Part shown: piece by piece, positions 1-64,000 of the stretch
How the letters are laid out: every line of letters starts with the position of its first letter
Position numbering within the stretch: position 1 is the stretch's first letter
NCBI GenBank assembly: GCA_021813405.1
Contig: JAKAKS010000021.1
Location: forward strand, 1 to 64,000
DNA: 64,000 nucleotides
Source of the DNA: Nitrospirota bacterium
GTDB taxonomy: Bacteria; Nitrospirota; Thermodesulfovibrionia; Thermodesulfovibrionales; JdFR-88
Direction of reading: 5' to 3'
Notes under the pieces: model-generated
What the model was told of the DNA's origin: nothing
The model's database searches: none
What the model saw: the letters and a program-made list of their open reading frames with translations, nothing else
Made by a program: the position numbers and the translations under genes

Positions 1-56
1 TTGGCCAGGCCGGTTTTATAGGCAAAATGGAAAAATTACTTGGCCGGGAGTTTTCA

Positions 57-123
57 CTAAAACGTCCGGGAAGGCCGAGGAAAGGTAAACAGTGAAAATA
101 TGGGATGTGTCCCTAATAAGGTC
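57..123 (+). repeat. 67-bp direct repeat, copy 1
   Basis: The stretch from CTAAAACGTCCGGG to CCTAATAAGGTC occurs again at 354-420 with no difference that I can see. The two copies are 297 bp apart and lie in gene-free DNA. The element ends in GGGATGTGTCCC, and the reverse complement of that 12-mer occurs at 1069-1080 over the start of the first gene. It is probably a remnant of an insertion or a REP-like element; no transposase is visible. Confidence 0.8.
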
Positions 124-124
124 C

Positions 125-185
125 CGGCTTAAACGATTACGGCAAAAGGCCAACGCCGCGCCGGGCCCTCAATTACCGTAAGGAA
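125..185 (-). repeat. Partial copy of GC-rich dispersed element (family C)
   Basis: The core ACGGCAAAAGGCCAACGCC followed by GCGCCGGGCCC is the reverse complement of the central block of the elements at 14440-14593 and 29789-29948. Only the central part can be matched by eye. The rest of 186-353 holds no gene that I can support. Confidence 0.45.
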
Positions 186-353
186 TCAGGCTCCGCCAGG
201 ACTCGGTCGCGGGAACGGACTCAGCGAGTTAAGGGAAATGGAATGTAATATTTCCGGATGTCTCGGCCACTGCGCGAAACCGCCGCTTTGCCAGGTACGT
301 CAAAGACTTTAAAATTACGACTCACGGGAAAACGGTCGCTGTCCCTATTTTTT

Positions 354-420
354 CTAAAACGTCCGGGAAGGCCGAGGAAAGGTAAACAGTGAAAATATGG
401 GATGTGTCCCTAATAAGGTC
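354..420 (+). repeat. 67-bp direct repeat, copy 2
   Basis: Second copy of the repeat at 57-123, ending 38 bp before the 3' end of the zinc-ribbon gene that converges on it. Duplicated DNA flanking 230 bp of unrelated sequence suggests past insertion or recombination. Confidence 0.8.
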
Positions 421-458
421 GTAAAACTCTTCTGGTTATTATTAGTTTCTTAACCTGA

Positions 459-1097
459 CTACATCATTTCCTGTTTTCGCCTATCAATGCAATGCATCAT
501 CTCCTGAACTATAGGCTCGATTGCTAATTCCGAATATAAACCCGCCCACTTACGTTTCAACGTTCTGGGGATGAATTTATATGAAGCTTCTTTTGTGTTA
601 ATAATAAGAAATCTATAAGTATTGAAAACGAAAGACCTGTTCGCAATTTGCAAATTTTTTATTTCCGAATAGGGGATGCGATCTATTCTAAGCCAACCTC
701 TGATCCCGGTATAATAAATAATTTCTTTTGTCGTCATAAAAAACCATCCAGCTCCCGCGCGCTGATCATTCCGTGCCATTTGTACATACGGATAGAATAG
801 ACTTGAGCATTTCATTGCCATTAGAATACCTTCAGATGAAGGAAGCTTTAAGCCAATTAGCACTTCTTTTGGGACCTTCCGCAATAGACCTGCTTCCCTG
901 TATTCCTTAATTTCTTTCTTTAATTCATCTGGAATTTCAGTTTCTTTTGCAAGCGGCTGTAATGACATACCATCCTTATATCCGCAATTTTTGCATTGTT
1001 CAACTACCTGAATGTTTCCGAAACCGCAATTAGGACAAATTGTGAAGACCGCGTTTCGGGAAATATTCGGGACACATCCCACATTGTCGCGACGCAT
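459..1097 (-). CDS. Zinc-ribbon protein with a PH-like domain
   Basis: A 212-residue protein. A four-cysteine zinc ribbon lies near the N-terminus (C21-x2-C24 and C35-x2-C38, of the CPNCG/CKNCG type). It is followed by a charged linker and, from about residue 90 to 190, a beta-rich stretch that looks like a bacterial PH (YdbT/bPH-type) domain (FFMTTKEIIYYTGI, then WLRIDRIPYSEIKNL). There is no signal peptide or membrane segment, so it is probably cytosolic or peripheral. The function is unknown. The first 15 codons overlap a GGGACACATCCC repeat, so the annotated N-terminus may come from repeat insertion; no other Met lies before residue 44. It has no operon partner. Confidence 0.6.
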   Translation of the reverse strand: MRRDNVGCVPNISRNAVFTICPNCGFGNIQVVEQCKNCGYKDGMSLQPLAKETEIPDELKKEIKEYREAGLLRKVPKEVLIGLKLPSSEGILMAMKCSSLFYPYVQMARNDQRAGAGWFFMTTKEIIYYTGIRGWLRIDRIPYSEIKNLQIANRSFVFNTYRFLIINTKEASYKFIPRTLKRKWAGLYSELAIEPIVQEMMHCIDRRKQEMM

Positions 1098-1310
1098 TTC
1101 TTCTTGCTATCCCCGCAAATTCCAAAAGAAACTTGCACGATTATAACAAATTAAAGGCTGTGGTGTACGGGGCAAAGCTTAGTCTCAAATAGAACCTATA
1201 TACAGTGCGATTAAGAAGGGGAAATTCGCACCCCGCCAAAGAGATGTTGAGGTGAGGTGTTTCAGGTGCATTCAACACAATTGGGATGGCCCCCCTCAAA
1301 AACCATGCCA

Positions 1311-1611
1311 TGAATTTCATGACATATGTCATATGGACAATGTCATGTTCAGCCGGGTATGATTGCCAGGCGTAAGGCACTCAGGGCGCTGGAAGCCCGG
1401 CCACTGCGCAAGGAGGGGCCCTATGCTCTTTGAATAAGGCGTTGGGAATTCAGGAGGGATGCTGGCCAATGATAAAGCAGGGCAGGCACCCGGCAAATGA
1501 ACACAGGCGCTAAAAAAGGCTGCGGATTGAACGGTTTTGAACAGCAGAATTGCAGAAAATCTTTTAAATCAGCAGGTTGCAAATTTCGATTTGAACATTA
1601 AAAAAAGGCTT
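1311..1611 (+). repeat. Dispersed palindrome-bearing intergenic element (family R), copy 1
   Basis: The shared blocks are, in order: ATGACATATGTCAT (a perfect 14-bp palindrome) extended by ATGGACAATGTCAT at 1319-1346; TGCTCTTTGAA about 80 bp on; a TTGAACGG..TTGAAC pair; TCTTTTAAATCAGCAGGTTGC; and TTTGAACATTAAAAAAAGGC. The same blocks in the same order recur at 26268-26506 and 55757-55980. This copy ends 56 bp before the gene at 1667. The rest of 1098-1666 holds no gene that I can support. Confidence 0.75.
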
Positions 1612-1666
1612 CAGCTATCCCCCTGTGCTATCATTTCAGTAGGCCATTAATAGGAGGTAATAAAAA

Positions 1667-2266
1667 GTGCCCAGAAAAGGACGTCCGCTTCCGGAGCCTC
1701 CGCGAGGAAAGATGTTCGGCGAAAGCGCCGGGGGTGGGGGATTGATATTCGACAGGCTGCAGGAGGCCGCTGCTGAGGGGAAACTGGAAAAATTCATCCA
1801 CGATAACATCCCCGGCGGCGGGTACGCCCAAAAGCTAACAGAAATGATGATGGGGATGTCCGGAATGCCCGTAACGGGGATGCCGCCGTCTGGCAAGCCG
1901 GAGGCAAAAGAGGGCGGGGCAGCAAAGGGAAAGGTGCCAACGGATGTCCTTCAGGCGGTGCGCGAAGGCAACGTGGGGACCTTGCAGGGCCTTCTTAAGC
2001 GGGAACATGAGAAGCATGAAGTTACGGCAGGAATGGCGGCGGGCGTTATCGCAGGCGGCAAGGGGGCCAAAAAGAAAAAAGGGAAAGCGGAAGACGCAAT
2101 GGCCGGGCAAGCAAACGCGGCCCAGTTCACCGGCTCGCTTGTAGAAAAAGAGGTGATTGACAGCCTCATGGAGATTGCAGTGGATAATGGCCTGCAAATG
2201 GACTGGCTGATAATGAGGGCGCTCAAGCTGTACGTAAAAAAATATCAGGAAACGGGACAGTTATAG
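1667..2266 (+). CDS. Gly/Met/Lys-rich hypothetical protein
   Basis: A 199-residue protein starting at GTG with a good ribosome site (AGGAGGT, 7 nt upstream). The N-terminal half is rich in Gly, Met and Pro, and a lysine cluster (GAKKKKGKAED) sits near residue 135. The last 45 residues (from SLVEKEVIDSL to LYVKKYQ) are predicted helical and vaguely like a ribbon-helix-helix or small DNA-binding tail. No signal peptide. The family is not recognised. It converges on the methyltransferase operon, its stop lying 13 bp from the end of the sulfopyruvate decarboxylase gene. A family R element sits directly upstream and may supply its promoter. Confidence 0.6.
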   Translation: MPRKGRPLPEPPRGKMFGESAGGGGLIFDRLQEAAAEGKLEKFIHDNIPGGGYAQKLTEMMMGMSGMPVTGMPPSGKPEAKEGGAAKGKVPTDVLQAVREGNVGTLQGLLKREHEKHEVTAGMAAGVIAGGKGAKKKKGKAEDAMAGQANAAQFTGSLVEKEVIDSLMEIAVDNGLQMDWLIMRALKLYVKKYQETGQL

Positions 2267-2279
2267 CGGCAAAAAAACT

Positions 2280-3419
2280 TCATCCCCGCAAAAATTCCAT
2301 AACCTGCCTTTTTATCTCCAGGCTGTCCAGCGGGACAACAGGCGTATCCAGGTTTCCGGCAGCTGCCAGGGCGTGTATGAACCGGGGCCCTTTCCCGGCG
2401 GGTTTTTCAAGCAGGCGGGCAAGCTCTTCCTTATCGCCGGGCTTGAACGTATTGCGGATGCCAAACCCCCTGGCAACCATCTCCAGGTCCACACATGTGC
2501 CTGTAAACGTTGCCTGGCTGCCGGTGGAGCCGTAAACCCCGTTATCTATCGCAATAACGGTGAGGTTTTTTGGCGACAGACTGGCGGCGGTTGCCAGCAC
2601 GCCGGGATTCATAAGCAGGCTGCCGTCCCCATCTATTACCACCACTTCCTTGCCGGACGACAGCGCGATGCCAAGCCCGATCGGCGTTGCCATACCCATG
2701 CTGCCCAGCATGTAAAAGTGCGACGGCCTGTGCCCTGCGCTATATAGCTCCCTTGAAGGGAACCCCAGATTGCACACCACGGCCCTGCCTTCAAGAAACG
2801 GCCAGATGGCAGACAGCAGTTCGTGCCGTGCGGGTCTTTTCCCGCGCCGGGGCGATTGGCGTTCCGGGCAGGAAACCGGTGCGGACGGCCTTTTTTCCCG
2901 GGCTGGCGGCGGAGGCGGTTTCAATCCGGAACCTTCCCACACCGCCGGGCTTATGAGGAAGGCATGGGCCTTGTTGCCTGAGTAAACGCCTTCCAGTATC
3001 GAGGGCACCAATGCCAATGCCTCCACGGAGTCAACAGGAGTAAAGCCGATCTCCGCTCCTCTTAATACACCGGCGGCGTGCCTTCCCATGGGCACCTGGG
3101 CGGCAACCTGTTCCTTGTACACGCCCCTGTGGCTGATGAATATGGCAAGCGGAAGCCCATACAACCCCGTAAGCGACAGAAGCGCGTTAATCATGTTTCC
3201 AAGGCCGGAATTCTGGATGAACATGGCGGGCCTTTTTCCGGCAAGCGCCGCACCGGCGCAGATGCCAACACCCTCTTCCTCACGTGTAAGCGGCACGTGC
3301 CGGAAATTCTCCGCGATAAGCGGAATAAGGCACTTTATCCGGTCGCACGGCAGCGAGGCGGTAAAATCCACCCCGGCACCTTGCAATATCCGGATCAGCT
3401 CTTCTTCAGGGTTTCGCAC
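2280..3419 (-). CDS. comDE: Sulfopyruvate decarboxylase, fused alpha and beta parts (ComDE-type)
   Basis: A thiamin-diphosphate enzyme expected to decarboxylate 3-sulfopyruvate to sulfoacetaldehyde, a late step of coenzyme M synthesis. The N-terminal PYR-type half (about 1-165) carries SLPCDRIK and the glutamate stretch TREEEGVG that would activate ThDP. A Pro/Arg-rich linker (about 166-198) joins it to the PP-type half, which has the ThDP-Mg motif G264-D-G-S ending at D292-N293. In many archaea the halves are separate proteins (ComD, ComE); Methanosarcina has a fused form like this one. Starts at GTG, 25 nt inside the cysteate synthase gene, so translation is probably coupled. Last gene of the operon. 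Bacterial homologues also occur in sulfolactate breakdown, but the adjoining cysteate synthase argues for synthesis. Confidence 0.85.
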   Translation of the reverse strand: MRNPEEELIRILQGAGVDFTASLPCDRIKCLIPLIAENFRHVPLTREEEGVGICAGAALAGKRPAMFIQNSGLGNMINALLSLTGLYGLPLAIFISHRGVYKEQVAAQVPMGRHAAGVLRGAEIGFTPVDSVEALALVPSILEGVYSGNKAHAFLISPAVWEGSGLKPPPPPAREKRPSAPVSCPERQSPRRGKRPARHELLSAIWPFLEGRAVVCNLGFPSRELYSAGHRPSHFYMLGSMGMATPIGLGIALSSGKEVVVIDGDGSLLMNPGVLATAASLSPKNLTVIAIDNGVYGSTGSQATFTGTCVDLEMVARGFGIRNTFKPGDKEELARLLEKPAGKGPRFIHALAAAGNLDTPVVPLDSLEIKRQVMEFLRG

Positions 3420-4666
3420 AGGAGGTCCTCTATCTCCTTTTCGTGGATATCTTTTGAGATGATAGAAGGGCTTACGCGGTACACCGGCCTTTCACTGCGC
3501 AGCACAGCCTCGCCTCCCCCGGTTATATTCAGAAGCACGGGGCCGTCCTTGCCAATGTTTTTATATTTAACCGCCTGGATGAGCGCGGCAACGGCAACGC
3601 CGGCGGCAGGCACTATATCTGTTCCTTCGGCATCCTTGAAGAGTTCCATCGCGGCATATACTTCCTCATTGGCTACGCCGTACATAGCGCCGCCGGTTGC
3701 CTCCAACGCGTCGAAGACCCCGCCAAGCACCCCGTATGCGGGATAGCGGTTTGTAAGCACCCTGGTTGTAGTTTCGCCCACAAGGCTGAAGCTTATGTCC
3801 GCGGGGGATATCTCCCGGCTTTTCTTCCAGTACGCCTTTGCCATGGGCGCGAAGGGCAGGTTCTGTGCAAGATGAAGCACTGGAAGGCTGCTGCCGAATC
3901 TGCCGTCCGCCAGAAGCCTTTCGGCCATCTCCCAGACGGCTATCGCGCCTGCTCCGCTGCCCACCGCCTGGAAGTAATGGCGCGGAAGTTTTTTCATTAC
4001 GTCAGCCGCTTCCAGCAGCACCACGCCAAGCCCGTCTCTTTTTGCAATGTTTTTGACTCCGCCCTCAAACGGCATCCCGGAAACCAGGGCTATGCGCTTT
4101 GCGGTGGCTATGGAATCGGAGTAGTCGCCATCAGAGATTGCGATGGTGGGGACTGCACGCTCTTCCAGGTACCACATATCAGGCAGGCACATTGAAGGCA
4201 CAACTATTACCGCCCTGAACCCGGATACCTTTGCAAGGTGGGCAAAGGCCCTGGCCGTATTGCCCGCAGATGCAACCACCAGGCCTTCCATCTGGTTTTC
4301 AACGGCGTTTTGTATGACCATCGCGGCCTCAAACTCCTTGAACGTGCACGTTTTAAGCAGAGCGCCTTTTTCCGGCCAGTAGCCGCTGAACGAGATATAA
4401 AGCTCCTCAATTCCAAGCCTGCCTGCAAGCCCCGTTGAAAGGTATACAACGGGGCCGGGCTGGCCGAAGCCGGGCCTGTGCACTGGAAGCCAGTTGAACC
4501 TCCAGATATCTCCGCTCTGGCATATGCCCTCGCCGCGGTCCGTGGCAAATTGCCTGTCCGCGTATTGGGTAATCAGCAAGGCGTCCTTGCAGTGTTCGCA
4601 GAATGCGCAATAGGTGTTTTCTAGCACCTTGCCGCATTTGCGGCATTTGATCGAGAAATGGCTCAT
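3395..4666 (-). CDS. Cysteate synthase (threonine-synthase-like PLP enzyme)
   Basis: A 423-residue fold-type II PLP enzyme. The cysteate synthase family, known from Methanosarcinales, makes L-cysteate from O-phosphoserine and sulfite and so opens a route to coenzyme M that avoids phosphosulfolactate. The N-terminus has a Cys-rich knuckle (C8-x2-C11, C20-x2-C23-x2-C26), as in threonine-synthase relatives. The likely Schiff-base lysine is K110 in TFKEFEA, and SAGNT (133-137) would bind the PLP phosphate side. It lies directly upstream of the sulfopyruvate decarboxylase gene, as in Methanosarcina. A plain threonine synthase is the main alternative, but the context and the SGYWPEKG/TFKEFEA pattern favour cysteate synthase. 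Overlaps hdrD-like by 4 nt (ATGA). Confidence 0.8.
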   Translation of the reverse strand: MSHFSIKCRKCGKVLENTYCAFCEHCKDALLITQYADRQFATDRGEGICQSGDIWRFNWLPVHRPGFGQPGPVVYLSTGLAGRLGIEELYISFSGYWPEKGALLKTCTFKEFEAAMVIQNAVENQMEGLVVASAGNTARAFAHLAKVSGFRAVIVVPSMCLPDMWYLEERAVPTIAISDGDYSDSIATAKRIALVSGMPFEGGVKNIAKRDGLGVVLLEAADVMKKLPRHYFQAVGSGAGAIAVWEMAERLLADGRFGSSLPVLHLAQNLPFAPMAKAYWKKSREISPADISFSLVGETTTRVLTNRYPAYGVLGGVFDALEATGGAMYGVANEEVYAAMELFKDAEGTDIVPAAGVAVAALIQAVKYKNIGKDGPVLLNITGGGEAVLRSERPVYRVSPSIISKDIHEKEIEDLLCETLKKS

Positions 4667-5874
4667 AGTACCCCCGATAATAATTCCATCACGTCCACTA
4701 TCTTCACCTGTTTCTCATAGCCGGACATGGCCTCGTTTACCTTACCGTAGCAGGCCGGGCAGCCAAGCACAAGCCTGCCTGCCTTTTTTTCGTACGCCTC
4801 GTCTATGGTAAGCCTGCCAATAGCAACCGCATTCTCATGGAAAACCTTTCTGGCCGCGCCCCCGGCCCCGCAGCATCGGGAATTGGCCCTGTTCCTGGTG
4901 AATTCAAGAAGTTGCACCCCGGGTATCTTTTTAAGGATGGCCCTGGGCTCTTCGGTTATTCCAACGCCCCTGCTCAGGTAGCAGGGGTCATGATAGATAA
5001 TACTCTCTGCGATGGGCGCTATTGGGGAAATCCTGCCTTCTTCAAGGGCCGCGAGAACGTACTGGCTAATATGCCTTATGCCAAATGGCAGCTTGCGGCC
5101 GTAGAAGTGCGGCCAGTCCCGCGCGATCATGTTTACGCAGCACGGGCAGGAGCAGACAAGGGTTTTTACCCCCCTTTGGGCATAACCTTCCACAAGCCTT
5201 TTTACAAGCCCCTCAAGCAGCTCGAACTGTCCGGTAACAAACAGCGGGAACCCGCAGCAGACCTCCTCTTCCGGCGGAAGCATCGTAAACGGCCTGCCGA
5301 TCTTTCCAATCACCGTCACGTCGCCTTTCACCATCGGGATGGCGTCATATGCGCCGGTGCATCCGGTGTAATAACCTATTTCTGCTTTTTCAGCCACTTT
5401 AACTTCAGCCGGGAACCAGGGTGCAAACCTCTGCGCCGCTGGCTTGCCGTATGGGTTTCCGGTCCTCCTCACGTCTTCTGGCATATCGCGCTGCGCCCCT
5501 ACGGGGCCGATGCCGCGCAGGACCATTTCCCTTCTAAGCATGGGCCATAGCCGCTGGGTGTAAATACCTACGCTGCATGTCTTGCCGCAGGCCCCGCAGG
5601 TTGTGCATTCAAAGACCGCCCTGGTGAAATCCTCCAGCAGTCCCCTGTCAACATCCCGTGCCCCAAGGACAAACGATTTCAGCCCGCGAGTTTTTTTTAT
5701 GAAGTCCCTGAAGGCGCGTATCTTTGCGGGCGGGGAGACCTGGCGGTTCCCGGTCACTTCCTGCACGGGGCAGTTTTTAAGGCATTCGCCGCATTGCGTG
5801 CAGGCGTCCAGCTCCATATGCTGGAGCGCCGAGAGGCAGCCGGCAAACATTTTTTTATTCCTGTTTTCCGCCAT
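4663..5874 (-). CDS. hdrD: HdrD-like heterodisulfide reductase iron-sulfur subunit
   Basis: A 403-residue protein with the full layout of archaeal HdrD. Two 4Fe-4S ferredoxin motifs (C25/28/31/35 and C90/93/96/100) come first, then two CCG domains. CCG1 has C172, C206-C207 and the C241-C246 cluster; CCG2 has C298, C334-C335 and C372/C375. The spacings (33-36 residues) fit the family pattern, so both cluster sites look intact. In methanogens HdrDE takes electrons from a membrane carrier to reduce the CoM-S-S-CoB disulfide. Here it sits beside the cytochrome b gene and two CoM-synthesis genes. CoB synthesis genes are not in the window, so the actual disulfide is unknown. Alternatives are GlcF- or LldE-like dehydrogenase subunits. 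Overlaps the cytochrome gene by 20 nt. Confidence 0.75.
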   Translation of the reverse strand: MAENRNKKMFAGCLSALQHMELDACTQCGECLKNCPVQEVTGNRQVSPPAKIRAFRDFIKKTRGLKSFVLGARDVDRGLLEDFTRAVFECTTCGACGKTCSVGIYTQRLWPMLRREMVLRGIGPVGAQRDMPEDVRRTGNPYGKPAAQRFAPWFPAEVKVAEKAEIGYYTGCTGAYDAIPMVKGDVTVIGKIGRPFTMLPPEEEVCCGFPLFVTGQFELLEGLVKRLVEGYAQRGVKTLVCSCPCCVNMIARDWPHFYGRKLPFGIRHISQYVLAALEEGRISPIAPIAESIIYHDPCYLSRGVGITEEPRAILKKIPGVQLLEFTRNRANSRCCGAGGAARKVFHENAVAIGRLTIDEAYEKKAGRLVLGCPACYGKVNEAMSGYEKQVKIVDVMELLSGVL

Positions 5875-6547
5875 GGATCAGTTCCTCAAGTTCTTTGTCT
5901 CTCTTGCCGGCCTGGTAAATGGTAAGCGGCGCGGCAAATATGTGGGTGGGAAGAAACGGCAGGATTATCAGGACCAGGCAGAAATGGATTATAAAGGGCA
6001 GGCTATCAGGCGCTGCCGCTGCGTGTAACCTTAGCGCGCCAGCTATGAAATCCTTTATCTGCGCCACATCCGGATAGAAGAATGTTCTCATGATAACGCC
6101 CGCCGCGCTCACCAGGAGAAATCCGGCTAACAGGAAATAGTTATAGGCAAACACGTACCTGCCCCGGTTGAATATGGCCTTTACGATAATGATATACAGA
6201 AGCGACAGCGGCATAATGTACCCGGCAACTCCGCCAATCCGCTGGGTTGCCCATATGAACGGCGGAACAGGCGAAAGGAAGTATTTCAAATGCCTGATAA
6301 TTACAAGCAACAGGCTTGCATGAAACACCCATTCGCCAAGCCAGATGGCCGGGTTTTCCCGGAAGAGCCGGCGCAGAAGCAGTATTTCCGGCACTGCGGC
6401 GATAACCGCCCTCCATCGCAAGCCCTGATGTGTTTCTCCGGTCCTGACGGACCGCCGTAACCAGGGCGCAATATGAACAAGCATCTTTATGGCAAAGGCC
6501 GCAAACGCCAGGGCGGCGGCCCACATGAGGATATTTCCAACAACCAT
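5855..6547 (-). CDS. hdrE: HdrE-like / NarI-type membrane cytochrome b
   Basis: A 230-residue integral membrane protein with about five to six hydrophobic helices (near 4-25, 70-90, 105-130, 135-155 and 185-205). Possible haem-ligand histidines lie in helical contexts: H25, H40, FHAS and RHLKYF, then IHFCL and PTHIF. Size and pattern match the NarI/HdrE/DsrM cytochrome b family, which passes electrons between the quinone pool and an iron-sulfur partner. Its partner is the adjoining HdrD-like subunit. The pair would form a membrane-bound thiol/disulfide oxidoreductase; the direction of electron flow cannot be told from sequence. The gene follows the small Cys protein by 11 nt. Confidence 0.75.
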   Translation of the reverse strand: MVVGNILMWAAALAFAAFAIKMLVHIAPWLRRSVRTGETHQGLRWRAVIAAVPEILLLRRLFRENPAIWLGEWVFHASLLLVIIRHLKYFLSPVPPFIWATQRIGGVAGYIMPLSLLYIIIVKAIFNRGRYVFAYNYFLLAGFLLVSAAGVIMRTFFYPDVAQIKDFIAGALRLHAAAAPDSLPFIIHFCLVLIILPFLPTHIFAAPLTIYQAGKRDKELEELIHGGKQE

Positions 6548-6558
6548 TTTCCGCCTGT

Positions 6559-6876
6559 TTATTTTTTGAACTTCATCGTAATTTCCTTGGGGATGGCAAA
6601 GCCCGCCTCAACTTCCAGGGCCTTTATAATCGCGCCTGGAACGGGGCACGCCACATGTTTTAAATTCGTGGCGGCCGCCTTGTACACTGGATTATTCAAG
6701 AAGTGTGTAAAGGCTGTAGCCATGCTGTCAAGCACAGCTAATTCCGTTGCCATCCTTTTGACCATTTCGCAATCCGTTTCTATATGCAAGTGCAGCTTGC
6801 CCTTCTGTTCTGTTTTCTCCACCCTGATCCTGGAGCAGAATCCGCACGCGCCTGAATTCACATCCAGCCTTGTCAT
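6559..6876 (-). CDS. Small cysteine-containing protein of the methyltransferase operon
   Basis: A 105-residue soluble protein. The N-terminus has NSGACGFCSRI, with later cysteines in TDCEM and HVACPVPG, so it could hold a metal or a small cluster. There is no signal peptide. I recall small proteins of this kind (GACGF near the N-terminus, then ETDCE and CPVP motifs) near corrinoid methyltransferase genes, possibly the DUF6951 family, but I am not certain. It overlaps the activator gene by 4 nt (ATGA) and precedes the HdrE-like gene by 11 nt, so it is co-translated with both. The role is unknown; a link between corrinoid activation and thiol chemistry is a guess. Confidence 0.65.
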   Translation of the reverse strand: MTRLDVNSGACGFCSRIRVEKTEQKGKLHLHIETDCEMVKRMATELAVLDSMATAFTHFLNNPVYKAAATNLKHVACPVPGAIIKALEVEAGFAIPKEITMKFKK

Positions 6877-8870
6877 CCTTTTACCGCCGCCGCGGAAGGG
6901 GCCCTGCCTTTCTCCAGCAAAGCCTTCAGATTAGGAAACCCGTCTTTCATGTGCGGCAGGTGCATGGCATAAGTGAACTCCTTTTCAAACCGCGGCTCCA
7001 CGGCTATCTCCACAAACTCCACCCAGCGGGCGCGCTCATTGGCCTCGCGCCTTTTGGTCAGGTTGATAAGCGCCATCCTTGCGCCGTCGCCCGCGGCATT
7101 GCCCACCGCGTACACGTTATCTATCTGGCAGTCCGGGAACATGCCAAGTGTCATGGCGGCCTCCTTGTCTATATAGCTTCCAAAGGCGCCGGCCAGTATT
7201 ACCTTGTCCAGCTTTTCTATTCCCATCTTCTGCATCATCAGCTTGGCCCCTGCATACAGCGCCGCCTTTGCCAGCTGGAGGGCGCGCACGTCAGACTGCG
7301 TAATGGTCACGTCCGCGCCGATGGATGTTTCGTTGGCCCAGGCAAGCACGTATTCGGGCTTGCCGTCATGGTCTCTCCTTATTCTGGGGCTGTTGACATT
7401 CATGTCGAACTTGCCGGATTTATCTATGATGCCGGCCTTGAACATCTCCGCTATCGCATCTATGATGCCGGAGCCGCATATCCCCTTGGCCCCAAGCTTG
7501 TCCTTTTTAATATTCCAGTCCGCCGTGTGCCAGTCTTCTTTGCCGATTATTTTGAACAGGGGCTCTTTGTTTTCCGGGTTTATCCGCACCTTCTCTATTG
7601 CGCCCGGGGCGGCGCGCATCCCCATTTTTATCTGTGCGCCCTCGAATGCCGGGCCGGTGGCGCAGGACGTGGAGCATACTTTATCCTTGTTGCCAAGCAG
7701 AAGCTCCCCGTTTGTCCCTATATCGATTATCAGCACCTTTTCGTCCTGGTTATACGGCTCCTCCGCGATAAGTACGCCAACATTGTCTGCCCCAACAAAG
7801 CCTGCCTCTATGGGCAGCACATAGATATACGAGCCGGGATTAATCCTGATGCCCAGGTCCCTGGCCTTTATGTCCAGTTCGTTCTGTACTGCCGGGATGA
7901 ATGGGGAGCGCCCGATATGCTCCGGATTAAACCCGAGGAATATATGGTGCATGGCTGTGTTGAAGACTATCGTCAGGTCAACTATCTGCTGTCCGCCGTC
8001 TCCCGAACCGTCCGGGTTCAAATCTTTAGTGACGTTTGAGATTATCTCGTTAAGGCCGTCTATTATCGCCTTCTGCATCTTCTCTATGCCGTCCGGGTTC
8101 ATCATGGCGTATGTTATGCGGGACATCACGTCCTCGCCATAAGGCACCTGCGGGTTCATCATGGATTCCGTATTAATCACCTTGCCTGTTGCAAGATCGG
8201 TCAGGTAGCCCACAACTGTTGTGGTGCCCACGTCCACGGCAAGGCCGTAGGCGGACTCTACGAACCCGGGTTCCGCCTTGATTATCTCCCTGCCCTTCCA
8301 TACCGAGACCGTTATGCTCCAGCTGCCCTTTCTTATTGCGTCCTGAAGGGTTTTAAGGACCGTGAAATCCATGGATAGCCCCTTGAGGCCGTACTGTTTT
8401 TCAAGCGCTGCGCCAAGCCTTTCCAGGTCACCAGTGATGGGCTCATGCAATGATGGTTTGGCCAGCTCCACAAAATATTTTTTCACTGCCGGGTCTATGG
8501 ATATGGCAAGCTCCTTGGCGGCCTTTCTTACAATCTGCTTGCCGGCCCTGGATTTTTCCGGCACGAATATCTTCGCGTCGCCTTTCACGTGGCAGGCGCA
8601 TGCAAGCCGCATCGAAGGCCCGTCGGCTGGTTTGAGAAATTTTCTCTCAGTATCGGTAAGCGGGCTTAAGTGCGCCATTCTGGAGTCCATCGAGTCCTTC
8701 TCGAAATAGCCTTCCTCAACCCGTACCTTGCATTTTCCGCACGTCCCCTTGCCGCCGCAGATGGATTCTATGTCCACCCCTAGGTTTCTGGCCGCATCCA
8801 GCAGGTTTGTGCCGTCTGCGACCTCACCTCTCCTGCCCGACGGCTGAAAGATTATCCTGTGGTTTTTCAT
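6873..8870 (-). CDS. RACo-type reductive activator of corrinoid proteins
   Basis: A 665-residue two-part protein. Residues 1-100 form a plant-type 2Fe-2S ferredoxin (C38-x5-C44-x2-C47, then C91). From about 210 to the end runs an ASKHA/actin-like ATPase domain (DUF4445), with the phosphate-binding DVGTTTVVGYL and a second IDIGTNGELLLG. RACo proteins use ATP hydrolysis to push one electron into corrinoid proteins whose cobalt has slipped to Co(II), restoring active Co(I). The target is presumably the corrinoid protein encoded two genes upstream. Starts with AGGAGG and an ATG that shares its A with the stop of the previous gene (TAATG). Full length for the family. The archaeal counterpart RamA is unrelated to this 2Fe-2S type. 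Confidence 0.88.
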   Translation of the reverse strand: MKNHRIIFQPSGRRGEVADGTNLLDAARNLGVDIESICGGKGTCGKCKVRVEEGYFEKDSMDSRMAHLSPLTDTERKFLKPADGPSMRLACACHVKGDAKIFVPEKSRAGKQIVRKAAKELAISIDPAVKKYFVELAKPSLHEPITGDLERLGAALEKQYGLKGLSMDFTVLKTLQDAIRKGSWSITVSVWKGREIIKAEPGFVESAYGLAVDVGTTTVVGYLTDLATGKVINTESMMNPQVPYGEDVMSRITYAMMNPDGIEKMQKAIIDGLNEIISNVTKDLNPDGSGDGGQQIVDLTIVFNTAMHHIFLGFNPEHIGRSPFIPAVQNELDIKARDLGIRINPGSYIYVLPIEAGFVGADNVGVLIAEEPYNQDEKVLIIDIGTNGELLLGNKDKVCSTSCATGPAFEGAQIKMGMRAAPGAIEKVRINPENKEPLFKIIGKEDWHTADWNIKKDKLGAKGICGSGIIDAIAEMFKAGIIDKSGKFDMNVNSPRIRRDHDGKPEYVLAWANETSIGADVTITQSDVRALQLAKAALYAGAKLMMQKMGIEKLDKVILAGAFGSYIDKEAAMTLGMFPDCQIDNVYAVGNAAGDGARMALINLTKRREANERARWVEFVEIAVEPRFEKEFTYAMHLPHMKDGFPNLKALLEKGRAPSAAAVKG

Positions 8871-9544
8871 TATTCCTCCGCCAATGCCGCCTCCACGCGC
8901 CGGGGCGGTTTAATCATGTTATTTCTGCTGAAAGGGCATATATTTATGCAAAGCCCGCAGTTGGGTTTCCCTTCAGTGGGTCTGCTGTTTTTTTTATGCG
9001 CGGCGCATCTTTTTATCCTGACAAGCTCCGCGTAAGGGTCTTCCTGACACCACTGCCTGCCGGTAATGGCCTGGGAGGGACAGTGGTCAATACATAAGGT
9101 GCATTCCCCGCACAAGCTGTTAATAATAGGCTGGCCGGTTTTGAGCGGGGCATCCGTAAGAACGGTTGCAAGCGAGATGCGGGAGCCGTGAACGGGGCTT
9201 ATGAGAAGCCCGTTTTTCCCTATCCAGCCCAGGCCCGAAAGTGTTGCCGCCACCTTGTGCGTGAAGAGGGGGTAAAGCCTGGATATAAACGGTTTTTCGC
9301 CTGCGGCCCTGTCGGAATCCGGAGGTATGCAGAGGTATCTGTATCCCCTTTCCTTCAGCTTGGTGGCGGCAATCTTCTGAAGCCGCCCAAGCAGATGCAC
9401 GGTATCTTCATTCAGCTTTTTAATAACTCCAATGGATATAGCCCTGTCCAAGTGCGCAATATCCCCCTTTACGATGCCCCCCACATCGGCGAAACCGGCC
9501 ACACTGGCCCCGGATTCAAGCAGCTCTGCCCTCAATGAGTCCAT
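8870..9544 (-). CDS. QueG-like double 4Fe-4S protein
   Basis: A 224-residue soluble protein resembling the C-terminal two thirds of epoxyqueuosine reductase (QueG). Landmarks are LGWIGKNGLLISPVHGSRI, then CGECTLCIDHCP and CGLCINICPF with an extra upstream cysteine in RCAAHKK; together these could ligate two 4Fe-4S clusters. QueG uses cobalamin, and short relatives of this type are common beside corrinoid methyltransferases, where they are thought to move electrons to corrinoid or activator. Here it lies between the corrinoid-protein and activator genes, 3 nt after the first and sharing one base with the second. It is shorter than true QueG (about 350 residues) and lacks the HEAT-like tail, so a tRNA role is unlikely. 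Confidence 0.7.
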   Translation of the reverse strand: MDSLRAELLESGASVAGFADVGGIVKGDIAHLDRAISIGVIKKLNEDTVHLLGRLQKIAATKLKERGYRYLCIPPDSDRAAGEKPFISRLYPLFTHKVAATLSGLGWIGKNGLLISPVHGSRISLATVLTDAPLKTGQPIINSLCGECTLCIDHCPSQAITGRQWCQEDPYAELVRIKRCAAHKKNSRPTEGKPNCGLCINICPFSRNNMIKPPRRVEAALAEE

Positions 9545-9547
9545 CTG

Positions 9548-10240
9548 TTATGCCCGTTTCCTGGCGTCCGCCTCTTCCTTCATTTTCTTGAGCGAGCTTA
9601 CCATGTTTATGGCATCCTTCAGGGCGTTGTTGGCGTCCTTCGCGTAGCCGTCGGCGCCCCATTTCTCGGCGATGTCCGCGGATACGGGCGCGCCGCCTAT
9701 CATTATTTTTACATTGGGGTTTTTGGACTTGATCTCGTCTATTATCTTTTTCATGCCAACCATCGTAGTGGTCATCATGGCCGACAGGCAGACCAGGTCC
9801 GAATCCGTGCGGAGCTGCTCCTCTATAAATTTATCCAGCGGCACGTCTCTGCCAAGGTCGTATACCGTAAAGCCCGCAACGTCGAACATCATCTTGACGA
9901 TATTTTTGCCGATGTCGTGCACATCGCCCTCCACAGTGCCTATAACCACGGAGCCTTTAACCCCAAGGTCCAGCTGCTGGACGTGTGGCTTTAAAATATC
10001 CAGCCCGGCATAAAGCGCGTCGGCGGACATCAGGAGCTCCGGCACAAAGTACTCCTGGGCCTCAAAGAGCCTGCCCACCTCTTCCATGCCGCTTACAAGC
10101 CCGTTGAATATGGCCTCGTTGGCATCCATGCCAATTTCCACAACCTCATTGGATGCCTCCTTGGACGCATCTTCGTCATACTGGATGACGGCGTTTTTGA
10201 GCCGCTCCAACAGCTCCTGTTTCTTTTCATCCGTTACCAT
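9548..10240 (-). CDS. Methyltransferase cognate corrinoid protein (MtaC/MtbC/MttC-like)
   Basis: A 230-residue protein with a four-helix cap (about 5-90) and a Rossmann-like B12 domain (about 95-215). The base-off/His-on motif is D106-V-H108-D-I-G111, so H108 would be the lower cobalt ligand; the SAMM and GGAPVS stretches complete the usual SxL and GG motifs. It would shuttle the methyl group between the MtrH-type and MtaA-type enzymes encoded directly upstream. It is the only corrinoid protein in the operon, although there are two MtaA-type partners, so it probably serves both. Overlaps the preceding methyltransferase gene by 7 nt; RBS GGAGG. Confidence 0.92.
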   Translation of the reverse strand: MVTDEKKQELLERLKNAVIQYDEDASKEASNEVVEIGMDANEAIFNGLVSGMEEVGRLFEAQEYFVPELLMSADALYAGLDILKPHVQQLDLGVKGSVVIGTVEGDVHDIGKNIVKMMFDVAGFTVYDLGRDVPLDKFIEEQLRTDSDLVCLSAMMTTTMVGMKKIIDEIKSKNPNVKIMIGGAPVSADIAEKWGADGYAKDANNALKDAINMVSSLKKMKEEADARKRA

Positions 10241-11280
10241 CTCTGCCTCCTGTAATTTGTAACCTCATCTAGCATTGCCCTTATGTTTTCCACGGGTACC
10301 GTGGGCCATATGTCGCATCCGGGCCACACGGCGTCCACGCCGTCGTCCACGCATTTGCGTACCGCCTGGCGCACCATCTCCGTTGAGCCGGAGACAAGCA
10401 CGTTATAGGGGTCGTAATTGCCAAAGAGCAGGGCGTTTCCAATCTTCTTCCTGGTCTCGGCCACGTCGTTTTTCTGGTCCACGCTGATGGCGGTGGCGCC
10501 GGATTCCACCATGAAACCCGCTATGTCATTTGTCTTGCCGCATACGTGGAGGACCGAATGGCTCTTTATTGCTCCGAATATTTTTTTAAGGTACGGAAGT
10601 ATAAGGCTCTTGAACACCCTGGGGCTGAGCACGTCTGAGGTGGCGCCCATCTCCCTAACGGTTATATAATCCGCTCCGGCCTCCACGAACTGCTGCGTGC
10701 AGAGTATTATTGCGTCTGCAAGGGTGTCAAGGAGCTTTCCAACCTTGTCGGGCTTCTTGAACGAGAGCTTCAGCAAATCGTTCAATTCCATTATCTGTCC
10801 GGCAAGTGTGAAGGGGCCAAGCACGTAGGAGCCCACGGCCACCTCGCCGCCTATATCGGCCTTAAGGAGCCTTAGGGCCTCCTTCACAAGCGGGATGCGC
10901 CCCCTTTTAACGAAATCAGCCGGTACCGTAATGGCGCCCATCTCCTCTTCGTTGTGGGCGATCTTCTGTTTTATGGTGGGATAGAGTATGTCGTCCACGT
11001 GGGCGTAAACGTTTATCTCGCACCCCAGGGCCTGTGCCTCCACGCAAAGGTCGAAGGGGGCCACGCCGCACTCAAACCCGGTAAGCCTGTAGGTTTGGGC
11101 GGCGGCATCCGCCATCATCTTTGCGTCCGAATGCAGGGCGGCGAACTTGTAGCCGAATTGCCCCAGCCCAGCGGTGGTGACGTTGCCCATGCCGCTGAAG
11201 CAAGGCGGCCTGTCTACCTTCTCCCCCGAAAACAGCTTCAACACCCTTTCCCTTCGCGTCATCGTTCCTGTCTCGGACAT
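10234..11280 (-). CDS. MtaA/MtbA-type (UroD-fold) methyltransferase, copy 1
   Basis: A 348-residue uroporphyrinogen-decarboxylase-fold protein. It has the zinc motif of methylcobamide:CoM methyltransferases, H245-x-C247 and C322 (LHVCGK, then WPGCDI). In that family zinc binds and activates the thiol of coenzyme M so that it accepts the methyl from a corrinoid. An open frame continues upstream to 11604, but the family N-terminus (MTRRERVLKLFSGEKVDRPP) and the site AAGGAG before ATG at 11280 fix the start. Genuine UroD is unlikely because of the HxC...C motif and the neighbours. CoM is inferred as the thiol because CoM-synthesis genes lie in the same operon. Confidence 0.85.
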   Translation of the reverse strand: MSETGTMTRRERVLKLFSGEKVDRPPCFSGMGNVTTAGLGQFGYKFAALHSDAKMMADAAAQTYRLTGFECGVAPFDLCVEAQALGCEINVYAHVDDILYPTIKQKIAHNEEEMGAITVPADFVKRGRIPLVKEALRLLKADIGGEVAVGSYVLGPFTLAGQIMELNDLLKLSFKKPDKVGKLLDTLADAIILCTQQFVEAGADYITVREMGATSDVLSPRVFKSLILPYLKKIFGAIKSHSVLHVCGKTNDIAGFMVESGATAISVDQKNDVAETRKKIGNALLFGNYDPYNVLVSGSTEMVRQAVRKCVDDGVDAVWPGCDIWPTVPVENIRAMLDEVTNYRRQRW

Positions 11281-11294
11281 TAGGATTCTCCTTT

Positions 11295-12242
11295 TTATTT
11301 CCTTGCCCCGCCCGCAAGCAGTTTTTCTATGAAGTCCGGAAAGAACTTCCTTATGGGCAGGTTTTCGTTTTCCGCAATTGCGTTTGTCTCCGTGTACACC
11401 AGCGTGGAAAGCAGTATGTGCGCCGTGGCCACCGCCGGGAATATCCTGGGTGCCGTCACTATCGGTCCGTAAAAGTTGAAATCGCTCCATAGCACGCTGG
11501 ACATGCCTTGGGCAACGGCGTCCATGGCCCTGAACCCGTCCAGCCCCCAGGTTTCCTTGCATTCCTTCCACATATGCGTGCCGTTGGAGTACGCGCCGCC
11601 GCACGGCAGCCCCAGTTTTTCCTTTATCAGTTTGTTTGCAACCAGGGACAAGGACGTGGCAGGCAGGTTCATCACGGATGTATCGACTATTATGGAATCG
11701 AAAGAGTCCGCGCCATTGGCCAGTATGCTTTCCAGTGATTTAAGCCTTCCGGCCGGGGACTGGTCCTTGTCGTCAAAGGCCTGAATCACAACGTGCTTTA
11801 TCCCCAGGTCCTTGAGCTTTTGCACCTGCCCTTTAACGTCCTTGTCCCATGGGGTAATGCTGTTATAAAGGAAGCGGTCCTGCGCGCCTATTTTTGATAT
11901 ATATTCAGTCGCCTTCGCCCTCTGCTCTGCCACCCACATATCTATGCCGAAGGGCATGGCGGAATTTTCAAGGAAAAAATCTATATAAGCCCTGGCCTCA
12001 TCCGGCGTGTTTGCCACCATCGCAACCATGCCGGGGATGCCGGTTGATCTGGAAAGCTCTTCCTGCTTCTTTATAAGCTCAATGGCCTTGGGCCTGTCGA
12101 AATTGCCCTTCCTGTCCGCCAATATCCGGTCCTTGTTATGGAACATGGAGGCGATAAGCAGGGGCGGGTTATCGCCCGGCTTGCCGCCGACTACCGCACC
12201 GCCTATGTTGAAGACCTTCTGGCCGGAGGTGAACTTAAACAT
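11295..12242 (-). CDS. MtrH-family methyltransferase (methyl-pterin:corrinoid)
   Basis: A 315-residue TIM-barrel-type protein matching subunit H of tetrahydromethanopterin S-methyltransferase (N-terminal FNIGGAVVGGKPGDNPPLLIASMFH; later CGGAYSNGTHMW). MtrH moves the methyl between tetrahydromethanopterin and the corrinoid; bacterial relatives (MtgA type) use tetrahydrofolate. Stand-alone MtrH with a soluble corrinoid protein and an MtaA-type enzyme could do in solution what the eight-subunit membrane Mtr complex does in methanogens. None of the other Mtr subunits is present. It sits 14 nt upstream of MtaA copy 1 and is preceded by a terminator-like hairpin. Confidence 0.85.
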   Translation of the reverse strand: MFKFTSGQKVFNIGGAVVGGKPGDNPPLLIASMFHNKDRILADRKGNFDRPKAIELIKKQEELSRSTGIPGMVAMVANTPDEARAYIDFFLENSAMPFGIDMWVAEQRAKATEYISKIGAQDRFLYNSITPWDKDVKGQVQKLKDLGIKHVVIQAFDDKDQSPAGRLKSLESILANGADSFDSIIVDTSVMNLPATSLSLVANKLIKEKLGLPCGGAYSNGTHMWKECKETWGLDGFRAMDAVAQGMSSVLWSDFNFYGPIVTAPRIFPAVATAHILLSTLVYTETNAIAENENLPIRKFFPDFIEKLLAGGARK

Positions 12243-12259
12243 TTATTCTCCTTTAAGTG

Positions 12260-12290
12260 AAAAAGACGGGGCGCACTTCAAGCGCGCCCC
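12260..12290 (-). terminator. Terminator-like hairpin inside the methyltransferase operon
   Basis: On the minus strand GGGGCGC (12290-12284) pairs with GCGCCCC (12274-12268) and is followed by GTCTTTTT. It lies in the 55-bp gap between the CMD-family and MtrH genes. A partial terminator or RNA-processing site here could set different levels for the upstream three genes and the downstream ten. Confidence 0.6.
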
Positions 12291-12297
12291 TCATCTC

Positions 12298-12744
12298 TCA
12301 GAATACCCCGTGATCGAACTTGGGCTGAGGCAGGTATTCCCATTTCTCGCCCTTCCTGTACTTGGCCTCTATATCCAGGCACTTGAGCGCGTATTCAAAA
12401 GCATACGGAATGCCGGGGCCGCCGGGCACAAAGCCCGCCAGTATCATTCCCACTGCCGCCGCCTCGAATATCTCTCCCGTTGTGGCGCCGGCGTTTATGG
12501 CCGGGATAACGTGGATTATGCACCTTGGCGAGCAATAGCCCACGCCGCCGGCCATGAACATCAGCTCCTTATGCTTCCTTGAAAGCGCACCGTCGCCGAA
12601 TATGCTTTCATAAAAATCGGCAAACGTCCTGCCCGGTTCCGGGGTGACTGTGTTTATTATCTGGAACATTCTCGGCACAAAGCCGCACTTCTGCTTCATA
12701 TACGCGTTTACTTCATCAACTGTCATTTTTTTGGCTTCAGCCAT
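12298..12744 (-). CDS. AhpD/carboxymuconolactone-decarboxylase-fold protein
   Basis: A 148-residue protein of the CMD family (MFMAGGVGYCSPRCIIHVIPAINAGAT core). The redox motif is C71-x3-C75-x2-H78, not the C-x2-C-x3-H of AhpD, with E60 in the usual proton-relay place. C20 in QKCGFVPRM is additional. AhpD-like proteins reduce disulfides or peroxides. In a thiol-cofactor operon it could act on the CoM disulfide or guard the corrinoid, but this is inference. An open frame runs upstream to 12966, but AAGGAGG before ATG 12744 and the family length decide the start. It lies 70 nt after MtaA copy 2. Confidence 0.75.
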   Translation of the reverse strand: MAEAKKMTVDEVNAYMKQKCGFVPRMFQIINTVTPEPGRTFADFYESIFGDGALSRKHKELMFMAGGVGYCSPRCIIHVIPAINAGATTGEIFEAAAVGMILAGFVPGGPGIPYAFEYALKCLDIEAKYRKGEKWEYLPQPKFDHGVF

Positions 12745-12814
12745 TCTGGTTTCCTCCTTGTGTCTCGTTTTTGACTTTAGCGCGCTGTCGAACTGGTTTG
12801 CTTCACCTCCTTTT

Positions 12815-13843
12815 TTAAAATTTCCATTCCCTGGCAACCTGCATGAATTTCTGAATGTTTTCGTATGGCACTGTGGGCGGGATATCGCAGCCGGGCATGA
12901 GGACGAACCCCCCGTCAGTCCCAACTGTGCGGATGGTTTCCTTGCAGGCCGCCTCCACTTCGGCAACGCTGCCGTTAAGCATTATCTTTACAGGGTCTAC
13001 GTTGCCGCCAAAGCACATCTTGCCGTGCAGCAGCTCCTTTGCCTTAAGCATGTCGGTCTTGTGGTCCAGGCTTATGCAGCTGGCCCCGGTAAGCGGGAAA
13101 AGGTCCAGCCGGTCCGTGGTATTGCCGCAAATATGCACAAGCGTATGTGCCCCCTTGCCCTTGGCCCAGTCCGTGAATTTCTTTAAATACGGGAGCGCGA
13201 ACCTCTCAAACTGTTTTTTGGAGATAAGGTCGCCCGATGCGGTGGGGTCTGCAAGGCTTACTACCTTGAGGGTGCCGTCATTCAGCAGCGGCTCATAAAC
13301 GCGCATCAGCACTTGTGTGGCGAAGTCCACCAGTTTCTCCACGAACGCCGGCTTCTTGAAGGTGGCCTTCATCATCGCCTCCTCTCCAACAAGGCGGGCA
13401 GCCAGCGTAAACGGCCCCCAGGCCGTAAGTGTAATCACGTAGTCGTTTCCGATTTTGGCGTTTGCGATGCGGGCGGCCTCCCGCGTTGTCTCGATTACCG
13501 GGTTGGAGTCTATCCTGCCAATATCCAGTTTCTGGATGTCTTCTTCCGCGGCGACCAGCGGCGCTTCAAGGTCAGGCGCGCCCATCTCCCTGAATTTCAT
13601 CTGGCCGCCCATGGCCGCCGCGTGGAAGTTGTTGTATCCGGAACCGCTGTATACAACGTCGCACAGAAGTCTTCCGGACATGGCAATAAGCATGTCCGCC
13701 ATCTTCGTTTTGTCCTCGGAAAGGTCTTTGAAAGTGGAGCCGTAGCCCTTGATGCTCCACATGCCAGCCCCAAAGAGCGTGGCCGGTACCCTGTCTGCCT
13801 TGCCCCCCTCAAAAGCCTTCAAAATGATCTGCTTAGGTGTCAT
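12815..13843 (-). CDS. MtaA/MtbA-type (UroD-fold) methyltransferase, copy 2
   Basis: A 342-residue paralogue of the protein at 10234-11280, with the same zinc set: H237-x-C239 (VHICGN) and C319 (MPGCDI). The two copies are clearly diverged in the substrate-facing N-terminal half (AGMWSIKGYGSTFKD here), so they may transfer the methyl to or from different partners. For example, one may act on CoM and the other may demethylate an unknown substrate. Starts at ATG overlapping the stop of the receiver gene by 4 nt. Same strand and operon as the CoM-synthesis genes. Confidence 0.83.
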   Translation of the reverse strand: MTPKQIILKAFEGGKADRVPATLFGAGMWSIKGYGSTFKDLSEDKTKMADMLIAMSGRLLCDVVYSGSGYNNFHAAAMGGQMKFREMGAPDLEAPLVAAEEDIQKLDIGRIDSNPVIETTREAARIANAKIGNDYVITLTAWGPFTLAARLVGEEAMMKATFKKPAFVEKLVDFATQVLMRVYEPLLNDGTLKVVSLADPTASGDLISKKQFERFALPYLKKFTDWAKGKGAHTLVHICGNTTDRLDLFPLTGASCISLDHKTDMLKAKELLHGKMCFGGNVDPVKIMLNGSVAEVEAACKETIRTVGTDGGFVLMPGCDIPPTVPYENIQKFMQVAREWKF

Positions 13844-14217
13844 GATGCCCTCTCATAGATTTTTTTATTTTGATTGCTTGTATCCTGCATGCCGCAGACC
13901 GCGCGGATGGTTTTCCTTAATATCTCCAGGTCCACTGGTCCCTCGATGCCCACCGTCCCGGCCTGGGACGTGGCCTTGCCCATTACAAGCACCGGCAGCC
14001 CCGGGCAGACCGCCTTCATCGCCCGCGCGGCGTCCTCGGTTGTAATTCCGAAAGGCCAGCAGTCAATTACAGCGGCCGCGTACTCCTTGCGCATTACCAT
14101 CCGGAACGCCGAGGCCGGATGGTCTGTAACCTCCACGCTGAACCCGTCCTGCGTCAATATGGCGTACAGGTTTTTAATCAGAATCGGGTCGTAAGCACAG
14201 ATGAGCACGTTATTCAT
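13840..14217 (-). CDS. Stand-alone atypical receiver-domain protein
   Basis: A 125-residue protein with the alpha/beta pattern of a response-regulator receiver (MNNVLICAYDPILIKNLYAIL, then AAVIDCWPFG). The phospho-acceptor would be D52, and GK in LVMGKAT could be the conserved lysine. The acidic pair that binds magnesium is reduced to one D10, so phosphorylation is doubtful. There is no output domain. It is the first gene of the methyltransferase operon (4-nt ATGA overlap with MtaA copy 2) and begins only about 15 bp after the -12 element of a sigma-54-type promoter, which leaves almost no leader. An upstream open frame to 14358 crosses that promoter and is not used. Confidence 0.65.
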   Translation of the reverse strand: MNNVLICAYDPILIKNLYAILTQDGFSVEVTDHPASAFRMVMRKEYAAAVIDCWPFGITTEDAARAMKAVCPGLPVLVMGKATSQAGTVGIEGPVDLEILRKTIRAVCGMQDTSNQNKKIYERAS

Positions 14218-14231
14218 AACGCCTTGTATAC

Positions 14232-14245
14232 GCAATACTTGTGCC
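14232..14245 (-). promoter_or_regulatory. Sigma-54-type promoter of the methyltransferase/CoM operon
   Basis: The minus strand reads GGCAC-AAGTA-TTGC, matching the -24 GG and -12 GC elements with exact N5 spacing. It would start transcription about 3 nt before the first ATG (14217), giving a nearly leaderless first gene. An NtrC-family activator gene lies 0.5 kb upstream. Confidence 0.6.
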
Positions 14246-14318
14246 TGAGAAGCGTTTTCGAAAAGCTGCCGGATTACAAGGGGTTTTGAAGCCAAGTAAA
14301 AAAAGGTGTTAAGCAGTG

Positions 14319-14403
14319 GGGAAAAATTCCCCGGAGTTCCTGGGGAGTTTTTCCCCAAGGTTTAAAAAAAGGCTCTTCCGGGATTATTGGGGTAAAAACT
14401 CCT
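14319..14403 (-). promoter_or_regulatory. Three 15-bp dyads, candidate enhancer sites
   Basis: GGGGAAAAATTCCCC (14319-14333), GGGGAGTTTTTCCCC (14342-14356) and GGGGTAAAAACTCCT (14389-14403) share one dyad pattern. Their centres are 23 and 47 bp apart, roughly one and two times the same interval. They lie about 75-160 bp upstream of the sigma-54-type promoter, a normal distance for enhancer-binding proteins. The first two also form one long hairpin (9 + 5 paired bases, 8-nt loop), so an RNA role is possible. Confidence 0.5.
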
Positions 14404-14439
14404 TTTGTTGTCCGTTTGGTTTGTCTTGCACCGAGGGAA

Positions 14440-14593
14440 ACGGGTGGCAGGTGAGCGAAGTGGCCATGCGAGCCGTACCGTACCCGCGGCGCGGCGTTGG
14501 CCGTATTCATGTGAGCCGCGTGGCACAAACCCGAATTTTTTAATCGAAGCGGGACGAGGGCCTACGGAGGCGAACGCTGCCCGTGAAAAAAAC
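14440..14593 (+). repeat. GC-rich dispersed element (family C), copy 1
   Basis: Shares long blocks with 29789-29948, including GAGCGAA.TGGCC, GGCGCGGCG, GTATTCATGTGAGCCGCG, GACGAGG and GCCCG.GAAAAAAAC, in the same order and with small indels. It lies between the NtrC-type gene and the candidate enhancer sites. Short open frames across it look like products of base composition. Apart from this repeat and the regulatory sites, 14218-14708 holds nothing I can support. Confidence 0.75.
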
Positions 14594-14708
14594 AGAGAAC
14601 AAGCTGGCATTGGTGGCAGAAGCAAAGCCGCCGGCCCCGGCCTTCACCGGGGGTGACTGCCTTTGGGAGCAACCCATATACCCGCAGAAATCAAAAAAGC
14701 GAGTTATC

Positions 14709-16037
14709 TCAGGCCTCCACGCCGTATTTGCGCAGTTTCAGGTAAAGTGTCTTGCGGTCTATGCCAAGTATCTGGCTGGTCTTGGACTGGTTGCCGCCCG
14801 ATGCGCCAAGCACCCTCAGGATATAATCCTTCTCCATCTCCTCAAGCGAGGGCTGGTATCCATCTGAATGTGCATGCTCCGGGATGAGAAGTTCCTTTTT
14901 ATCTATCACCCCGGTATCCGAAAGTATTATGGCCCGTTCCATGATATTTTCCAGTTCCCTTACGTTGCCGGGCCATTTGTAATTAACGAGCGCCTGGAGC
15001 GCCGCTTTTTCCAGGCGTCCGGCAGGCTTGGAAAACTTGCGGCCGTATTTATCAAGGAAATAAACGGCCAGTTCCTCGATGTCCTCCGGGCGCTCCCTCA
15101 AAGGCGGCATAGTTACGGAGAAGACGTTTAACCTGTATAAAAGGTCTTCCCGGAAACCGCCTTCCTTTATGAGGGCCGTCAAATCCCGGTTGCTTGCCGC
15201 GATCATCCGCACGTCCACGCTTAGGTTCTTTTCGCCGCCAACCCGCCTGAACTCCCCGGAGTCCAGGAACCGCAGAAGTTTGGCCTGGAGTTTCAATGGC
15301 ATCTCGCCAATCTCGTCCAGAAAAAGAGTGCCCTTGTCGGCTACTTCCACTATGCCGTTTTTTGTGCGATAAGCGTCCGTGAAGGCGCCCCTCTCATGCC
15401 CGAACAGCTCGGACTCCATCAGGTTTTCAGACAATGTGGCGCAGTTAAGCGCTATTAGTGGCAGGGCGCGTCTTTTGCTGTTGCGCCACACGATATTGGC
15501 CGCAAGCTCCTTGCCAGTGCCGCTTTCGCCGTGGATGAATACGGGTGAGTCCGTGGGGGCCACCTTTTTTATATAAGCTAATATCGAGTCCATCTGCCTG
15601 CTTTTGTACACAAACCTGGCGGAGGACTCCTTTCTTACAAGCTCCTGCTGGAGGAGGCTGGACTTCATTGCCAGCTTGCCGTACTCGAAGGCCCTGTTTA
15701 TCACCACCGCCAGCTCTTCCAGCTTGCAGGGTTTTGTCAGGTAATCGTATGCGCCGTTTTTCATGGCCTCCACGGCGGTCTCCACGGTCGCTTTTCCGGT
15801 AAGCACTATTATGGCCGGCGCGGCTGGGTCCCCTTTAAGCTTTTTCATAAACGAGATGCCGTCCACGCCGGGCATAACTATATCCAGGAGGATAGCGTCG
15901 TAGGCGTTTTCCTTTACAAGCGCAAGGGCCTCATCCGCACCGGAGGCGGTCTCAACAAAAAAACCTTTCCGGGCAAGCTCCCGCTTTAAAAGCCTTCTGA
16001 ACGGCTCCTCGTCATCTACAGCAAGTATCTTTATCAT
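14709..16037 (-). CDS. NtrC-family sigma-54-dependent response regulator
   Basis: A 442-residue protein with a receiver (about 1-118, phospho-acceptor D52 in LLDIVMPG), an AAA+ domain (about 140-370) with Walker A GESGTGKE and the sigma-54-contact loop GAFTDA, and a Fis-type helix-turn-helix (about 395-440, NQSKTSQILGIDRKTLYLKL). It is cognate to the histidine kinase whose gene it overlaps by 4 nt. It would activate sigma-54 promoters after phosphorylation. Its nearest candidate target is the methyltransferase operon, which has a sigma-54-type promoter and three dyads 0.4 kb away. However, the gene pair also ends a long housekeeping run (lon to M50), so its regulon may be wider. Confidence 0.93.
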   Translation of the reverse strand: MIKILAVDDEEPFRRLLKRELARKGFFVETASGADEALALVKENAYDAILLDIVMPGVDGISFMKKLKGDPAAPAIIVLTGKATVETAVEAMKNGAYDYLTKPCKLEELAVVINRAFEYGKLAMKSSLLQQELVRKESSARFVYKSRQMDSILAYIKKVAPTDSPVFIHGESGTGKELAANIVWRNSKRRALPLIALNCATLSENLMESELFGHERGAFTDAYRTKNGIVEVADKGTLFLDEIGEMPLKLQAKLLRFLDSGEFRRVGGEKNLSVDVRMIAASNRDLTALIKEGGFREDLLYRLNVFSVTMPPLRERPEDIEELAVYFLDKYGRKFSKPAGRLEKAALQALVNYKWPGNVRELENIMERAIILSDTGVIDKKELLIPEHAHSDGYQPSLEEMEKDYILRVLGASGGNQSKTSQILGIDRKTLYLKLRKYGVEA

Positions 16038-17992
16038 TTTTCCTTTTTACTGGCCGGGCCAGGATACGGCCCCGGCGTCCTGGGCAGTTTTGCGTTTATG
16101 GGCAGATGCACCGTAAACGAGGCCCCCGCGCCAGGCCTGCTTTCCACGTCTATTTTGCCGCCGTGCTCTTCCACTATCTTATGGCATATGGAAAGCCCAA
16201 GGCCCGTGCCCTCGCCGGCAGGTTTGGTTGTGAAGAACGGATCGAATATACGTTTCCTGATCTCCTCAGGCATGCCTGCGCCGGTGTCCGATATAACCAC
16301 TTTTATCGAGTGCGGCGCGCCATCCTTGCCTTCGCAGTTTCTTTCCCTCTCCATGCCGGTTTCAATCCGTATCATACCTTTTTCCGGGGTGAAGTACAGG
16401 GAGTTGATTATAATGTTCATGAAAAGCTGCCTGAGCGCCCCCGGCTCCCCGTATATCTTGGGCAGGTCTCTTTTAAAGTTGCACTCGATTTTGTGGTCCA
16501 GCCTTTTTGCCTTGTGGTTCACAAGCAGCAGCACCTCTTTAATAAGTTCGCTTATGTCCAGTTCCCTTACGGAGCCCGCCGATGGGCTGGCAAAATCCAG
16601 GAGGCCGCGCAGTATGCCCTTGCACCGGAACATCTCCTTATGTATGGTCTCCAGGTATTCCGGAAAGTCCTCGAACTCCGGCGCGTTTAAAAGCGCGCCG
16701 TCTTTGGCCCTGTCCAGCAGGGCCTCGGAATACCCTGCTATTATGCCAAGAGGGTTGTTTATCTCATGCGCGATCCCGGCCACCAGCGTGCCAAGAGAGG
16801 CAAGCCTGTCTGCCCGGATAAGCTGCTGCTCTATCCTTTTTTGCTCGCTTACGTCCTTTAAGTAATGGACAACGGCGTACATGCGCCCTTCGTCATCGGG
16901 CAGGGGATAGGCCCAGAACTGGTATATGGCGCCGCTTGCTGCCGTAATTTCCCGGAAAGACGGCCTGCCGTTTTTCATCGTCTCCTGGCATAGCATGCCC
17001 GAAGAGCAGACCCCTATTTTACTCAGCACATGAGTGCAGGGTTTTCCAATCACCTGTGAGGCCATAAACCCGGTTTTTGCCAGAAGAGCCTCGTTGGCCC
17101 GGATTATACGGTGCTTGCGGTCCTCAATCCACACCATATCGGTTATGGCATCGAAGGTCTTTTTCCACTCCTTCTTCTCCCTGGATATCTCCTCGAACAG
17201 AAGAGCGTTTTCAAGCGCCACAGAGATATGCCTGGCCACGGACAACAAAATCTGGAGGTCCTTTCCGGAATACCTGGAGGGCCTGGTGCTGTCCAGGTTC
17301 AATACCCCAAGCATGTGGTCCTTGTACAGGGGCACGCTTATGGTGGAGCGGATGCCCTCGTCGGCCAGTTTCTTGTCCGAGCTGAAGGGGATGGCCTCCC
17401 TGAGGTCGTAATTTATATGTGGCCTGTTGTTTTTAATTACCCATCCGGCGCTTGTGCTGTCTATAGGCGCCTTTACGCCTTTTGTCATGATGGTCTTCAT
17501 GTCCGTGTCCAGCGCGAATATAAGCAGGTTGTTGCTGGTCTCATTAAACAGAAGGAGGCTGGCCCTGTCATAGTCAATAAACTTTTTAATCTCGTTCACC
17601 ACCATCCTGAATATGGTGCCGATGCTCAGGCTGGAGTTTATGATGCCCGTCAGTTCATTTATAAGCTCCATCTGGGCTTTTTGCTGGCCCTTTTGCTGGC
17701 CGGAGATGTCCTGCACGGCAATAACGCGGAGGTTTCCAGCGCCCTGCGGGATTTCCGTTATCCTGGCCTGAAATTCCACACCATCCCTGCTTTTGCCTTC
17801 TCCGTTCTGAAGGGAAACGAAACGGGAAAGAAGCTGGCCGCGAAGCTCATCTGCCGGATACTGGAAGACTTTTACTGCCGCCGGGTTGGCCGACAGCACA
17901 GTCCGGTTTTCATCAACGGCAAGGGCAGGGATGGAGAGGCGGTCAAGCGTATTCAGGACAAGTTCTATATCCGGAGATACTGAAACACCCAC
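16034..17992 (-). CDS. PAS-GAF-PAS sensor histidine kinase
   Basis: A 652-residue protein without clear membrane spans, so probably cytosolic. In order: PAS (about 5-110), GAF (about 120-270, with NKFIDYDRASLLLF-like core), PAS (about 285-395, WIEDRKHRIIRANEALL), HisKA with phospho-acceptor His in AHEINNPLG (about 415-480), and an HATPase (N box IIINSLYF, G1 DTGAGMPE, G2 GEGTGLGLS). The partner is the NtrC-type regulator encoded next. The signal is unknown; GAF/PAS domains suggest a small ligand or redox cue. The start is GTG with no obvious ribosome site, 18 nt after the M50 stop, suggesting coupling to upstream genes. Confidence 0.9.
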   Translation of the reverse strand: MGVSVSPDIELVLNTLDRLSIPALAVDENRTVLSANPAAVKVFQYPADELRGQLLSRFVSLQNGEGKSRDGVEFQARITEIPQGAGNLRVIAVQDISGQQKGQQKAQMELINELTGIINSSLSIGTIFRMVVNEIKKFIDYDRASLLLFNETSNNLLIFALDTDMKTIMTKGVKAPIDSTSAGWVIKNNRPHINYDLREAIPFSSDKKLADEGIRSTISVPLYKDHMLGVLNLDSTRPSRYSGKDLQILLSVARHISVALENALLFEEISREKKEWKKTFDAITDMVWIEDRKHRIIRANEALLAKTGFMASQVIGKPCTHVLSKIGVCSSGMLCQETMKNGRPSFREITAASGAIYQFWAYPLPDDEGRMYAVVHYLKDVSEQKRIEQQLIRADRLASLGTLVAGIAHEINNPLGIIAGYSEALLDRAKDGALLNAPEFEDFPEYLETIHKEMFRCKGILRGLLDFASPSAGSVRELDISELIKEVLLLVNHKAKRLDHKIECNFKRDLPKIYGEPGALRQLFMNIIINSLYFTPEKGMIRIETGMERERNCEGKDGAPHSIKVVISDTGAGMPEEIRKRIFDPFFTTKPAGEGTGLGLSICHKIVEEHGGKIDVESRPGAGASFTVHLPINAKLPRTPGPYPGPASKKEK

Positions 17993-18010
17993 GTCTTATT
18001 ATAAATCAAA

Positions 18011-18859
18011 TCAACCCAGGCTGAAGGGGTTAGGGGTAAAGGTAAGCGCGAATATGATAAGCACAAATAATCCCACATACCTTCTTCTGGGGTCCAGCGG
18101 GGCCTCCCACTCGTAAACAGGCGGGTGCTTAAGCCCTATGATCATCATCAGGCCAGCCCACAGCAGCCAGCCTTTCCAATAGAAGAGGCCCAGGAAGGCC
18201 AGGGCTATCACAAGCGCAGTTGAAAGGGCCTTCTGGAACCGGCCGACAAATGCATACATCACATGTCCCCCGTCCAGCTGGCCTATCGGCAAAAGGTTTA
18301 ATGAGGTCATGAACAGCCCAACCCAGCCTGCAAACGCAACGGGGTTTAGCATTACGTCCTGGCTGGATGAAGTTTTCCCCAGGATGAGCCGTGAAAGGAG
18401 ATGGAAGAGTGCGGAGTCCCCCAGGCTGATGCCGCTAAAAGATGTTTTTGGCACTATATGGGAATTTGCAAGCCCTATTATGCAGGCCGCAAGCGAGAAG
18501 AAGAACCCGGTGATAGGCCCGGATGCCCCGATGTCCACCAATGCCCGCCTTGAAAGTATCGGGGACTTCATCTTTATAACCGCCCCGAAAGTGCCTATAA
18601 GCACAGGGGGAGGCGCCGGGATGAAATAAGGCAGTGTGGCCAGGGTGCTGTGTTTTCTGGATGCGAAGTAATGGCTGAGCTCGTGGCTTAAAAGTATGAT
18701 GATCAGTGCTGCGGAAAAAGGCGCGCCGGCCTTGATGATTGCCCATGGCCCGCTGAGCAGGTCCACTCCGTTTAAGTGCGCCCCGGCCACAAGTGTTGTA
18801 AGCACGGTAAGCCCGAACAGCAATATATTAAGATATGGTATTTTTTTAATCACCGGCAA
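18011..18859 (-). CDS. M50-family membrane metalloprotease
   Basis: A 282-residue protein with about six to seven transmembrane helices. The zinc motif HELSHY (in LLSHELSHYFASRKH) lies in a helix near residue 60, and the second-site motif QLDGGH near residue 190 supplies the aspartate. It belongs to the site-2-protease/SREBP-type family that cleaves within membranes; there is no PDZ domain, unlike RseP. The substrate is unknown. It starts at TTG (AAAGG 6-7 nt upstream), 14 nt inside rimO, and precedes the histidine-kinase gene. Confidence 0.85.
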   Translation of the reverse strand: MPVIKKIPYLNILLFGLTVLTTLVAGAHLNGVDLLSGPWAIIKAGAPFSAALIIILLSHELSHYFASRKHSTLATLPYFIPAPPPVLIGTFGAVIKMKSPILSRRALVDIGASGPITGFFFSLAACIIGLANSHIVPKTSFSGISLGDSALFHLLSRLILGKTSSSQDVMLNPVAFAGWVGLFMTSLNLLPIGQLDGGHVMYAFVGRFQKALSTALVIALAFLGLFYWKGWLLWAGLMMIIGLKHPPVYEWEAPLDPRRRYVGLFVLIIFALTFTPNPFSLG

Positions 18860-20159
18860 TAATACCTTTCAAGTCGTAATCAAACGCTTCCGTCACGCGC
18901 ACATTAACGAAATCGCCGGGCTTCAGTTTTTTGCCCTTCGGCGCAGTGAACGCTATCACCCCGTCCACTTCGGGCGACTGCCCCGGCAGCCTGCCGGTGG
19001 CCATGCCCTTCTCCATGTTATCTATGATTATCTGGAACTCTTTTCCGATAAGCCACTTGTTCTTTTCCAGGCTTATGCCGGCCTGAAGGGCCATAAGCTC
19101 GTCATACCTGCGCTGCTTTATGGATTGGGGCAACTGGCCCGGCATTTTTGCCGATGCAGTGCCTTCCTCTCTGGAATACATGAACGCGCCCGCGTGCTCG
19201 AAGGACTGCTCCTCAATGAAGTCCAGGAGCTTTCTGAAATCCTCTTCGGTTTCTCCCGGGAAACCTACTATGAATGACGTTCTTATGAATACGCCTGGAA
19301 CGGTCCTTCTTACAAGCGCGGTCTTTTTCCTTATCTCTTTTGCCCCGCCGCCCCGGCCCATCAACCTTAATATCCGCTCCTCGGAATGCTGAAGCGGCAT
19401 GTCTATGTACGGGGCTATCTTTTCGTTTTGCGCGATAACTTCCAGCAGTTGCCTGTTTACCGCGGATGGATACAGGTAATGGAGCCTTATCCGGAAATAA
19501 TCCCCTTTGTTCTCCAGCGCGGCCATATCCTGCACCAACTGCGGCAACCCGTACCCTTTGAAATCATAGCTTGCGGTGTCCTGGGAGACAAGGATCAATT
19601 CTTTTATGCCGGCATCCAGATACGCCTTTGCCTGTTGGATTATCTCTTCGGGCTGGAAATTCCTGAGCGGCCCCCTTATGGACGGGATGGCGCAGAACGT
19701 GCATCGCCTTTTGCACCCCTCCGCTATCTTCAGGTAGGCGTAAGGGAACGTGGACGGCCTTTCAACAGGCCCGGAGGGCTCCGGGCAGCCAAGCGCCGCC
19801 GCTATTTCCCCGGCCGCGTCCACGCCCCAGAAGCCGTCCACCTCCGGCAACTCTTTTTTCAGTTCCTCTTTGTACCGCCCGGCAAGGCAACCGCAGACAA
19901 GAAGTTTTTTTGCCTTCTTTTTTCCGCTTCCGGATTTCAGGCGGGCCAGCGCAAGTATCTCGTTTATGGATTCCCTTTTTGCGTCCTCTACAAAGCCGCA
20001 GGTGTTAACGATAAGCACCTCGGCGTCTTCAGGGGCTTCAGTGCGGGCCAGGCCGCCGCCCCCCAGGGCCGAAGAGAGCTTTTCGGAGTCGGCCAGGTTC
20101 TTGGGGCAGCCTAATGAAAGCAGGTAATATTTTTTATTTTTAACAGACGCTTCCGGCAT
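18846..20159 (-). CDS. rimO: Ribosomal protein S12 methylthiotransferase RimO
   Basis: A 437-residue radical-SAM methylthiotransferase. It has an N-terminal MTTase domain (LLSLGCPKNLADSE, later CGFVEDAKRES and CGCLAGRY cysteines), the radical-SAM motif CTFCAIP in GCKRRCTFCAIPSIRGP, and a C-terminal TRAM domain (from about 370). SLGCPKN and SIRGP mark RimO over MiaB. It adds a methylthio group to the conserved aspartate of ribosomal protein S12. Overlaps its neighbours by 14 and 20 nt within the lon-to-ntrC run. Confidence 0.93.
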   Translation of the reverse strand: MPEASVKNKKYYLLSLGCPKNLADSEKLSSALGGGGLARTEAPEDAEVLIVNTCGFVEDAKRESINEILALARLKSGSGKKKAKKLLVCGCLAGRYKEELKKELPEVDGFWGVDAAGEIAAALGCPEPSGPVERPSTFPYAYLKIAEGCKRRCTFCAIPSIRGPLRNFQPEEIIQQAKAYLDAGIKELILVSQDTASYDFKGYGLPQLVQDMAALENKGDYFRIRLHYLYPSAVNRQLLEVIAQNEKIAPYIDMPLQHSEERILRLMGRGGGAKEIRKKTALVRRTVPGVFIRTSFIVGFPGETEEDFRKLLDFIEEQSFEHAGAFMYSREEGTASAKMPGQLPQSIKQRRYDELMALQAGISLEKNKWLIGKEFQIIIDNMEKGMATGRLPGQSPEVDGVIAFTAPKGKKLKPGDFVNVRVTEAFDYDLKGIIAGD

Positions 20160-20592
20160 TGCGTACTTTTCTTAATATGTGCGACACGATAAGATACAGC
20201 ACCAGCGAAGCCAGTATTGCAACTATCGTGGAGCCCACGAAGAACGGCTTGATAAGATATCTCAACTGCTTCCAGAAATATATCAGGGACAGGTGCGGCG
20301 TGCCTTTCATGTCTCCGGAGAAAAATTCCATCCCCAGCATCTTTGCGCCAGTCCATGTCGAAAACGTGTAGATGGGTATTATAGTAAGCGGGTTTGTTAT
20401 GTAAACCCCCGTCATGGTTGCCGTAAGATTCAGCCTGAATATGTAGATAAGGCCCAGCGCAAGGATCGTGTGCACGCCCAGGAGCGGGGAGAGGCCCACA
20501 AAGATGCCAACCGCAAAAGATGCGGCAATCTGATTGGTGTTTCCGTCCAGGGCAAGAAGGCTCTTGATCTTACCCAGAGGTGAAATGCTCAT
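20140..20592 (-). CDS. DUF2062 membrane protein
   Basis: A 150-residue protein with about three hydrophobic helices and the family pattern ASFAVGIFVGLSPLLGVHT near the start, then NPLTIIPIY. DUF2062 proteins are small inner-membrane proteins of unknown function, sometimes fused to glycosyltransferases. A TTG in frame lies 9 nt further upstream (20601), but ATG at 20592 with GAGG before it is preferred. Overlaps thiL by 23 nt and rimO by 20 nt. Confidence 0.85.
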   Translation of the reverse strand: MSISPLGKIKSLLALDGNTNQIAASFAVGIFVGLSPLLGVHTILALGLIYIFRLNLTATMTGVYITNPLTIIPIYTFSTWTGAKMLGMEFFSGDMKGTPHLSLIYFWKQLRYLIKPFFVGSTIVAILASLVLYLIVSHILRKVRNAGSVC

Positions 20593-21625
20593 AGCCCTCA
20601 ATTTTCAATTCTTTCTCCTCCCCGCCGCGTCCGGAAATTATGTAGCCGGTCCGCGTTATCTCGCCTATCCGCCAGGCCTTGTATTTTTTGTTGTTATGCT
20701 GGCCCGGGCTTGCGGTATACAAAAGTTCGTAATCCTCGCCGCCGCCAAGCGCCAGCCGCAAAGGGGCCAGCCCCAAAACCGGGGCCGCTTTTTCCAAATG
20801 CCCGGATACCGGCAGCAATTCTTCGTATATTTTGACACCAACGCGGCTTTCTTTGCAAAGCCGGGTGAGGTCTATTGCCAGCCCGTCGCTTATATCTATC
20901 ATTGCGGAGGCCCCTTTTGGGGGCTTTTTTGCAATGGGCATCAGGTGTCGTTTTACAAGAGGTCCGGCTGTTTCCCAACCCAGGCGGATCTTTTTTTTTG
21001 CTCCAAGCTTGAAATCGAAGGCGGCTTTTTTGCCTTCCTCCACCAAAACAGGCCGGCCAAGTTTTTTTAATAACCGAAGCCCGCAGGCGGAGTCCCCCAG
21101 GCAGCCGGTTACGTATACGGCATCACCGGGTTTTGCACCGCTTCTCTTTACGATTTTTTTGGCGGACCCTATCATGCTCATCCCCAGCACAAGGCCGCTT
21201 CTGGAAGCCGTTACGTCGCCTCCGGCCAGCACTGCCCCGTAATACTTAAGGGCATCCAGCACGCCATCGAAGAAACTGCTTATACCATCGAATTCCATAT
21301 CGGAAGGGGCGCACAAGTCAAGAAGGGCGTAACGCGGGGTGCCGCCCATGGCGTAAATATCGCTTGCGTTTACCGAGACCAGCTTGAAGCCAACCTGGTA
21401 AAGGGTGGTGTAGGAAAGGTCGAAATGCACTCCCCCGGCCATCGCGTCGGAAGTTGCAAGCAGCGTTTCACCTGCCGGGGCGCTGAAGGCTGCCGCGTCG
21501 TCGCCTATGCCAAGCAGAAGGCCTTTTTGCCTGCCCTTTTGCCCGGCCTTTTTTCTTATCCAGTCCAGCAGTGAGAGTTCGCCCAATTCCCTGAGGGTGC
21601 CGGGCCGGGAATAAATCCCCTTCAT
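20570..21625 (-). CDS. thiL: Thiamine-monophosphate kinase
   Basis: A 351-residue member of the PurM/ThiL ATP-dependent family. It phosphorylates thiamine monophosphate to the diphosphate cofactor. Motifs are GIGDDAAAF near residue 42, the Asp-rich [12 protein letters not shown] near 105, [10 protein letters not shown] near 155 and SDGLAIDL near 245. ThDP made here would serve the sulfopyruvate decarboxylase among others. Starts at ATG overlapping the lon stop (ATGA). Length is normal. Confidence 0.92.
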
Positions 21626-24021
21626 GCGGCTTTTGTCTTCTTGCCTGCCGCTTTCAATGCGTATTTGAGCACCTCGTCCATAGTGTCCACCAGGACAAAC
21701 TCCATGTCCTTTTTCACATAAGCCTGCAGCTCGGACAAATCCTTGCCGTTTTGTCTGGGGATAAGCACCGTTTTTATGCCCATGCGCTTTGCCGCGAGGG
21801 CCTTTTCCTTAAGTCCTCCTATCGGCAGCACCCTTCCCCTTAGCGTTACTTCGCCGGTCATGGCCACAGTCCTTTTGACGGGCCTGCCGGTGAGGGCGGA
21901 GGCTATTGCGGTTGCCATGGTAATGCCTGCGGAGGGGCCGTCCTTGGGGATAGCGCCCGCGGGCACGTGTATGTGAAGGTCCGTCTTGCCGAAGGTATCT
22001 TCCTTTATGCCAAGTGACCCGGCCCTGGAGCGCACGTAGCTGAGCGCGGCCTGGGCCGATTCCTTCATTACATCGCCAAGCTGGCCTGTAAGAGTAAGGC
22101 TTCCCTTCCCTTTCATTGTGGTTGCTTCTATAAACATAGTGTCGCCGCCGGCCTCCGTCCAGGCAAGCCCGGTTGTAACACCCACCTGGTCTTTTTCCAT
22201 CTCCTCTTCAGGCAGGAATTTGGGCGCGCCAAGATATTTCTGGAGGCTTTTTGGCATTATGAAAAACGACCGCTTGTTTCCCCTTTCGGCTATCTCCCTG
22301 GCCACCTTACGGCAAAGCCTGGCAATCTCCCTGTCCAGGTTTCTTACGCCTGCCTCCCTGGTGTAATTGCTTATTATCTTCCTTGCGGCCTCGTCCGATA
22401 TCTTGAGCGTCTTTGATGTTATGCCGTGCGCCTCAAGCTGTTTGGGGATAAGGTAGTTTTTGGCGATGCCCAGTTTTTCCTGTTCCGTGTAGCCGCTTAA
22501 ATGTATGACTTCCATCCTGTCCCTCAGGGGGCCGGGTATGGTGTCCACCATGTTCCCTGTGGTTATGAATATTATGTTCGAGAGGTCAAACGGCACTCCC
22601 AGGTAATGGTCGGAAAAAGTGTTGTTCTGTTCCGGGTCCAGCACCTCAAGCAATGCGGATGAGGGGTCCCCGCGGAAGTCCATGCCTATCTTGTCTATCT
22701 CGTCAAGCATGAAAACCGGGTTGTTTGTTCCGGCCTGCTTCAGCCCCTGTATTATCCGGCCGGGCAGGGCGCCAACGTAAGTCCTCCTGTGCCCCCTTAT
22801 CTCGGCCTCATCCCTCACGCCGCCAAGCGAGATGCGCACAAACTCCCTTCCCAGGGCGCGGGCTATGGATTTGCCCAGTGATGTCTTGCCAACGCCGGGC
22901 GGGCCTATGAAGCAGAGTATCGGCCCCTTGGTCTTGGCCTTCAGCTTTCTTACGCTTAAGTATTCAAGTATCCTCTCTTTTATCTTTTCCAGGTCGTAAT
23001 GATCCTCGTTAAGGACTTTCTGGGCGGCCCTTATGTCCAGCTTGTCCTTGGTGGATTTGGCCCAGGGCAGTTCCACAATCCATTCCATGTAAGTGCGCAC
23101 GGTGGCGGCCTCGGCGCTGTCCGGATGCATTTTCTGGAGCCTGCGGAGCTGCTTTTCGGCCTCCTTTGCCACTTTTTCGGGCATTCCGGCCTTTTCTATT
23201 TTGGCCTGGAATTCCCTGGCCTCCTCGGCGCGCTCGTCCATATCGCCAAGTTCCTTCTGGATGGCCTTCAGCTGTTCGCGCAGGAAGTACTCGCGCTGCG
23301 TCTTGTCTATCTCTCCGCGCGCCTCTGTCTGGATCTTCTGCTGCACCAGTAACAGTTCTATCTCCATGGCCATGACCTCGCCCACCTTTTTTAGCCTCTG
23401 GATGGGGTCCGTCATCTCCAGTATTTCCTGCGCCTGCTCGGTTTTTAAACCGAGATTGGATGCAATCAGGTCTGCCAGCCTGCCGGGGTCGTCCAGGTTC
23501 TCGATGACAACCATTACGTCTGGTATAACGTTCTTGCCAAGCGATACCGCCTTGTCCAGCTGCTCCTTCACAGTCCTCATCAGGGCCTGTATCTCTATGG
23601 TCAGCTCCGGCTTCTTCTCCTCTTTGAGCTTTTCCACGTTTACCCTATAGAAGGGGTCCACCTGGACGAACTCGCCCGCTTTCGCCTTGGCTATACCCTG
23701 CACAAGTATCTTCACCCGCCCGTCCGGGAGTTTGAGCATCCTCATCACCATTCCCACTGTTCCAACCTTGTAGAGGTCATCCGGGCCGGGGACTTCCACC
23801 CCCAGGTCCTTTTGCGTCAGAAGCAGGATCATCCTGTTTCCCGCAAGGGCGTTTTCTATGGCATTAATGGATATCTGCCTGCCCACAAAAAGGGGAATTA
23901 TCATGTAAGGGAACACCACGATGTCCCTGATTGGCAGCACCGGGAGCGTGCCCGGAATCTCCGGGGGTTTTACCTCGCCCTTTCCCTGTATTTCCGGCTC
24001 TGTTTCAGCGTCGTTCTTCAA
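21622..24021 (-). CDS. lon: ATP-dependent protease Lon
   Basis: A 799-residue LonA-type protease. It has an N-terminal substrate-recognition domain ([19 protein letters not shown]), a coiled middle region, an AAA+ domain with Walker [14 protein letters not shown], and a C-terminal Ser-Lys protease domain with catalytic serine in [10 protein letters not shown] and the lysine in [11 protein letters not shown]. It degrades misfolded and some regulatory proteins. It begins at TTG, an unusual start for lon, with GGGG upstream. First gene of a seven-gene run to the NtrC regulator; the 112-bp gap to galU probably holds its promoter. Confidence 0.97.
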
Positions 24022-24133
24022 ATCAGCACCCCTTTTGCGGTATCGGTTCTATTTTAGAGCCCTGTTTAATCAATCTGCTTTGCGGCTTGAGAGGACCGTC
24101 TTTGCACCCGGTCCGTTCCGGGGTTGCAGGAAT

Positions 24134-25033
24134 TCAGTCCCGTGCCCTGATGCCCTGTGTGCGCATGAAGTTTTCAAGAAAGTCCCTGAACCCCTTGCTA
24201 AGCACCTTGTCCTTCAGGGCAAGCTCCACCGTGGCCTGGAGAAATCCCAGTTTGTCCCCGGCGTCGTAGCGCTTGCCTTCAAAGACCAGCCCGTACACGG
24301 GCCTCTTTTTGGCCAGCTGGTTCAGTGCGTCCGTAAGCTGGATCTCCCCGCCTTTGCCGGGGGCGATGTTTTCCAGCAGGTCGAATATCTCCGGCGTCAG
24401 GATGTAGCGGCCTATTACGCTAAGCCTGGAAGGGGCCTCGCCCGGTTTGGGCTTTTCCACAAGGGCGTTTATCCTGTAAAGCCCTTTGCTTTCCTCCACC
24501 CCGTCAATTATCCCGTATTTCTCAACGTCTTCCTGGGCAACCATCTCAAGGGCCACTACCGGCGCCTGGGTTGCCTCGTACACGGCAATCATGTCTTTTA
24601 AAAGGCTTTCGTCCGGGTCTATAACGTCGTCGGACAGCAGCACGGCAAAGGGCTCCGCCTTGGCAAACGGTTTTGCGCAAAGTATGGCATGGCCCAGCCC
24701 AAGCGGGGCGCGCTGCCTTATGTAGGCACAGGTAAAGCCGTTCAGCCTCTGCACTTCACCCAGCAGGTCCTTCTTGCCTTTCCTCTGGAGCAGGTCCTCC
24801 AGTTCATGGGCGGCGTCAAAATGGTCCTCTATGGCCCGCTTCTGCTTGCCGGTGATGATTATGAATTCCTCGATGCCGCAGCATTCCGCCTCTTCCACGG
24901 CGTATTGAATAAGCGGTTTGTCCACAAGCGGAAGCATCTCCTTGGGGGACGCCTTGGTTGCGGGCAGGAACCTGGTGCCAAGTCCGGCGGCTGGGAAAAC
25001 GGCCTTTTTTATAGTCTTTCCCTGTTTTTTCAT
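24134..25033 (-). CDS. galU: UTP-glucose-1-phosphate uridylyltransferase
   Basis: A 299-residue nucleotidyltransferase with the signature GLGTRFLPATKASPKEML at the N-terminus and VEKPKPGEAPS in the middle. It makes UDP-glucose from UTP and glucose-1-phosphate for envelope polysaccharides. Length is normal for GalU. Single gene between lon (same strand) and the divergent pyruvate-kinase-domain gene. Confidence 0.95.
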   Translation of the reverse strand: MKKQGKTIKKAVFPAAGLGTRFLPATKASPKEMLPLVDKPLIQYAVEEAECCGIEEFIIITGKQKRAIEDHFDAAHELEDLLQRKGKKDLLGEVQRLNGFTCAYIRQRAPLGLGHAILCAKPFAKAEPFAVLLSDDVIDPDESLLKDMIAVYEATQAPVVALEMVAQEDVEKYGIIDGVEESKGLYRINALVEKPKPGEAPSRLSVIGRYILTPEIFDLLENIAPGKGGEIQLTDALNQLAKKRPVYGLVFEGKRYDAGDKLGFLQATVELALKDKVLSKGFRDFLENFMRTQGIRARD

Positions 25034-25153
25034 GTCCTTAATTCTAGCATAAAAACGGGTGCCGGCCTTAGCTTCCCTTGCTCATGGTAAGCTATGCTTG
25101 AGAAAACGGGCCGGCCGCATTTCTTATGGCCCCGCATGGCAAAGGAGGCAGGC

Positions 25154-25726
25154 GTGATAATTAAAAAAGCCGTTTATTTTGAAAAGCCGGGCAGGGACAA
25201 CTCAAAGGACTGTCTGGATGTTGTAAAAGAGGCCGTTGAGGACGGCAGGCACAAGCACCTTGTAATAGCCACAACGGGCGGCGATACGGCGCTTCTTTTC
25301 GGGGATGCGCTCCGGCGCTCCGGCCTGAATATTGTGGCCGTCACCCACTCGGCCGGGTTCCGGGAGCCAAATGAATTTGAAGTGCCGCCGGATATCCTGG
25401 AGAAGATAAAATCCCTGGGGATAAAGGTGTTTACCGGCCCCATGCTCACCCATTCCATCGAGACAGCCTTCATACAGAAATTTAACGGCTTCTCCCCCAT
25501 GATGGTTCTGGCGCAGGCCCTCAGGCGCTTTGGCGAGGGCACTAAAGTTGCCTGTGAGATAGTCATGATGGCCGTGGATGCCGGGTTAGTGCCCGAAGGC
25601 CAGGAGGTGCTTGCCGTGGCCGGCACCGGGCGCGGGGCCGATACCGTGCTTTTAATAAAATCCGCTGCGTCCAAGAGGTTTTTTGATTTAAAAGTGCTAG
25701 AGGTGCTGGCAAAAGCGAGGGGCTAG
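25154..25726 (+). CDS. Stand-alone pyruvate-kinase alpha/beta (C-terminal) domain protein
   Basis: A 190-residue protein matching only the C-terminal regulatory domain of pyruvate kinase (IATTGGDTALLFGDALRRSGLNIVAVTHSAGF; later EIVMMAVDAGLVPEGQEVLAVAGTG). The catalytic barrel is absent. Such stand-alone domains occur in many bacteria and archaea; their function is not established and may involve binding a sugar phosphate. The start is set at GTG 25154 because AAGGAGG precedes it; a frame from 25094 is open but has no ribosome site. Single gene. Confidence 0.75.
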   Translation: MIIKKAVYFEKPGRDNSKDCLDVVKEAVEDGRHKHLVIATTGGDTALLFGDALRRSGLNIVAVTHSAGFREPNEFEVPPDILEKIKSLGIKVFTGPMLTHSIETAFIQKFNGFSPMMVLAQALRRFGEGTKVACEIVMMAVDAGLVPEGQEVLAVAGTGRGADTVLLIKSAASKRFFDLKVLEVLAKARG

Positions 25727-25742
25727 GGGAGTGCGGGCAATC

Positions 25743-26210
25743 CTATACTGTTTTTTTAAGGTAATATTTGTTCCCTGTCGAAGCGCCCAGCCATGCCAGG
25801 CATGGCTGGGCAATAAAATATGCGATAAGGGCCTGGACGAAATAACCGGCAGTCAGTGATGGAAAGGTCTCGTACAGGCCCCTGTAATCTGCAAAGGATG
25901 CGATTAAATCATACAGGTTATACCCGATTGCACCCATAACGAAAGAGACTATCCAGAGCCGCCTTTTGCCGGTTGATGCCGACAGCAGGCAGGCAAAAGT
26001 AAAAACAAGGATAAATTCCGCAATGTGAGAGACCGCAAAAAGCGCCAGCGTATCAATTGCGGAAGAATGAAACAGCTTCCGCGTGTGTTTCAGGGCAGGG
26101 GTAAAAACCCCGGCCATGACATAAGCATTTATATAAACTCCCAAAACCCAGCATGCGTATCCGCTGATAAGCCACAGAAAACAGTTCGCGTGATATTTCA
26201 AGTGTTTCAT
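25743..26210 (-). CDS. Four-helix membrane protein of unknown function
   Basis: A 155-residue protein with about four hydrophobic helices (near 10-35, 55-78, 85-108 and 120-145) and a short basic tail. The family is not recognised. It converges on the pyruvate-kinase-domain gene with a 16-bp gap and has a family R repeat beginning about 60 bp upstream, which may carry its promoter. No partner genes suggest a role. Confidence 0.55.
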   Translation of the reverse strand: MKHLKYHANCFLWLISGYACWVLGVYINAYVMAGVFTPALKHTRKLFHSSAIDTLALFAVSHIAEFILVFTFACLLSASTGKRRLWIVSFVMGAIGYNLYDLIASFADYRGLYETFPSLTAGYFVQALIAYFIAQPCLAWLGASTGNKYYLKKTV

Positions 26211-26267
26211 TTTGAGAGCCTGCTTTAAAAACTTCCTGCTTGCAACCTGCGGAATTATAACAGATTC

Positions 26268-26506
26268 TCTTATGACATGAACTTGATGACATATGTCATA
26301 TAGACAATGTCATGGTCCAATATGGTAATAATTGGCTGAAGGCTTGCGTATGCGGCCATGCTCTTTGAAAAGAAAAACGGCGGGGGAGGATTCCGGACGG
26401 GCTGGAATTGCTGCACCCGGCAATTGAACGGATTGAACGGAGAAAACCCAAAAAATCTTTTAAATCAAAGGGTTGCCAATTCAGGGTTGAACACTAAAAA
26501 AAAGCT
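26268..26506 (+). repeat. Dispersed palindrome-bearing element (family R), copy 2
   Basis: Block 26286-26313 differs from copy 1 by one base (ATAGACAATGTCAT). The later blocks TGCTCTTTGAAAA, ATTGAACGG..TTGAACGG, AATCTTTTAAATCA..GGTTGC and TTGAACACTAAAAAAA follow in the same order as in copies 1 and 3. A family C element follows directly. Confidence 0.75.
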
Positions 26507-26582
26507 CTGCTGGGTTTCCTGTGGGGCAAGTTTATTTGCGGCGTTCGCCGGTATGCCTGAATCTTACAATAGCCGGGGTTTA

Positions 26583-26745
26583 CTTTTTCGCGGGGCGGTG
26601 TTCGACTCTGTTAGGGCCGCGCCTCACGTTATACAAGCCTTGCGGCATTACCCGCGCCGGAGCTGTTTCCAGCAAGGCGCTTGCAGACGTACGCACGCGC
26701 GGCCCACTGCGCTCACTAACCGCTCCCGCATCGGCCTTTTCGTCA
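26583..26745 (-). repeat. Diverged GC-rich element (family C), copy 3
   Basis: The reverse complement matches the family C elements at both ends (GGAGCGGTTAGTGAGCGCAG at one; GAACACCGCCCCGCGAAAAA at the other), with a more diverged middle. It lies between a family R element and the alaC-like terminator. Nothing else is seen in 26211-26805. Confidence 0.45.
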
Positions 26746-26805
26746 AAATCAACCCGAAAGGCCGCTAAAAGAAATCCATTTTGTCACAAGAAAGCCTGAA
26801 GAGCT

Positions 26806-26833
26806 AAAAAGAGGGGCGCAAAGCGCCCCTCTT
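26806..26833 (-). terminator. Rho-independent terminator of the lipA/aminotransferase unit
   Basis: A perfect 11-bp stem (AAGAGGGGCGC / GCGCCCCTCTT) with a 3-nt loop, followed on the minus strand by TTTTTAGC. It lies 27 nt after the aminotransferase stop. Confidence 0.9.
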
Positions 26834-26859
26834 GAAATGCAAGGAAAAGGGATAAAAGG

Positions 26860-28035
26860 CTAAAGGCTTAGCGCTTTTTTGATGCCCCTTGTGGCCTGGC
26901 GTATCCTGTGCTCGTTTTCCACCAGGGCAAACCTCACAAAGCCCTCTCCGCCCTCGCCAAAGCCTATGCCGGGGGATACGGCCACCTTGGCCTCCTTGAT
27001 GAGGAACTTGCAGAACTCCAGCGAGCCCATCTTCCTGAACCGCTCCGGTATCGAGGCCCACACAAACATCGTTGCCTTCGGGGGCTCCACGTCCCACCCG
27101 GCCCGCTTCAGCCCCTTTATGAGCACGTCCCTTCTGGACTGGTAAACCTGACAGTATTCAGAAACGCACTCCTGCGGGCCCCTCAATGCCACGATGCCCG
27201 CAATCTGAATGGGCTGGAACATGCCGTAGTCCAGGTAGCTTTTTATTTTTATCAGCGCGCCCACAAGCTCCTTGTTTCCGGAGCAGAAGCCTATCCGCCA
27301 GCCGGCCATGGAATAGCTTTTGGTCATCGAAAAGAACTCCACCGCCACGTCCTTTGCCCCCTTGGCCTGAAGGATGCTTGGGGCCTTGTAGCCGTCGAAA
27401 ACCAGGTCGGCATATGCAAGGTCATGCGCTACTATAAGGTTGTTTTCCTTCGCGAAGTCCACCACGTTCTGGAAGAACTCCGTGCCTTCCACAACCTGCG
27501 TAGTGGGGTTATGCGGGAAATTGATGATAAGCATCTTTGGCCTGGGCAGTATTTTTTTATAGGTGCTTTCGATTTCTGCCATGAAGTCCACGTCCTTGCC
27601 CGTAAGCACGCCGCTCACTTCGCCGCCAGCTATTATCACGCTGTATGGATGTATGGGATAGGCAGGGGAGGGCGTCATTACAACATCGCCCGGCTGGATG
27701 GTTGCCAGCACGAAATGGGAAAGCCCTTCCTTGGAGCCGATGGTGGCCACGGTCTCGCTTTCGGGGTCCAGGTCCACATCATAGCGCCTCTTATACCATT
27801 CCGTAACAGCAACGCGGAGCTGGGTTATCCCCTTGGATGCGGAATAGCCATGGTTTTTGGGATTTCTGGCGGCCTCGCACAGCTTGTTTATAACGTGGTC
27901 CGGTGAGGCCATGTCCGGGTTGCCCATGCCAAGGTCTATGATGTCCTCGCCGTTCTTCCGTGCTTCCATCTTCAGCGCGTTTACGATGGCAAATACGTAA
28001 GGGGGAAGCCTTTTTATTCTGCCGAATTCATACAT
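26860..28035 (-). CDS. alaC: Class I/II aminotransferase (AlaC-like)
   Basis: A 391-residue PLP aminotransferase. The Schiff-base lysine lies in [15 protein letters not shown], with FPHNPTTQ and [14 protein letters not shown] around the cofactor. It is closest in pattern to glutamate-pyruvate aminotransferase AlaC and related aspartate/methionine aminotransferases. It would make alanine or aspartate-type amino acids. A class I enzyme is also needed to turn cysteate into sulfopyruvate in CoM synthesis; nothing links this gene to that step beyond being in the same window. Its start lies 22 nt inside lipA. Confidence 0.85.
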
Positions 28036-28883
28036 CCGTAATATTCCTCCGCGTTCATCGAGCTCCTGACAAGCGGCCCCGACGCTACCGATTTAAAGCC
28101 CATCTCCAGGGCCTTTTGCTTCAATTCCTCAAACCTGGCCGGTTCTATGTATTCTGCCACTGGCAGGTTATTTTTGCCGGGCCTCAGGTACTGCCCCGCC
28201 GTAAGCATTACGCAGCCGTTTTCAAGGAGGTCCTTTAAAACGGCCACAACTTCCTCCTGCTTTTCTCCAAGCCCCAGCATGATGCCGGATTTAACGGCAG
28301 TTTTACCGGAGTTTGCGCCCGAAATCTGCGAGGCCGCATTAAGCACGGCAAGCGACCTTTTGTAATCGGCCTGGGGCCTGACAACAGGATATAGGGAGGG
28401 CACGGTCTCCACATTATGATTGAATACGTCCGGTCCGGCGGAGATTACCTCACTCAGGGCTTCCGTGCTGCCGGAAAAATCCGGCGTGAGCACCTCTACC
28501 TTTACGCCCGGTATTGTATCTTTCAAGGCCTTTATAGTTTCAGCGAAGTGCCCGGCCCCTCCGTCGGGCAGGTCGTCCCTGGTAACGGAGGTAACCACCA
28601 CGTATTTTAGCCCCATCTCTTTTGCGGCCAGGGCCACGCGGCGCGGCTCGTCCGCATCGGGCGGAAACGGAGTGCCCGGCGTAACGGAGCAGAACCCGCA
28701 ATCCCTTGTGCACCTGTCCCCCAGTATCATGAATGTGGCCGTGGGGCGCGAGAAGCATTGGCCCATATTTGGGCACCTTGCCTCTTCGCATACGGTATGC
28801 AGCCCCTTTGAGCGCAGGGATTTCTTTATTTCCAGGACGCTGCCGGAGGGATAGGCTGTCTTCACCCAGTCTGGAAGCCTCAT
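28014..28883 (-). CDS. lipA: Lipoyl synthase
   Basis: A 289-residue radical-SAM protein. The auxiliary cluster is formed by the [12 protein letters not shown] cysteines and the SAM cluster by [18 protein letters not shown] near the C-terminus holds the serine ligand. It inserts two sulfurs into octanoyl groups on 2-oxoacid dehydrogenases and glycine-cleavage H protein. A longer frame begins at 28928, but the family N-terminus [14 protein letters not shown] favours ATG at 28883; no strong ribosome site is visible at either. Co-transcribed with the aminotransferase. LipB is not in the window. Confidence 0.95.
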
Positions 28884-28952
28884 AATCTTAAATGATAATT
28901 GAAAAGAAAAGACATTTTCAAATTCCATGTTCTTTCTGTTAAATTACCCGTC

Positions 28953-29714
28953 ATGCAGATCAGGGCGGCAGCGCTTCAGTCCGGAAGTAACGGCAACTCC
29001 ATATATGTTGAGGCGGGCGGCGCAAAACTGATCTTTGACGCGGGCATTTCCCCTGCCATGGCCGCCAAAAGGCTTGCCTCGCTTGGCCGTGATATAAAGG
29101 ATGTGGACGCCGTAATAATATCCCACGACCATTCGGACCATGTAAAATTTGCCGGCTCCTATCAGAAAAAGTGCGGGCTGCCTGTTTATATATCAATGCT
29201 TACCTTGGCAACGGCATGCGAGACGGTCAAGTTCAACCCCGAAGGCGTAGTCCACTTCTTCCCGGGAGCGGCCTTCGGGATAAGGGGCGCGGTCATCCGC
29301 ACGGTGCCCACCCCGCATGACAGCGCGGATGGCGCGGCGTTCGTGATCTCGCACGGTGGAAAGAGCATGGGGATATTTACGGACCTCGGTCACGTGTTCA
29401 GCCAGCTTGAAGAAAATCTGGAGCTGCTGGATGCCGTTTTTATCGAAAGCAATTATGACCCCTCGATGCTTGCCAAAGGGCCGTATCCGCCTTTTTTAAA
29501 GAAGCGCATAAGCGGCCCGCGCGGGCATATCAGTAACCATGAGAGCGCAAGGCTTGTCAAAGACGCAAAAAAGCTCAGATGGGCCTGCCTGGCGCATCTG
29601 TCCGAAACCAACAACACCCCCGCGCTGGCCCTGCGAACGCACCGCGAACTGGGCGTGAAAATTCCGCTGGTTGCCGCAAGCCGGTATCAGGCAAGCGGGT
29701 TGATGGAAGTCTGA
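28953..29714 (+). CDS. MBL-fold metallohydrolase (YycJ-like)
   Basis: A 253-residue metallo-beta-lactamase-fold protein. The dinuclear zinc site begins with ISHDHSDH, followed by FTDLGHV and ESNYDP, then GHISNHES and LAHLSETNN. Pattern and length match the YycJ/WalJ group, thought to act on DNA ends or nucleotides, but the substrate here is not known. An upstream frame from 28899 is open; MQIRAAALQSGSNGNSIYVE is the normal family N-terminus. Divergent from lipA with 69 bp between the starts. Confidence 0.85.
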   Translation: MQIRAAALQSGSNGNSIYVEAGGAKLIFDAGISPAMAAKRLASLGRDIKDVDAVIISHDHSDHVKFAGSYQKKCGLPVYISMLTLATACETVKFNPEGVVHFFPGAAFGIRGAVIRTVPTPHDSADGAAFVISHGGKSMGIFTDLGHVFSQLEENLELLDAVFIESNYDPSMLAKGPYPPFLKKRISGPRGHISNHESARLVKDAKKLRWACLAHLSETNNTPALALRTHRELGVKIPLVAASRYQASGLMEV

Positions 29715-29788
29715 ATATCTTATCCAGCAGAAGATTTTCAGGGCTTGCTTTGCATTGCCCCTCCGGGGGTTGGTCTTTAACCGGGAAT

Positions 29789-29948
29789 ACGGGCGGGAAG
29801 CGAGCGAAATGGCCGGGCGGGCCGTATCGGACTTGTGGCGCGGCGGTGGCCTTTTGCCGTATTCATGTGAGCCGCGGGGCATAAGCAATTAATTTAATCA
29901 AAGCGAGACGAGGCCCGACCGGAGAGGAACACCGCCCGCGAAAAAAAC
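29789..29948 (+). repeat. GC-rich dispersed element (family C), copy 2
   Basis: Near-full partner of the copy at 14440-14593 in the same orientation, with an extra CTTTTGC after GGTGGC. It lies between the MBL gene and the 3' end of kdpC (gap 29715-30050). Nothing else is seen in that gap. Confidence 0.75.
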
Positions 29949-30050
29949 AAAACTTGCTTGAGAGATTCACGAATACCGGCGGATGCCGCCGCAGAGAAAC
30001 AGGCAAAGCCGCCCGGATCTGGCACAGAAAACCCTGACAACCAGAAACCG

Positions 30051-30623
30051 CTATTTCTTCAGCTCATCCATCGCCAGATTCAGCTTCAGCACATTCACCC
30101 TTGGCGCGCCGAATATCCCAAACAGTCTGTCCTGTGTATTTGCCTGTATAAGCGAATTGACCTGAGAAACATCGAGCCCTCTTACTCTGGCCACTCTTGC
30201 GGCCTGATACTCTGCGGCGGCGGGGCTGATTTCGGGGTCCAGACCGCTTGCCGAGGCGGTCACCAGGTCCACCGGGATTTTTCCGGTATTGCCGGGGTCT
30301 GCGGCGTGCAGAGCGGCGATGCGCGCCCGCACTGCTGTCATCAGGGCCGGGTTATTTGTGCCCATGTTGGAGCCTGAAGATGATAGGCCGTTGTACGGGT
30401 ACGGGGTTGTGGCCGAGGGGCGTCCCCAGAAATATTTGGGGTTGTCAAACTGCTGGCCTATGAACTCGGAGCCCACAGGCGTGCCATTTTTCACAATGAT
30501 GCTGCCGTTGGCCCTTGCCGGGAACACCGCCTGGGCTATCCCGGTTATCACAAGAGGGTATATTATTCCAGTTATTATCGTAAGCACTACCAGCGACATT
30601 ACGGCGTTGCGGAGCATTCGCAT
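30051..30623 (-). CDS. kdpC: Potassium-transporting ATPase subunit C
   Basis: A 190-residue protein with one N-terminal membrane helix (about 8-30) and a periplasmic domain carrying GSEFIGQQFDNPKYFWGRPSAT. KdpC is the small subunit of the high-affinity KdpFABC potassium pump. It follows kdpB by 11 nt. Full length. Confidence 0.95.
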   Translation of the reverse strand: MRMLRNAVMSLVVLTIITGIIYPLVITGIAQAVFPARANGSIIVKNGTPVGSEFIGQQFDNPKYFWGRPSATTPYPYNGLSSSGSNMGTNNPALMTAVRARIAALHAADPGNTGKIPVDLVTASASGLDPEISPAAAEYQAARVARVRGLDVSQVNSLIQANTQDRLFGIFGAPRVNVLKLNLAMDELKK

Positions 30624-30634
30624 TTTATTCCTCC

Positions 30635-32716
30635 TTAAACGATGTGCAGGGCCGTTATAAGCATGTCTATCAGCTTTATGCCGATAAACGGCACAATCAG
30701 CCCTCCTACACCGTAGATAAGCGCGTTGTTGCGCAGCACTATCTGGGCGCCAAGCGGTTTGTACTTTACCCCGCGAAGCGCAAGCGGGATAAGGAATATT
30801 ATTATCAGCGCGTTGAAGATAACGGCCGAAAGCACCGCGCTCTGCGGCGTTGCCAGGTGCATTATGTTCAATATCTTCAAAGCGGGGTATATCGAGATAA
30901 ATGCTGCCGGCAGTATCGCGAAATACTTTGCCACGTCGTTTGAGATGCTGAACGTTGTAAGCGTGCCGCGCGTCATCAGTAGCTGCTTGCCTATCTCCAC
31001 AATCTCTATGAGCTTTGTGGGGTTGGAATCCAGGTCCACAAGGTTGCCAGCCTCCTTTGCCGCCTGCGTGCCTGTGTTCATGGCAACAGCCACGTCGGCC
31101 TGGGCAAGCGCGGGGGCGTCGTTTGTTCCATCGCCCGTCATTGCGACAAGCCTTCCGCCTGCCTGGTGCTCGCGGATAAGTTTCAGCTTGGTTTCAGGTG
31201 TGGCCTGGGCCAGGAAGTCGTCCACGCCGGCCTCGGCCGCAACGGCGGCTGCGGTTAGCGGGTTATCGCCGGTTATCATGATGGTTTTGATGCCCATCTG
31301 CCTCATCTCGGCAAAGCGCTCCTTGATGCCGCCCTTTACAATGTCATTAAGCCGGATTACGCCAAGTACTCTTTTGTCTTCCGCCACCACAAGCGGTGTG
31401 GCCCCAAGCCTGGCAATATCGTCCACGGCTGTGCGCACATCTGAAGGGAAGGTGCCGCCTTTGGATACCACGTATTTTTCCACGGCGTCGGCAGCGCCTT
31501 TTCTGATCTCCCGGCCGTTAAGGTCCACGCCGCTCATTCTTGTCTGGGCGCTGAAGGGCACAAAGTGCGCGCCAAGCGCGTGGATATCACGCTCCCGCAG
31601 GCCGTATTTTTCTTTTGCAAGCACAACGATACTGCGGCCTTCAGGGGTTTCATCCGCCAGTGAGGATAGCTGGGCGGCATCGGCAAGCGCCTGTCCATCC
31701 ACCCCCGGCGCTGGCATGAACAAGGTGGCCTGCCTGTCGCCCAGGGTTATAGTCCCTGTCTTGTCCAGAAGAAGCACATCCACGTCGCCTGCCGCCTCCA
31801 CCGCCCTGCCTGACATGGCGATAACATTTGCCTGTATCATCCTGTCCATCCCGGCAATGCCTATAGCGGAGAGCAGCCCGCCTATGGTTGTTGGGATAAG
31901 GCAGACAAGCAGCGCCGCCAGCACGGTAATTGTAACGGGGCTGCCGTGGCCTGCGGCATGCACGCTGAATATCGAGAACGGAAGCAGAGTTGCCGTCACC
32001 AGCAGAAATACTATGGTAAGCCCGGCAAGAAGTATGTTCAGGGCTATCTCGTTTGGCGTTTTCTTGCGTTTTGCGCCTTCAACCATGCCGATCATCCTGT
32101 CCAGGAAGGTCTCCCCCGGATTGGCCGTTATCCTTACCACAAGCCAGTCTGAAAGCACAATCGTGCCGCCCGTAACGGCGCTTCTGTCGCCGCCGGATTC
32201 ACGAATAACCGGCGCGCTTTCGCCGGTTATGGCGCTCTCGTTTACGGAAGCAACGCCCTCTATCGCTTCACCGTCCATCGGTATCACGTCTCCAGCCTCC
32301 ACCAGCACTACATCGCCCTTTTTCAGCATGGAGGAGGTGACCTTTGTAACTTCAGAGTCCCTCCGGTGGGTGGCCAGCCGTTTGGCCATAACGTCCTGCC
32401 TGGTTTTTCTCAGCGCATCTGCCTGGGCCTTGCCGCGCCCCTCGGCCATCGATTCGGCAAAGTTTGAAAACAGCACCGTCACCCACAGCCATATGGAAAT
32501 CTGGAGGATGAAGCCCGGCGAAGCCTCACCTTTGCCCGTAATGATTGCGTGGAAGTAAAGCAGGGTGGTAAGCACGCTGCCTGCCTCCACAACGAACATC
32601 ACCGGGTTTTTTACCAGGTATACGGGGTTCAGTTTCCTGAAAGAGTCCCATGCCGCCCGGCGCACTATCTTCGGCTCAAAGAGTGATCTTTTTGTTTTAT
32701 CTTTCTTGTTCATCAT
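30635..32716 (-). CDS. kdpB: Potassium-transporting ATPase ATP-binding subunit
   Basis: A 693-residue P-type ATPase. The phosphorylated aspartate is in [15 protein letters not shown], the actuator loop is ITGESAPV, and the hinge is [19 protein letters not shown]. It powers potassium uptake through KdpA. Length is normal. It lies 13 nt after kdpA in the order F-A-B-C. Confidence 0.97.
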
Positions 32717-32729
32717 TCCCTCTATCTTC

Positions 32730-34526
32730 CTAGTGCATCAGATAATCGGCCACGGGCCCAAGCGCCAAGGCCGGCATGAATGTAAGCGCGCCCACTATTA
32801 TGATCACGCCGATCAGGAACACCACAAACAACGGCGTATGCGTGGGCAGTGTGCCAAGCCCGGCGGGGACATGCTTCTTTTTTGCCAATGAGCCCGCTAT
32901 TGCCAGCACCGGGATTATCACCCAGAACCGTCCCAGAAACATTATGATGCCGCCCATTACGTTGTAAAACGGAGTATTGCCGTTCAGGCCCGCAAATGCG
33001 CTTCCGTTGTTGTCCGCAAAGGAGGAAAACGCATATAGCACCTCTGAAAACCCGTGCGGCCCGGGATTGCTTATCCCGGCTAATCCTGCCTTTGTTGAGA
33101 CCGCTATGGCCGTGCCTATTTTTATAAGCGCGTTTACTATAAGCACCACGAAGGCCGCCATCTTCATCTCATACATCTCTATTTTTTTGCCGAGGTATTC
33201 AGGCGTTCTGCCCACCATCAGGCCGGCAACAAACACCGTGATTATGGCGAATATGATCATGCCGTACAGGCCGGAACCTACGCCGCCGAATATAACTTCG
33301 CCCAGTTGAATGAGAAGCATTGGTATCAGCCCGCCCAGGGGCGTGAACGAATCGTGCATGGAGTTTACAGAGCCGTTGGAGGCCGCCGTGGTCCACGTGG
33401 CCCATATGGCGGAGTCTGTTATGCCAAAGCGTGTCTCCTTGCCTTCCATATTCCCGCCGGATTGCAGTGAGCTTGCGGCCTGATTAATGCCAGCAGATGC
33501 GAAATGCGGATTGCCGCCCTGTTCCAGATGTGCGCATAAGAATGTAAGCGGCACAAGAACAACAAGCATGGCAACCAATAGCGCCCAACCCTGCCGCCTA
33601 TCATTGGCCATTTCACCGAATGTAAGGCACAAGGCCGAGGGTATAAGCAGAATCGCCAGTGTCTCAAGTAAATTGGACAGCGGCGTGGGGTTTTCAAACG
33701 GATGGGCGGAGTTGACGTTGAAGAAACCCCCGCCGTTTGTGCCCAGCATCTTTACCGCTTCCTGGGAGGCCACCGGGCCCATGGGGATTGTCTGCTCCGC
33801 CATCTGCGCCTTTTCAGTAACCGTACTGCCTTTTGCGTCCAAAACCGTGTTGCCATGGGCGTCCAGTTCCGGATTGTCGTAAGTAAAGGCCTGTATAAGC
33901 TTTACCGTTTTGTATTTGCCCATGCTCTGGATTACGCCCATCGGCACCAGCGCAAGCGCAAGGATTACGGAAAGCGGCATCAATATATAAATTACGCCGC
34001 GCGTGAGGTCCGCCCAGAAATTGCCGATTGTGGTGGCAGAGTTCCGCTTGAAACCGCGGATAAGCGCAACAAGCACCGCCATTCCAGTCGCTGCGGAGAC
34101 AAAGTTCTGCACTGTTAAAGCGGCCATCTGGGTAAAGTAGGCAAGCGTGTTTTCACCACCGTAGTTCTGCCAGTTTGTGTTTGTGACAAAACTGACCGCC
34201 GTGTTGAAGGAAAGGTCTGGTGTTGCCGCCGGAAACTTCTGCGGGTTGAAAAACAGCGCGCCCTGTATGCGCTGGATGAGATAAACGGCAAGTACGCCAA
34301 CGGCACTGAAGACAATCACCGACAATGCATACTGCTTCCAGCCCATCTCCTCTTCGGGATTTATGCCGCAGAGCTTGTAGAACAATCTTTCAAGCGGGCC
34401 CAGGAACCGGCCCATCCTTGCAGGCTGGTTTTCATAAACCCTGGCCATGTAGAGCCCCAGCGGTTTGGCTAATATTACAATGACTGCAAAGTAGATAATA
34501 ATTTGAAACACGCTGTTTGCGGTCAT
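32730..34526 (-). CDS. kdpA: Potassium-transporting ATPase potassium-binding subunit
   Basis: A 598-residue protein with about ten membrane helices and four selectivity-filter-like repeats (for example FVTNTNWQ and GTNGGGFFN), related to KtrB/TrkH channels. It binds and conducts potassium in KdpFABC. Its ATG overlaps the kdpF stop by 4 nt. Confidence 0.97.
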
Positions 34527-34615
34527 GAGAATATCTCCGGCTTCAGCAGGGCCACCATCAGATAGATAAGGAGGCCGATTGTCACAATGCCGCCTATCCA
34601 GTAAAAAATTTCCAT
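34523..34615 (-). CDS. kdpF: KdpF small subunit
   Basis: A 30-residue single-span protein (MEIFYWIGGIV to LLKPEIFS) overlapping kdpA by ATGA. The -LLKPE- tail is typical of KdpF, which stabilises the KdpABC complex in the membrane. It is too short for most gene finders. Confidence 0.9.
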   Translation of the reverse strand: MEIFYWIGGIVTIGLLIYLMVALLKPEIFS

Positions 34616-34623
34616 ATTACCTG

Positions 34624-34707
34624 TTAAATCCTTTCAAATAGTTTTATCAGGAGCCAGGATAAGCCGAATAAGGCTGCAGTCAATCCTATATATATTGCGT
34701 CGTGCAT
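34624..34707 (-). CDS. 27-residue membrane protein leading the kdp operon
   Basis: The frame MHDAIYIGLTAALF to LIKLFERI has one hydrophobic helix and a positively charged end. A strong ribosome site (AAGGAGA) lies 10 nt upstream. It precedes kdpF by 8 nt. Similar short proteins of the pattern D-x-IYLGL-x(6)-LSW-L-x3-L-x-ERL occur before kdpF in many bacteria. Function unknown; possibly an added subunit or assembly factor of the pump. Confidence 0.7.
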   Translation of the reverse strand: MHDAIYIGLTAALFGLSWLLIKLFERI

Positions 34708-34737
34708 ACAGGAAAATCTCCTTTCAGATAAATCGTA

Positions 34738-34767
34738 GCAGTAAATGCTGTAAAACAGGCGCTAAAA
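34738..34767 (-). promoter_or_regulatory. KdpE-like operator, site A (kdp operon)
   Basis: The minus strand reads TTTTAGCGCC-TG-TTTTACA, then TTTACTGC. It shares 19 of 30 positions with both other sites (37144-37173 and 39285-39314), including TTTTA, CC, TTTTACA and TTTA. It resembles the TTTATA-N-TTTACA layout of the E. coli KdpE box. It lies about 30 bp before the 27-residue gene, and ATTTTTATATCCCC upstream of it is also shared with site B. Confidence 0.6.
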
Positions 34768-34828
34768 AGAGGGGCGGGGATATAAAAATTTCATTAAGAA
34801 TTTAGCCGGAATAAAATGTTTTTTCCTG

Positions 34829-34834
34829 TATAAT
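34829..34834 (+). promoter_or_regulatory. -10-like TATAAT before the transglycosylase gene
   Basis: TGTATAAT lies 40 nt before the ATG at 34875. The -35 region is weak, so this is a tentative sigma-70-type promoter. It lies in the 167-bp divergent gap shared with kdp. Confidence 0.35.
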
Positions 34835-34874
34835 TTTTACGGATACCTCCAACAAAACCGCGGAAGGGCAAGAT

Positions 34875-35957
34875 ATGAAAAAAGCGGTAACAGTTTTCTT
34901 TTTCATTCTATTTTTTGCCGCCGCTTGCGGGGCACAGGAAACCGGAATGCTTGACGGTATTGCCAGGGCGAAGGAAGTCCTTAAAAACCAGACAGCCGGA
35001 TACCAGACCTGCGGCGGCCGCGTATGCAGGGCCAATGTTCTTCTTGCAGTCCGTGGCCCGGATGGGGAAATCCAAACGGTCAGGGTCGATTACACGGGCC
35101 ATGTACATAGCAATTTAAAGATAGCATTCGACAATCTGGATCTGGGGATGGGTACGGCCTTTAGCGTCAAGGAAAAAGGTTATCTTGCCCTGGCCATGAA
35201 AAGAGCTGTACGGGACAGGTACGGCAGGATTGAAGAAGCGGTTTACGTCCCGTACTCGCAGCAGATGGACACCCCCGAAGTCAGGAGGCAGGGAATGGTT
35301 TATTTGCGGGCCGTTGTGGCCAGGGCCAGGGCAAACCTGAAAAGAATGAGAATAAAATCCAGGGCCTATCGCGGCAGGCTGGTTGCCGATACCGTCCCCA
35401 CGGATGTACCCATAACTATTGCGCTTATCGAGCATATAGACCCCCGCGATTTCAATGCCTGCTGTAAGGCAAAAAGGCCGGTTACCCCTCTTGCCGATAA
35501 GGTGCTGGTTACCCTGGCATTAAACCAGGGCGATTCTTACCGGTTTTGCAATTCCAGCGCCGGTGCCCGCGGGCTTTTCCAGTTTACGCGGCCCACTTAC
35601 GATCTGGTCCGCAGAAAATATCCGAAAGCGGGGCTGTTACCGGACTTTGTCTCGGGCGCAGGCAATCTTGTTAATGCTGCCATGGCCTCTTTTCTGATCT
35701 TCGATTCCAACCTTGGGCACCTAAACAGGGCCAGGCTGATCTGTTTCCGCAGGCAGCCCGAATTAAAAAGGCTGTTCATTGCGGCTTCATACAACGAGGG
35801 GCCTGGGAGGGCCGCCCGCAACCGTTTTCTTGACCAGACGAAAAATTATCTTAAGAAATTCATAGCGGTCTGGGACAATTTTTTTCACAGCGCAAAAAGT
35901 GGAAAGGAGACCAGACGGCGCCTTTCCGGAAGGCGTTTTGCTTCTCTGGAGCATTAA
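34875..35957 (+). CDS. Exported SLT-type (lytic transglycosylase-like) lipoprotein
   Basis: A 360-residue protein. The N-terminus is a signal sequence (MKKAVTVFFFILFFAAAC) with a lipobox-like AAAC-G, so it is probably a lipoprotein. From about residue 170 it follows the SLT pattern: IEHIDP (candidate catalytic Glu), NSSAGARGLFQFTRPTY, then AASYNEGPGRA. Lytic transglycosylases cleave the glycan of peptidoglycan. The N-terminal half is not recognised. It is divergent from the kdp operon, and the permease remnant ends 2 nt after its stop. Confidence 0.75.
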   Translation: MKKAVTVFFFILFFAAACGAQETGMLDGIARAKEVLKNQTAGYQTCGGRVCRANVLLAVRGPDGEIQTVRVDYTGHVHSNLKIAFDNLDLGMGTAFSVKEKGYLALAMKRAVRDRYGRIEEAVYVPYSQQMDTPEVRRQGMVYLRAVVARARANLKRMRIKSRAYRGRLVADTVPTDVPITIALIEHIDPRDFNACCKAKRPVTPLADKVLVTLALNQGDSYRFCNSSAGARGLFQFTRPTYDLVRRKYPKAGLLPDFVSGAGNLVNAAMASFLIFDSNLGHLNRARLICFRRQPELKRLFIAASYNEGPGRAARNRFLDQTKNYLKKFIAVWDNFFHSAKSGKETRRRLSGRRFASLEH

Positions 35958-35958
35958 T

Positions 35959-37071
35959 TCATCTTTGAAGCCGTAAAGGAACGCTTGTGGAGACCACGTC
36001 TTTTTTAAAGAGCAGTTTACCCTTTATAGGAAGCGCTGTCTGGTTATGCAGGAGGTGATGCCAACACTTTAATGGCACAAACTCCGGCATGACCACGGTT
36101 ATCACGCCGTTTGGATATTCACCCCCCTGCGTAATCCTTCCATTTTTCCTCAAGTTTTCTTGCCTCATAATGTCCAGGGCAACGTAAACGGCTTTGACGC
36201 CATCTGATAGTGCCTTGGCGTATTTGACCGTCTCATGCTCTTGATCCACCCTTTTCCCCGCAGCCTGTACCAGTGCCTTACCATCCCGGCCTGCGAGAGC
36301 GTAAATGCGGCGAATACGCCTACCGCATTCAGCGGGATAAGCGCGTCCGTGTCCCCGCCAAAAATTATTATGGGTACGGCTGAAATGGCGCCAAGGATGA
36401 GTATCCCGTTTGAGAAAACCAGCCTGTCGCCGCGGTTGCCCAACTGCCTGGGGCAGGTAGCGGTCCGTTGCCATTATGGACGACAGCCTTTGGAAATCGG
36501 CAAACGAAGTATTCGCCGCCAGAATCAGGATGGCCGCGGTGGCGAACTGGATTGCGTAATAAATGATGCCGGTGCCGAACGTGGCCCTGGCAAGCTATGA
36601 AAGCACGGTCTCGCTCTCCCGGGGCACGATATGGAAGCTCTGGGCCAGAAACGCATTTCTGCAGGGTAAGCCCGCCAAGGATAAACGCCCTTAGTATTAT
36701 AAAAAGCGGCACCGTCCCGCCGGTTGCGGATACAATCTGGTTCTGCACCGTGGGAATTGAAAAACCATCTGAATAGCCCCGCCGCAATCAGCAGAACAAG
36801 GCTGCCTATAAATATATAGACCGGGAAGGAAAATACCTTGCCAGACTCCTTTACGCCGCGCAGGTTAATTGCCATTATCGCCAGTATCGAGGTAAGGCAA
36901 AGTAAAACGGCATGTTGCGCAAGCACGGGGAAGGCCGAGGTTATGGCGGCCACTCCAGCCGATATACTCACTGTTACGGTCAGCACGTAATCAACCAATA
37001 AGGCCGCCCCGCGATAGCCCGGGGTATGTGATCCCAAGAGGGCTGCCGATCAGAAATTCCTTAATCGGCAT
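35959..37071 (-). pseudogene. Broken KimA-like APC potassium/amino-acid permease
   Basis: Pieces of one APC-superfamily permease of the KimA type are spread over three frames. MPIKEFLIGSPLG starts at 37071, and YVLTVTVSISAGVAAITSAFP follows almost at once, so the first membrane segments are missing. The frame then breaks near 36780 and again near 36470, where GGDTDALIPLNAVGVFAAFTLS and LLHNQTALPIKG-LLF continue the family. Several frameshifts plus a deletion make it non-functional as read. A KdpE-like site still stands upstream (37144-37173). Assembly error is possible for the single frameshifts but not for the N-terminal deletion. Confidence 0.8.
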
Positions 37072-37143
37072 GGCTTGCTCCTGAAAAGAAAACGGAAATA
37101 ATGCAGGACATTTTTGGGGAAAATCTCCTTTTTGATAATCCCA

Positions 37144-37173
37144 GCAATAAACAGTGTAAAAAAGGTGCTAAAA
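37144..37173 (-). promoter_or_regulatory. KdpE-like operator, site B (permease remnant)
   Basis: The minus strand reads TTTTAGCACC-TT-TTTTACA, then TTTATTGC. It shares 24 of 30 positions with site A and is preceded by the same ATTTTATATCCCC block. It is followed by GATTATC and AAGGAGATTTTC, as at kdp. The whole 80-bp promoter region looks duplicated. Confidence 0.6.
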
Positions 37174-37203
37174 TGCGGGGGGATATAAAATTTTCATTAA
37201 GAT

Positions 37204-39018
37204 TTACAAACTGATCTTTGTCAGCACGCCATGCAGCATTTTTGATGGGAAATTATAGAATTTTATAAAAGTGGGCGTAAGTTTCTTGACGGCTGAAAAC
37301 GTTTTCCATATGGGATTTTTGGTATCAATGTCTTCAAGTCCATAAAAGACCACCCTTGCCTCGATTCCCGCTTCCCTCAAAATATCCTCGATTTCGATCA
37401 CTTCCATGTACCCCGCCTGTATCTCAAAAACCCTGAGACCGGATGAAAGGTCCTCTTTAAAGTAACCGGCTATGCCATATGGGTCGATTCTTTTTATTAC
37501 CGATAAGAAGATATTGTCTTCATAAATTACACCATGGGTAAACATGGTTTGAATTATGTAGAAAGGGATTTCTTTTACATCTTTCAAAAGGAAAAGGGCA
37601 GTGCCTTCCAGTTTGCGTGGTTTGGAATAAAGCTCCCGGAACTTTACAAGGAAATCCTTAAGCTGCATAAATTCCATTTGCCTGTAGAGCTTTTTCTGGC
37701 CCTCAGTCCATAAGAAGATAGTTGCAAGGGGGATCGATGCGATGATAAGGGACCAGTAAGCGCCATGCGGGATCTTGGTCATGTTGGCACTAAGGTATGT
37801 AATGTCAACGCAGGTGACCGCTATGCCGCCCAAAGCATATAGCGGCTGTTTTCTTAAAGAAAAAATCCAGATTATCATAATGCCGGTGATCGTCATTGTC
37901 CCTGTAACCGCCAGCCCGTATGCGGCGGCAAGGTTGCTTGACGCCTGGAACTTAAGCATCATCATGACAACGGCAATGAGAAGAAACCAGTTTACTGCCG
38001 GTATATAGATCTGAGACTGCAACTCGTGGGAGGTGTAGTCCACCTTGAACATGGGCATCACCCTGGTGGTAATGCCCTGGTAGACTATCGAAAACATGCC
38101 GCTTATCATCGCCTGGGAGGCTATAACGGTGGCGGCAATGCTTAGCAGCAGAAATGGCACATATAGCGCACGTGCATAATGGAAAACCATGTCGAAAAGA
38201 ATGTTTTTTGCCCCCGGGTGTGTCATCAGGAAGGCGCCCTGGCCCAGATAATTAAGCATAAGAGCAATAAAAACCCCACCCCACGCCTGCCTTATGGGCT
38301 TTGCGCCCAGGTGCCCCATGTCTGCATAAAGTGCCTCTCCGCCCGTTGCCACAAGTATGATATCCCCAAGGGCCAGAAATCCCTTCATGCTGTGCAGAAG
38401 CAGAAATTTTATGCCATACCATGGGTTCAGGGCCGTAAGGACCACAGGCTCCCGCATGATGCCGGCCAGGCCAGACAGTGACAGTGCGGCAAACCATATG
38501 CACATTATCGGGCCGAAGGCCCCGGCCACTTTCTCCGTGCCTTTGCTCTGCACGGAAAAAAGCAGGACCGCGATAATAATTGATACAAGCACTATTATGC
38601 CTCTGGAGATGTGCTCGAAACCGGGTATCAGCACGCTGCCTTCAACTGCGCTCAGGATACTTATTGCGGGGGTGATAACGCCATCCCCCATGAGCAGCGA
38701 AATTCCTATAAATGACAATATGGAGACAAAGAAAATAAGTTTTTTTGATTTCAGGCCGGATGCCAATATCTCTTTGAGAACTATCGTGCCGCCTTCGCCC
38801 CTGTGACTTAGGTTCATCGCCACCCATGCATACTGGATCGTGACAAGAATTACAAGGGTCCATATCATGATTGATAAAACGCCGATAACGTTTTCTGGCG
38901 ATGACTTGAGGATCAGAAAAACGACTGTAAGCGTATAAATAGGGCTGGTCCCAATGTCGCCGAAGACAAGCCCCATGGATTTGGTAATGCCCTTTATGGT
39001 ATTTTGTTTTTCCTGCAT
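37204..39018 (-). CDS. kup: Kup-family potassium uptake protein
   Basis: A 604-residue KUP/HAK/KT potassium transporter. The N-terminus has GLVFGDIGTSPIYTLTVVF, followed by about twelve membrane helices and a C-terminal cytosolic domain (from about 455). It provides constitutive proton-coupled potassium uptake. ATG 39018 was chosen over an in-frame TTG 15 nt upstream; neither has a clear ribosome site. A c-di-AMP riboswitch lies 90 nt upstream in the leader, so the second messenger probably shuts it off when potassium is high. Confidence 0.93.
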   Translation of the reverse strand: MQEKQNTIKGITKSMGLVFGDIGTSPIYTLTVVFLILKSSPENVIGVLSIMIWTLVILVTIQYAWVAMNLSHRGEGGTIVLKEILASGLKSKKLIFFVSILSFIGISLLMGDGVITPAISILSAVEGSVLIPGFEHISRGIIVLVSIIIAVLLFSVQSKGTEKVAGAFGPIMCIWFAALSLSGLAGIMREPVVLTALNPWYGIKFLLLHSMKGFLALGDIILVATGGEALYADMGHLGAKPIRQAWGGVFIALMLNYLGQGAFLMTHPGAKNILFDMVFHYARALYVPFLLLSIAATVIASQAMISGMFSIVYQGITTRVMPMFKVDYTSHELQSQIYIPAVNWFLLIAVVMMMLKFQASSNLAAAYGLAVTGTMTITGIMIIWIFSLRKQPLYALGGIAVTCVDITYLSANMTKIPHGAYWSLIIASIPLATIFLWTEGQKKLYRQMEFMQLKDFLVKFRELYSKPRKLEGTALFLLKDVKEIPFYIIQTMFTHGVIYEDNIFLSVIKRIDPYGIAGYFKEDLSSGLRVFEIQAGYMEVIEIEDILREAGIEARVVFYGLEDIDTKNPIWKTFSAVKKLTPTFIKFYNFPSKMLHGVLTKISL

Positions 39019-39108
39019 TGTTTTTTTCTGCAAAAACTCAGGATTAAGCTGGCATTTGGAATGGCGCGCAAAACGGTATAAGAATTTTCAACAAATTCCC
39101 CTCCAATA

Positions 39109-39214
39109 TGCCTGCGAGGTTAGCTGACGGGCTTGGGCTGGAAGTACCCTATCCTCAAGAGGAATGCGCCCCGGCTTCCGGGTCCCCCGCATCCGCCTTT
39201 GGCGGATTTAGGCT
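39109..39214 (-). promoter_or_regulatory. c-di-AMP (ydaO/yuaA-type) riboswitch in the kup leader
   Basis: The minus-strand RNA holds the ydaO hallmarks in order: AGCCUAAAUCCGCCAAAGGC, GGAUGCGGGGGACCCGG, GGGGCGCAUUCC, AGGGUACUUCC, and the most conserved CCGUCAGCUAACCUCGCAGGC. Outer stem GCCU pairs with AGGC. Known members bind cyclic di-AMP and turn off potassium-transporter and cell-wall genes. An SD-like GGAGGGG follows P1 directly. The rest of the gap 39019-39351 holds the site at 39285-39314. Confidence 0.9.
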
Positions 39215-39284
39215 GTCATGACAATATAATTGCACGCCGCCGGGAATGTCAATCTTGATTAAATCCTTATACCCCAGGCCGGCA

Positions 39285-39314
39285 TTTTAATACCGGTTTT
39301 ACACTATTTATTAT
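39285..39314 (+). promoter_or_regulatory. KdpE-like operator, site C (SMR-like/kdpDE genes)
   Basis: The plus strand reads TTTTAATACC-GG-TTTTACA, then TTTATTAT. It shares TTTTA, CC, TTTTACA and TTTA with sites A and B at identical spacing. It lies 38 bp before the SMR-like gene that leads into kdpD and kdpE, suggesting autoregulation. Confidence 0.55.
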
Positions 39315-39351
39315 TAAGATGTAAGCTTGGAGAATAGAAAGGAGCTCAGGC

Positions 39352-39672
39352 ATGCCTTTTGGAGCGTGGCTAATATTTGTGCTTGCGGCAATATTTGAAG
39401 TTGGCGGGGACGCGGTAGTCCGCCAGGGTTTGAGGACGCGCGGTCTTATCCTTGTCGTGCTTGGTATGGTGGTGCTTGGCTTTTATGGGTTGACTGTCAA
39501 CATGGTGAAGTGGGATTTTTCGCGGCTCCTTGGCGTTTACGTTGGGGTGTTTGCTGTTGTAAGCGTGCTTTTTGGCCGGTTTGTCTTCCGGGAGAACATA
39601 CCCGTCCCCACCTGGGCGGGGCTGGTCTTGATTGTAGCTGGCGGGCTGGTGATCCAGTTTGGCAAAAAGTAG
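39352..39672 (+). CDS. SMR-like small four-helix membrane protein
   Basis: A 106-residue protein with four hydrophobic helices, resembling small multidrug resistance proteins. The N-terminal glutamate (AAIFEVGGDAVV) is in the place of the functional SMR Glu. It begins with AAAGGAG before ATG, ends 9 nt before kdpD, and has a KdpE-like site upstream, so it is likely part of the potassium response. A transport substrate cannot be inferred; it could also be an accessory subunit of KdpD or a cation exporter. Confidence 0.75.
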   Translation: MPFGAWLIFVLAAIFEVGGDAVVRQGLRTRGLILVVLGMVVLGFYGLTVNMVKWDFSRLLGVYVGVFAVVSVLFGRFVFRENIPVPTWAGLVLIVAGGLVIQFGKK

Positions 39673-39681
39673 GGAGATAAG

Positions 39682-42387
39682 GTGAAAGAAGAACACAGGC
39701 CTGATCCCGACCAGTTGTTAAGCCGGGTGCGCATGGAAGAGGAGCGCAGGCGCGAGGGGCAGTTGAAGATATTCTTTGGCGCCGCCCCCGGCGTGGGCAA
39801 GACTTATGCCATGCTTGAAGCCGCCCGTCAGAAGAAAGCCGAAGGCATAGACGTGGTGATAGGGCTTGCCGAAACCCATAAGCGCAAAGAGACCGAAGCC
39901 CTGCTGGAAGGGCTGGAGGTGATGCCCCGGCGCGCCATGGAATATCGCGGGACCAGGCTTCAGGAATTCGATATAGACGCGGCCCTTGCTCGCAAGCCCG
40001 GCATAATCCTGGTTGACGAACTGGCCCACACAAACGCCCCCGGCTGCCGCCATAAAAAACGCTGGCAGGACGTGTACGAACTGCTTGGGGCGGGAATAAA
40101 TGTTTATACAACTCTGAATGTTCAGCACCTTGAAAGCTTAAACGATGTGGTTACGCAGATCACCGGGATCAGCGTGCGGGAGACTGTACCCGATTTTTTG
40201 CTGGACCGGGCCGATGATATGGAGCTTATCGACCTTCCGCCTGAAGACCTGCTTAAACGGCTTAGCGAAGGGAAGGTTTACGTTCCGGAACTGGCGGCAC
40301 AGGCAAGGCAGAACTTTTTCCGCAAAGGAAACCTGCTGGCGCTAAGGGAGCTGGCGCTGCGCCGCACCGCTGAAAGCGTGGACGAACAGATGCGCACTTA
40401 CCGCGCCGGCAAGGGTGTGAAGGAGGTATGGCCGGCCGGCGAGCGCATACTGGTGTGCGTTGGGCCGAACCCGCGTTCCATCCGCCTTATCCGCGCGGCC
40501 AAGCGCATGGCCGCCGGGCTAAGGGCGGAACTGATAGCCGTTTACGTGGAGGCCCCCCATAAGGTAAAACCCTCGGAGAACGACCTCAAACAGCTTGCCG
40601 AACATATGCGGCTTGCCGAAAGCCTGGGGGCGGAGACCGTTACGCTTTCGGGGCATAAGGCCAGCGAGGAGATACTGACGTATGCGCGTGAGCGCAATGT
40701 CACGAAAATACTGATAGGCAAACCTACCCATCCACGCTGGAAAGACAAGGTGTTTGGCTCCATGCTGGATGAGCTTGTACGGGGCAGTGGTGAGATAGAC
40801 GTTTACGTAATCACCGGCGATATAGGCGAACCGGTTGTCCAGCATGTAACAAAGGCCGCCCCGCCCAGACAGGCCAATGGGAAGGAATTGCCGTTTAGTA
40901 TTGTCAGCGTTGCTGTTGCAACGGGTATCGCCTTTCTGTTATCCCGGTATTTGGCTGCGGTGGATATAGCAATGGTGTACCTGCTGTGCATAGTCCTTGT
41001 TTCGAGCAGGGCCGGTAAGTGGCCGTCACTTTTGGCCACTTTTTTAAGCATAGCGGCCTTCGATTTCTTTTTTGTCCCCCCCCGGTACACATTTGCTGTA
41101 AGTGAAGTGAAATATTTATTTACCTTCGCTGTAATGTTCGTGGTGGCTTTTGTAATAAGCAGACTTACCTTGAGGATACGCCAGCAGGCCATGGCCGCGC
41201 GGGCCAGAGAGAAAAGGACTGCCGCCCTTTACAGCCTAAGCCGCGAACTGGTGCATGAAAGGGGTATAGCCAAATTAAGCACGGTGGCAGTAAAGCGGTT
41301 AAGCGACCTTTTTTTAAGCCGGGCCGTTATCCTTGTACCCGACGATAATGGGAAACTGATTGCCCCGGCAACCGGGCTTGAGACCTTCGCCCTGGACGCC
41401 AACGAGGCCGGTGTTGCCCAGTGGGCTTTTGACCACCGGCAGGAGGCCGGGCTTGGCACGGACACATTATCGGGAGCGGAGGCTGTTTATATTCCGCTTA
41501 CGGCATCAAACAGAACTGTGGGCGTATTGGGCGTGATGCCCGGACCCTCGGTGGAGTTTGACCATGAGCAGGTGCACGCCCTTGAGAGCTTTGCCAACCA
41601 GATAGCCCTGGCGTTAGACAGGGCCATGCTTGGGGCGGAAGCGCAGCAGGCCTTCCTGAGGGCCGAAACGGAGGCTCTCAGAAGCACGCTTCTCAGTTCA
41701 GTCTCGCACGATCTGCGCACCCCTCTTGCGGCAATTACCGGGGCCGCTACCGCGCTCCTGCAAAAAGACATAGCCCTGGACCAGAACAGCAGGCAGGAGC
41801 TTGCAGGCACGATACAGGAAGAGGCCGAGCACTTGAACCAGATAATTAAAAACGTGCTGGATATGACCCGGCTGGAGTCCAAAGAGATAACCGTAAAAAA
41901 GGAATGGCAGTCTTTGGAGGAGATTGCCGGTGTGGCCCTGAACCGGCTTTCCGGCAGGCTTAAGGACAGGGAACTCCACGTGAATATCCCGGCGGACCTG
42001 CCGCTTGTGCCATTTGACCCGCTTTTGATCGAGCAGGTCCTAATGAACCTGCTGGACAACACCTTGAAATATACCCCCGCCGATACGCCTGTCGATCTTT
42101 CGGCTCTGGTCAATGGCGGGTATCTGATTGTGGAGCTTGCGGACCGTGGCCCCGGTATTTTGCCCGGACATGAGGAGAACATATTCCAGAAATTCGTGCA
42201 CGGCCCCTCCGGCGGTATCGGGCTTGGGCTGGCCATCTGCCGCGCCATCATTGAGGCCCACGGGGGAAATATCCATGCGGAAAACCGCCCCGGCGGAGGC
42301 GCGGCATTCAGGTTTACACTACCTATCGGGGGCGAAAAACCCCTGATGCCGGAGCCGGAAAATTCCTTGGACGGGGTGAGGCCCTGA
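39682..42387 (+). CDS. kdpD: Sensor histidine kinase KdpD
   Basis: A 901-residue protein. The N-terminal KdpD domain has Walker-like GAAPGVGKT and VDELAHTNAPG, followed by a universal-stress-type domain (about 250-370), four membrane helices (about 400-500), a GAF domain (about 520-640), and HisKA (His in SSVSHDLRTPLAA) with HATPase_c (GIGLGLAICRAIIEAHGG). It senses potassium limitation and phosphorylates KdpE. The start is GTG with AGGGAG upstream. Unlike the usual arrangement, kdpDE are separated from kdpFABC by about 5 kb. Confidence 0.96.
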   Translation: MKEEHRPDPDQLLSRVRMEEERRREGQLKIFFGAAPGVGKTYAMLEAARQKKAEGIDVVIGLAETHKRKETEALLEGLEVMPRRAMEYRGTRLQEFDIDAALARKPGIILVDELAHTNAPGCRHKKRWQDVYELLGAGINVYTTLNVQHLESLNDVVTQITGISVRETVPDFLLDRADDMELIDLPPEDLLKRLSEGKVYVPELAAQARQNFFRKGNLLALRELALRRTAESVDEQMRTYRAGKGVKEVWPAGERILVCVGPNPRSIRLIRAAKRMAAGLRAELIAVYVEAPHKVKPSENDLKQLAEHMRLAESLGAETVTLSGHKASEEILTYARERNVTKILIGKPTHPRWKDKVFGSMLDELVRGSGEIDVYVITGDIGEPVVQHVTKAAPPRQANGKELPFSIVSVAVATGIAFLLSRYLAAVDIAMVYLLCIVLVSSRAGKWPSLLATFLSIAAFDFFFVPPRYTFAVSEVKYLFTFAVMFVVAFVISRLTLRIRQQAMAARAREKRTAALYSLSRELVHERGIAKLSTVAVKRLSDLFLSRAVILVPDDNGKLIAPATGLETFALDANEAGVAQWAFDHRQEAGLGTDTLSGAEAVYIPLTASNRTVGVLGVMPGPSVEFDHEQVHALESFANQIALALDRAMLGAEAQQAFLRAETEALRSTLLSSVSHDLRTPLAAITGAATALLQKDIALDQNSRQELAGTIQEEAEHLNQIIKNVLDMTRLESKEITVKKEWQSLEEIAGVALNRLSGRLKDRELHVNIPADLPLVPFDPLLIEQVLMNLLDNTLKYTPADTPVDLSALVNGGYLIVELADRGPGILPGHEENIFQKFVHGPSGGIGLGLAICRAIIEAHGGNIHAENRPGGGAAFRFTLPIGGEKPLMPEPENSLDGVRP

Positions 42388-42390
42388 GTT

Positions 42391-43101
42391 ATGGAAGACA
42401 AAGGCACGGTCCTTATGATTGAGGATGAACCCCAGATGAGGCGTTTCCTGCGGGTCGTATTGCAGGGGCACGGCTATAAGGTGGAGGAGGCCGGAACCGG
42501 TGGAGACGGGATCACACAGGCGGCGGTGAGAAACCCGGATGTTATCCTTCTGGACCTGGGGCTGCCTGACACCGACGGCCTGGATGTAACGCAGGGGCTC
42601 AGGGAATGGACCGACATTCCCATTATAGTGATCTCGGCAAGGGGGCAGGAGAGTGACAAGGTGAAGGCCCTGGATGCCGGGGCGGACGATTACCTTACAA
42701 AGCCATTCGGGGCGGGCGAACTGCTTGCGCGCATACGCGTTGCCCTGCGCCACAAGGCGGCCCGGAAATTGGGGCGTAATGAATCGGTATTCGAGATAGA
42801 CAGGCTGAAGGTGGACTTGACCAGGCGGCAGGTATTTGTAAACGAAGCGGAGGTGCACCTTACGCCCATAGAGTACAAACTGCTTTCCGTCCTGATTCAA
42901 AACGCCGGCCGGGTGGTTACCCATAGCCAGCTGTTAAAGGAGGTGTGGGGGCTTGCTTACGCCCACCAGACCCAATACCTGCGTGTTTACATGACTCAGC
43001 TGCGGCACAAACTGGAGGCCGACCCTGCCAGGCCGCGCTTTCTTATAAACGAGCCCGCTGTGGGCTACCGTTTGAGGACTGAACCGCCGGAAGAGGCTTA
43101 G
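42391..43101 (+). CDS. kdpE: Response regulator KdpE
   Basis: A 236-residue OmpR-type regulator. The receiver has phospho-acceptor Asp in VILLDLGLPDTDG and the switch residues in VISARGQ, followed by a winged-helix domain (from about 135) with LTPIEYKLLSVL and the family C-terminus VGYRLRTE. It activates kdpFABC; three matching sites in this window are candidate targets. It follows kdpD by 3 nt and converges on the GT-C-like gene with a 4-nt overlap. Confidence 0.95.
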   Translation: MEDKGTVLMIEDEPQMRRFLRVVLQGHGYKVEEAGTGGDGITQAAVRNPDVILLDLGLPDTDGLDVTQGLREWTDIPIIVISARGQESDKVKALDAGADDYLTKPFGAGELLARIRVALRHKAARKLGRNESVFEIDRLKVDLTRRQVFVNEAEVHLTPIEYKLLSVLIQNAGRVVTHSQLLKEVWGLAYAHQTQYLRVYMTQLRHKLEADPARPRFLINEPAVGYRLRTEPPEEA

Positions 43102-44636
43102 GGCTGGGCGGGCTTCTTTAGCTCTGTTATCAGGCCGTACAGGCAGAAGAGGGCCAGGGTAAAAATCCCGGCCGCCCAGAAATAGGCTGTGGTTGTCCCG
43201 GCCTGTGCCCACCAAAGGTCAAAACGGTAATATCTGAACCACTTCATTATGTATACAAAAACATCTGGGGGCCACTGGGAGCTTAGCTTCAGCATGACCG
43301 TGAACGCGTTTCTTTTGTCCATGGCTATCCTTGCAGTATCCGAGAGTATGCCAAACTGGTTTAATAACGGGCTCTCTTTGAGGCTGAAGAAACTTTTCCA
43401 GAAGCCGTACGAGCCTTCGCCTCCAAGGCGGTCCGCGGCAAGTGCCAGATTATTGCCCCCGTATTTCATTGCAAGGCCAAGGTAGAAATTGGATATAGCG
43501 GGCGCCGCCTGCACTGAAACGCTTGCAATCAGAACGGACAGTGCAAGCCCTTTTACCGCACGGGAGAGCCTGCCCCAGTTTTCAAACATCTGCGCCAATG
43601 GCATGATAAGAAACGGGGTAATAATAATAAGATATCTTGGCCCCCAGCAGAAATCCCCGTGCCAGTCCACCCAAAGGCTGTAAAACATCAGATAGATTAG
43701 AACAGTGGCAGCCGCCCCAAGAAACACGTGGCGCGGGGCTTTCCTGTAAAACTGCCTGATTGCAAGCAAGGGAAGTATGAGCACCGGGCAATAAAAGAAA
43801 ATCCCCTTGCCGGGGCTGAACAGGAACCCTGCAAGCCCCATCGGCAGATATCCCGGCTTGAAAAGAGCCCGCTCCATGAATGCCGAATACCCGGTCCGGA
43901 AGATACCGCCAAACCTGACGTAATTATAAAAGAGTGAAAATGCAGCAAACGGGATTGAGATTGCAACGAAAACCGCCGCGGCCGTCAACATTTTTCTGGT
44001 GCGGGCCTGCATACCAAACCCTGTCCACAGGAGTATCGCCAGTGGCACAATGCTAAGGACAAGCTCGGTCTTTGTTATCACCCCGAATCCGAAGAAGGCA
44101 GCCGAGATAAGAAGATAAAACCTTTTGCCTGGCTCTTTTAAATATTCGATGGCAAAGTAGAATTCTCCAAGCAGAAGGAAGGCCGCTACCGGCTGCTCGA
44201 ACGGGACTTTGGCGGCATAAAACCAGGCAAATGTGCCAAGCGAATAGAAGAGGGATGTCAGGCAGGAAGCTGTCCGCCCGTACCCTATGGAAAAGAGCAT
44301 CTTAAACAGCAGCACGGAAGTCAAAGCTGAAAAAAATGCGTTTGAAAAATATAAGGGATAGCCGCTTGCCCGCAGGGACTTGAAAAGGATGAAAAAAGGC
44401 AGGATGAAAAAGTTCTGCCCGAACTCATGCTGGGTATAGTATTTTCCGAAATTTCCTTTTACGCCCATTATGCCCCAGTCCACACCCAGTTGGCCGGATT
44501 TTAAAAAAGTTCTAAGCACCAGGGATTTCATAAATCCTTCGCCAACGGTAAAAGAAGTTGCCGCCGCGGAAAATGTAAGCGAATAGACCAGAAGGACAAA
44601 CAGGAAAAGAAAGACAAAGGCCCGGCTGCGGATCAT
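43098..44636 (-). CDS. GT-C-like polytopic membrane protein
   Basis: A 512-residue protein with about ten to twelve hydrophobic helices. The first outer loop holds a large hydrophilic stretch (GVKGNFGKYYTQHEFGQNF), as in dolichyl-phosphate-mannose-type glycosyltransferases, and later GDFCWGPRYLI resembles a conserved loop of that superfamily. It probably transfers a lipid-linked sugar outside the inner membrane; donor and acceptor are unknown. It follows a similar gene (44682-46979) in the same direction. Confidence 0.6.
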   Translation of the reverse strand: MIRSRAFVFLFLFVLLVYSLTFSAAATSFTVGEGFMKSLVLRTFLKSGQLGVDWGIMGVKGNFGKYYTQHEFGQNFFILPFFILFKSLRASGYPLYFSNAFFSALTSVLLFKMLFSIGYGRTASCLTSLFYSLGTFAWFYAAKVPFEQPVAAFLLLGEFYFAIEYLKEPGKRFYLLISAAFFGFGVITKTELVLSIVPLAILLWTGFGMQARTRKMLTAAAVFVAISIPFAAFSLFYNYVRFGGIFRTGYSAFMERALFKPGYLPMGLAGFLFSPGKGIFFYCPVLILPLLAIRQFYRKAPRHVFLGAAATVLIYLMFYSLWVDWHGDFCWGPRYLIIITPFLIMPLAQMFENWGRLSRAVKGLALSVLIASVSVQAAPAISNFYLGLAMKYGGNNLALAADRLGGEGSYGFWKSFFSLKESPLLNQFGILSDTARIAMDKRNAFTVMLKLSSQWPPDVFVYIMKWFRYYRFDLWWAQAGTTTAYFWAAGIFTLALFCLYGLITELKKPAQP

Positions 44637-44681
44637 AGTGGCCTTTATTTTAACACACGGGGGAAGGTGATTCGCCGGCCC

Positions 44682-46979
44682 TCAATTGTTGCCCGTTTGC
44701 CCTATCGAGAACCACGCCAGGGCAAACGAGACACGCGGGTGATTAAATTTGGCGTTGTTTTGTTCCCAGTACAAAGGATAATGCGGCGCAAGATATGGCA
44801 TCGGGAACTGCGGCCGCAAAATTCCCATGGCCACCGATGCCGCCACAGCGGTCTGCCCGGGCTTGAAGTAAATTCTGTTCAGCCCTTTTTTTATCAGGCC
44901 GGCAGGAATGTTAACGCGATAAAAATTCCAGCTATCATTTAACGAAAGCGTGGCAATATAGCGTCCGTTTATCCCGATATCCACCCTCTTGTCCGTGGTG
45001 CCGTCAAATGCTTTCAGTTCAAGCCCAAGTCCGTAATTGGGGCCTGGCTGCTGCATATTGGCAAGCAGAATGGACTTCTTTCCGGTTGCCCATGCAAACC
45101 CTTGCTGCCCGTCTGACTGGCCGTTTATCCAGCCGTTATACAGATACATGGTGGACGGCTCCGTGCCTGCCTGGACCACCGTCTGCCGCAACGGGGCGTG
45201 TATGGTCCTGTACACGGCAAGACCGGGGTCTTCGTAGATTTTAGCCAGCGGCAGCACATTTGTTAAATATTGTTCAGTAAAGATCGCGGACATGTCCGGC
45301 GTGGTCTTGCCCGGAGGTATCCGGTGCACAACAATATAGTCCAGCCCGAAGAGGTCCAGGAAATAGGGTGCGGCTTCACGGTCTGTTTTAAATGCGGCCT
45401 GGAGAAATTGCCTGCTTGTGTTATGGTCCGCTATTTCCAGTATGGTGCTCATTATTGGCAGGTTGTAATATGACCACAGAGTTTTTTGCGGCACACGCGA
45501 CAGATACCCTCCAAAGAGCCGCTTGCCGTGAACGGTCTGGTAATAAAAAGAGTAGGAATAGGGGTAAGGCTCCCCGGTCCATTCCAGGCCGTCACGGACG
45601 GAAACCGGTATCTCCAGCACAGCCTGGGCGCCTTTATCCGCGGCAATCTGCCTGTATACGGGCGGTACGCTGCAACCGATCACGGGCTGGAATGCGGTGT
45701 ATTCCACCAAAGCAAGCACAAGCACAAGAGGGAACAGGATGGGTTTTTTGCCAAAGGCCCGCGCCATCCCTGTGGCGGCAAGCACCGAAATGGCCAGCAT
45801 GGCATAGATAACAAATCGCACCGGGGACCTGAGCTGCGCTAAAAATCCGCTGACCGCAAAAAGCTTGAAAGGCATAGGCACTGGCAGTTGCCTGCCAAGC
45901 ACATGAGGGTAAGGCCCGGCTGCCATTACCAGAAAGAAAACCGCCGCCGCAAGCCACATCCAGCGCTTCATGTCCAGCTTGTCTTTTAACGCGTAAATCG
46001 AGAAGAAGACCGCCGTTATCCCCAGGTAACAGAACTTGTCCACCGGGGTCATGCCGGTCAACAATCCGGCAAACGACAGTTTTCCAATTATCGGATTTGC
46101 CGTGGCCGGGGAGAAAAAACCAGCCAGGTCGGCAACGTTGCTGTTTGTGGCAAGTGCCTGCTCAAACAGATGCTTGTCCGGCCAGGCATAAAGGCCTTTT
46201 GCTTTAAGCAGCGCCAGCGCTACAGGCAATACAAACGGCAATGCAACAAATACGGCCGGCAGAAGGCGTTTTATAAGCAGGGCAGGCCTCTGTTTTTTAG
46301 AGGCCAGATAGGCCGCCAGCACAATCAGTGTGAAAAAGAAAGCCCCGATAAAATGGTAATAATCGGAGAAGAAGCAGGCTGCAAGAAAAATTCCGGCCAG
46401 CAGGGAATTTTTAAGCCATGGCTCCCCATCTTTGGCGTCAAAAGCCTTCAGCAGAAAATAAAGGTAAAAAGGCACCCACTGGGCCGTGGCAATGTTTGCG
46501 TAAAGCATGTACGCGCTTACGTAAGAGGCGAATATGAACCCGGCGATAAAGGCGGCCCTGCCGTCGCCGGTTAACCTTTGGGCCAGCAGGTAAACGCCGA
46601 ACCCGCACAATACGTAAGAAAGCAATATGAAGATATTGAAAACAGCGGGAAGCGGCATTACATACTGGAGGGGAATGGACAAAAGCCCGTTTAAAAGCAT
46701 CAGCGCGTGCATGAAGAGCCCGGTTCTGTGCGGGTAAAAAATATAACTGGTATAGAAAGGGTTTGTCTTTAAATCCATGATGGCGTGCTTTACCCACCAG
46801 TAATTCCACATGAATAACTGGTCGTCCCCGCCAACGCCCACTATTTCGGTTTTAAAATGAAGCGCAAGCGGCCACGTGATTACAATTGCCCAAATAATAT
46901 AGAAAACGAAAGCTGAAAGGGCCGCTTTCCGGGATGAGTGGGGGGTGTTGTGCGCGCTATCCTGGGTGTGATGTATCAA
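44682..46979 (-). CDS. Large GT-C-like membrane protein
   Basis: A 765-residue protein with about twelve helices in the first 440 residues and a soluble domain after that. The first outer loop (GGDDQLFMWNYWWVKHAI) resembles the acidic loop of GT-C transferases. The C-terminal part (about 600-765) ends in a beta-rich, jelly-roll-like stretch (LELKAFDGTTDKRVDIGINGRYIATLSL), possibly carbohydrate-binding. The start is TTG with no ribosome site, so the exact N-terminus is uncertain. Likely works in envelope polysaccharide or protein glycosylation with the next gene. Confidence 0.6.
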   Translation of the reverse strand: MIHHTQDSAHNTPHSSRKAALSAFVFYIIWAIVITWPLALHFKTEIVGVGGDDQLFMWNYWWVKHAIMDLKTNPFYTSYIFYPHRTGLFMHALMLLNGLLSIPLQYVMPLPAVFNIFILLSYVLCGFGVYLLAQRLTGDGRAAFIAGFIFASYVSAYMLYANIATAQWVPFYLYFLLKAFDAKDGEPWLKNSLLAGIFLAACFFSDYYHFIGAFFFTLIVLAAYLASKKQRPALLIKRLLPAVFVALPFVLPVALALLKAKGLYAWPDKHLFEQALATNSNVADLAGFFSPATANPIIGKLSFAGLLTGMTPVDKFCYLGITAVFFSIYALKDKLDMKRWMWLAAAVFFLVMAAGPYPHVLGRQLPVPMPFKLFAVSGFLAQLRSPVRFVIYAMLAISVLAATGMARAFGKKPILFPLVLVLALVEYTAFQPVIGCSVPPVYRQIAADKGAQAVLEIPVSVRDGLEWTGEPYPYSYSFYYQTVHGKRLFGGYLSRVPQKTLWSYYNLPIMSTILEIADHNTSRQFLQAAFKTDREAAPYFLDLFGLDYIVVHRIPPGKTTPDMSAIFTEQYLTNVLPLAKIYEDPGLAVYRTIHAPLRQTVVQAGTEPSTMYLYNGWINGQSDGQQGFAWATGKKSILLANMQQPGPNYGLGLELKAFDGTTDKRVDIGINGRYIATLSLNDSWNFYRVNIPAGLIKKGLNRIYFKPGQTAVAASVAMGILRPQFPMPYLAPHYPLYWEQNNAKFNHPRVSFALAWFSIGQTGNN

Positions 46980-47187
46980 AGCAAAAAATTATAACACACG
47001 TTCCGGCGCCAGACTAAAGCCCCGGCCTGCCTTGAAGGCATTTTGTTCCAACATCGGCAATGACAGTGCTTCCGCCTTGCACTTTCAGGTCTATATCGGC
47101 TATGTACTTGACCCGCTGCTGAACGAGATATGCCAGCGGAAGTCCTTGCAATGGCCCTTCCTCCTTCCGTTTGGGGCATAATAAATT

Positions 47188-49083
47188 ATGGGTGATTTTT
47201 ACGATGTAATTGTAGTTGGGGCCGGGCATGCCGGGTGCGAAGCCGCGCTGGCCGCAAGCCGTATGGGCATGCGGGTATGTATTTTCACTATGAACCTGGA
47301 TACCATCGCCCAGATGTCCTGCAACCCCGCAATCGGCGGGTTGGCAAAGGGGCATCTTGTGCGGGAAATAGACGCACTGGGCGGCGAGATGGGCGTGGCA
47401 TCGGACAGGGCCTGCATCCAGAGCAGGATACTGAACCGGTCAAAGGGGCCGGCCGTGTGGTCGCTTAGGCACCAGTCCGACAGGGTCCTTTACAGGCTGG
47501 GGGTACGGCGGGCGCTTGAAACGGCCTCCGGGCTGGATATCAAGCAGGCGCAGGTAGAAAAAATAGCGGCAGAAGACGGCCATGTGGCCGGGGTGTTTAC
47601 TTCACTTGGCTCTTTTTACGCGGCCCGCGCCGTTATCATCACCACAGGCACGTTTCTTAAAGGCCTTATTCATATCGGGCTGGATTCGCACGGGGCCGGA
47701 AGGGCCGGGGAGTTCCCATCTGTGGGGTTGTCCGATTCGCTCCGGCAGCTTGGGCTTGCCATGGGCAGGCTTAAAACCGGCACGCCGCCCAGGCTGGATG
47801 CGCGCACCATAGATTTTGACGGGCTTGAGCCCCAGCCGGGCGAGGCCCCACCCGTGCCGTTTTCCAATTGGGGCGGGGCAATAAACAACCCGCAGCTTCC
47901 GTGCTACCTCACGTACACCAATGCCAAAACGGAGGAAATAATAAAGGCCTCGCTGCACCGTTCGCCCCTTTACAGCGGCAAGATAAAAGGCATAGGCCCA
48001 AGGTATTGCCCCTCGATTGAGGACAAAATAGTCAAATTTCCTGGGCGGCAGAGGCACCAGGTATTTCTGGAGCCAGACGGGCTGGAAACGGCGGAATATT
48101 ACGCAAACGGCATATCCACAAGCCTTCCCCTGGAGGTGCAGACCGGGATTGTCCACAGCATCGCCGGGCTTGAAAATGCCGCGATCATGCGCCCAGGCTA
48201 TGCCGTGGAATACGATTTTGTATACCCCACGGAGCTTGCGCATACGCTGGAGGCAAAAAAAATCTCCGGTCTCTATCTGGCCGGGCAGATAAACGGCACT
48301 TCCGGTTATGAGGAGGCGGCCGCTCAGGGGCTGATTGCGGGAATGAATGCTGCCCTGAAGATGGCCGGGCGGAAACCGCTTGTGCTTGGCAGGCATGAGG
48401 CCTACATTGGCGTGCTGATAGACGATCTTGTTACAAAGGGCACGTCGGAGCCCTACAGGATGTTTACATCCAGGGCGGAGTACCGGCTGCTTTTAAGGCA
48501 CGACAACGCGGACGTGCGGCTTGCGGCCAAAGGGTTTGAGGCGGGCCTTCTGCCAGAGGACTTGTATAAAGTATGCCTGGAGAAAACACAGTGGGCGCAA
48601 GGCGAAAGGCTGAGGCTGTCAAAAACCAGGATAAACTCCCGGATGGCTGTTTCCCTGGCAGGCATTGCGCCCGGGTTGCTCCCGGATTCGGGGCTGGAAG
48701 GAACAAGCCTTGAACAGCTGCTTAGAAGGCCCGGCGTTACGTATGACCTTATTAAGACGGTATCGCCTCCTGGCAATGGAGGCGGAATATCTGGGCCGGC
48801 TGCGGCCGGAAAGCTTGTTGAGGCCGAGGTGAAGTACGAAGGATATATCAAAAAACAGCTTGAGGCTGTCGAGCGGCTTAAGGCGGACGAGGCCCGCCCC
48901 ATACCAGGGGGCATTGATTACAGGGCAATAGCCGGCTTGTCCAGGGAGATTGTGGGCAAACTGGAAGAGGTAAGGCCCTCAAACATCGGCCAGGCCGGCA
49001 GGATACCCGGAATGACACCGGCGGCCCTTATGCTTATCTCCATAGCGCTGGAAAAAACGAGATGCAAAAGGTCCTCGACTTAA
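47188..49083 (+). CDS. mnmG: tRNA uridine-34 carboxymethylaminomethyl-modifying enzyme MnmG (GidA)
   Basis: A 631-residue FAD protein with the Rossmann motif [18 protein letters not shown] at the N-terminus, [23 protein letters not shown], and TGTPPRLD. With MnmE it modifies the wobble uridine of tRNAs. Length is normal. It is followed by an overlapping unknown gene and then rsmG; mnmG-rsmG neighbourhood is common in bacteria. The 208-bp gap before it contains no recognised gene. Confidence 0.96.
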
Positions 49084-49367
49084 AGCAGTTCCTGCTGCTT
49101 GGCAAGGGGGAAACCTATTATAAAGGCTATCTGATCCCGGGCAAGCCCAACTGGGCACGGATCATGATATCCAAGCTGGATGCAAGCGGGCTTGTGGTGT
49201 CTGTTAATTACGTCGTATTCATGAACAGTTCCGGCGCCTTGTTATGGGAGAAATTCATCCTGCAGAAGGTGCAGCCCATAGCCGTTTTTGAAAAAGAGCT
49301 TGAGGAATTCAGGGAACTGGTTGAAAAGGCCGGGCTGCTCTTTTTTCTGGAGGAATACGGCGGGTGA
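49062..49367 (+). CDS. Small protein of unknown function between mnmG and rsmG
   Basis: A 101-residue soluble protein ([25 protein letters not shown], ending in an acidic helix). It overlaps mnmG by 22 nt and rsmG by 4 nt, so it is translated as part of the same unit. The beta-rich centre and acidic C-terminal helix are visible, but the family is not recognised. Position suggests a role with RNA modification, which is inference only. Confidence 0.6.
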
Positions 49368-50023
49368 ATGAACAAAGGCAAATGCTGACGGAAGGCCTGA
49401 AAGCCATTGGTGCAGTGGCGGATGATGAGGCCGTTTCCCGCCTGCTTGTGTATCTGGGGGAATTGCGGAAATGGAACAGGGCGCACAATCTTACTGCCAT
49501 TAAAGATGATGCTGAGGTCATAGAGAAGCACTTCCTGGATTCTGCTCTTTATGTAGTAAAGGGAGGGCTTGCCGTGGAAAGTGCGCAGGACTTCTGGGCC
49601 GGTAAAAAAGTACTGGATGTGGGCAGCGGGGCCGGTTTTCCGGGTATTGTCATGAAGATCCTTGAGCCCCGGATAAACATCTGGCTTATGGAGCCAGCAG
49701 GCAAGAAGGCGGCATTCCTGCGGCATGTTATAAGGACGTTAGGGCTTTCCGGGGCGTCGGTGCTGGAGACCGGCACTAAGCAGTACAGTGCCGGGGAGGG
49801 CAGGCAGCTTTATGATGTGGTGGTTACAAGGGCGCTCTTTAAAGCGGGGGAGTTTGTAAAGCAATGCCTGGGTATGACTGCAAAGGGCGGATACATGATA
49901 ATGAGCAAAGGACCCGGGTACGAGGAAGAACTGGAAGGCATTTTACCTGTTCCTCAAGTGATATTTGCCGGGTTGCCTTTTTCCAGGGCCAAACGGTTCT
50001 TTATTGTGTTCCGAAACGAATAA
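49364..50023 (+). CDS. rsmG: 16S rRNA (guanine-527-N7) methyltransferase RsmG
   Basis: A 219-residue SAM-dependent methyltransferase with the SAM site VLDVGSGAGFPGIV (about 85-98), an N-terminal helical part with RKWNRAHNLTAI, and VVTRALFKAGEFV after it. It methylates G527 of 16S rRNA. The start is GTG overlapping the previous stop by 4 nt. Confidence 0.93.
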   Translation: MNEQRQMLTEGLKAIGAVADDEAVSRLLVYLGELRKWNRAHNLTAIKDDAEVIEKHFLDSALYVVKGGLAVESAQDFWAGKKVLDVGSGAGFPGIVMKILEPRINIWLMEPAGKKAAFLRHVIRTLGLSGASVLETGTKQYSAGEGRQLYDVVVTRALFKAGEFVKQCLGMTAKGGYMIMSKGPGYEEELEGILPVPQVIFAGLPFSRAKRFFIVFRNE

Positions 50024-50259
50024 AAAGCCTGAGTTGGAAAGTATTCACAATTTATTCATAATTCCTTCAAACCTTCTTCAAGCTTAGGTGTTATTTTTAA
50101 ATGAATCGATATGGAAAATGAAGCCGGGCTTAAAGGCTGCTTTCTAGTGGGAAACAAGGCGCTTCAGATCTCCTATTCCGAAAGGATGGAAGGTCTTTTA
50201 TATAGAAGCGAGTGAATGGGAGGGACCGCCCCCTCCCTCCCTCCCATTCATGCCTCATA
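50024..50259 (+). other. Gap with a small open frame, a 13-bp hairpin and a G-rich tract
   Basis: A frame at 50111-50215 could encode 34 residues (MENEAGLKGCFLVGN to LLYRSE), but it has no ribosome site and may be a remnant. Its stop lies in a perfect 13-bp hairpin (50213-50225 with 50238-50250). The C-rich loop and right arm read on the minus strand as GGGAGGGAGGGAGGGG, a G-quadruplex pattern. The hairpin ends 9 nt before the ATG at 50260, so it could affect translation of that gene. Confidence 0.5.
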
Positions 50260-50607
50260 ATGAAAAAAATTATCATCATAGCAATTATACTTGTCCTGGC
50301 CATGGCCGGGATATTGCAAGCGGCTGATAAAAAACCCCCAAAGCAGTCCCCTCAGCCGCCTGCGCAGCCTAACCAGCCCATTTCCTATGGCGATGCCTGT
50401 GACAGCCCTTACGGGATGTGCCAATCGGAGATAACCATGAGGGAAGCCGTCCACGCCCTGAACATGTATTTTGCAAAGCGCGGGCTGATCTGCCGTATCC
50501 GCATGCACCTTGGCAGGTTCGTAAAGGCAGACATTTATAACGGCAACGCCTTTGTAGACAGCATAATCCTGGACAGGAAAACCGGGAAGATGCGCTCCAT
50601 TTATTAA
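50260..50607 (+). CDS. Small exported protein
   Basis: A 115-residue protein with a clear signal peptide ([21 protein letters not shown], cleaved before or after the next Ala). A Pro/Gln-rich linker (about 25-43) leads to a domain with cysteines in [14 protein letters not shown] and GLICRIR, which may form disulfides outside the membrane. Family not recognised. ATG 50260 is chosen because an upstream open frame (50212) lacks a signal sequence. No ribosome site is visible because a strong hairpin occupies the upstream region. Confidence 0.6.
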
Positions 50608-50707
50608 AGCCGTATTTAAGCAGGGCCGTTCCTTTACCACACGATTGGGCTGCTATGTTTCCCATGAAGTTGAAAACCCCTTTTTGCTTATAGTATTCTA
50701 TAGGTCT

Positions 50708-50793
50708 GCCGAAGTGGTGGAACCTGGTAGACACGCACGTTTGAGGGGCGTGTGGGGAAACCCGTGCGGGTTCAAATCCCGCCTTCGGCACCA
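50708..50793 (+). tRNA. tRNA-Leu (GAG)
   Basis: A complete 86-nt tRNA with encoded CCA. The acceptor stem is GCCGAAG/CTTCGGC. The anticodon stem CACGT/GCGTG encloses loop TTGAGGG with GAG in the centre. The variable arm is long (class II, TGGGGAAACCCGT), and the T-arm is GCGGGTTCAAATCCCGC. Leucine identity follows from anticodon and long variable arm. Confidence 0.95.
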
Positions 50794-51162
50794 ATTTGAC
50801 ATACACGCCGTAGCTCAGGCTACGGTAAACATATAATCTGCTTCCTTCAGTTTAGGTAAATCATAGAAATAATAACGGGCTACCCCCTCGGCCCGTAAGA
50901 CTTCTGTCCAGCCAAGAAAAAGTGAAATTGCGTGTTTCTGCTCTCCTGGGTCCTGGTCTTTAAGATTTCACCTCAGACGTAACCTGCGCTATTCTGTGGT
51001 TTTATTCTCTAAGGATCGATTTTCGGCTCATTGGCGGAGGCACTGGCAGGTCTCCATCTTCACATAAGGCCACTAGCATAATATTATTATTTCAGAGGGT
51101 AAATCCATTTTGATTTTAACGGATGCTGGCATCAGCATTGTTGGAAACGACTTCAGGCCGGG
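50794..51162. other. Gene-free stretch after the tRNA
   Basis: No intact gene is seen. A GTGAAAT...ATTTCAC inverted pair (50922-50971) and short open frames interrupted by stops suggest decayed mobile or coding DNA next to a tRNA, a frequent insertion point. No attachment-site duplication of the tRNA end was found. Confidence 0.4.
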
Positions 51163-51396
51163 ATGGCCGGCAAAATAAAAGTGGTCAGCATGGACGCAAT
51201 CAAGCCCATACTTGACGCTATCAAGGAAGGCGTGATCGAATCCACCTCTGCAACCATTCCGCAAATGCAGGGCTCGATGGCGGTCCTCATGTTGCGGAAG
51301 GCGTCACTGGGGATTCAGGTGCCTCATGCCATTGATACAGGCATTGATGTTATAACGCAAGAGAATGTGGATAAATTTCTTGCCAATGCAGTCTAG
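51163..51396 (+). pseudogene. C-terminal remnant of an RbsB-like sugar-binding protein
   Basis: Seventy-seven codons resemble only the end of periplasmic ribose/galactose-binding proteins (DAIKEGVIESTSATIPQMQGSMAVLML, then IDTGIDVITQENVDKFL). A related piece (AGISIVGNDFRPG) precedes it in another frame. The signal peptide and first two thirds are gone, so this is a decayed gene. It ends 15 bp before the hydrogenase beta gene, so the operon may have landed in or next to an old ABC-transporter locus. Confidence 0.65.
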
Positions 51397-51411
51397 AACC
51401 AGCTCAGGCAT

Positions 51412-52521
51412 ATGGCGATCAAGGGGACATTAAAAAAAGCGCGGCTTGAGGACCTTCTGGCCGTCCTAGGCAAATCGCACCGCATCATCGGGCCTAAAGC
51501 TGAGGGCGGAGCGGTTGTGATGGAGGAAATAGGGTACAAAGACATTCCTTCCGGGGTAAGGGATTTGCAATGGCCGGGCGGCTGCCGCCTGCTGCCCGGA
51601 AAGGACTCTCAGGTCTTCTCCTTCTCTCCGGGGCCGGACTCCTTCAAACGTTTCCTGCACCCTCCCGCTTCCGAATTGTTTGCATTCAAAAGGAATGGGG
51701 CAAAAATTGATTTTCTGCCCGCGCCAAAAATAGCGGAGCGTCCGATGGCTTTTTTTACCGTCAGGCCCTGTGATCTTTCCGCGCTGAAGCTTTACGATAA
51801 AATCTTCCTTGGCGGCCCCGTGGCAGACCAGGCGTACGAATCTCTGCGCCGCGGCTCGCTTGTCGTGGCATTGAATTGCCTGTATCCGGGTGATAACTGT
51901 TTCTGCCTTTCCATGGGCACCGGCCCGGAGGCGCGGGACGGCTTTGATATACAGATGACGGAACTGGAGGATTCCTTTTTGCTGGAGGAGGGCAGCGCAA
52001 AGGGCGCGGAAATACTTGAACAACTCTCGCTTGGGCAGGCGGGCGCAGATGAAATCTCCGCAAAGAGGCGGAGGATTGAATCCTGCAAGGCTGCTTTTAA
52101 AAAATCTATTGCGGCGCATGAGTTGCCTGGCATAATTTACGCCAACCTGGGGCATCCACACTGGGATGATATCGCGCGCCGCGATCTGGAATGCGGCAAC
52201 TGCACACAGGTATGCCCAACCTGTTTTTGCAGCACCAGCTACGACTATGCGGCCCTGGGCGGCATCGCTGCCGGAGGGGCAGTCTCCGGTAAAAGGTTCA
52301 GGAAATGGGATTCCTGCTTTTCCCGCAGTTTCGCGCGAGTGCACAGCGGCAATTTCAGGCTTTCAAGGAAGGCCAGGTACAGGCATTGGATGGCGCACAA
52401 GCTGGCCTACACGCAGGCCCAGTTCGGCCTGTCCGGATGTGTAGGGTGCGGAAGGTGCATCACATGGTGCCCGGCCGGCATCGATATTACCGCGGAACTG
52501 GAGGCGCTGCGCCATGTATGA
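51412..52521 (+). CDS. hydB: Group 3b-like hydrogenase, beta (iron-sulfur) subunit
   Basis: A 369-residue protein matching HydB/ShyB of cytosolic NADP-linked hydrogenases (sulfhydrogenases). Two C-terminal iron-sulfur motifs are visible ([14 protein letters not shown] about 263-276 and [16 protein letters not shown] about 343-358). [13 protein letters not shown] in the middle is typical. It carries electrons between the flavin subunit and the NiFe module. First gene of the operon hydBGDA; the next gene overlaps by 8 nt. Confidence 0.88.
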
Positions 52522-53353
52522 CAGGGCACGTCCTTTTGCGGCCAGAGTGAGATGGGCCAAAAAAGAGACAAGGGACACCTCCACCTTCGCGCTCTGGATA
52601 GAGGACGAAGCCATAAGGCGGCAATACACATTCAGCCCCGGCCAGTTCAATATGTTATCTGTACCCGGCATCGGCGAAGCCGCGATATCAATCAGCTCCG
52701 GGCCCGAAGACGGGCCTCTCCTGCACACAATCAGGGTTGCCGGGGACGTGACCTCCGCAATTTCCGGCATCTGCGCAAGCAATATCGTGGGCATGCGGGG
52801 CCCGTTTGGAAGGGGCTGGCCCATGCAGGAGGTGGAAGGCAAAAGTCTCATCGTTATAGCAGGGGGGCTTGGGATGGCCCCCCTGCGCCCGGTGGTGCGC
52901 CGTCTGCTTAAAAGCGGAATGGGGCATGGCACAGATGAAAGGCCCGTCCTTATCTATGGCGCAAGGTCGCCAAGGGACATCCTGTTCCGGCATGAATTCC
53001 AGACCTTTGGCCGCCTTTTCGACGTGCACATAACCGTGGACAAGGCGGACCCTCACGAACACTGGAAGGGCCGCACCGGGCTTATCCCGCCCATACTGGA
53101 AGAAATCTCCCTGCATGGCCCGGGCACAATTGCCTTTCTGTGCGGCCCGGAAGTAATGATGAGGTGCATGATCAACGAACTTCTGCTGCGCGGGCTGCCT
53201 GCGGAGCAGATATTTCTTTCCCTGGAGAGGAACATGAACTGTGCCATGGGCACTTGCGGGCACTGCATGTTCGGCCCCAAATTCGTCTGCAAGGACGGGC
53301 CTGTTTTCAGGTACTCCGAAGTGCGGCAGTTTATGGCCGTACAGGAGATATAG
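52514..53353 (+). CDS. hydG: Group 3b-like hydrogenase, gamma (flavin/NAD(P)) subunit
   Basis: A 279-residue ferredoxin-NADP-reductase-type protein. The FAD part has [25 protein letters not shown], the nucleotide part has [15 protein letters not shown], and a C-terminal 2Fe-2S site has [10 protein letters not shown] with a later cysteine in FVCKDG. It links the hydrogenase to NAD(P)H and, in sulfhydrogenases, to polysulfide. It lies between the beta and delta genes, 1 nt before delta. Confidence 0.9.
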
Positions 53354-53354
53354 A

Positions 53355-54134
53355 ATGGCAAAACCCACGATTGGGATATTCAAGTTTACCTCCTGCGACG
53401 GCTGCCAGCTCTCCATATTCAATCTTGAAGAGGAGTTTCTGCAAATTGCCGGGCTAATGGAAATAGCATATTTTCAGGAGGGGCAAGACGCCCCCGGTGG
53501 CAATGGCTTTCAGGCCGGGGCGGCCCATTTCGATCTTGCAGTGGTTGAGGGGTCCATCTCAACGGAGCTGCAGTCGAAAGAACTACTTGGTATCCGTGAA
53601 AATTCCAGCCGCCTCATTACCATTGGCGCATGCGCAACCGCAGGGGGGGTGCAGGCGTTAAGAAACTGGGCGGATGTTTCAAAGTTCAAGGCAAGCGAAT
53701 ATCCGGCCCCGGGCGCCGTCGAAGCCCTTGCCGAATCTACCCCCATATCCGCGCACGTCCATGTGGATTACGAGCTTTGGGGCTGCCCCATAAACAGCGC
53801 GGAGTTTTCAGAAGTGCTGGCCTCATTTCTGCTGGGCAAAACGCCAGGAGTCCCCGGTTACAGCCTGTGTATGGAATGCAAGCGCAAGGGCATACCATGT
53901 GTGCTGGTGGCCGGGCAGGCGCCCTGCCTGGGGCCTGTCACCCGCGCCGGATGCGGGGTTTTGTGCCCTTCATTAAACAGGGCGTGCTACGGGTGCTTCG
54001 GCCCGAAGGAAGGAGCAAACATCAAGGCCCTTATGCGGATTTTTCAGGGTTTCGGTTATACGGAAAACCAGTGCCGGCTGATGCTGGACAAGCTGAACAC
54101 TTATAAGTTCAGGGAGATGGAAGAAAAAGGTTGA
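53355..54134 (+). CDS. hydD: Group 3b-like [NiFe]-hydrogenase, delta (small) subunit
   Basis: A 259-residue small subunit. The cluster motifs are CDGCQLS (proximal), then CMECKRKG, CLGPVTRAGCG and CPSLNRACYGCFG. No twin-arginine signal, so the enzyme is cytosolic. An open frame begins upstream at 53241, but ATG 53355 (one base after hydG) and MAKPTIGIFKFTSCDGC are the family start. Confidence 0.92.
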   Translation: MAKPTIGIFKFTSCDGCQLSIFNLEEEFLQIAGLMEIAYFQEGQDAPGGNGFQAGAAHFDLAVVEGSISTELQSKELLGIRENSSRLITIGACATAGGVQALRNWADVSKFKASEYPAPGAVEALAESTPISAHVHVDYELWGCPINSAEFSEVLASFLLGKTPGVPGYSLCMECKRKGIPCVLVAGQAPCLGPVTRAGCGVLCPSLNRACYGCFGPKEGANIKALMRIFQGFGYTENQCRLMLDKLNTYKFREMEEKG

Positions 54135-55411
54135 TGCGCGGCAAGACCATTCAAACGGATTACCTCTCCAGGGTGGAGGGCGAAGCTGGCCTCTTTGCGC
54201 GGATACTTGCAGACAGGGTTGAAGCGCAGTTCAGGGTGTTCGAGGCCCCCAGGTTTTTCGAGTCCTTCTTAAAGGGCAGGTCCCATCAGGATGCCATAGA
54301 TTTTACGGCAAGGATATGCGGGATATGCCCCGTGGCGTACCAGATGTCAGCCGTGCACGCGATAGAAAAAATTTTCAGCGTTGGGGTTGAGCAGCCAATA
54401 AAACAGCTCCGGCGGCTTTTTTACGCCGGGGAATGGATTGAAAGCCATGCATTGCACGTCTATCTTCTGCACGGCCCGGATTTTTACGGGGCGGCAAGCG
54501 CGTGGGAGAAAAAATCTTATCTGCCGTATGCCAGGCTGGGCCTTTATTTTAAAAAATTGGGCAACGGGCTGATGGCTATTATTGGCGGCAGGCCTGTGCA
54601 TCCTGTTTCGGTTAAGGCGGGCGGTTTTTTTAAATTGCCGGGAAAAAGGGAATTGATTGCTCAAATGGGCGAGCTTGAAGACGCTTACGAAAAATCCATA
54701 CAGGCCATAAGCTGGGCGGCAGGCCTTCCTTTCCAACCGGTGCCGCTGGATACTGAATACGTTGCCCTCCGGCAACCCGGCGAATATCCGATGAACGAGG
54801 GGCGGGTTGTTTCAAATTTGGGGCTGGACGTTTCAATGGGTTCTTTTCTGGACGGCATCAGGCAAAATCAGGTGGGGCACTCAACGGCGCTGCACTGGGA
54901 AATACAGAGGGACGGCAAAGGGGAAAACTACCTTGCCGGGCCGCTTGCGCGCATAAACCTGAATTTTGATGAGCTGCCGGAAGAGATAAAAGATGCCGTG
55001 AAAAGCGCCGGGGTGCAAATCCCTATTGCCAATATAGAGATGGGCATTATAGCCCGCTGCATCGAGATCGCATACGCATTCTCCGAGGCTATAAGGATTA
55101 TAAAAAATTATGAGGGGCCGGCGATGGCCGCAGCCGGAGCGCAGGTCCGTCCCGGCACGGCCACATGGATAACCGAGGCCCCGCGCGGAATACTTATCCA
55201 CCGCTATACGCTAGATGAGGCGGGCAACGTAAAAGACTGCCTGATCGTCCCGCCAACATCGCAGAACACAGGCCATATAGAGCGCACGCTTTTAAATCAT
55301 TTGAAGGCAAACAGTGGCAAGCCTGCCGAAGCGCTTAAGAAGGAATGCGAAAGGATAATAAGGGGCTACGACCCCTGCATCTCCTGCTCGGTGCATGTGG
55401 TGAAAATGTAA
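54134..55411 (+). CDS. hydA: Group 3b-like [NiFe]-hydrogenase, alpha (large) subunit
   Basis: A 425-residue large subunit with both NiFe ligand pairs: RICGICPV (C62, C65) and DPCISCSVH (C415, C418). Only VVKM follows the final His, so the C-terminal peptide for maturation is very short or absent. It evolves or oxidises hydrogen with NADP(H) through HydBG. The start is ATG 54134 sharing one base with the hydD stop (TGATG); a TTG lies 3 nt earlier. Maturation genes (hyp) are not in the window. Confidence 0.93.
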   Translation: MRGKTIQTDYLSRVEGEAGLFARILADRVEAQFRVFEAPRFFESFLKGRSHQDAIDFTARICGICPVAYQMSAVHAIEKIFSVGVEQPIKQLRRLFYAGEWIESHALHVYLLHGPDFYGAASAWEKKSYLPYARLGLYFKKLGNGLMAIIGGRPVHPVSVKAGGFFKLPGKRELIAQMGELEDAYEKSIQAISWAAGLPFQPVPLDTEYVALRQPGEYPMNEGRVVSNLGLDVSMGSFLDGIRQNQVGHSTALHWEIQRDGKGENYLAGPLARINLNFDELPEEIKDAVKSAGVQIPIANIEMGIIARCIEIAYAFSEAIRIIKNYEGPAMAAAGAQVRPGTATWITEAPRGILIHRYTLDEAGNVKDCLIVPPTSQNTGHIERTLLNHLKANSGKPAEALKKECERIIRGYDPCISCSVHVVKM

Positions 55412-55756
55412 GGCGGCAGCTGTTTTGATTAGGTTGCCTTTGGCTGTTTTAATTTTTGCGGCGTTTGCCGATTCGCTTTAATCCCGATTTCCAGGTTTTG
55501 CTTTTTTTAGCGGGCGCGCTACCTCACAATCCGCCTCGCGTTGCCCTGTACGTCAAAGGCCAAATCTTAAGAATTCGAATTAAACGTTGTTATGATTGAC
55601 TCAAGCATATTTTTATTTTTGAAGCCCAGCATTCCTTTATTCATTTCCCGGTCCAATTCCGGCAGCCGCTATATTTTTAGGCAGTAATTCACCTTTCATT
55701 GCAAGAGATTTTTGAAGGCTCTGAGGTGTCAATCGCCAACTGGCGGCAGCACAAAG
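55412..55756. other. Gene-free stretch after the hydrogenase operon
   Basis: No gene can be supported. GCGGCGTTTGCCG and TAGCGGGCGCGCTACCTCAC near 55458-55530 resemble pieces of the sequence around 26537-26630, so a worn family C element may lie here. A short minus-strand frame near 55650-55740 is open for about 35 codons but has no family resemblance. Confidence 0.35.
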
Positions 55757-55980
55757 CTATGACATGCACTTAGTGACACATGTCATATGGACAATGTCAT
55801 ATATGGACGGGTTATGATGGCGCTGGTTTGGGATGAAAGGGTCGTCCCTTTGTGATCTTTGAAAATGGCTGAAAAGGTATTAAGGCATGCACCGGGATTG
55901 AACAGGTTTGAACAAAAAATTCGTAAAAACTATTTTAAATCAGCAGGTTGCAGGTTTTGCTTTGAACGTTAAAAAAGGGG
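55757..55980 (+). repeat. Dispersed palindrome-bearing element (family R), copy 3
   Basis: Block 55773-55800 (GTGACACATGTCAT then ATGGACAATGTCAT), then GATCTTTGAAAA, ATTGAACAGGTTTGAAC, TATTTTAAATCAGCAGGTTGCA and TTTGAACGTTAAAAAA, in the same order as copies 1 and 2. It lies in the convergent gap between the hydrogenase and a GT-C-like gene, so it cannot serve as promoter of either. Confidence 0.75.
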
Positions 55981-56026
55981 GGCGCTGGTGAGCGTTACCG
56001 GCTAGCCAGGCTAAGGCCCAAACCGC

Positions 56027-57790
56027 CTAGTTTTGCGGAAGAGATTTAATAAAAGCAGCGGGCTCCGGAGCGCCGGGCAGGGCATGCAATATCTCGCCGG
56101 ATTCCGCATTTCTACCAAGCCCATAGAGGGCTATCGCCTTTGTAAATAGCGCGTCCTTGAAATCCGGCCTTGCATCCAGCAGCCCATCGGCCTCCTCCAG
56201 CATGGCTTCGTAAGCAATCTCCGCTGGAAGCTTAAACAATTTTTTCTGGCTGTGCTCTTTTACAAACACGGCCGAGTTGTCCTGGCAAAAGACCAGTTCC
56301 CATCCGGAGGCTGGGCGAAGAAGCGCAAGCACAAGCGGCACCGCCTGCCCGGCGTTGTCATTTACAAGCTCGGTCGCGATGAAGTTCACGCGGTATTTGT
56401 CCAGCACGCCCCGCCAGCCGGGCGTAGCCCCGATGGCCTTCAGGTAATCCTGCGCGGCGGATATGTTTACAAGCTGGCCATCCAGGAAAACTTTATAACG
56501 CGGGTATAATCTCCAGAGCAGGTATCCGCCCCATTCAACCTTGTTGAACATAGGCCCTTTAAGGTTGTTTGCGGCGATGAAACCGGCCGCCTCCGAAGGC
56601 ATGGAACTAGTTATGGAATGGCCTGCCGCCTGCGGACTGAATGCGTACGGGTTTGTTCCCCAGGCGTTTATTGCAAACCCAGCCCATATGATAATGAATC
56701 CGGAGCAGGCCGCTATGGCAAGCCGCTTTTTCGCTGCCCCTATATTTGCAAGCGCACCATAAGCAGTAAAGGGCAGGGCGATAAGCGCAAACGCAACCCC
56801 TCTGGACCAGATTGACGCAAACAGGCTGAGGAAAAGCGCTACGGATATCATGGCGGGCCTTGCCTTGCCAGCGATAAGAAGCAGCAGCATGGCCAGAAAG
56901 AAAGCGAATATGAAATAGGGGAACGTAAAATGGAGCCCGTTAACAAGAAACCAGAGGGGCTTGTACTCGATTATATTTGCGGACAGGTCCCCCCCGGCAG
57001 CCGCTTGGGTGCCCATCTTCAGGTGGCTTGGTACAAACCCGCCAACATAGGACAGAAGCAAGGCAAACCCGTTGGGATTCAATCCGGATGCTGCAACGGC
57101 GGCGGCATGGAATGGTACTGGCTTCAGTGGCGCAAGGCTGCGGGCCGCAATAGATTCGATGCAAAGCCCCACGCCCCATGCAACGATAACACCGAAGCCC
57201 AGTATGAACCCGCCGTGTGTATTTGCCCATAAGGCCATCAATAAACATAGAAGCGCCGCGTGCAGAAGGCGTTTTTCCCGCCGCCCCGTCCGCTCCAGCA
57301 GATATAACAGGACTGGTACAAATACAAAGGAGAACGCCTGCGGACGTTCGAACACGTTAGGGAATTCAATTACAAGTACGGACAGGGCAGGGGCCGCAAT
57401 CGAAAGCGCCGTCCATGGGGTTTTTGTGCCCTGGCCGCCATTTGCAATCAAGTAGAACGCAACAAACGGCATGACGATGAAAAGCCCTCTGAATATCAGG
57501 AGCCCTCTTATTCCCGCAACTGCGTAAACAAGATAGAGGAGCGCCTGGCCAAGCCACTGGCTGCGTATTCCCCTTAGCTGCGTTGGAGAGAGTTTTGCGG
57601 GAGATGTGTAACAGAACGGGTCACTCCGGAGGATATGCCCCTGGCTTACGGTTTCCTGTCCGGCTTTAATGTGCCAGAAGATGTCAGGGTCCGATAAAGG
57701 GCGGCCTGAAGCAAGCAGAAGCGCATAAATGAAAAAAATGGAGGCCAGGACGTGCGCCGCAATTTCCGGTTTGGTCAGTTTTCCGGGCAT
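56027..57790 (-). CDS. GT-C-like membrane protein with a C-terminal TPR-like tail
   Basis: A 587-residue protein with about ten to eleven membrane helices. The first outer loop holds SDPDIFWHIKAGQ, a DxD-x3-H pattern typical of this GT-C-like group, and later NTHGGFILG and FERPQAF. The last 50 residues (about 540-587) look like one or two TPR-type helical pairs outside the membrane. Probably glycosylates a cell-surface molecule; donor unknown. Divergent from thiD with 39 bp between the starts. Confidence 0.6.
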   Translation of the reverse strand: MPGKLTKPEIAAHVLASIFFIYALLLASGRPLSDPDIFWHIKAGQETVSQGHILRSDPFCYTSPAKLSPTQLRGIRSQWLGQALLYLVYAVAGIRGLLIFRGLFIVMPFVAFYLIANGGQGTKTPWTALSIAAPALSVLVIEFPNVFERPQAFSFVFVPVLLYLLERTGRREKRLLHAALLCLLMALWANTHGGFILGFGVIVAWGVGLCIESIAARSLAPLKPVPFHAAAVAASGLNPNGFALLLSYVGGFVPSHLKMGTQAAAGGDLSANIIEYKPLWFLVNGLHFTFPYFIFAFFLAMLLLLIAGKARPAMISVALFLSLFASIWSRGVAFALIALPFTAYGALANIGAAKKRLAIAACSGFIIIWAGFAINAWGTNPYAFSPQAAGHSITSSMPSEAAGFIAANNLKGPMFNKVEWGGYLLWRLYPRYKVFLDGQLVNISAAQDYLKAIGATPGWRGVLDKYRVNFIATELVNDNAGQAVPLVLALLRPASGWELVFCQDNSAVFVKEHSQKKLFKLPAEIAYEAMLEEADGLLDARPDFKDALFTKAIALYGLGRNAESGEILHALPGAPEPAAFIKSLPQN

Positions 57791-57817
57791 CAGGGTATTT
57801 TAACCAAATAATGCTGT

Positions 57818-57823
57818 TATAAT
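57818..57823 (+). promoter_or_regulatory. -10 box of thiD, possibly leaderless
   Basis: TATAAT lies 6 bp before the thiD ATG (57830). A start 6-7 nt after the -10 would fall on the A of the ATG, giving a leaderless mRNA. The -35 region is weak, and no ribosome site is visible between the two. Confidence 0.45.
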
Positions 57824-57829
57824 CTGCTT

Positions 57830-58591
57830 ATGGAAACTGCCCTTACAATTGCCGGTTCGGACCCCTCGGGGGGCGCGGGCCTCCAGGCGGACCTGAAGGT
57901 ATTCAAGGAGCTTGGCGTGCACGGGCTTTCCGTGCCAACAGCCCTTACCTCACAGAACACATCCATGGTGAAGGGATTTTCTTCCGTAGCGCCGTCCTTC
58001 ATAGAGGAGCAGTTGAGGGTTTTGCTTGCCGATATGCGGCCTGCGGCATTGAAGACGGGCATGCTGGCCACTACAGGCGCCGTGAGTGCCATCGTGCCGG
58101 TTTTGAGGGAATTTGCCCTTGAAAATCTGGTGGTGGACCCGGTGAGCGTATCATCCTCCGGCGCGCTTTTGATGGAAGAGGGAGGGTTGGATGTAATCAG
58201 GGAGCAATTGTTTCCGTTGGCGGCCGTTATCACCCCTAATATTTACGAGGCATCTGTTCTTGCCGGGCTGCCTATAGAAACCCCGGAGGAGATGGAGGCA
58301 GGGGCGCGCGCCCTTAAAGAGACCGGCCCTGGTGTGGTTGTTATAACGGGCGGCCATCTTAAAGGTGTGGCGATGGACATTTTTTTTGACGGCAGGCAGA
58401 TGGTAAGGATTTCAGCGGAGATGATGGAAGGGGAGTACCACGGGACCGGCTGCGTCTTTTCAGCCGCCATCGCCGCGTTTTTGGCCAAAGGGGCGCCTGC
58501 CTTGAATGCCGTGGAGGAGGCCAAGAAGTTTGTTTCCCAAAAAATCCGCGGCGCCTTCCATCCTGGCAAGGGGATGGGGATCCTGCTCTGA
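57830..58591 (+). CDS. thiD: Hydroxymethylpyrimidine (phosphate) kinase
   Basis: A 253-residue ribokinase-fold protein with AGSDPSGGAGLQADLK near the start and GTGCVFSAAIAAFLAKG near residue 207 (catalytic DTxG-like motif changed to HGTGC). It phosphorylates hydroxymethylpyrimidine and its phosphate for thiamine synthesis. Together with thiL in this window it supplies thiamin diphosphate. Confidence 0.93.
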   Translation: METALTIAGSDPSGGAGLQADLKVFKELGVHGLSVPTALTSQNTSMVKGFSSVAPSFIEEQLRVLLADMRPAALKTGMLATTGAVSAIVPVLREFALENLVVDPVSVSSSGALLMEEGGLDVIREQLFPLAAVITPNIYEASVLAGLPIETPEEMEAGARALKETGPGVVVITGGHLKGVAMDIFFDGRQMVRISAEMMEGEYHGTGCVFSAAIAAFLAKGAPALNAVEEAKKFVSQKIRGAFHPGKGMGILL

Positions 58592-58691
58592 ACCCTGTAT
58601 CAAAATCGCTTCCTGCTGCAAGGGTTCGTACTTGGTATGAGGAGTATCTTCAGTAAAGGAAAAAACGTCCGTCAGCACGTTATACTAAGAA

Positions 58692-60113
58692 ATGCCCGGC
58701 AAGGAGAAGATTGTCTATCAATGCCAGGCCTGCGGGTATTCAAGCCCGAAATGGCTGGGGCGCTGCCCGGACTGCGGCGCTTGGAACACCATGGCCGAAG
58801 AGAGATTAATCACGCCCAGGCGCGCCATGGGGGTTACATCCTCTTTGGGGCGGGCCCGCCCGGAGCCGTTGTCTTCCATAACATCCACTGCCGGCAAGCG
58901 GATTTCCACGAAGATCGAGGAACTGGACCGCGTGCTGGGTGGAGGTATTGTGCCTGGTTCGGTAGTTCTGGTGGGCGGAGACCCCGGGATAGGCAAATCA
59001 ACTCTTTTATTGCAGGCCCTCTTCAGTTTTGACGGCACTGGTTCCAATAATGCCGGCACTGAAAATGGAGGGGCCTTGTATGTGTCTGCCGAGGAGTCGC
59101 CGGAACAGATAAAATCCAGGGCGGAGAGGCTTGGGCTGGAAACAGCGCGGGCAAATAAAGCGGCCCAGCTAATGATACTTTCCGAGATTTCGCTTGAGGC
59201 CATACTGGCCGCGGCGGAAAAACTGGCGCCTCCGGCGCTGGTGATAGACTCTATCCAGACCATATATACCGAGGAACTGCCGGGGGCGCCCGGCTCTGTT
59301 GGGCAGGTGAGGGACTGCGCGGCCAAGCTCATGCATTTTGCCAAGCGTTCAGGTACGCCAGTGTTCATAGTTGGCCACGTCACCAAAGAGGGCGCGATTG
59401 CGGGCCCAAGGGTGCTTGAGCACATTGTGGACACGGTGCTCTACTTTGAAGGGCAGCGGAGCCACTCCTTCCGGATATTACGGACGGTCAAGAACCGTTT
59501 CGGCTCAACAAACGAGATAGGCGTATTCGAGATGAGCGATTCGGGGTTAAGGGAGGTGACCAACCCGTCGGAAATTTTCCTTGCCGAGCGCCCGCTGGAT
59601 GCGGCCGGTTCCGTTGTGGCGGCCAGCATGGAGGGGACGCGCCCGCTTCTGGTGGAGATACAGGCCCTTGTAAGCCCTACCAGTTTTGGCGTGGCAAGGC
59701 GGTCCGCTCTGGGCGTGGATTCACAGAGGGTAAATCTGATTCTGGCCGTGCTGGAGAAGATATCCGGAGTGCATCTGGGCGGCATGGACGTTTTTCTGAA
59801 TGTGGTGGGCGGGCTGAAAATAGAAGAGACTGCGGTGGACCTGGCTGTGGCCGCCGCCGCCATATCTTCATTGCGGGAGAAAAAAATCCCTCCGGATCTC
59901 TTTATTTTTGGCGAGATAGGGCTTTCTGGAGAGGTGCGGGCGGTAAACAACGCAAAACTGCGCATTAGGGAGGCAGCAAAGATCGGGTTGCGGCAGGCGG
60001 TTATCCCGAAGGCCAATCTCGAAAAGATCAAAACTGAAAGGAATGGTGTACTCCGCGTAACCGGGGTTGGTAATTTGAATGAGGCTATCGAAGCGCTTTT
60101 TTCTTCATCTTAG
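58692..60113 (+). CDS. radA: DNA repair protein RadA
   Basis: A 473-residue RecA-like ATPase. The N-terminal zinc finger is CQACGYSSPKWLGRCPDCG, Walker A is GDPGIGKSTLL, the RadA motif is KNRFGSTNEIGVFEM, and a C-terminal Lon-type domain follows. It aids branch migration in recombination. It is preceded by 100 bp with no gene and overlaps the lipoprotein gene by 35 nt. Confidence 0.96.
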   Translation: MPGKEKIVYQCQACGYSSPKWLGRCPDCGAWNTMAEERLITPRRAMGVTSSLGRARPEPLSSITSTAGKRISTKIEELDRVLGGGIVPGSVVLVGGDPGIGKSTLLLQALFSFDGTGSNNAGTENGGALYVSAEESPEQIKSRAERLGLETARANKAAQLMILSEISLEAILAAAEKLAPPALVIDSIQTIYTEELPGAPGSVGQVRDCAAKLMHFAKRSGTPVFIVGHVTKEGAIAGPRVLEHIVDTVLYFEGQRSHSFRILRTVKNRFGSTNEIGVFEMSDSGLREVTNPSEIFLAERPLDAAGSVVAASMEGTRPLLVEIQALVSPTSFGVARRSALGVDSQRVNLILAVLEKISGVHLGGMDVFLNVVGGLKIEETAVDLAVAAAAISSLREKKIPPDLFIFGEIGLSGEVRAVNNAKLRIREAAKIGLRQAVIPKANLEKIKTERNGVLRVTGVGNLNEAIEALFSSS

Positions 60114-60708
60114 TATCCTGATTTTTTCAGTAATGCTTTTCTCCTGCGTCAGGGAGATCAGGCCGGCAATACCTGAATATCATGGCAGTATAGATCAGTT
60201 TCTGGCAGGCACTAACTCAAAGTACAATGCTTTGAAGGCTTACATGTCACTTGACATTAAAAAGAAAAGCGGGGCCGTTCTCTCCGGAAGTGCCCTTGCC
60301 GATCTGGACCAGGAAAATACCCAGGTGCGGTTTTATCAGCTTGGGATAGAGATCGGGGACCTTCATAAGCTGCTGGCCAAAAAGAAGGAACAATACTATA
60401 TTTACGAACAGGCCATCAGAAACGGGCTTGTCTGGTGGGATTTAAGTGAATACAAAGTGTCCGGGAACAGCAAAGGCATAACTGTTTCCTCCGGCGGAAG
60501 GCAGGTGGTGTTCCAGCCGGGTACGCTTGTGCCGCTGAGGCAAAGTTTAAGGCTGCCCAGGGGGCTTTTGACGATAACCTATTCGGATTACAGGCAGACT
60601 GGCGATTTGTGGTACCCTTTTGCGGTCCATGTGGAATACGGGGGGAATTCCATGGACATGAAGATGAAAAAAGTGGTGGTCAGCTTCCGTTCAGGCCAAG
60701 ATCAATAG
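60079..60708 (+). CDS. Outer-membrane-type lipoprotein
   Basis: A 209-residue protein with a lipoprotein signal (SILIFSVMLFSC; lipobox LFSC, Cys at 23). The mature part is beta-rich (VRFYQLGIEIGDLHKLL to YGGNSMDMKMKKVVVSF) and could be a LolB- or LolA-like half-barrel, as in DUF4292 proteins, but the resemblance is weak. It overlaps radA by 35 nt and the convergent ExeA-like gene by 29 nt. Confidence 0.65.
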   Translation: MRLSKRFFLHLSILIFSVMLFSCVREIRPAIPEYHGSIDQFLAGTNSKYNALKAYMSLDIKKKSGAVLSGSALADLDQENTQVRFYQLGIEIGDLHKLLAKKKEQYYIYEQAIRNGLVWWDLSEYKVSGNSKGITVSSGGRQVVFQPGTLVPLRQSLRLPRGLLTITYSDYRQTGDLWYPFAVHVEYGGNSMDMKMKKVVVSFRSGQDQ

Positions 60709-61498
60709 CCACAGCCTTTATTATTTTTTCATCGACCGAGTGTGATTTAAAAAGAAAGCCTTCAAGAAGGGCATTATCACAGATAGTGTTTATAAGCCTG
60801 GGAAGGCCTTGGGAGTACTGGTAAATCCCCAAGATTGCGCCGGCAGTGAACAGGCCCTCCGGCGCGCCAGCCACCCCCAACCTGTGAAGTATGTAGTTGC
60901 CCGTGTCCTGTTCGGAAAGTGCGCTGAGTCTGATTCTCATGGACACCCTTTGTTTTAATGGTTCATCCAGGCTTAGGACTTCTTCCAGATCGCCCAGCCC
61001 GAAGAAAATCAGGTTCAGCATCTTGCCGTCGGCTATTTCCATATTAAGAAGACCTCTGAAGTCCTCCATTATTTCCCTGGATTTAAGCATCTGGACTTCA
61101 TCCATAAGAACAACGGCGGTTTTGCCCTGTTCATGTATCGCCTGGAGGCGTGAATATATCTGGCCCAAAAGCTCAATTTTGCTGTCCCCTGGAGTTTCGA
61201 CACCCAGTTGGATTGCTAGTTTCCTCAGCAGCCAGTCCGAGCTGACGGAGGAATGTATTATTACCAGCAGGGCGGCCTCATAGCAGTCTTCCTCTAGTTC
61301 TGCAAGAAGTTTTCTGGCAAGAGTTGTCTTTCCTGCCCCGATATCCCCGATAACTACCGAGAGCCCCCTTCTAGCATCTATCGCATGCTTTAGTTTCATA
61401 ACTGCATGGGATTGCTGCGCGCTATTGTAATAAAAACGGCTGTCCACCACGTTTGAAAAAGGGTGCTCCCTTAGCTTGTAAAACTCCAGATAGTCCAT
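60680..61498 (-). CDS. ExeA-like AAA ATPase
   Basis: A 272-residue ATPase with the ExeA start MDYLEFYKLREHPFSNVVDSRF, Walker A GDIGAGKTTLA, Walker B VVLMDEVQML and a lid domain. Relatives help place secretion or polysaccharide machinery through the cell wall (ExeA) or sit in exosortase and pilus loci; there is no peptidoglycan-binding domain here. ATG 61498 shares a base with the TPR gene stop (TGATG), so the two are coupled. Confidence 0.8.
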   Translation of the reverse strand: MDYLEFYKLREHPFSNVVDSRFYYNSAQQSHAVMKLKHAIDARRGLSVVIGDIGAGKTTLARKLLAELEEDCYEAALLVIIHSSVSSDWLLRKLAIQLGVETPGDSKIELLGQIYSRLQAIHEQGKTAVVLMDEVQMLKSREIMEDFRGLLNMEIADGKMLNLIFFGLGDLEEVLSLDEPLKQRVSMRIRLSALSEQDTGNYILHRLGVAGAPEGLFTAGAILGIYQYSQGLPRLINTICDNALLEGFLFKSHSVDEKIIKAVAIDLGLNGS

Positions 61499-63972
61499 CA
61501 AATATATGATACTCTGCTTTTTCGGGTTTTATCCTGCTTGGCGGCAGGCCGGGCTGCATCGGGGGGTTGTTCAGCCAGGGGGGCCTGCTCTATGCTGGCG
61601 CTTTCAGCCGGGCTGCCGGCTATTTCCGCAGCTTCTGCCACAGGCTTCTGCCGGATATGGCCGGCGCCGGTTTTTTTAATTGCGTCTTTTATTTCGTTCA
61701 GCTTGCCGCCCACATCACGGAACTTGGAATCCCATCCGTAAATTTCAACATACAGATCGTAAGCACCCTGGATATTGCCATTTTTTTCGAATGCCAGCGC
61801 CAAGTCATATTTCAGCCCCCATCTGGCGTCGCTTGATTTGTCTACCTTCATAAGCGCGCTTTGAAGGGCATCGATGGCGGGCGGGTAAATCTCTTTTTCC
61901 ATATAGCAGATGCCCAGCATGGAGGCTGAATTAACAAACAGGGCTGGATCCTGCTGGGCCGCCTTGAATTCCCTGATGGCGTCGTCAAGAAGCCCCATTT
62001 CCTTGTATGCTATACCCAGGTTGTAATGCGTTTCCGTATCCTCGGCCTCAAGCTGGGTTTCAAGCCCTTTTTTGAATTCCTCGAAGATGTCCATAACTTC
62101 TTTATCCAGGGCCGGTTCGGCGTCTCCGGTGGCAAGCACTTCCTCAAGATTTATGCTTTCCCCTTCTGCGGCAGGCAATACCATTTCCGGCTCAAGCCCG
62201 TCAAAAATGCCGGAACTGGCCCTCTGCTTCTGGATTTCTTCCAGTTGGGCCTGTATCTCCTCCTTTTCAGGGAAACGCGCTGCGTACTTGAGAAAAATCT
62301 TTTCCGCTTCGGCATAAAGGCCCTGGCTCATGTAAAATCCGGCCTCGGCAAGTTCCTCCTCGCATTCCTCACCTTCAGACTGCTGCTGCGTCCCTTCGGG
62401 CTGGGCGGGCTGGAGGTCTTCCTGTGCCCCGCTTAATCCGGCAGGATCTCCATTCTCAGTTATTGCATCCTGGTCCGCTTGGATTTCTTCCTGTTCAGGA
62501 GGGGGGCCGAACCGTTCGGTAAGGCGGGGGTCCTCCGGATATATTGAGAACGCCTCGCTTATTATCTGGTCCTTTAAGGCAAGATTGCCATCCCTCTTGT
62601 AAATCTCGGATAATACGATGCATTCGGTTACGGCCTGTTCTTTTTCTCCGGCGTTTTTATAAATGGATTTAAGCTTCAGATGGACTTCGGGGTTGGAAGG
62701 GTCCTCCAGTTTCAGGGATTCAAGCGATTTTTTCGCCTCTTCCACCATCCCGTAACCTATAAAAAGATCGGCCTCCAGCAGTTTCTCCTCGAAGCTTTTT
62801 TCATCCTCTTCCGGCTCCGGCGGTTCAATCTGGGCCAGTTTTTCCAGGATGTAGCTGTCCTCTGGGGCAATGCTCTGGGCCTCCTTGTAGCAGGCCAGCG
62901 CCTCCTGGTTCATCCCGGATTCTTCCAGAACGTTCCCCAATTCCTTAAGTTCCCTCAGGACGGACTCGTTGTCGTTCTTCTGTTTATAAAAAGAAACCAG
63001 CTTTCGCCTGGCCTCCACGGGCTCAACATCTTTAAAAGTATTAAGTACCCCGATTGCCTCGTCGAAACGGTTTTTAAATATGAGTTCATCCAGGACGGGA
63101 GCGTATTGTTCCCAAGCCGCATCTATATTGCCATGGCTGATGTAAGCTTCCGCAATTATACGCTTTGCCTCCATGTTGGAAGGGTCTGCCTGGAGAACGG
63201 AATTTGCATACTCCTCCGCTCCCTGAAGGTCGCCGGCCTTGAAGCAAAGCCCGGCAAGCTTTAGCGGAAGGTCCTGGCCTTTCCATGGGATCTTGGCCGC
63301 TTCTTTCAAATACCCGATGGCCGCGCCCAAATCCCCATCGCCCTCGGACATATTTGCAAGTTCAATGAGTGCCGGCCTGTTGGAAGGCCTTATCTCCAGC
63401 GCGCGCTCCAGGTAACTTTTGCCTTCGGCCTTTGTCCCCTGCTCAATCAGCATCCGCCCCACTGCAACGTATTCAGCGGCCGCTTCTTCCACATAGCCCT
63501 CGCGTGAATAGAGCTCGGCTATTTTTTTCCTCAGCGAAAGATTTGCGGCGGCAAGCTTTATTATGCGGCCATATGCAGCGCCAGCTTCCTTCCTGGCATT
63601 GGACTTGATGTATAAATCACCGGCGGCAAGGTAATACTTTATCGCGTCGGTAGCTATATTTTTTTCTTCGTTTAGTTCCCCCAGCGCAAAAAGCGCTGCC
63701 GAATCCGAGGAATTTACATTAAGTATTTTCTTATAAAGTGCAAGGGCTTTAAGCGAGAACCCGTCTTTCCTGAAGAGACCGGCGGCCTTATGGAACATCT
63801 CCGTGGCGGTTTTCCGGTCGTCTTTTCTTAAATACAGGTCCCCGATGGTATTAAAACTGTTGGCATCCGGAGAGGATGCCAGAAATTTTTCCCATTCGGC
63901 GATAGCTTTGTCGATTTGCCCTTTTGCGAGGTATTTCTGGGCCTCTTTACTAACTGAAGCCTTGTCAGCCAT
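61498..63972 (-). CDS. Large TPR-repeat protein
   Basis: An 824-residue acidic protein made mostly of TPR-like helical repeats (for example residues 15-280 and 650-760: AIKYYLAAGDLYIKSNARKEA, HYNLGIAYKEMGLLDDAIREF). A low-complexity Glu/Gln/Pro linker (about 500-545) and an Ala/Pro tail end in VSYI. No signal peptide or membrane span. It is likely a scaffold for a multi-protein machine, coupled to the ExeA-like ATPase; similar pairs occur near type IV pilus, adventurous-gliding or secretion loci. Its promoter would lie right of 63972. Confidence 0.75.
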   Translation of the reverse strand: MADKASVSKEAQKYLAKGQIDKAIAEWEKFLASSPDANSFNTIGDLYLRKDDRKTATEMFHKAAGLFRKDGFSLKALALYKKILNVNSSDSAALFALGELNEEKNIATDAIKYYLAAGDLYIKSNARKEAGAAYGRIIKLAAANLSLRKKIAELYSREGYVEEAAAEYVAVGRMLIEQGTKAEGKSYLERALEIRPSNRPALIELANMSEGDGDLGAAIGYLKEAAKIPWKGQDLPLKLAGLCFKAGDLQGAEEYANSVLQADPSNMEAKRIIAEAYISHGNIDAAWEQYAPVLDELIFKNRFDEAIGVLNTFKDVEPVEARRKLVSFYKQKNDNESVLRELKELGNVLEESGMNQEALACYKEAQSIAPEDSYILEKLAQIEPPEPEEDEKSFEEKLLEADLFIGYGMVEEAKKSLESLKLEDPSNPEVHLKLKSIYKNAGEKEQAVTECIVLSEIYKRDGNLALKDQIISEAFSIYPEDPRLTERFGPPPEQEEIQADQDAITENGDPAGLSGAQEDLQPAQPEGTQQQSEGEECEEELAEAGFYMSQGLYAEAEKIFLKYAARFPEKEEIQAQLEEIQKQRASSGIFDGLEPEMVLPAAEGESINLEEVLATGDAEPALDKEVMDIFEEFKKGLETQLEAEDTETHYNLGIAYKEMGLLDDAIREFKAAQQDPALFVNSASMLGICYMEKEIYPPAIDALQSALMKVDKSSDARWGLKYDLALAFEKNGNIQGAYDLYVEIYGWDSKFRDVGGKLNEIKDAIKKTGAGHIRQKPVAEAAEIAGSPAESASIEQAPLAEQPPDAARPAAKQDKTRKSRVSYI

Positions 63973-64000
63973 AGGTTTTAATGTATCAGAGTTGAAAAAA

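Follow-up and report, generated by a model that had tools for sequence, protein, structure and literature searches.

Thirteen ORFs on the minus strand form an operon at positions 2280-14217 of the window (the whole 64,000-nucleotide stretch that was analysed), which derives from a MAG of the class Thermodesulfovibrionia (Nitrospirota) that encodes CODH/ACS and whose assembly is 100% complete. Neighbouring genes overlap at 7 of the 12 junctions, by 1-25 nt each, in agreement with the single-strand operon of 13 mostly overlapping genes proposed in a first-pass annotation, whose boundary at 14217 corresponds to the start of the small receiver-like gene rec. The absence of methyl-CoM reductase, previously stated for the window, extends to the host, as McrA (PF02249) was not found in the entire assembly. 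The features, in the direction of transcription, are:

16034..17992, minus strand: PAS/GAF histidine kinase (Pfam)
14709..16037, minus strand: NtrC-type sigma-54 response regulator (Pfam)
14231..14246, minus strand: sigma-54 (-24/-12) promoter AGGCACAAGTATTGCG, upstream of rec
13840..14217, minus strand: rec, which opens the operon and encodes a small receiver-like protein; kept upstream of mtaA2 in relatives
12815..13843, minus strand: mtaA2, second MtaA-like methyltransferase (URO-D, 199 bits; conserved Zn site His237-Cys239-Cys319)
12298..12744, minus strand: AhpD/CMD-family protein (PF02627), kept in the cassette and in Hydrothermarchaeota
11295..12242, minus strand: mtrH, methyl-pterin/folate:corrinoid methyltransferase (PF02007, 175 bits)
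10234..11280, minus strand: mtaA1, methylcobamide:CoM methyltransferase type (Zn site His245-Cys247-Cys322)
9548..10240, minus strand: MtaC/MtgC-type corrinoid protein (TIGR02370, 205 bits; His108 invariant)
8870..9544, minus strand: QueG/RDH-like 2x[4Fe-4S] protein (family scans; eight conserved Cys), a possible electron donor for the activase
6873..8870, minus strand: RACo/AcsV-type corrinoid reductive activase (family scans)
6559..6876, minus strand: DUF6951 small Cys/His protein (PF22263, 107.6 bits; conserved C11, C36, H74 and C77)
5855..6547, minus strand: hdrE-like membrane cytochrome b (partial DsrM-type match)
4663..5874, minus strand: hdrD-like protein with two [4Fe-4S] clusters and two complete CCG domains (conserved cysteines)
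3395..4666, minus strand: cysS, cysteate synthase (phosphoserine + sulfite to cysteate)
2280..3419, minus strand: comDE, fused sulfopyruvate decarboxylase alpha and beta parts (sulfopyruvate to sulfoacetaldehyde)

An equivalent sigma-54 site was located 11-17 nt before rec at 13 of 19 loci, with a score reached by 0.2% of shuffles, and the response regulator is still found upstream in several relatives. A terminator scan downstream of comDE remained at chance level. The AhpD/CMD-like gene was a member left unnamed in the first-pass annotation, which had also overlooked the promoter and regulators, as well as the FolD/MetF and sulfonate-importer additions, the c10 protein and the matching archaeal module, all described below.

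Two enzymes of the type 2 CoM pathway, cysteate synthase and ComDE, were recognised. The cysS product obtained 446 bits with TIGR03844 (cut-off 325) and at most 75 bits with threonine synthase models. In comDE, the alpha part exceeded its cut-off (TIGR03845, 188.7 versus 148 bits), the beta part fell 8 bits short (TIGR03846, 213.2 versus 221.5 bits), and the score with the phosphonopyruvate decarboxylase model was far below the cut-off of that model. In a maximum-likelihood tree, the cysteate synthases of the class formed a distinct monophyletic bacterial clade, whose sister group was Hydrothermarchaeota (100/95); it lay in the archaeal part of the tree, distant from threonine synthase. Model scores and tree together rule out a threonine synthase, a grouping that had been named beforehand as one that would refute the CoM reading, and a sulfonolipid (capnine)-type enzyme is ruled out by score and by the separate position of the Bacteroidota clade.

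Both MtaA paralogues have the UroD fold with a His-Cys-Cys zinc site, typical of S/Se-methyltransferases (PMC10418091), and 4ay7 (MtaA) is the closest solved structure for each. The MtaA1 zinc site did not vary in 30 loci. With 271 bits, MtaA1 passed the broader model PRK06252 (cut-off 244), but it failed the MtaA/MtbA equivalog scores (247.6 bits versus a cut-off of 400, and 179 versus 600). MtaA2 appears substrate-variable. For MtrH, the closest solved structures were 8z9u (MtrH) and 6sj8 (methylcorrinoid:THF methyltransferase).

The best model for the hdrD-like product was TfrB of the CoM/CoB fumarate reductase. The protein clustered with methanogen HdrD (95/98) and Hydrothermarchaeota HdrD, apart from DsrK, and the CCG/DsrM-like paralogue of the same genome belonged to a different clade; DsrK of DsrMKJOP or DsrMK is ruled out by this tree and by the DsrK model (69 bits versus a cut-off of 400). 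The hdrE-like product has five predicted TM segments and four conserved histidines (His76/86/188/202), and its sequence match to known HdrE is weak. Judged by its sequence features, i.e. the clade, two [4Fe-4S] clusters, two CCG domains and an adjacent b-type cytochrome, the pair is of the HdrDE type. It resembles HdrDE of Methanosarcinales in HdrD clade, CCG domains and membrane cytochrome b partner, and differs in the lack of MCR and of a known CoB partner, and presumably in the use of menaquinone instead of methanophenazine.

The cassette (mtaA2-ahpD-mtrH-mtaA1-corrinoid-FeS-RACo-DUF6951-(folD)-hdrE-hdrD-cysS-comDE) was essentially intact, with 12 to 13 genes, at 28 of the 40 loci in the class. 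As its order recurs throughout the class, including single-contig genomes (G009 of another family, and CP070788 and CP070737) and named MAGs, two of them closed, a chance arrangement is excluded. The archaeal-like genes might suggest an assembly chimera, in which archaeal sequence was wrongly binned with a bacterial MAG; the likelihood of this is negligible, since the cassette occurs in dozens of class genomes and many genera with its own monophyletic bacterial clade, and contamination is likewise ruled out by the single-contig genomes and the spread over genera. The constant core consists of MtrH, MtaA1, the corrinoid protein and RACo; HdrDE was missing from the locus in two cases (G030 and L102). 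The folD gene was inside the cassette at 7 of the 40 loci and metF nearby at several, which ties the cassette to folate C1 chemistry; CODH/ACS was present in 200 of the 231 class genomes, the host included. Four genomes (G004, G181, G041, G035) carry an SsuA-family sulfonate ABC importer within the cassette, and two of them (G004 and G181) are without cysteate synthase.

True cysteate synthase was found in 71 of the 231 class genomes, whereas ComF/MMP16 (COG1900, PF01837) was found neither in the host nor in 59 of 60 relatives, with positive controls, and COG1900 was also missing from six further cassette genomes and four Hydrothermarchaeota. A candidate for the missing CoM-completing enzyme in place of ComF is c10, a cytosolic protein of the SsuA/Thi5 (sulfonate-binding) fold encoded elsewhere in the host genome. 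MtrH, cysS and c10 occupy nearly coincident sets of class genomes; for c10 and cysteate synthase, 70 of the 231 genomes have both, 3 + 5 are discordant and 153 have neither, all co-occurrence figures being without phylogeny correction. In Hydrothermarchaeota, c10 follows cysS-comDE. His7, His78 and His116 of c10 are invariant, and Cys248 is nearly so. The protein may nevertheless do something else, as it is kept in five class genomes without detected cysS and in Methanococcoides vulcani together with COG1900; these same cases weaken c10 as a simple one-to-one ComF substitute. Membership of c10 in the sigma-54 regulon was unsupported, with no strong upstream site at the 40 loci scored, and the conserved neighbours of the remote c10 copies included no sulfur-transfer partner. 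In Methanosarcina acetivorans, CoM starvation co-induces a CoM-specific SsuAC transporter with cs, comDE and hdrABC (PMC12068725).

The missing ComF would fit a product sulfonate other than CoM, e.g. isethionate or taurine, with demethylation of methyl-S/Se compounds onto folate as in type 1 mlp clusters, and HdrDE acting on another disulfide. Bacteroidota cysteate synthase indeed makes other products, and the mlp clusters employ MtaA-like proteins without CoM genes (PMC10418091). We regard this as rather unlikely, because cysteate synthase and HdrD cluster with archaeal CoM-pathway versions instead of those of Bacteroidota or DsrK, MtaA1 lies above the cut-off of a methylcobalamin:CoM model, and the cassette had no conserved sulfoacetaldehyde-consuming partner across the class loci compared. 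The mlp clusters share several MtaA-like S-methyltransferases, a corrinoid protein, a RACE activase and an anaerobic host with the present cassette, yet they are without an in-cluster folate methyltransferase, and the account of them by Kountz and Balskus (PMC10418091) names neither MtrH nor Hdr genes nor any synthesis of CoM.

Altogether, the locus is probably a sigma-54-regulated operon for CoM-dependent S-methyl transfer, with exchange to THF, and an HdrDE-type thiol/disulfide:quinone enzyme in a bacterium without methyl-CoM reductase. The route to sulfoacetaldehyde would run through cysteate synthase, a general aminotransferase and ComDE, and CoM may then be completed by a non-ComF enzyme, most plausibly c10. 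MtaA1 would move methyl groups between CoM-SH and the corrinoid protein, held in the Co(I) state by RACo and the Fe-S protein, and MtrH between that corrinoid and tetrahydrofolate, thereby joining methyl-CoM to MetF, FolD and the Wood-Ljungdahl pathway. The three proteins would constitute a soluble counterpart of the archaeal Mtr/CmtA reaction, with the same net methyl-pterin to CoM transfer via a corrinoid; MtrH, MtaC-type and MtaA-type proteins are soluble here and the operon is without membrane MtrA-G. MtaA2 could provide entry or exit for a second methyl-S (or Se) substrate, and HdrDE could connect the CoM thiol/disulfide couple with the menaquinone pool by electron exchange.

The first-pass annotation had described a bacterial methyl-CoM cycle. 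Its combination of two Methanosarcina-type CoM pathway genes with MtrH/corrinoid/MtaA and an HdrDE-type enzyme in the absence of MCR holds, but CoM production is not established, as the genome lacks ComF/COG1900, which performs the final step in archaea, and neither is a cycle, as we know of no cassette enzyme that converts methyl-CoM to a disulfide. The favoured direction is oxidative, in which a methyl-S substrate would be converted to methyl-THF and on to CO2 or acetyl-CoA, with thiol electrons passing to quinone. A reductive run, with methyl-THF from CO2 or formate transferred to CoM, methyl-CoM or a methylated thiol as carbon/electron sink and HdrDE reducing the CoM disulfide, seems unlikely: the FolD/MetF neighbours and full CODH/ACS background permit either direction, and M. 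acetivorans passes methyl groups to CoM reductively via the fused corrinoid proteins CmtA/MtsDFH, but no methyl-CoM-consuming enzyme is known here and thiol oxidation is downhill (menaquinone about -74 mV versus CoM-S-S-CoB about -140 mV). Still more improbable is CoM as mainly a low-molecular-weight redox thiol, kept reduced by HdrDE and the AhpD-like protein with methyl transfer secondary; the cassette does keep the AhpD-like gene and Methanosarcina uses CoM as an antioxidant (PMC12713407), yet the constant core is that for methyl transfer, with FolD joining it.

In the Methanosarcina type 2 pathway (cysteate synthase, ComDE, ComF/MMP16), cysteate synthase and ComDE genes are likewise adjacent in identical order, and related SsuA-family transporters occur; the present genes differ in being bacterial, without COG1900 ComF, and part of a methyl-transfer/HdrDE operon. 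Xanthobacter is also a bacterium with CoM, but both its synthesis pathway and its use (alkene/epoxide carboxylation) are different. The closest kin of both cysteate synthase and HdrD were in Hydrothermarchaeota, MCR-less archaea in which mtaA1-corrinoid-RACo-mtrH-hdrE, mtaA2, ahpD, hdrD, DUF6951 and cysS-comDE-c10 were all found, although distributed over separate loci, with H4MPT instead of THF as C1 carrier and an F420-type FrhB-like neighbour; their mtrH without mcr has been noted before (PMC6775978). More speculatively, Thermodesulfovibrionia and Hydrothermarchaeota might have in common an MCR-free methyl-CoM metabolism, in which methyl groups move between CoM and C1 pterins, CoM thiols are coupled to the quinone pool through HdrDE, and the new family c10 replaces ComF to finish CoM.

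CoM is known in methane- and alkane-metabolising archaea and a few alkene-using bacteria. No earlier description of the cassette, and no report of bacterial use of CoM for methyl exchange with folate without a methane-forming enzyme, was found in the literature searched, with partial coverage. If true, our reading would add a further use of methyl-CoM, in a widespread bacterial operon combining CoM synthesis, methyl transfer and HdrDE without methyl-CoM reductase. It would call for caution in equating metagenomic MtrH, HdrDE or CoM genes with methane metabolism, and would bear on the spread of methanogenesis modules between domains, with c10 as a concrete candidate for the unknown CoM synthase.

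The window belongs to contig C30 of an assembly that is 100% complete and totals 2.9 Mb, and its operon comprises 13 minus-strand genes, from the small receiver-like rec (start 14217) through comDE, the fused sulfopyruvate decarboxylase gene (stop 2280), with overlaps of 1–25 nt at 7 of the 12 gene junctions. The first-pass annotation had described these genes as coupling coenzyme M (CoM) synthesis, corrinoid methyl transfer and an HdrDE-like pair; the operon was confirmed and its gene names were upheld by family scans, which additionally identified AhpD-like, DUF6951 and QueG/RDH-like Fe-S protein genes. Two features are located as follows.

12298–12744, minus strand: AhpD-like gene (family scan)
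14231–14246: sigma-54 promoter, 13 nt upstream of the start codon of rec

The promoter score was matched in 0.2% of shuffled sequences, and comparable sites were present 11–17 nt upstream of rec in 13 of the 19 loci examined. Genes for an NtrC-type regulator and a PAS/GAF kinase adjoin the promoter in the same orientation, and were seen again upstream of the cassette (mtaA2-ahpD-mtrH-mtaA1-corrinoid-FeS-RACo-DUF6951-(folD)-hdrE-hdrD-cysS-comDE) in several relatives.

The cysteate synthase (cysS) reached 446 bits, well above the cut-off (325). Threonine synthase was excluded as its identity both by scores (≤75 bits) and by distance in a maximum-likelihood tree of 62 sequences, so that the synthesis gene did not group with threonine synthase, the outcome named beforehand as contradicting the first reading. 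In this tree, the Nitrospirota enzymes formed a single clade (100/100), sister to Hydrothermarchaeota sequences (100/95) and apart from the Bacteroidota clade, whose enzyme is known from sulfonolipid synthesis. Homologues without comDE or cassette genes nearby occurred in WOR-3, Aminicenantes and a cyanobacterium (L111, L113, L142). Cassette HdrD grouped first with Hydrothermarchaeota HdrD (100/100) and next with methanogen HdrD (95/98), which adjoins a 5–6 TM protein in L255, L257 and L258; CCG paralogues of the source genome itself reached 53 bits at most. HdrD retains its pair of CCG motifs as well as two [4Fe-4S] motifs, HdrE retains four His, and MtaA1 and MtaA2 each retain the His-Cys-Cys zinc site that Kountz and Balskus take as diagnostic of S/Se-methyltransferases (PMC10418091).

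Related loci place the source genome in the class Thermodesulfovibrionia (Nitrospirota). Among 231 genomes of this class, cysteate synthase was above cut-off in 71, MtrH was present in 77, mostly the same genomes, and CODH/ACS in 200, which makes the cassette an accessory trait against a Wood-Ljungdahl background. A count by eye gave an essentially intact gene order at 28 of the 40 loci, most of the remainder being truncated by contig ends. At seven of the 40, folD was inserted between DUF6951 and hdrE, and metF was near the cassette in several genomes. cysS-comDE was separate from the remaining cassette in G179 and G180 (L044, L056), and hdrDE was missing from the cassette locus in G030 and in L102. 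A Thermodesulfovibrio-labelled MAG carried a methyl-accepting chemotaxis-like gene, judged by eye, between DUF6951 and hdrE (L093:6512–8062). The top-scoring MtrH homologue of the class (L246:1590–2510, G109) was solitary, with unrelated neighbours and no cassette.

In four genomes, genes for a sulfonate-type ABC importer (SsuA/TauC/TauB-like), with a secreted SsuA-family protein, a permease and an ATPase, were inserted at differing points within the cassette.

L250:3895–6565: importer insertion
L212:3466–6048: importer insertion
L062:2583–5121: importer insertion
L068:6709–9289: importer insertion

The SsuA-family protein was above cut-off in the two genomes scanned, and a scan identified the permease and ATPase in G004, their assignment in G181, G041 and G035 being positional. 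No cysteate synthase above cut-off was found in the importer-bearing G004 and G181. In Methanosarcina acetivorans, CoM starvation induces a CoM-specific SsuAC transporter together with cs, comDE and hdrABC (PMC12068725). Together these points argue that the cassette requires a sulfonate cofactor, made or imported, for which CoM is the obvious candidate.

The last step of CoM synthesis, from sulfoacetaldehyde, is performed in Methanosarcina by MMP16/ComF, a COG1900 protein (PMC12068725). COG1900 was detected in each of the three archaea with cysteate synthase that were tested (Methanococcoides, a Methanosarcinales MAG and a Methanophagales MAG), and was not found in the source genome, in 59 of 60 relatives, in six further cassette genomes or in four Hydrothermarchaeota. 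The protein that we put forward as a candidate CoM synthase is c10.

G000:C29:21398–22339, outside the window: c10, NMT1/SsuA family protein of the source genome

The c10 gene immediately follows cysS-comDE at all four Hydrothermarchaeota loci. In class genomes, c10 and cysteate synthase were both present in 70, discordant in 3 + 5 and both missing in 153 (Fisher p 5e-49, a value that ignores phylogeny and counts two genomes in which cysS is partial). Inspection showed that double-positive and double-negative members are mixed in at least six genera (g3, g8, g68, g78, g114, g115), so the two genes have been gained or lost jointly and repeatedly, although some of the negatives are incomplete MAGs. 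No signal peptide was seen in the c10 N-terminus, judged by eye; the structural model (pLDDT 86) is nearest to the sulfonate-binding SsuA and TauA and the enzyme Thi5, and the sequence has many invariant His (H7, H13, H78, H116, H207). Against a CoM synthase role, c10 is kept in a few genomes where no cysS was detected, and Methanococcoides holds both c10 and COG1900, its c10 being located in a sulfate-assimilation/SAMP cluster. At L229:5781–13872 (Methanococcoides vulcani), the homologue, 47% to the Hydrothermarchaeota one, neighbours sulfate-assimilation genes, a SAMP/MoaD-like sulfur carrier, threonine synthase and a UbaA-like E1 gene.

From these genes, we infer a route in which phosphoserine and sulfite would yield cysteate, sulfopyruvate, sulfoacetaldehyde and finally CoM. 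MtaA1 would exchange methyl groups between CoM and the corrinoid protein, and MtrH between the latter and THF; MtaA2 may handle another methyl-S/Se substrate, and HdrDE would couple CoM thiol/disulfide to quinone. CoM-coupled methyl transfer is likely, as first read, but the full methyl-CoM cycle then suggested is hypothetical. McrA was found nowhere in the assembly, both methanogen controls being positive in the same search. We favour the oxidative direction on three grounds: the cassette is accompanied by FolD and MetF, no methyl-CoM-consuming enzyme is present, and the potential of menaquinone is more positive than that of CoM disulfide.

Hydrothermarchaeota lack MCR; Carr et al. noted their mtrH in the absence of mcr and raised an "alternate fate" of methyl-CoM as a possibility (PMC6775978). 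They carry mtaA1-corrinoid-RACo-mtrH-hdrE, with DUF6951, mtaA2, ahpD and hdrD close by. Their cysS-comDE-c10 forms an operon of its own, apart from the methyl-transfer genes. OsmC, DsrE and CobW-like genes are close to this module (L241–L243), and likewise at L156:4294–11642 (G044), where they lie with c10, DUF362-ferredoxin and MetF genes between kinase/regulator and cassette. No description of the bacterial cassette was found in the literature searched; its components have known homologues, and the combination is new. The Hydrothermarchaeota gene content thus places the same module in two domains of life, whether or not the folate additions are included.
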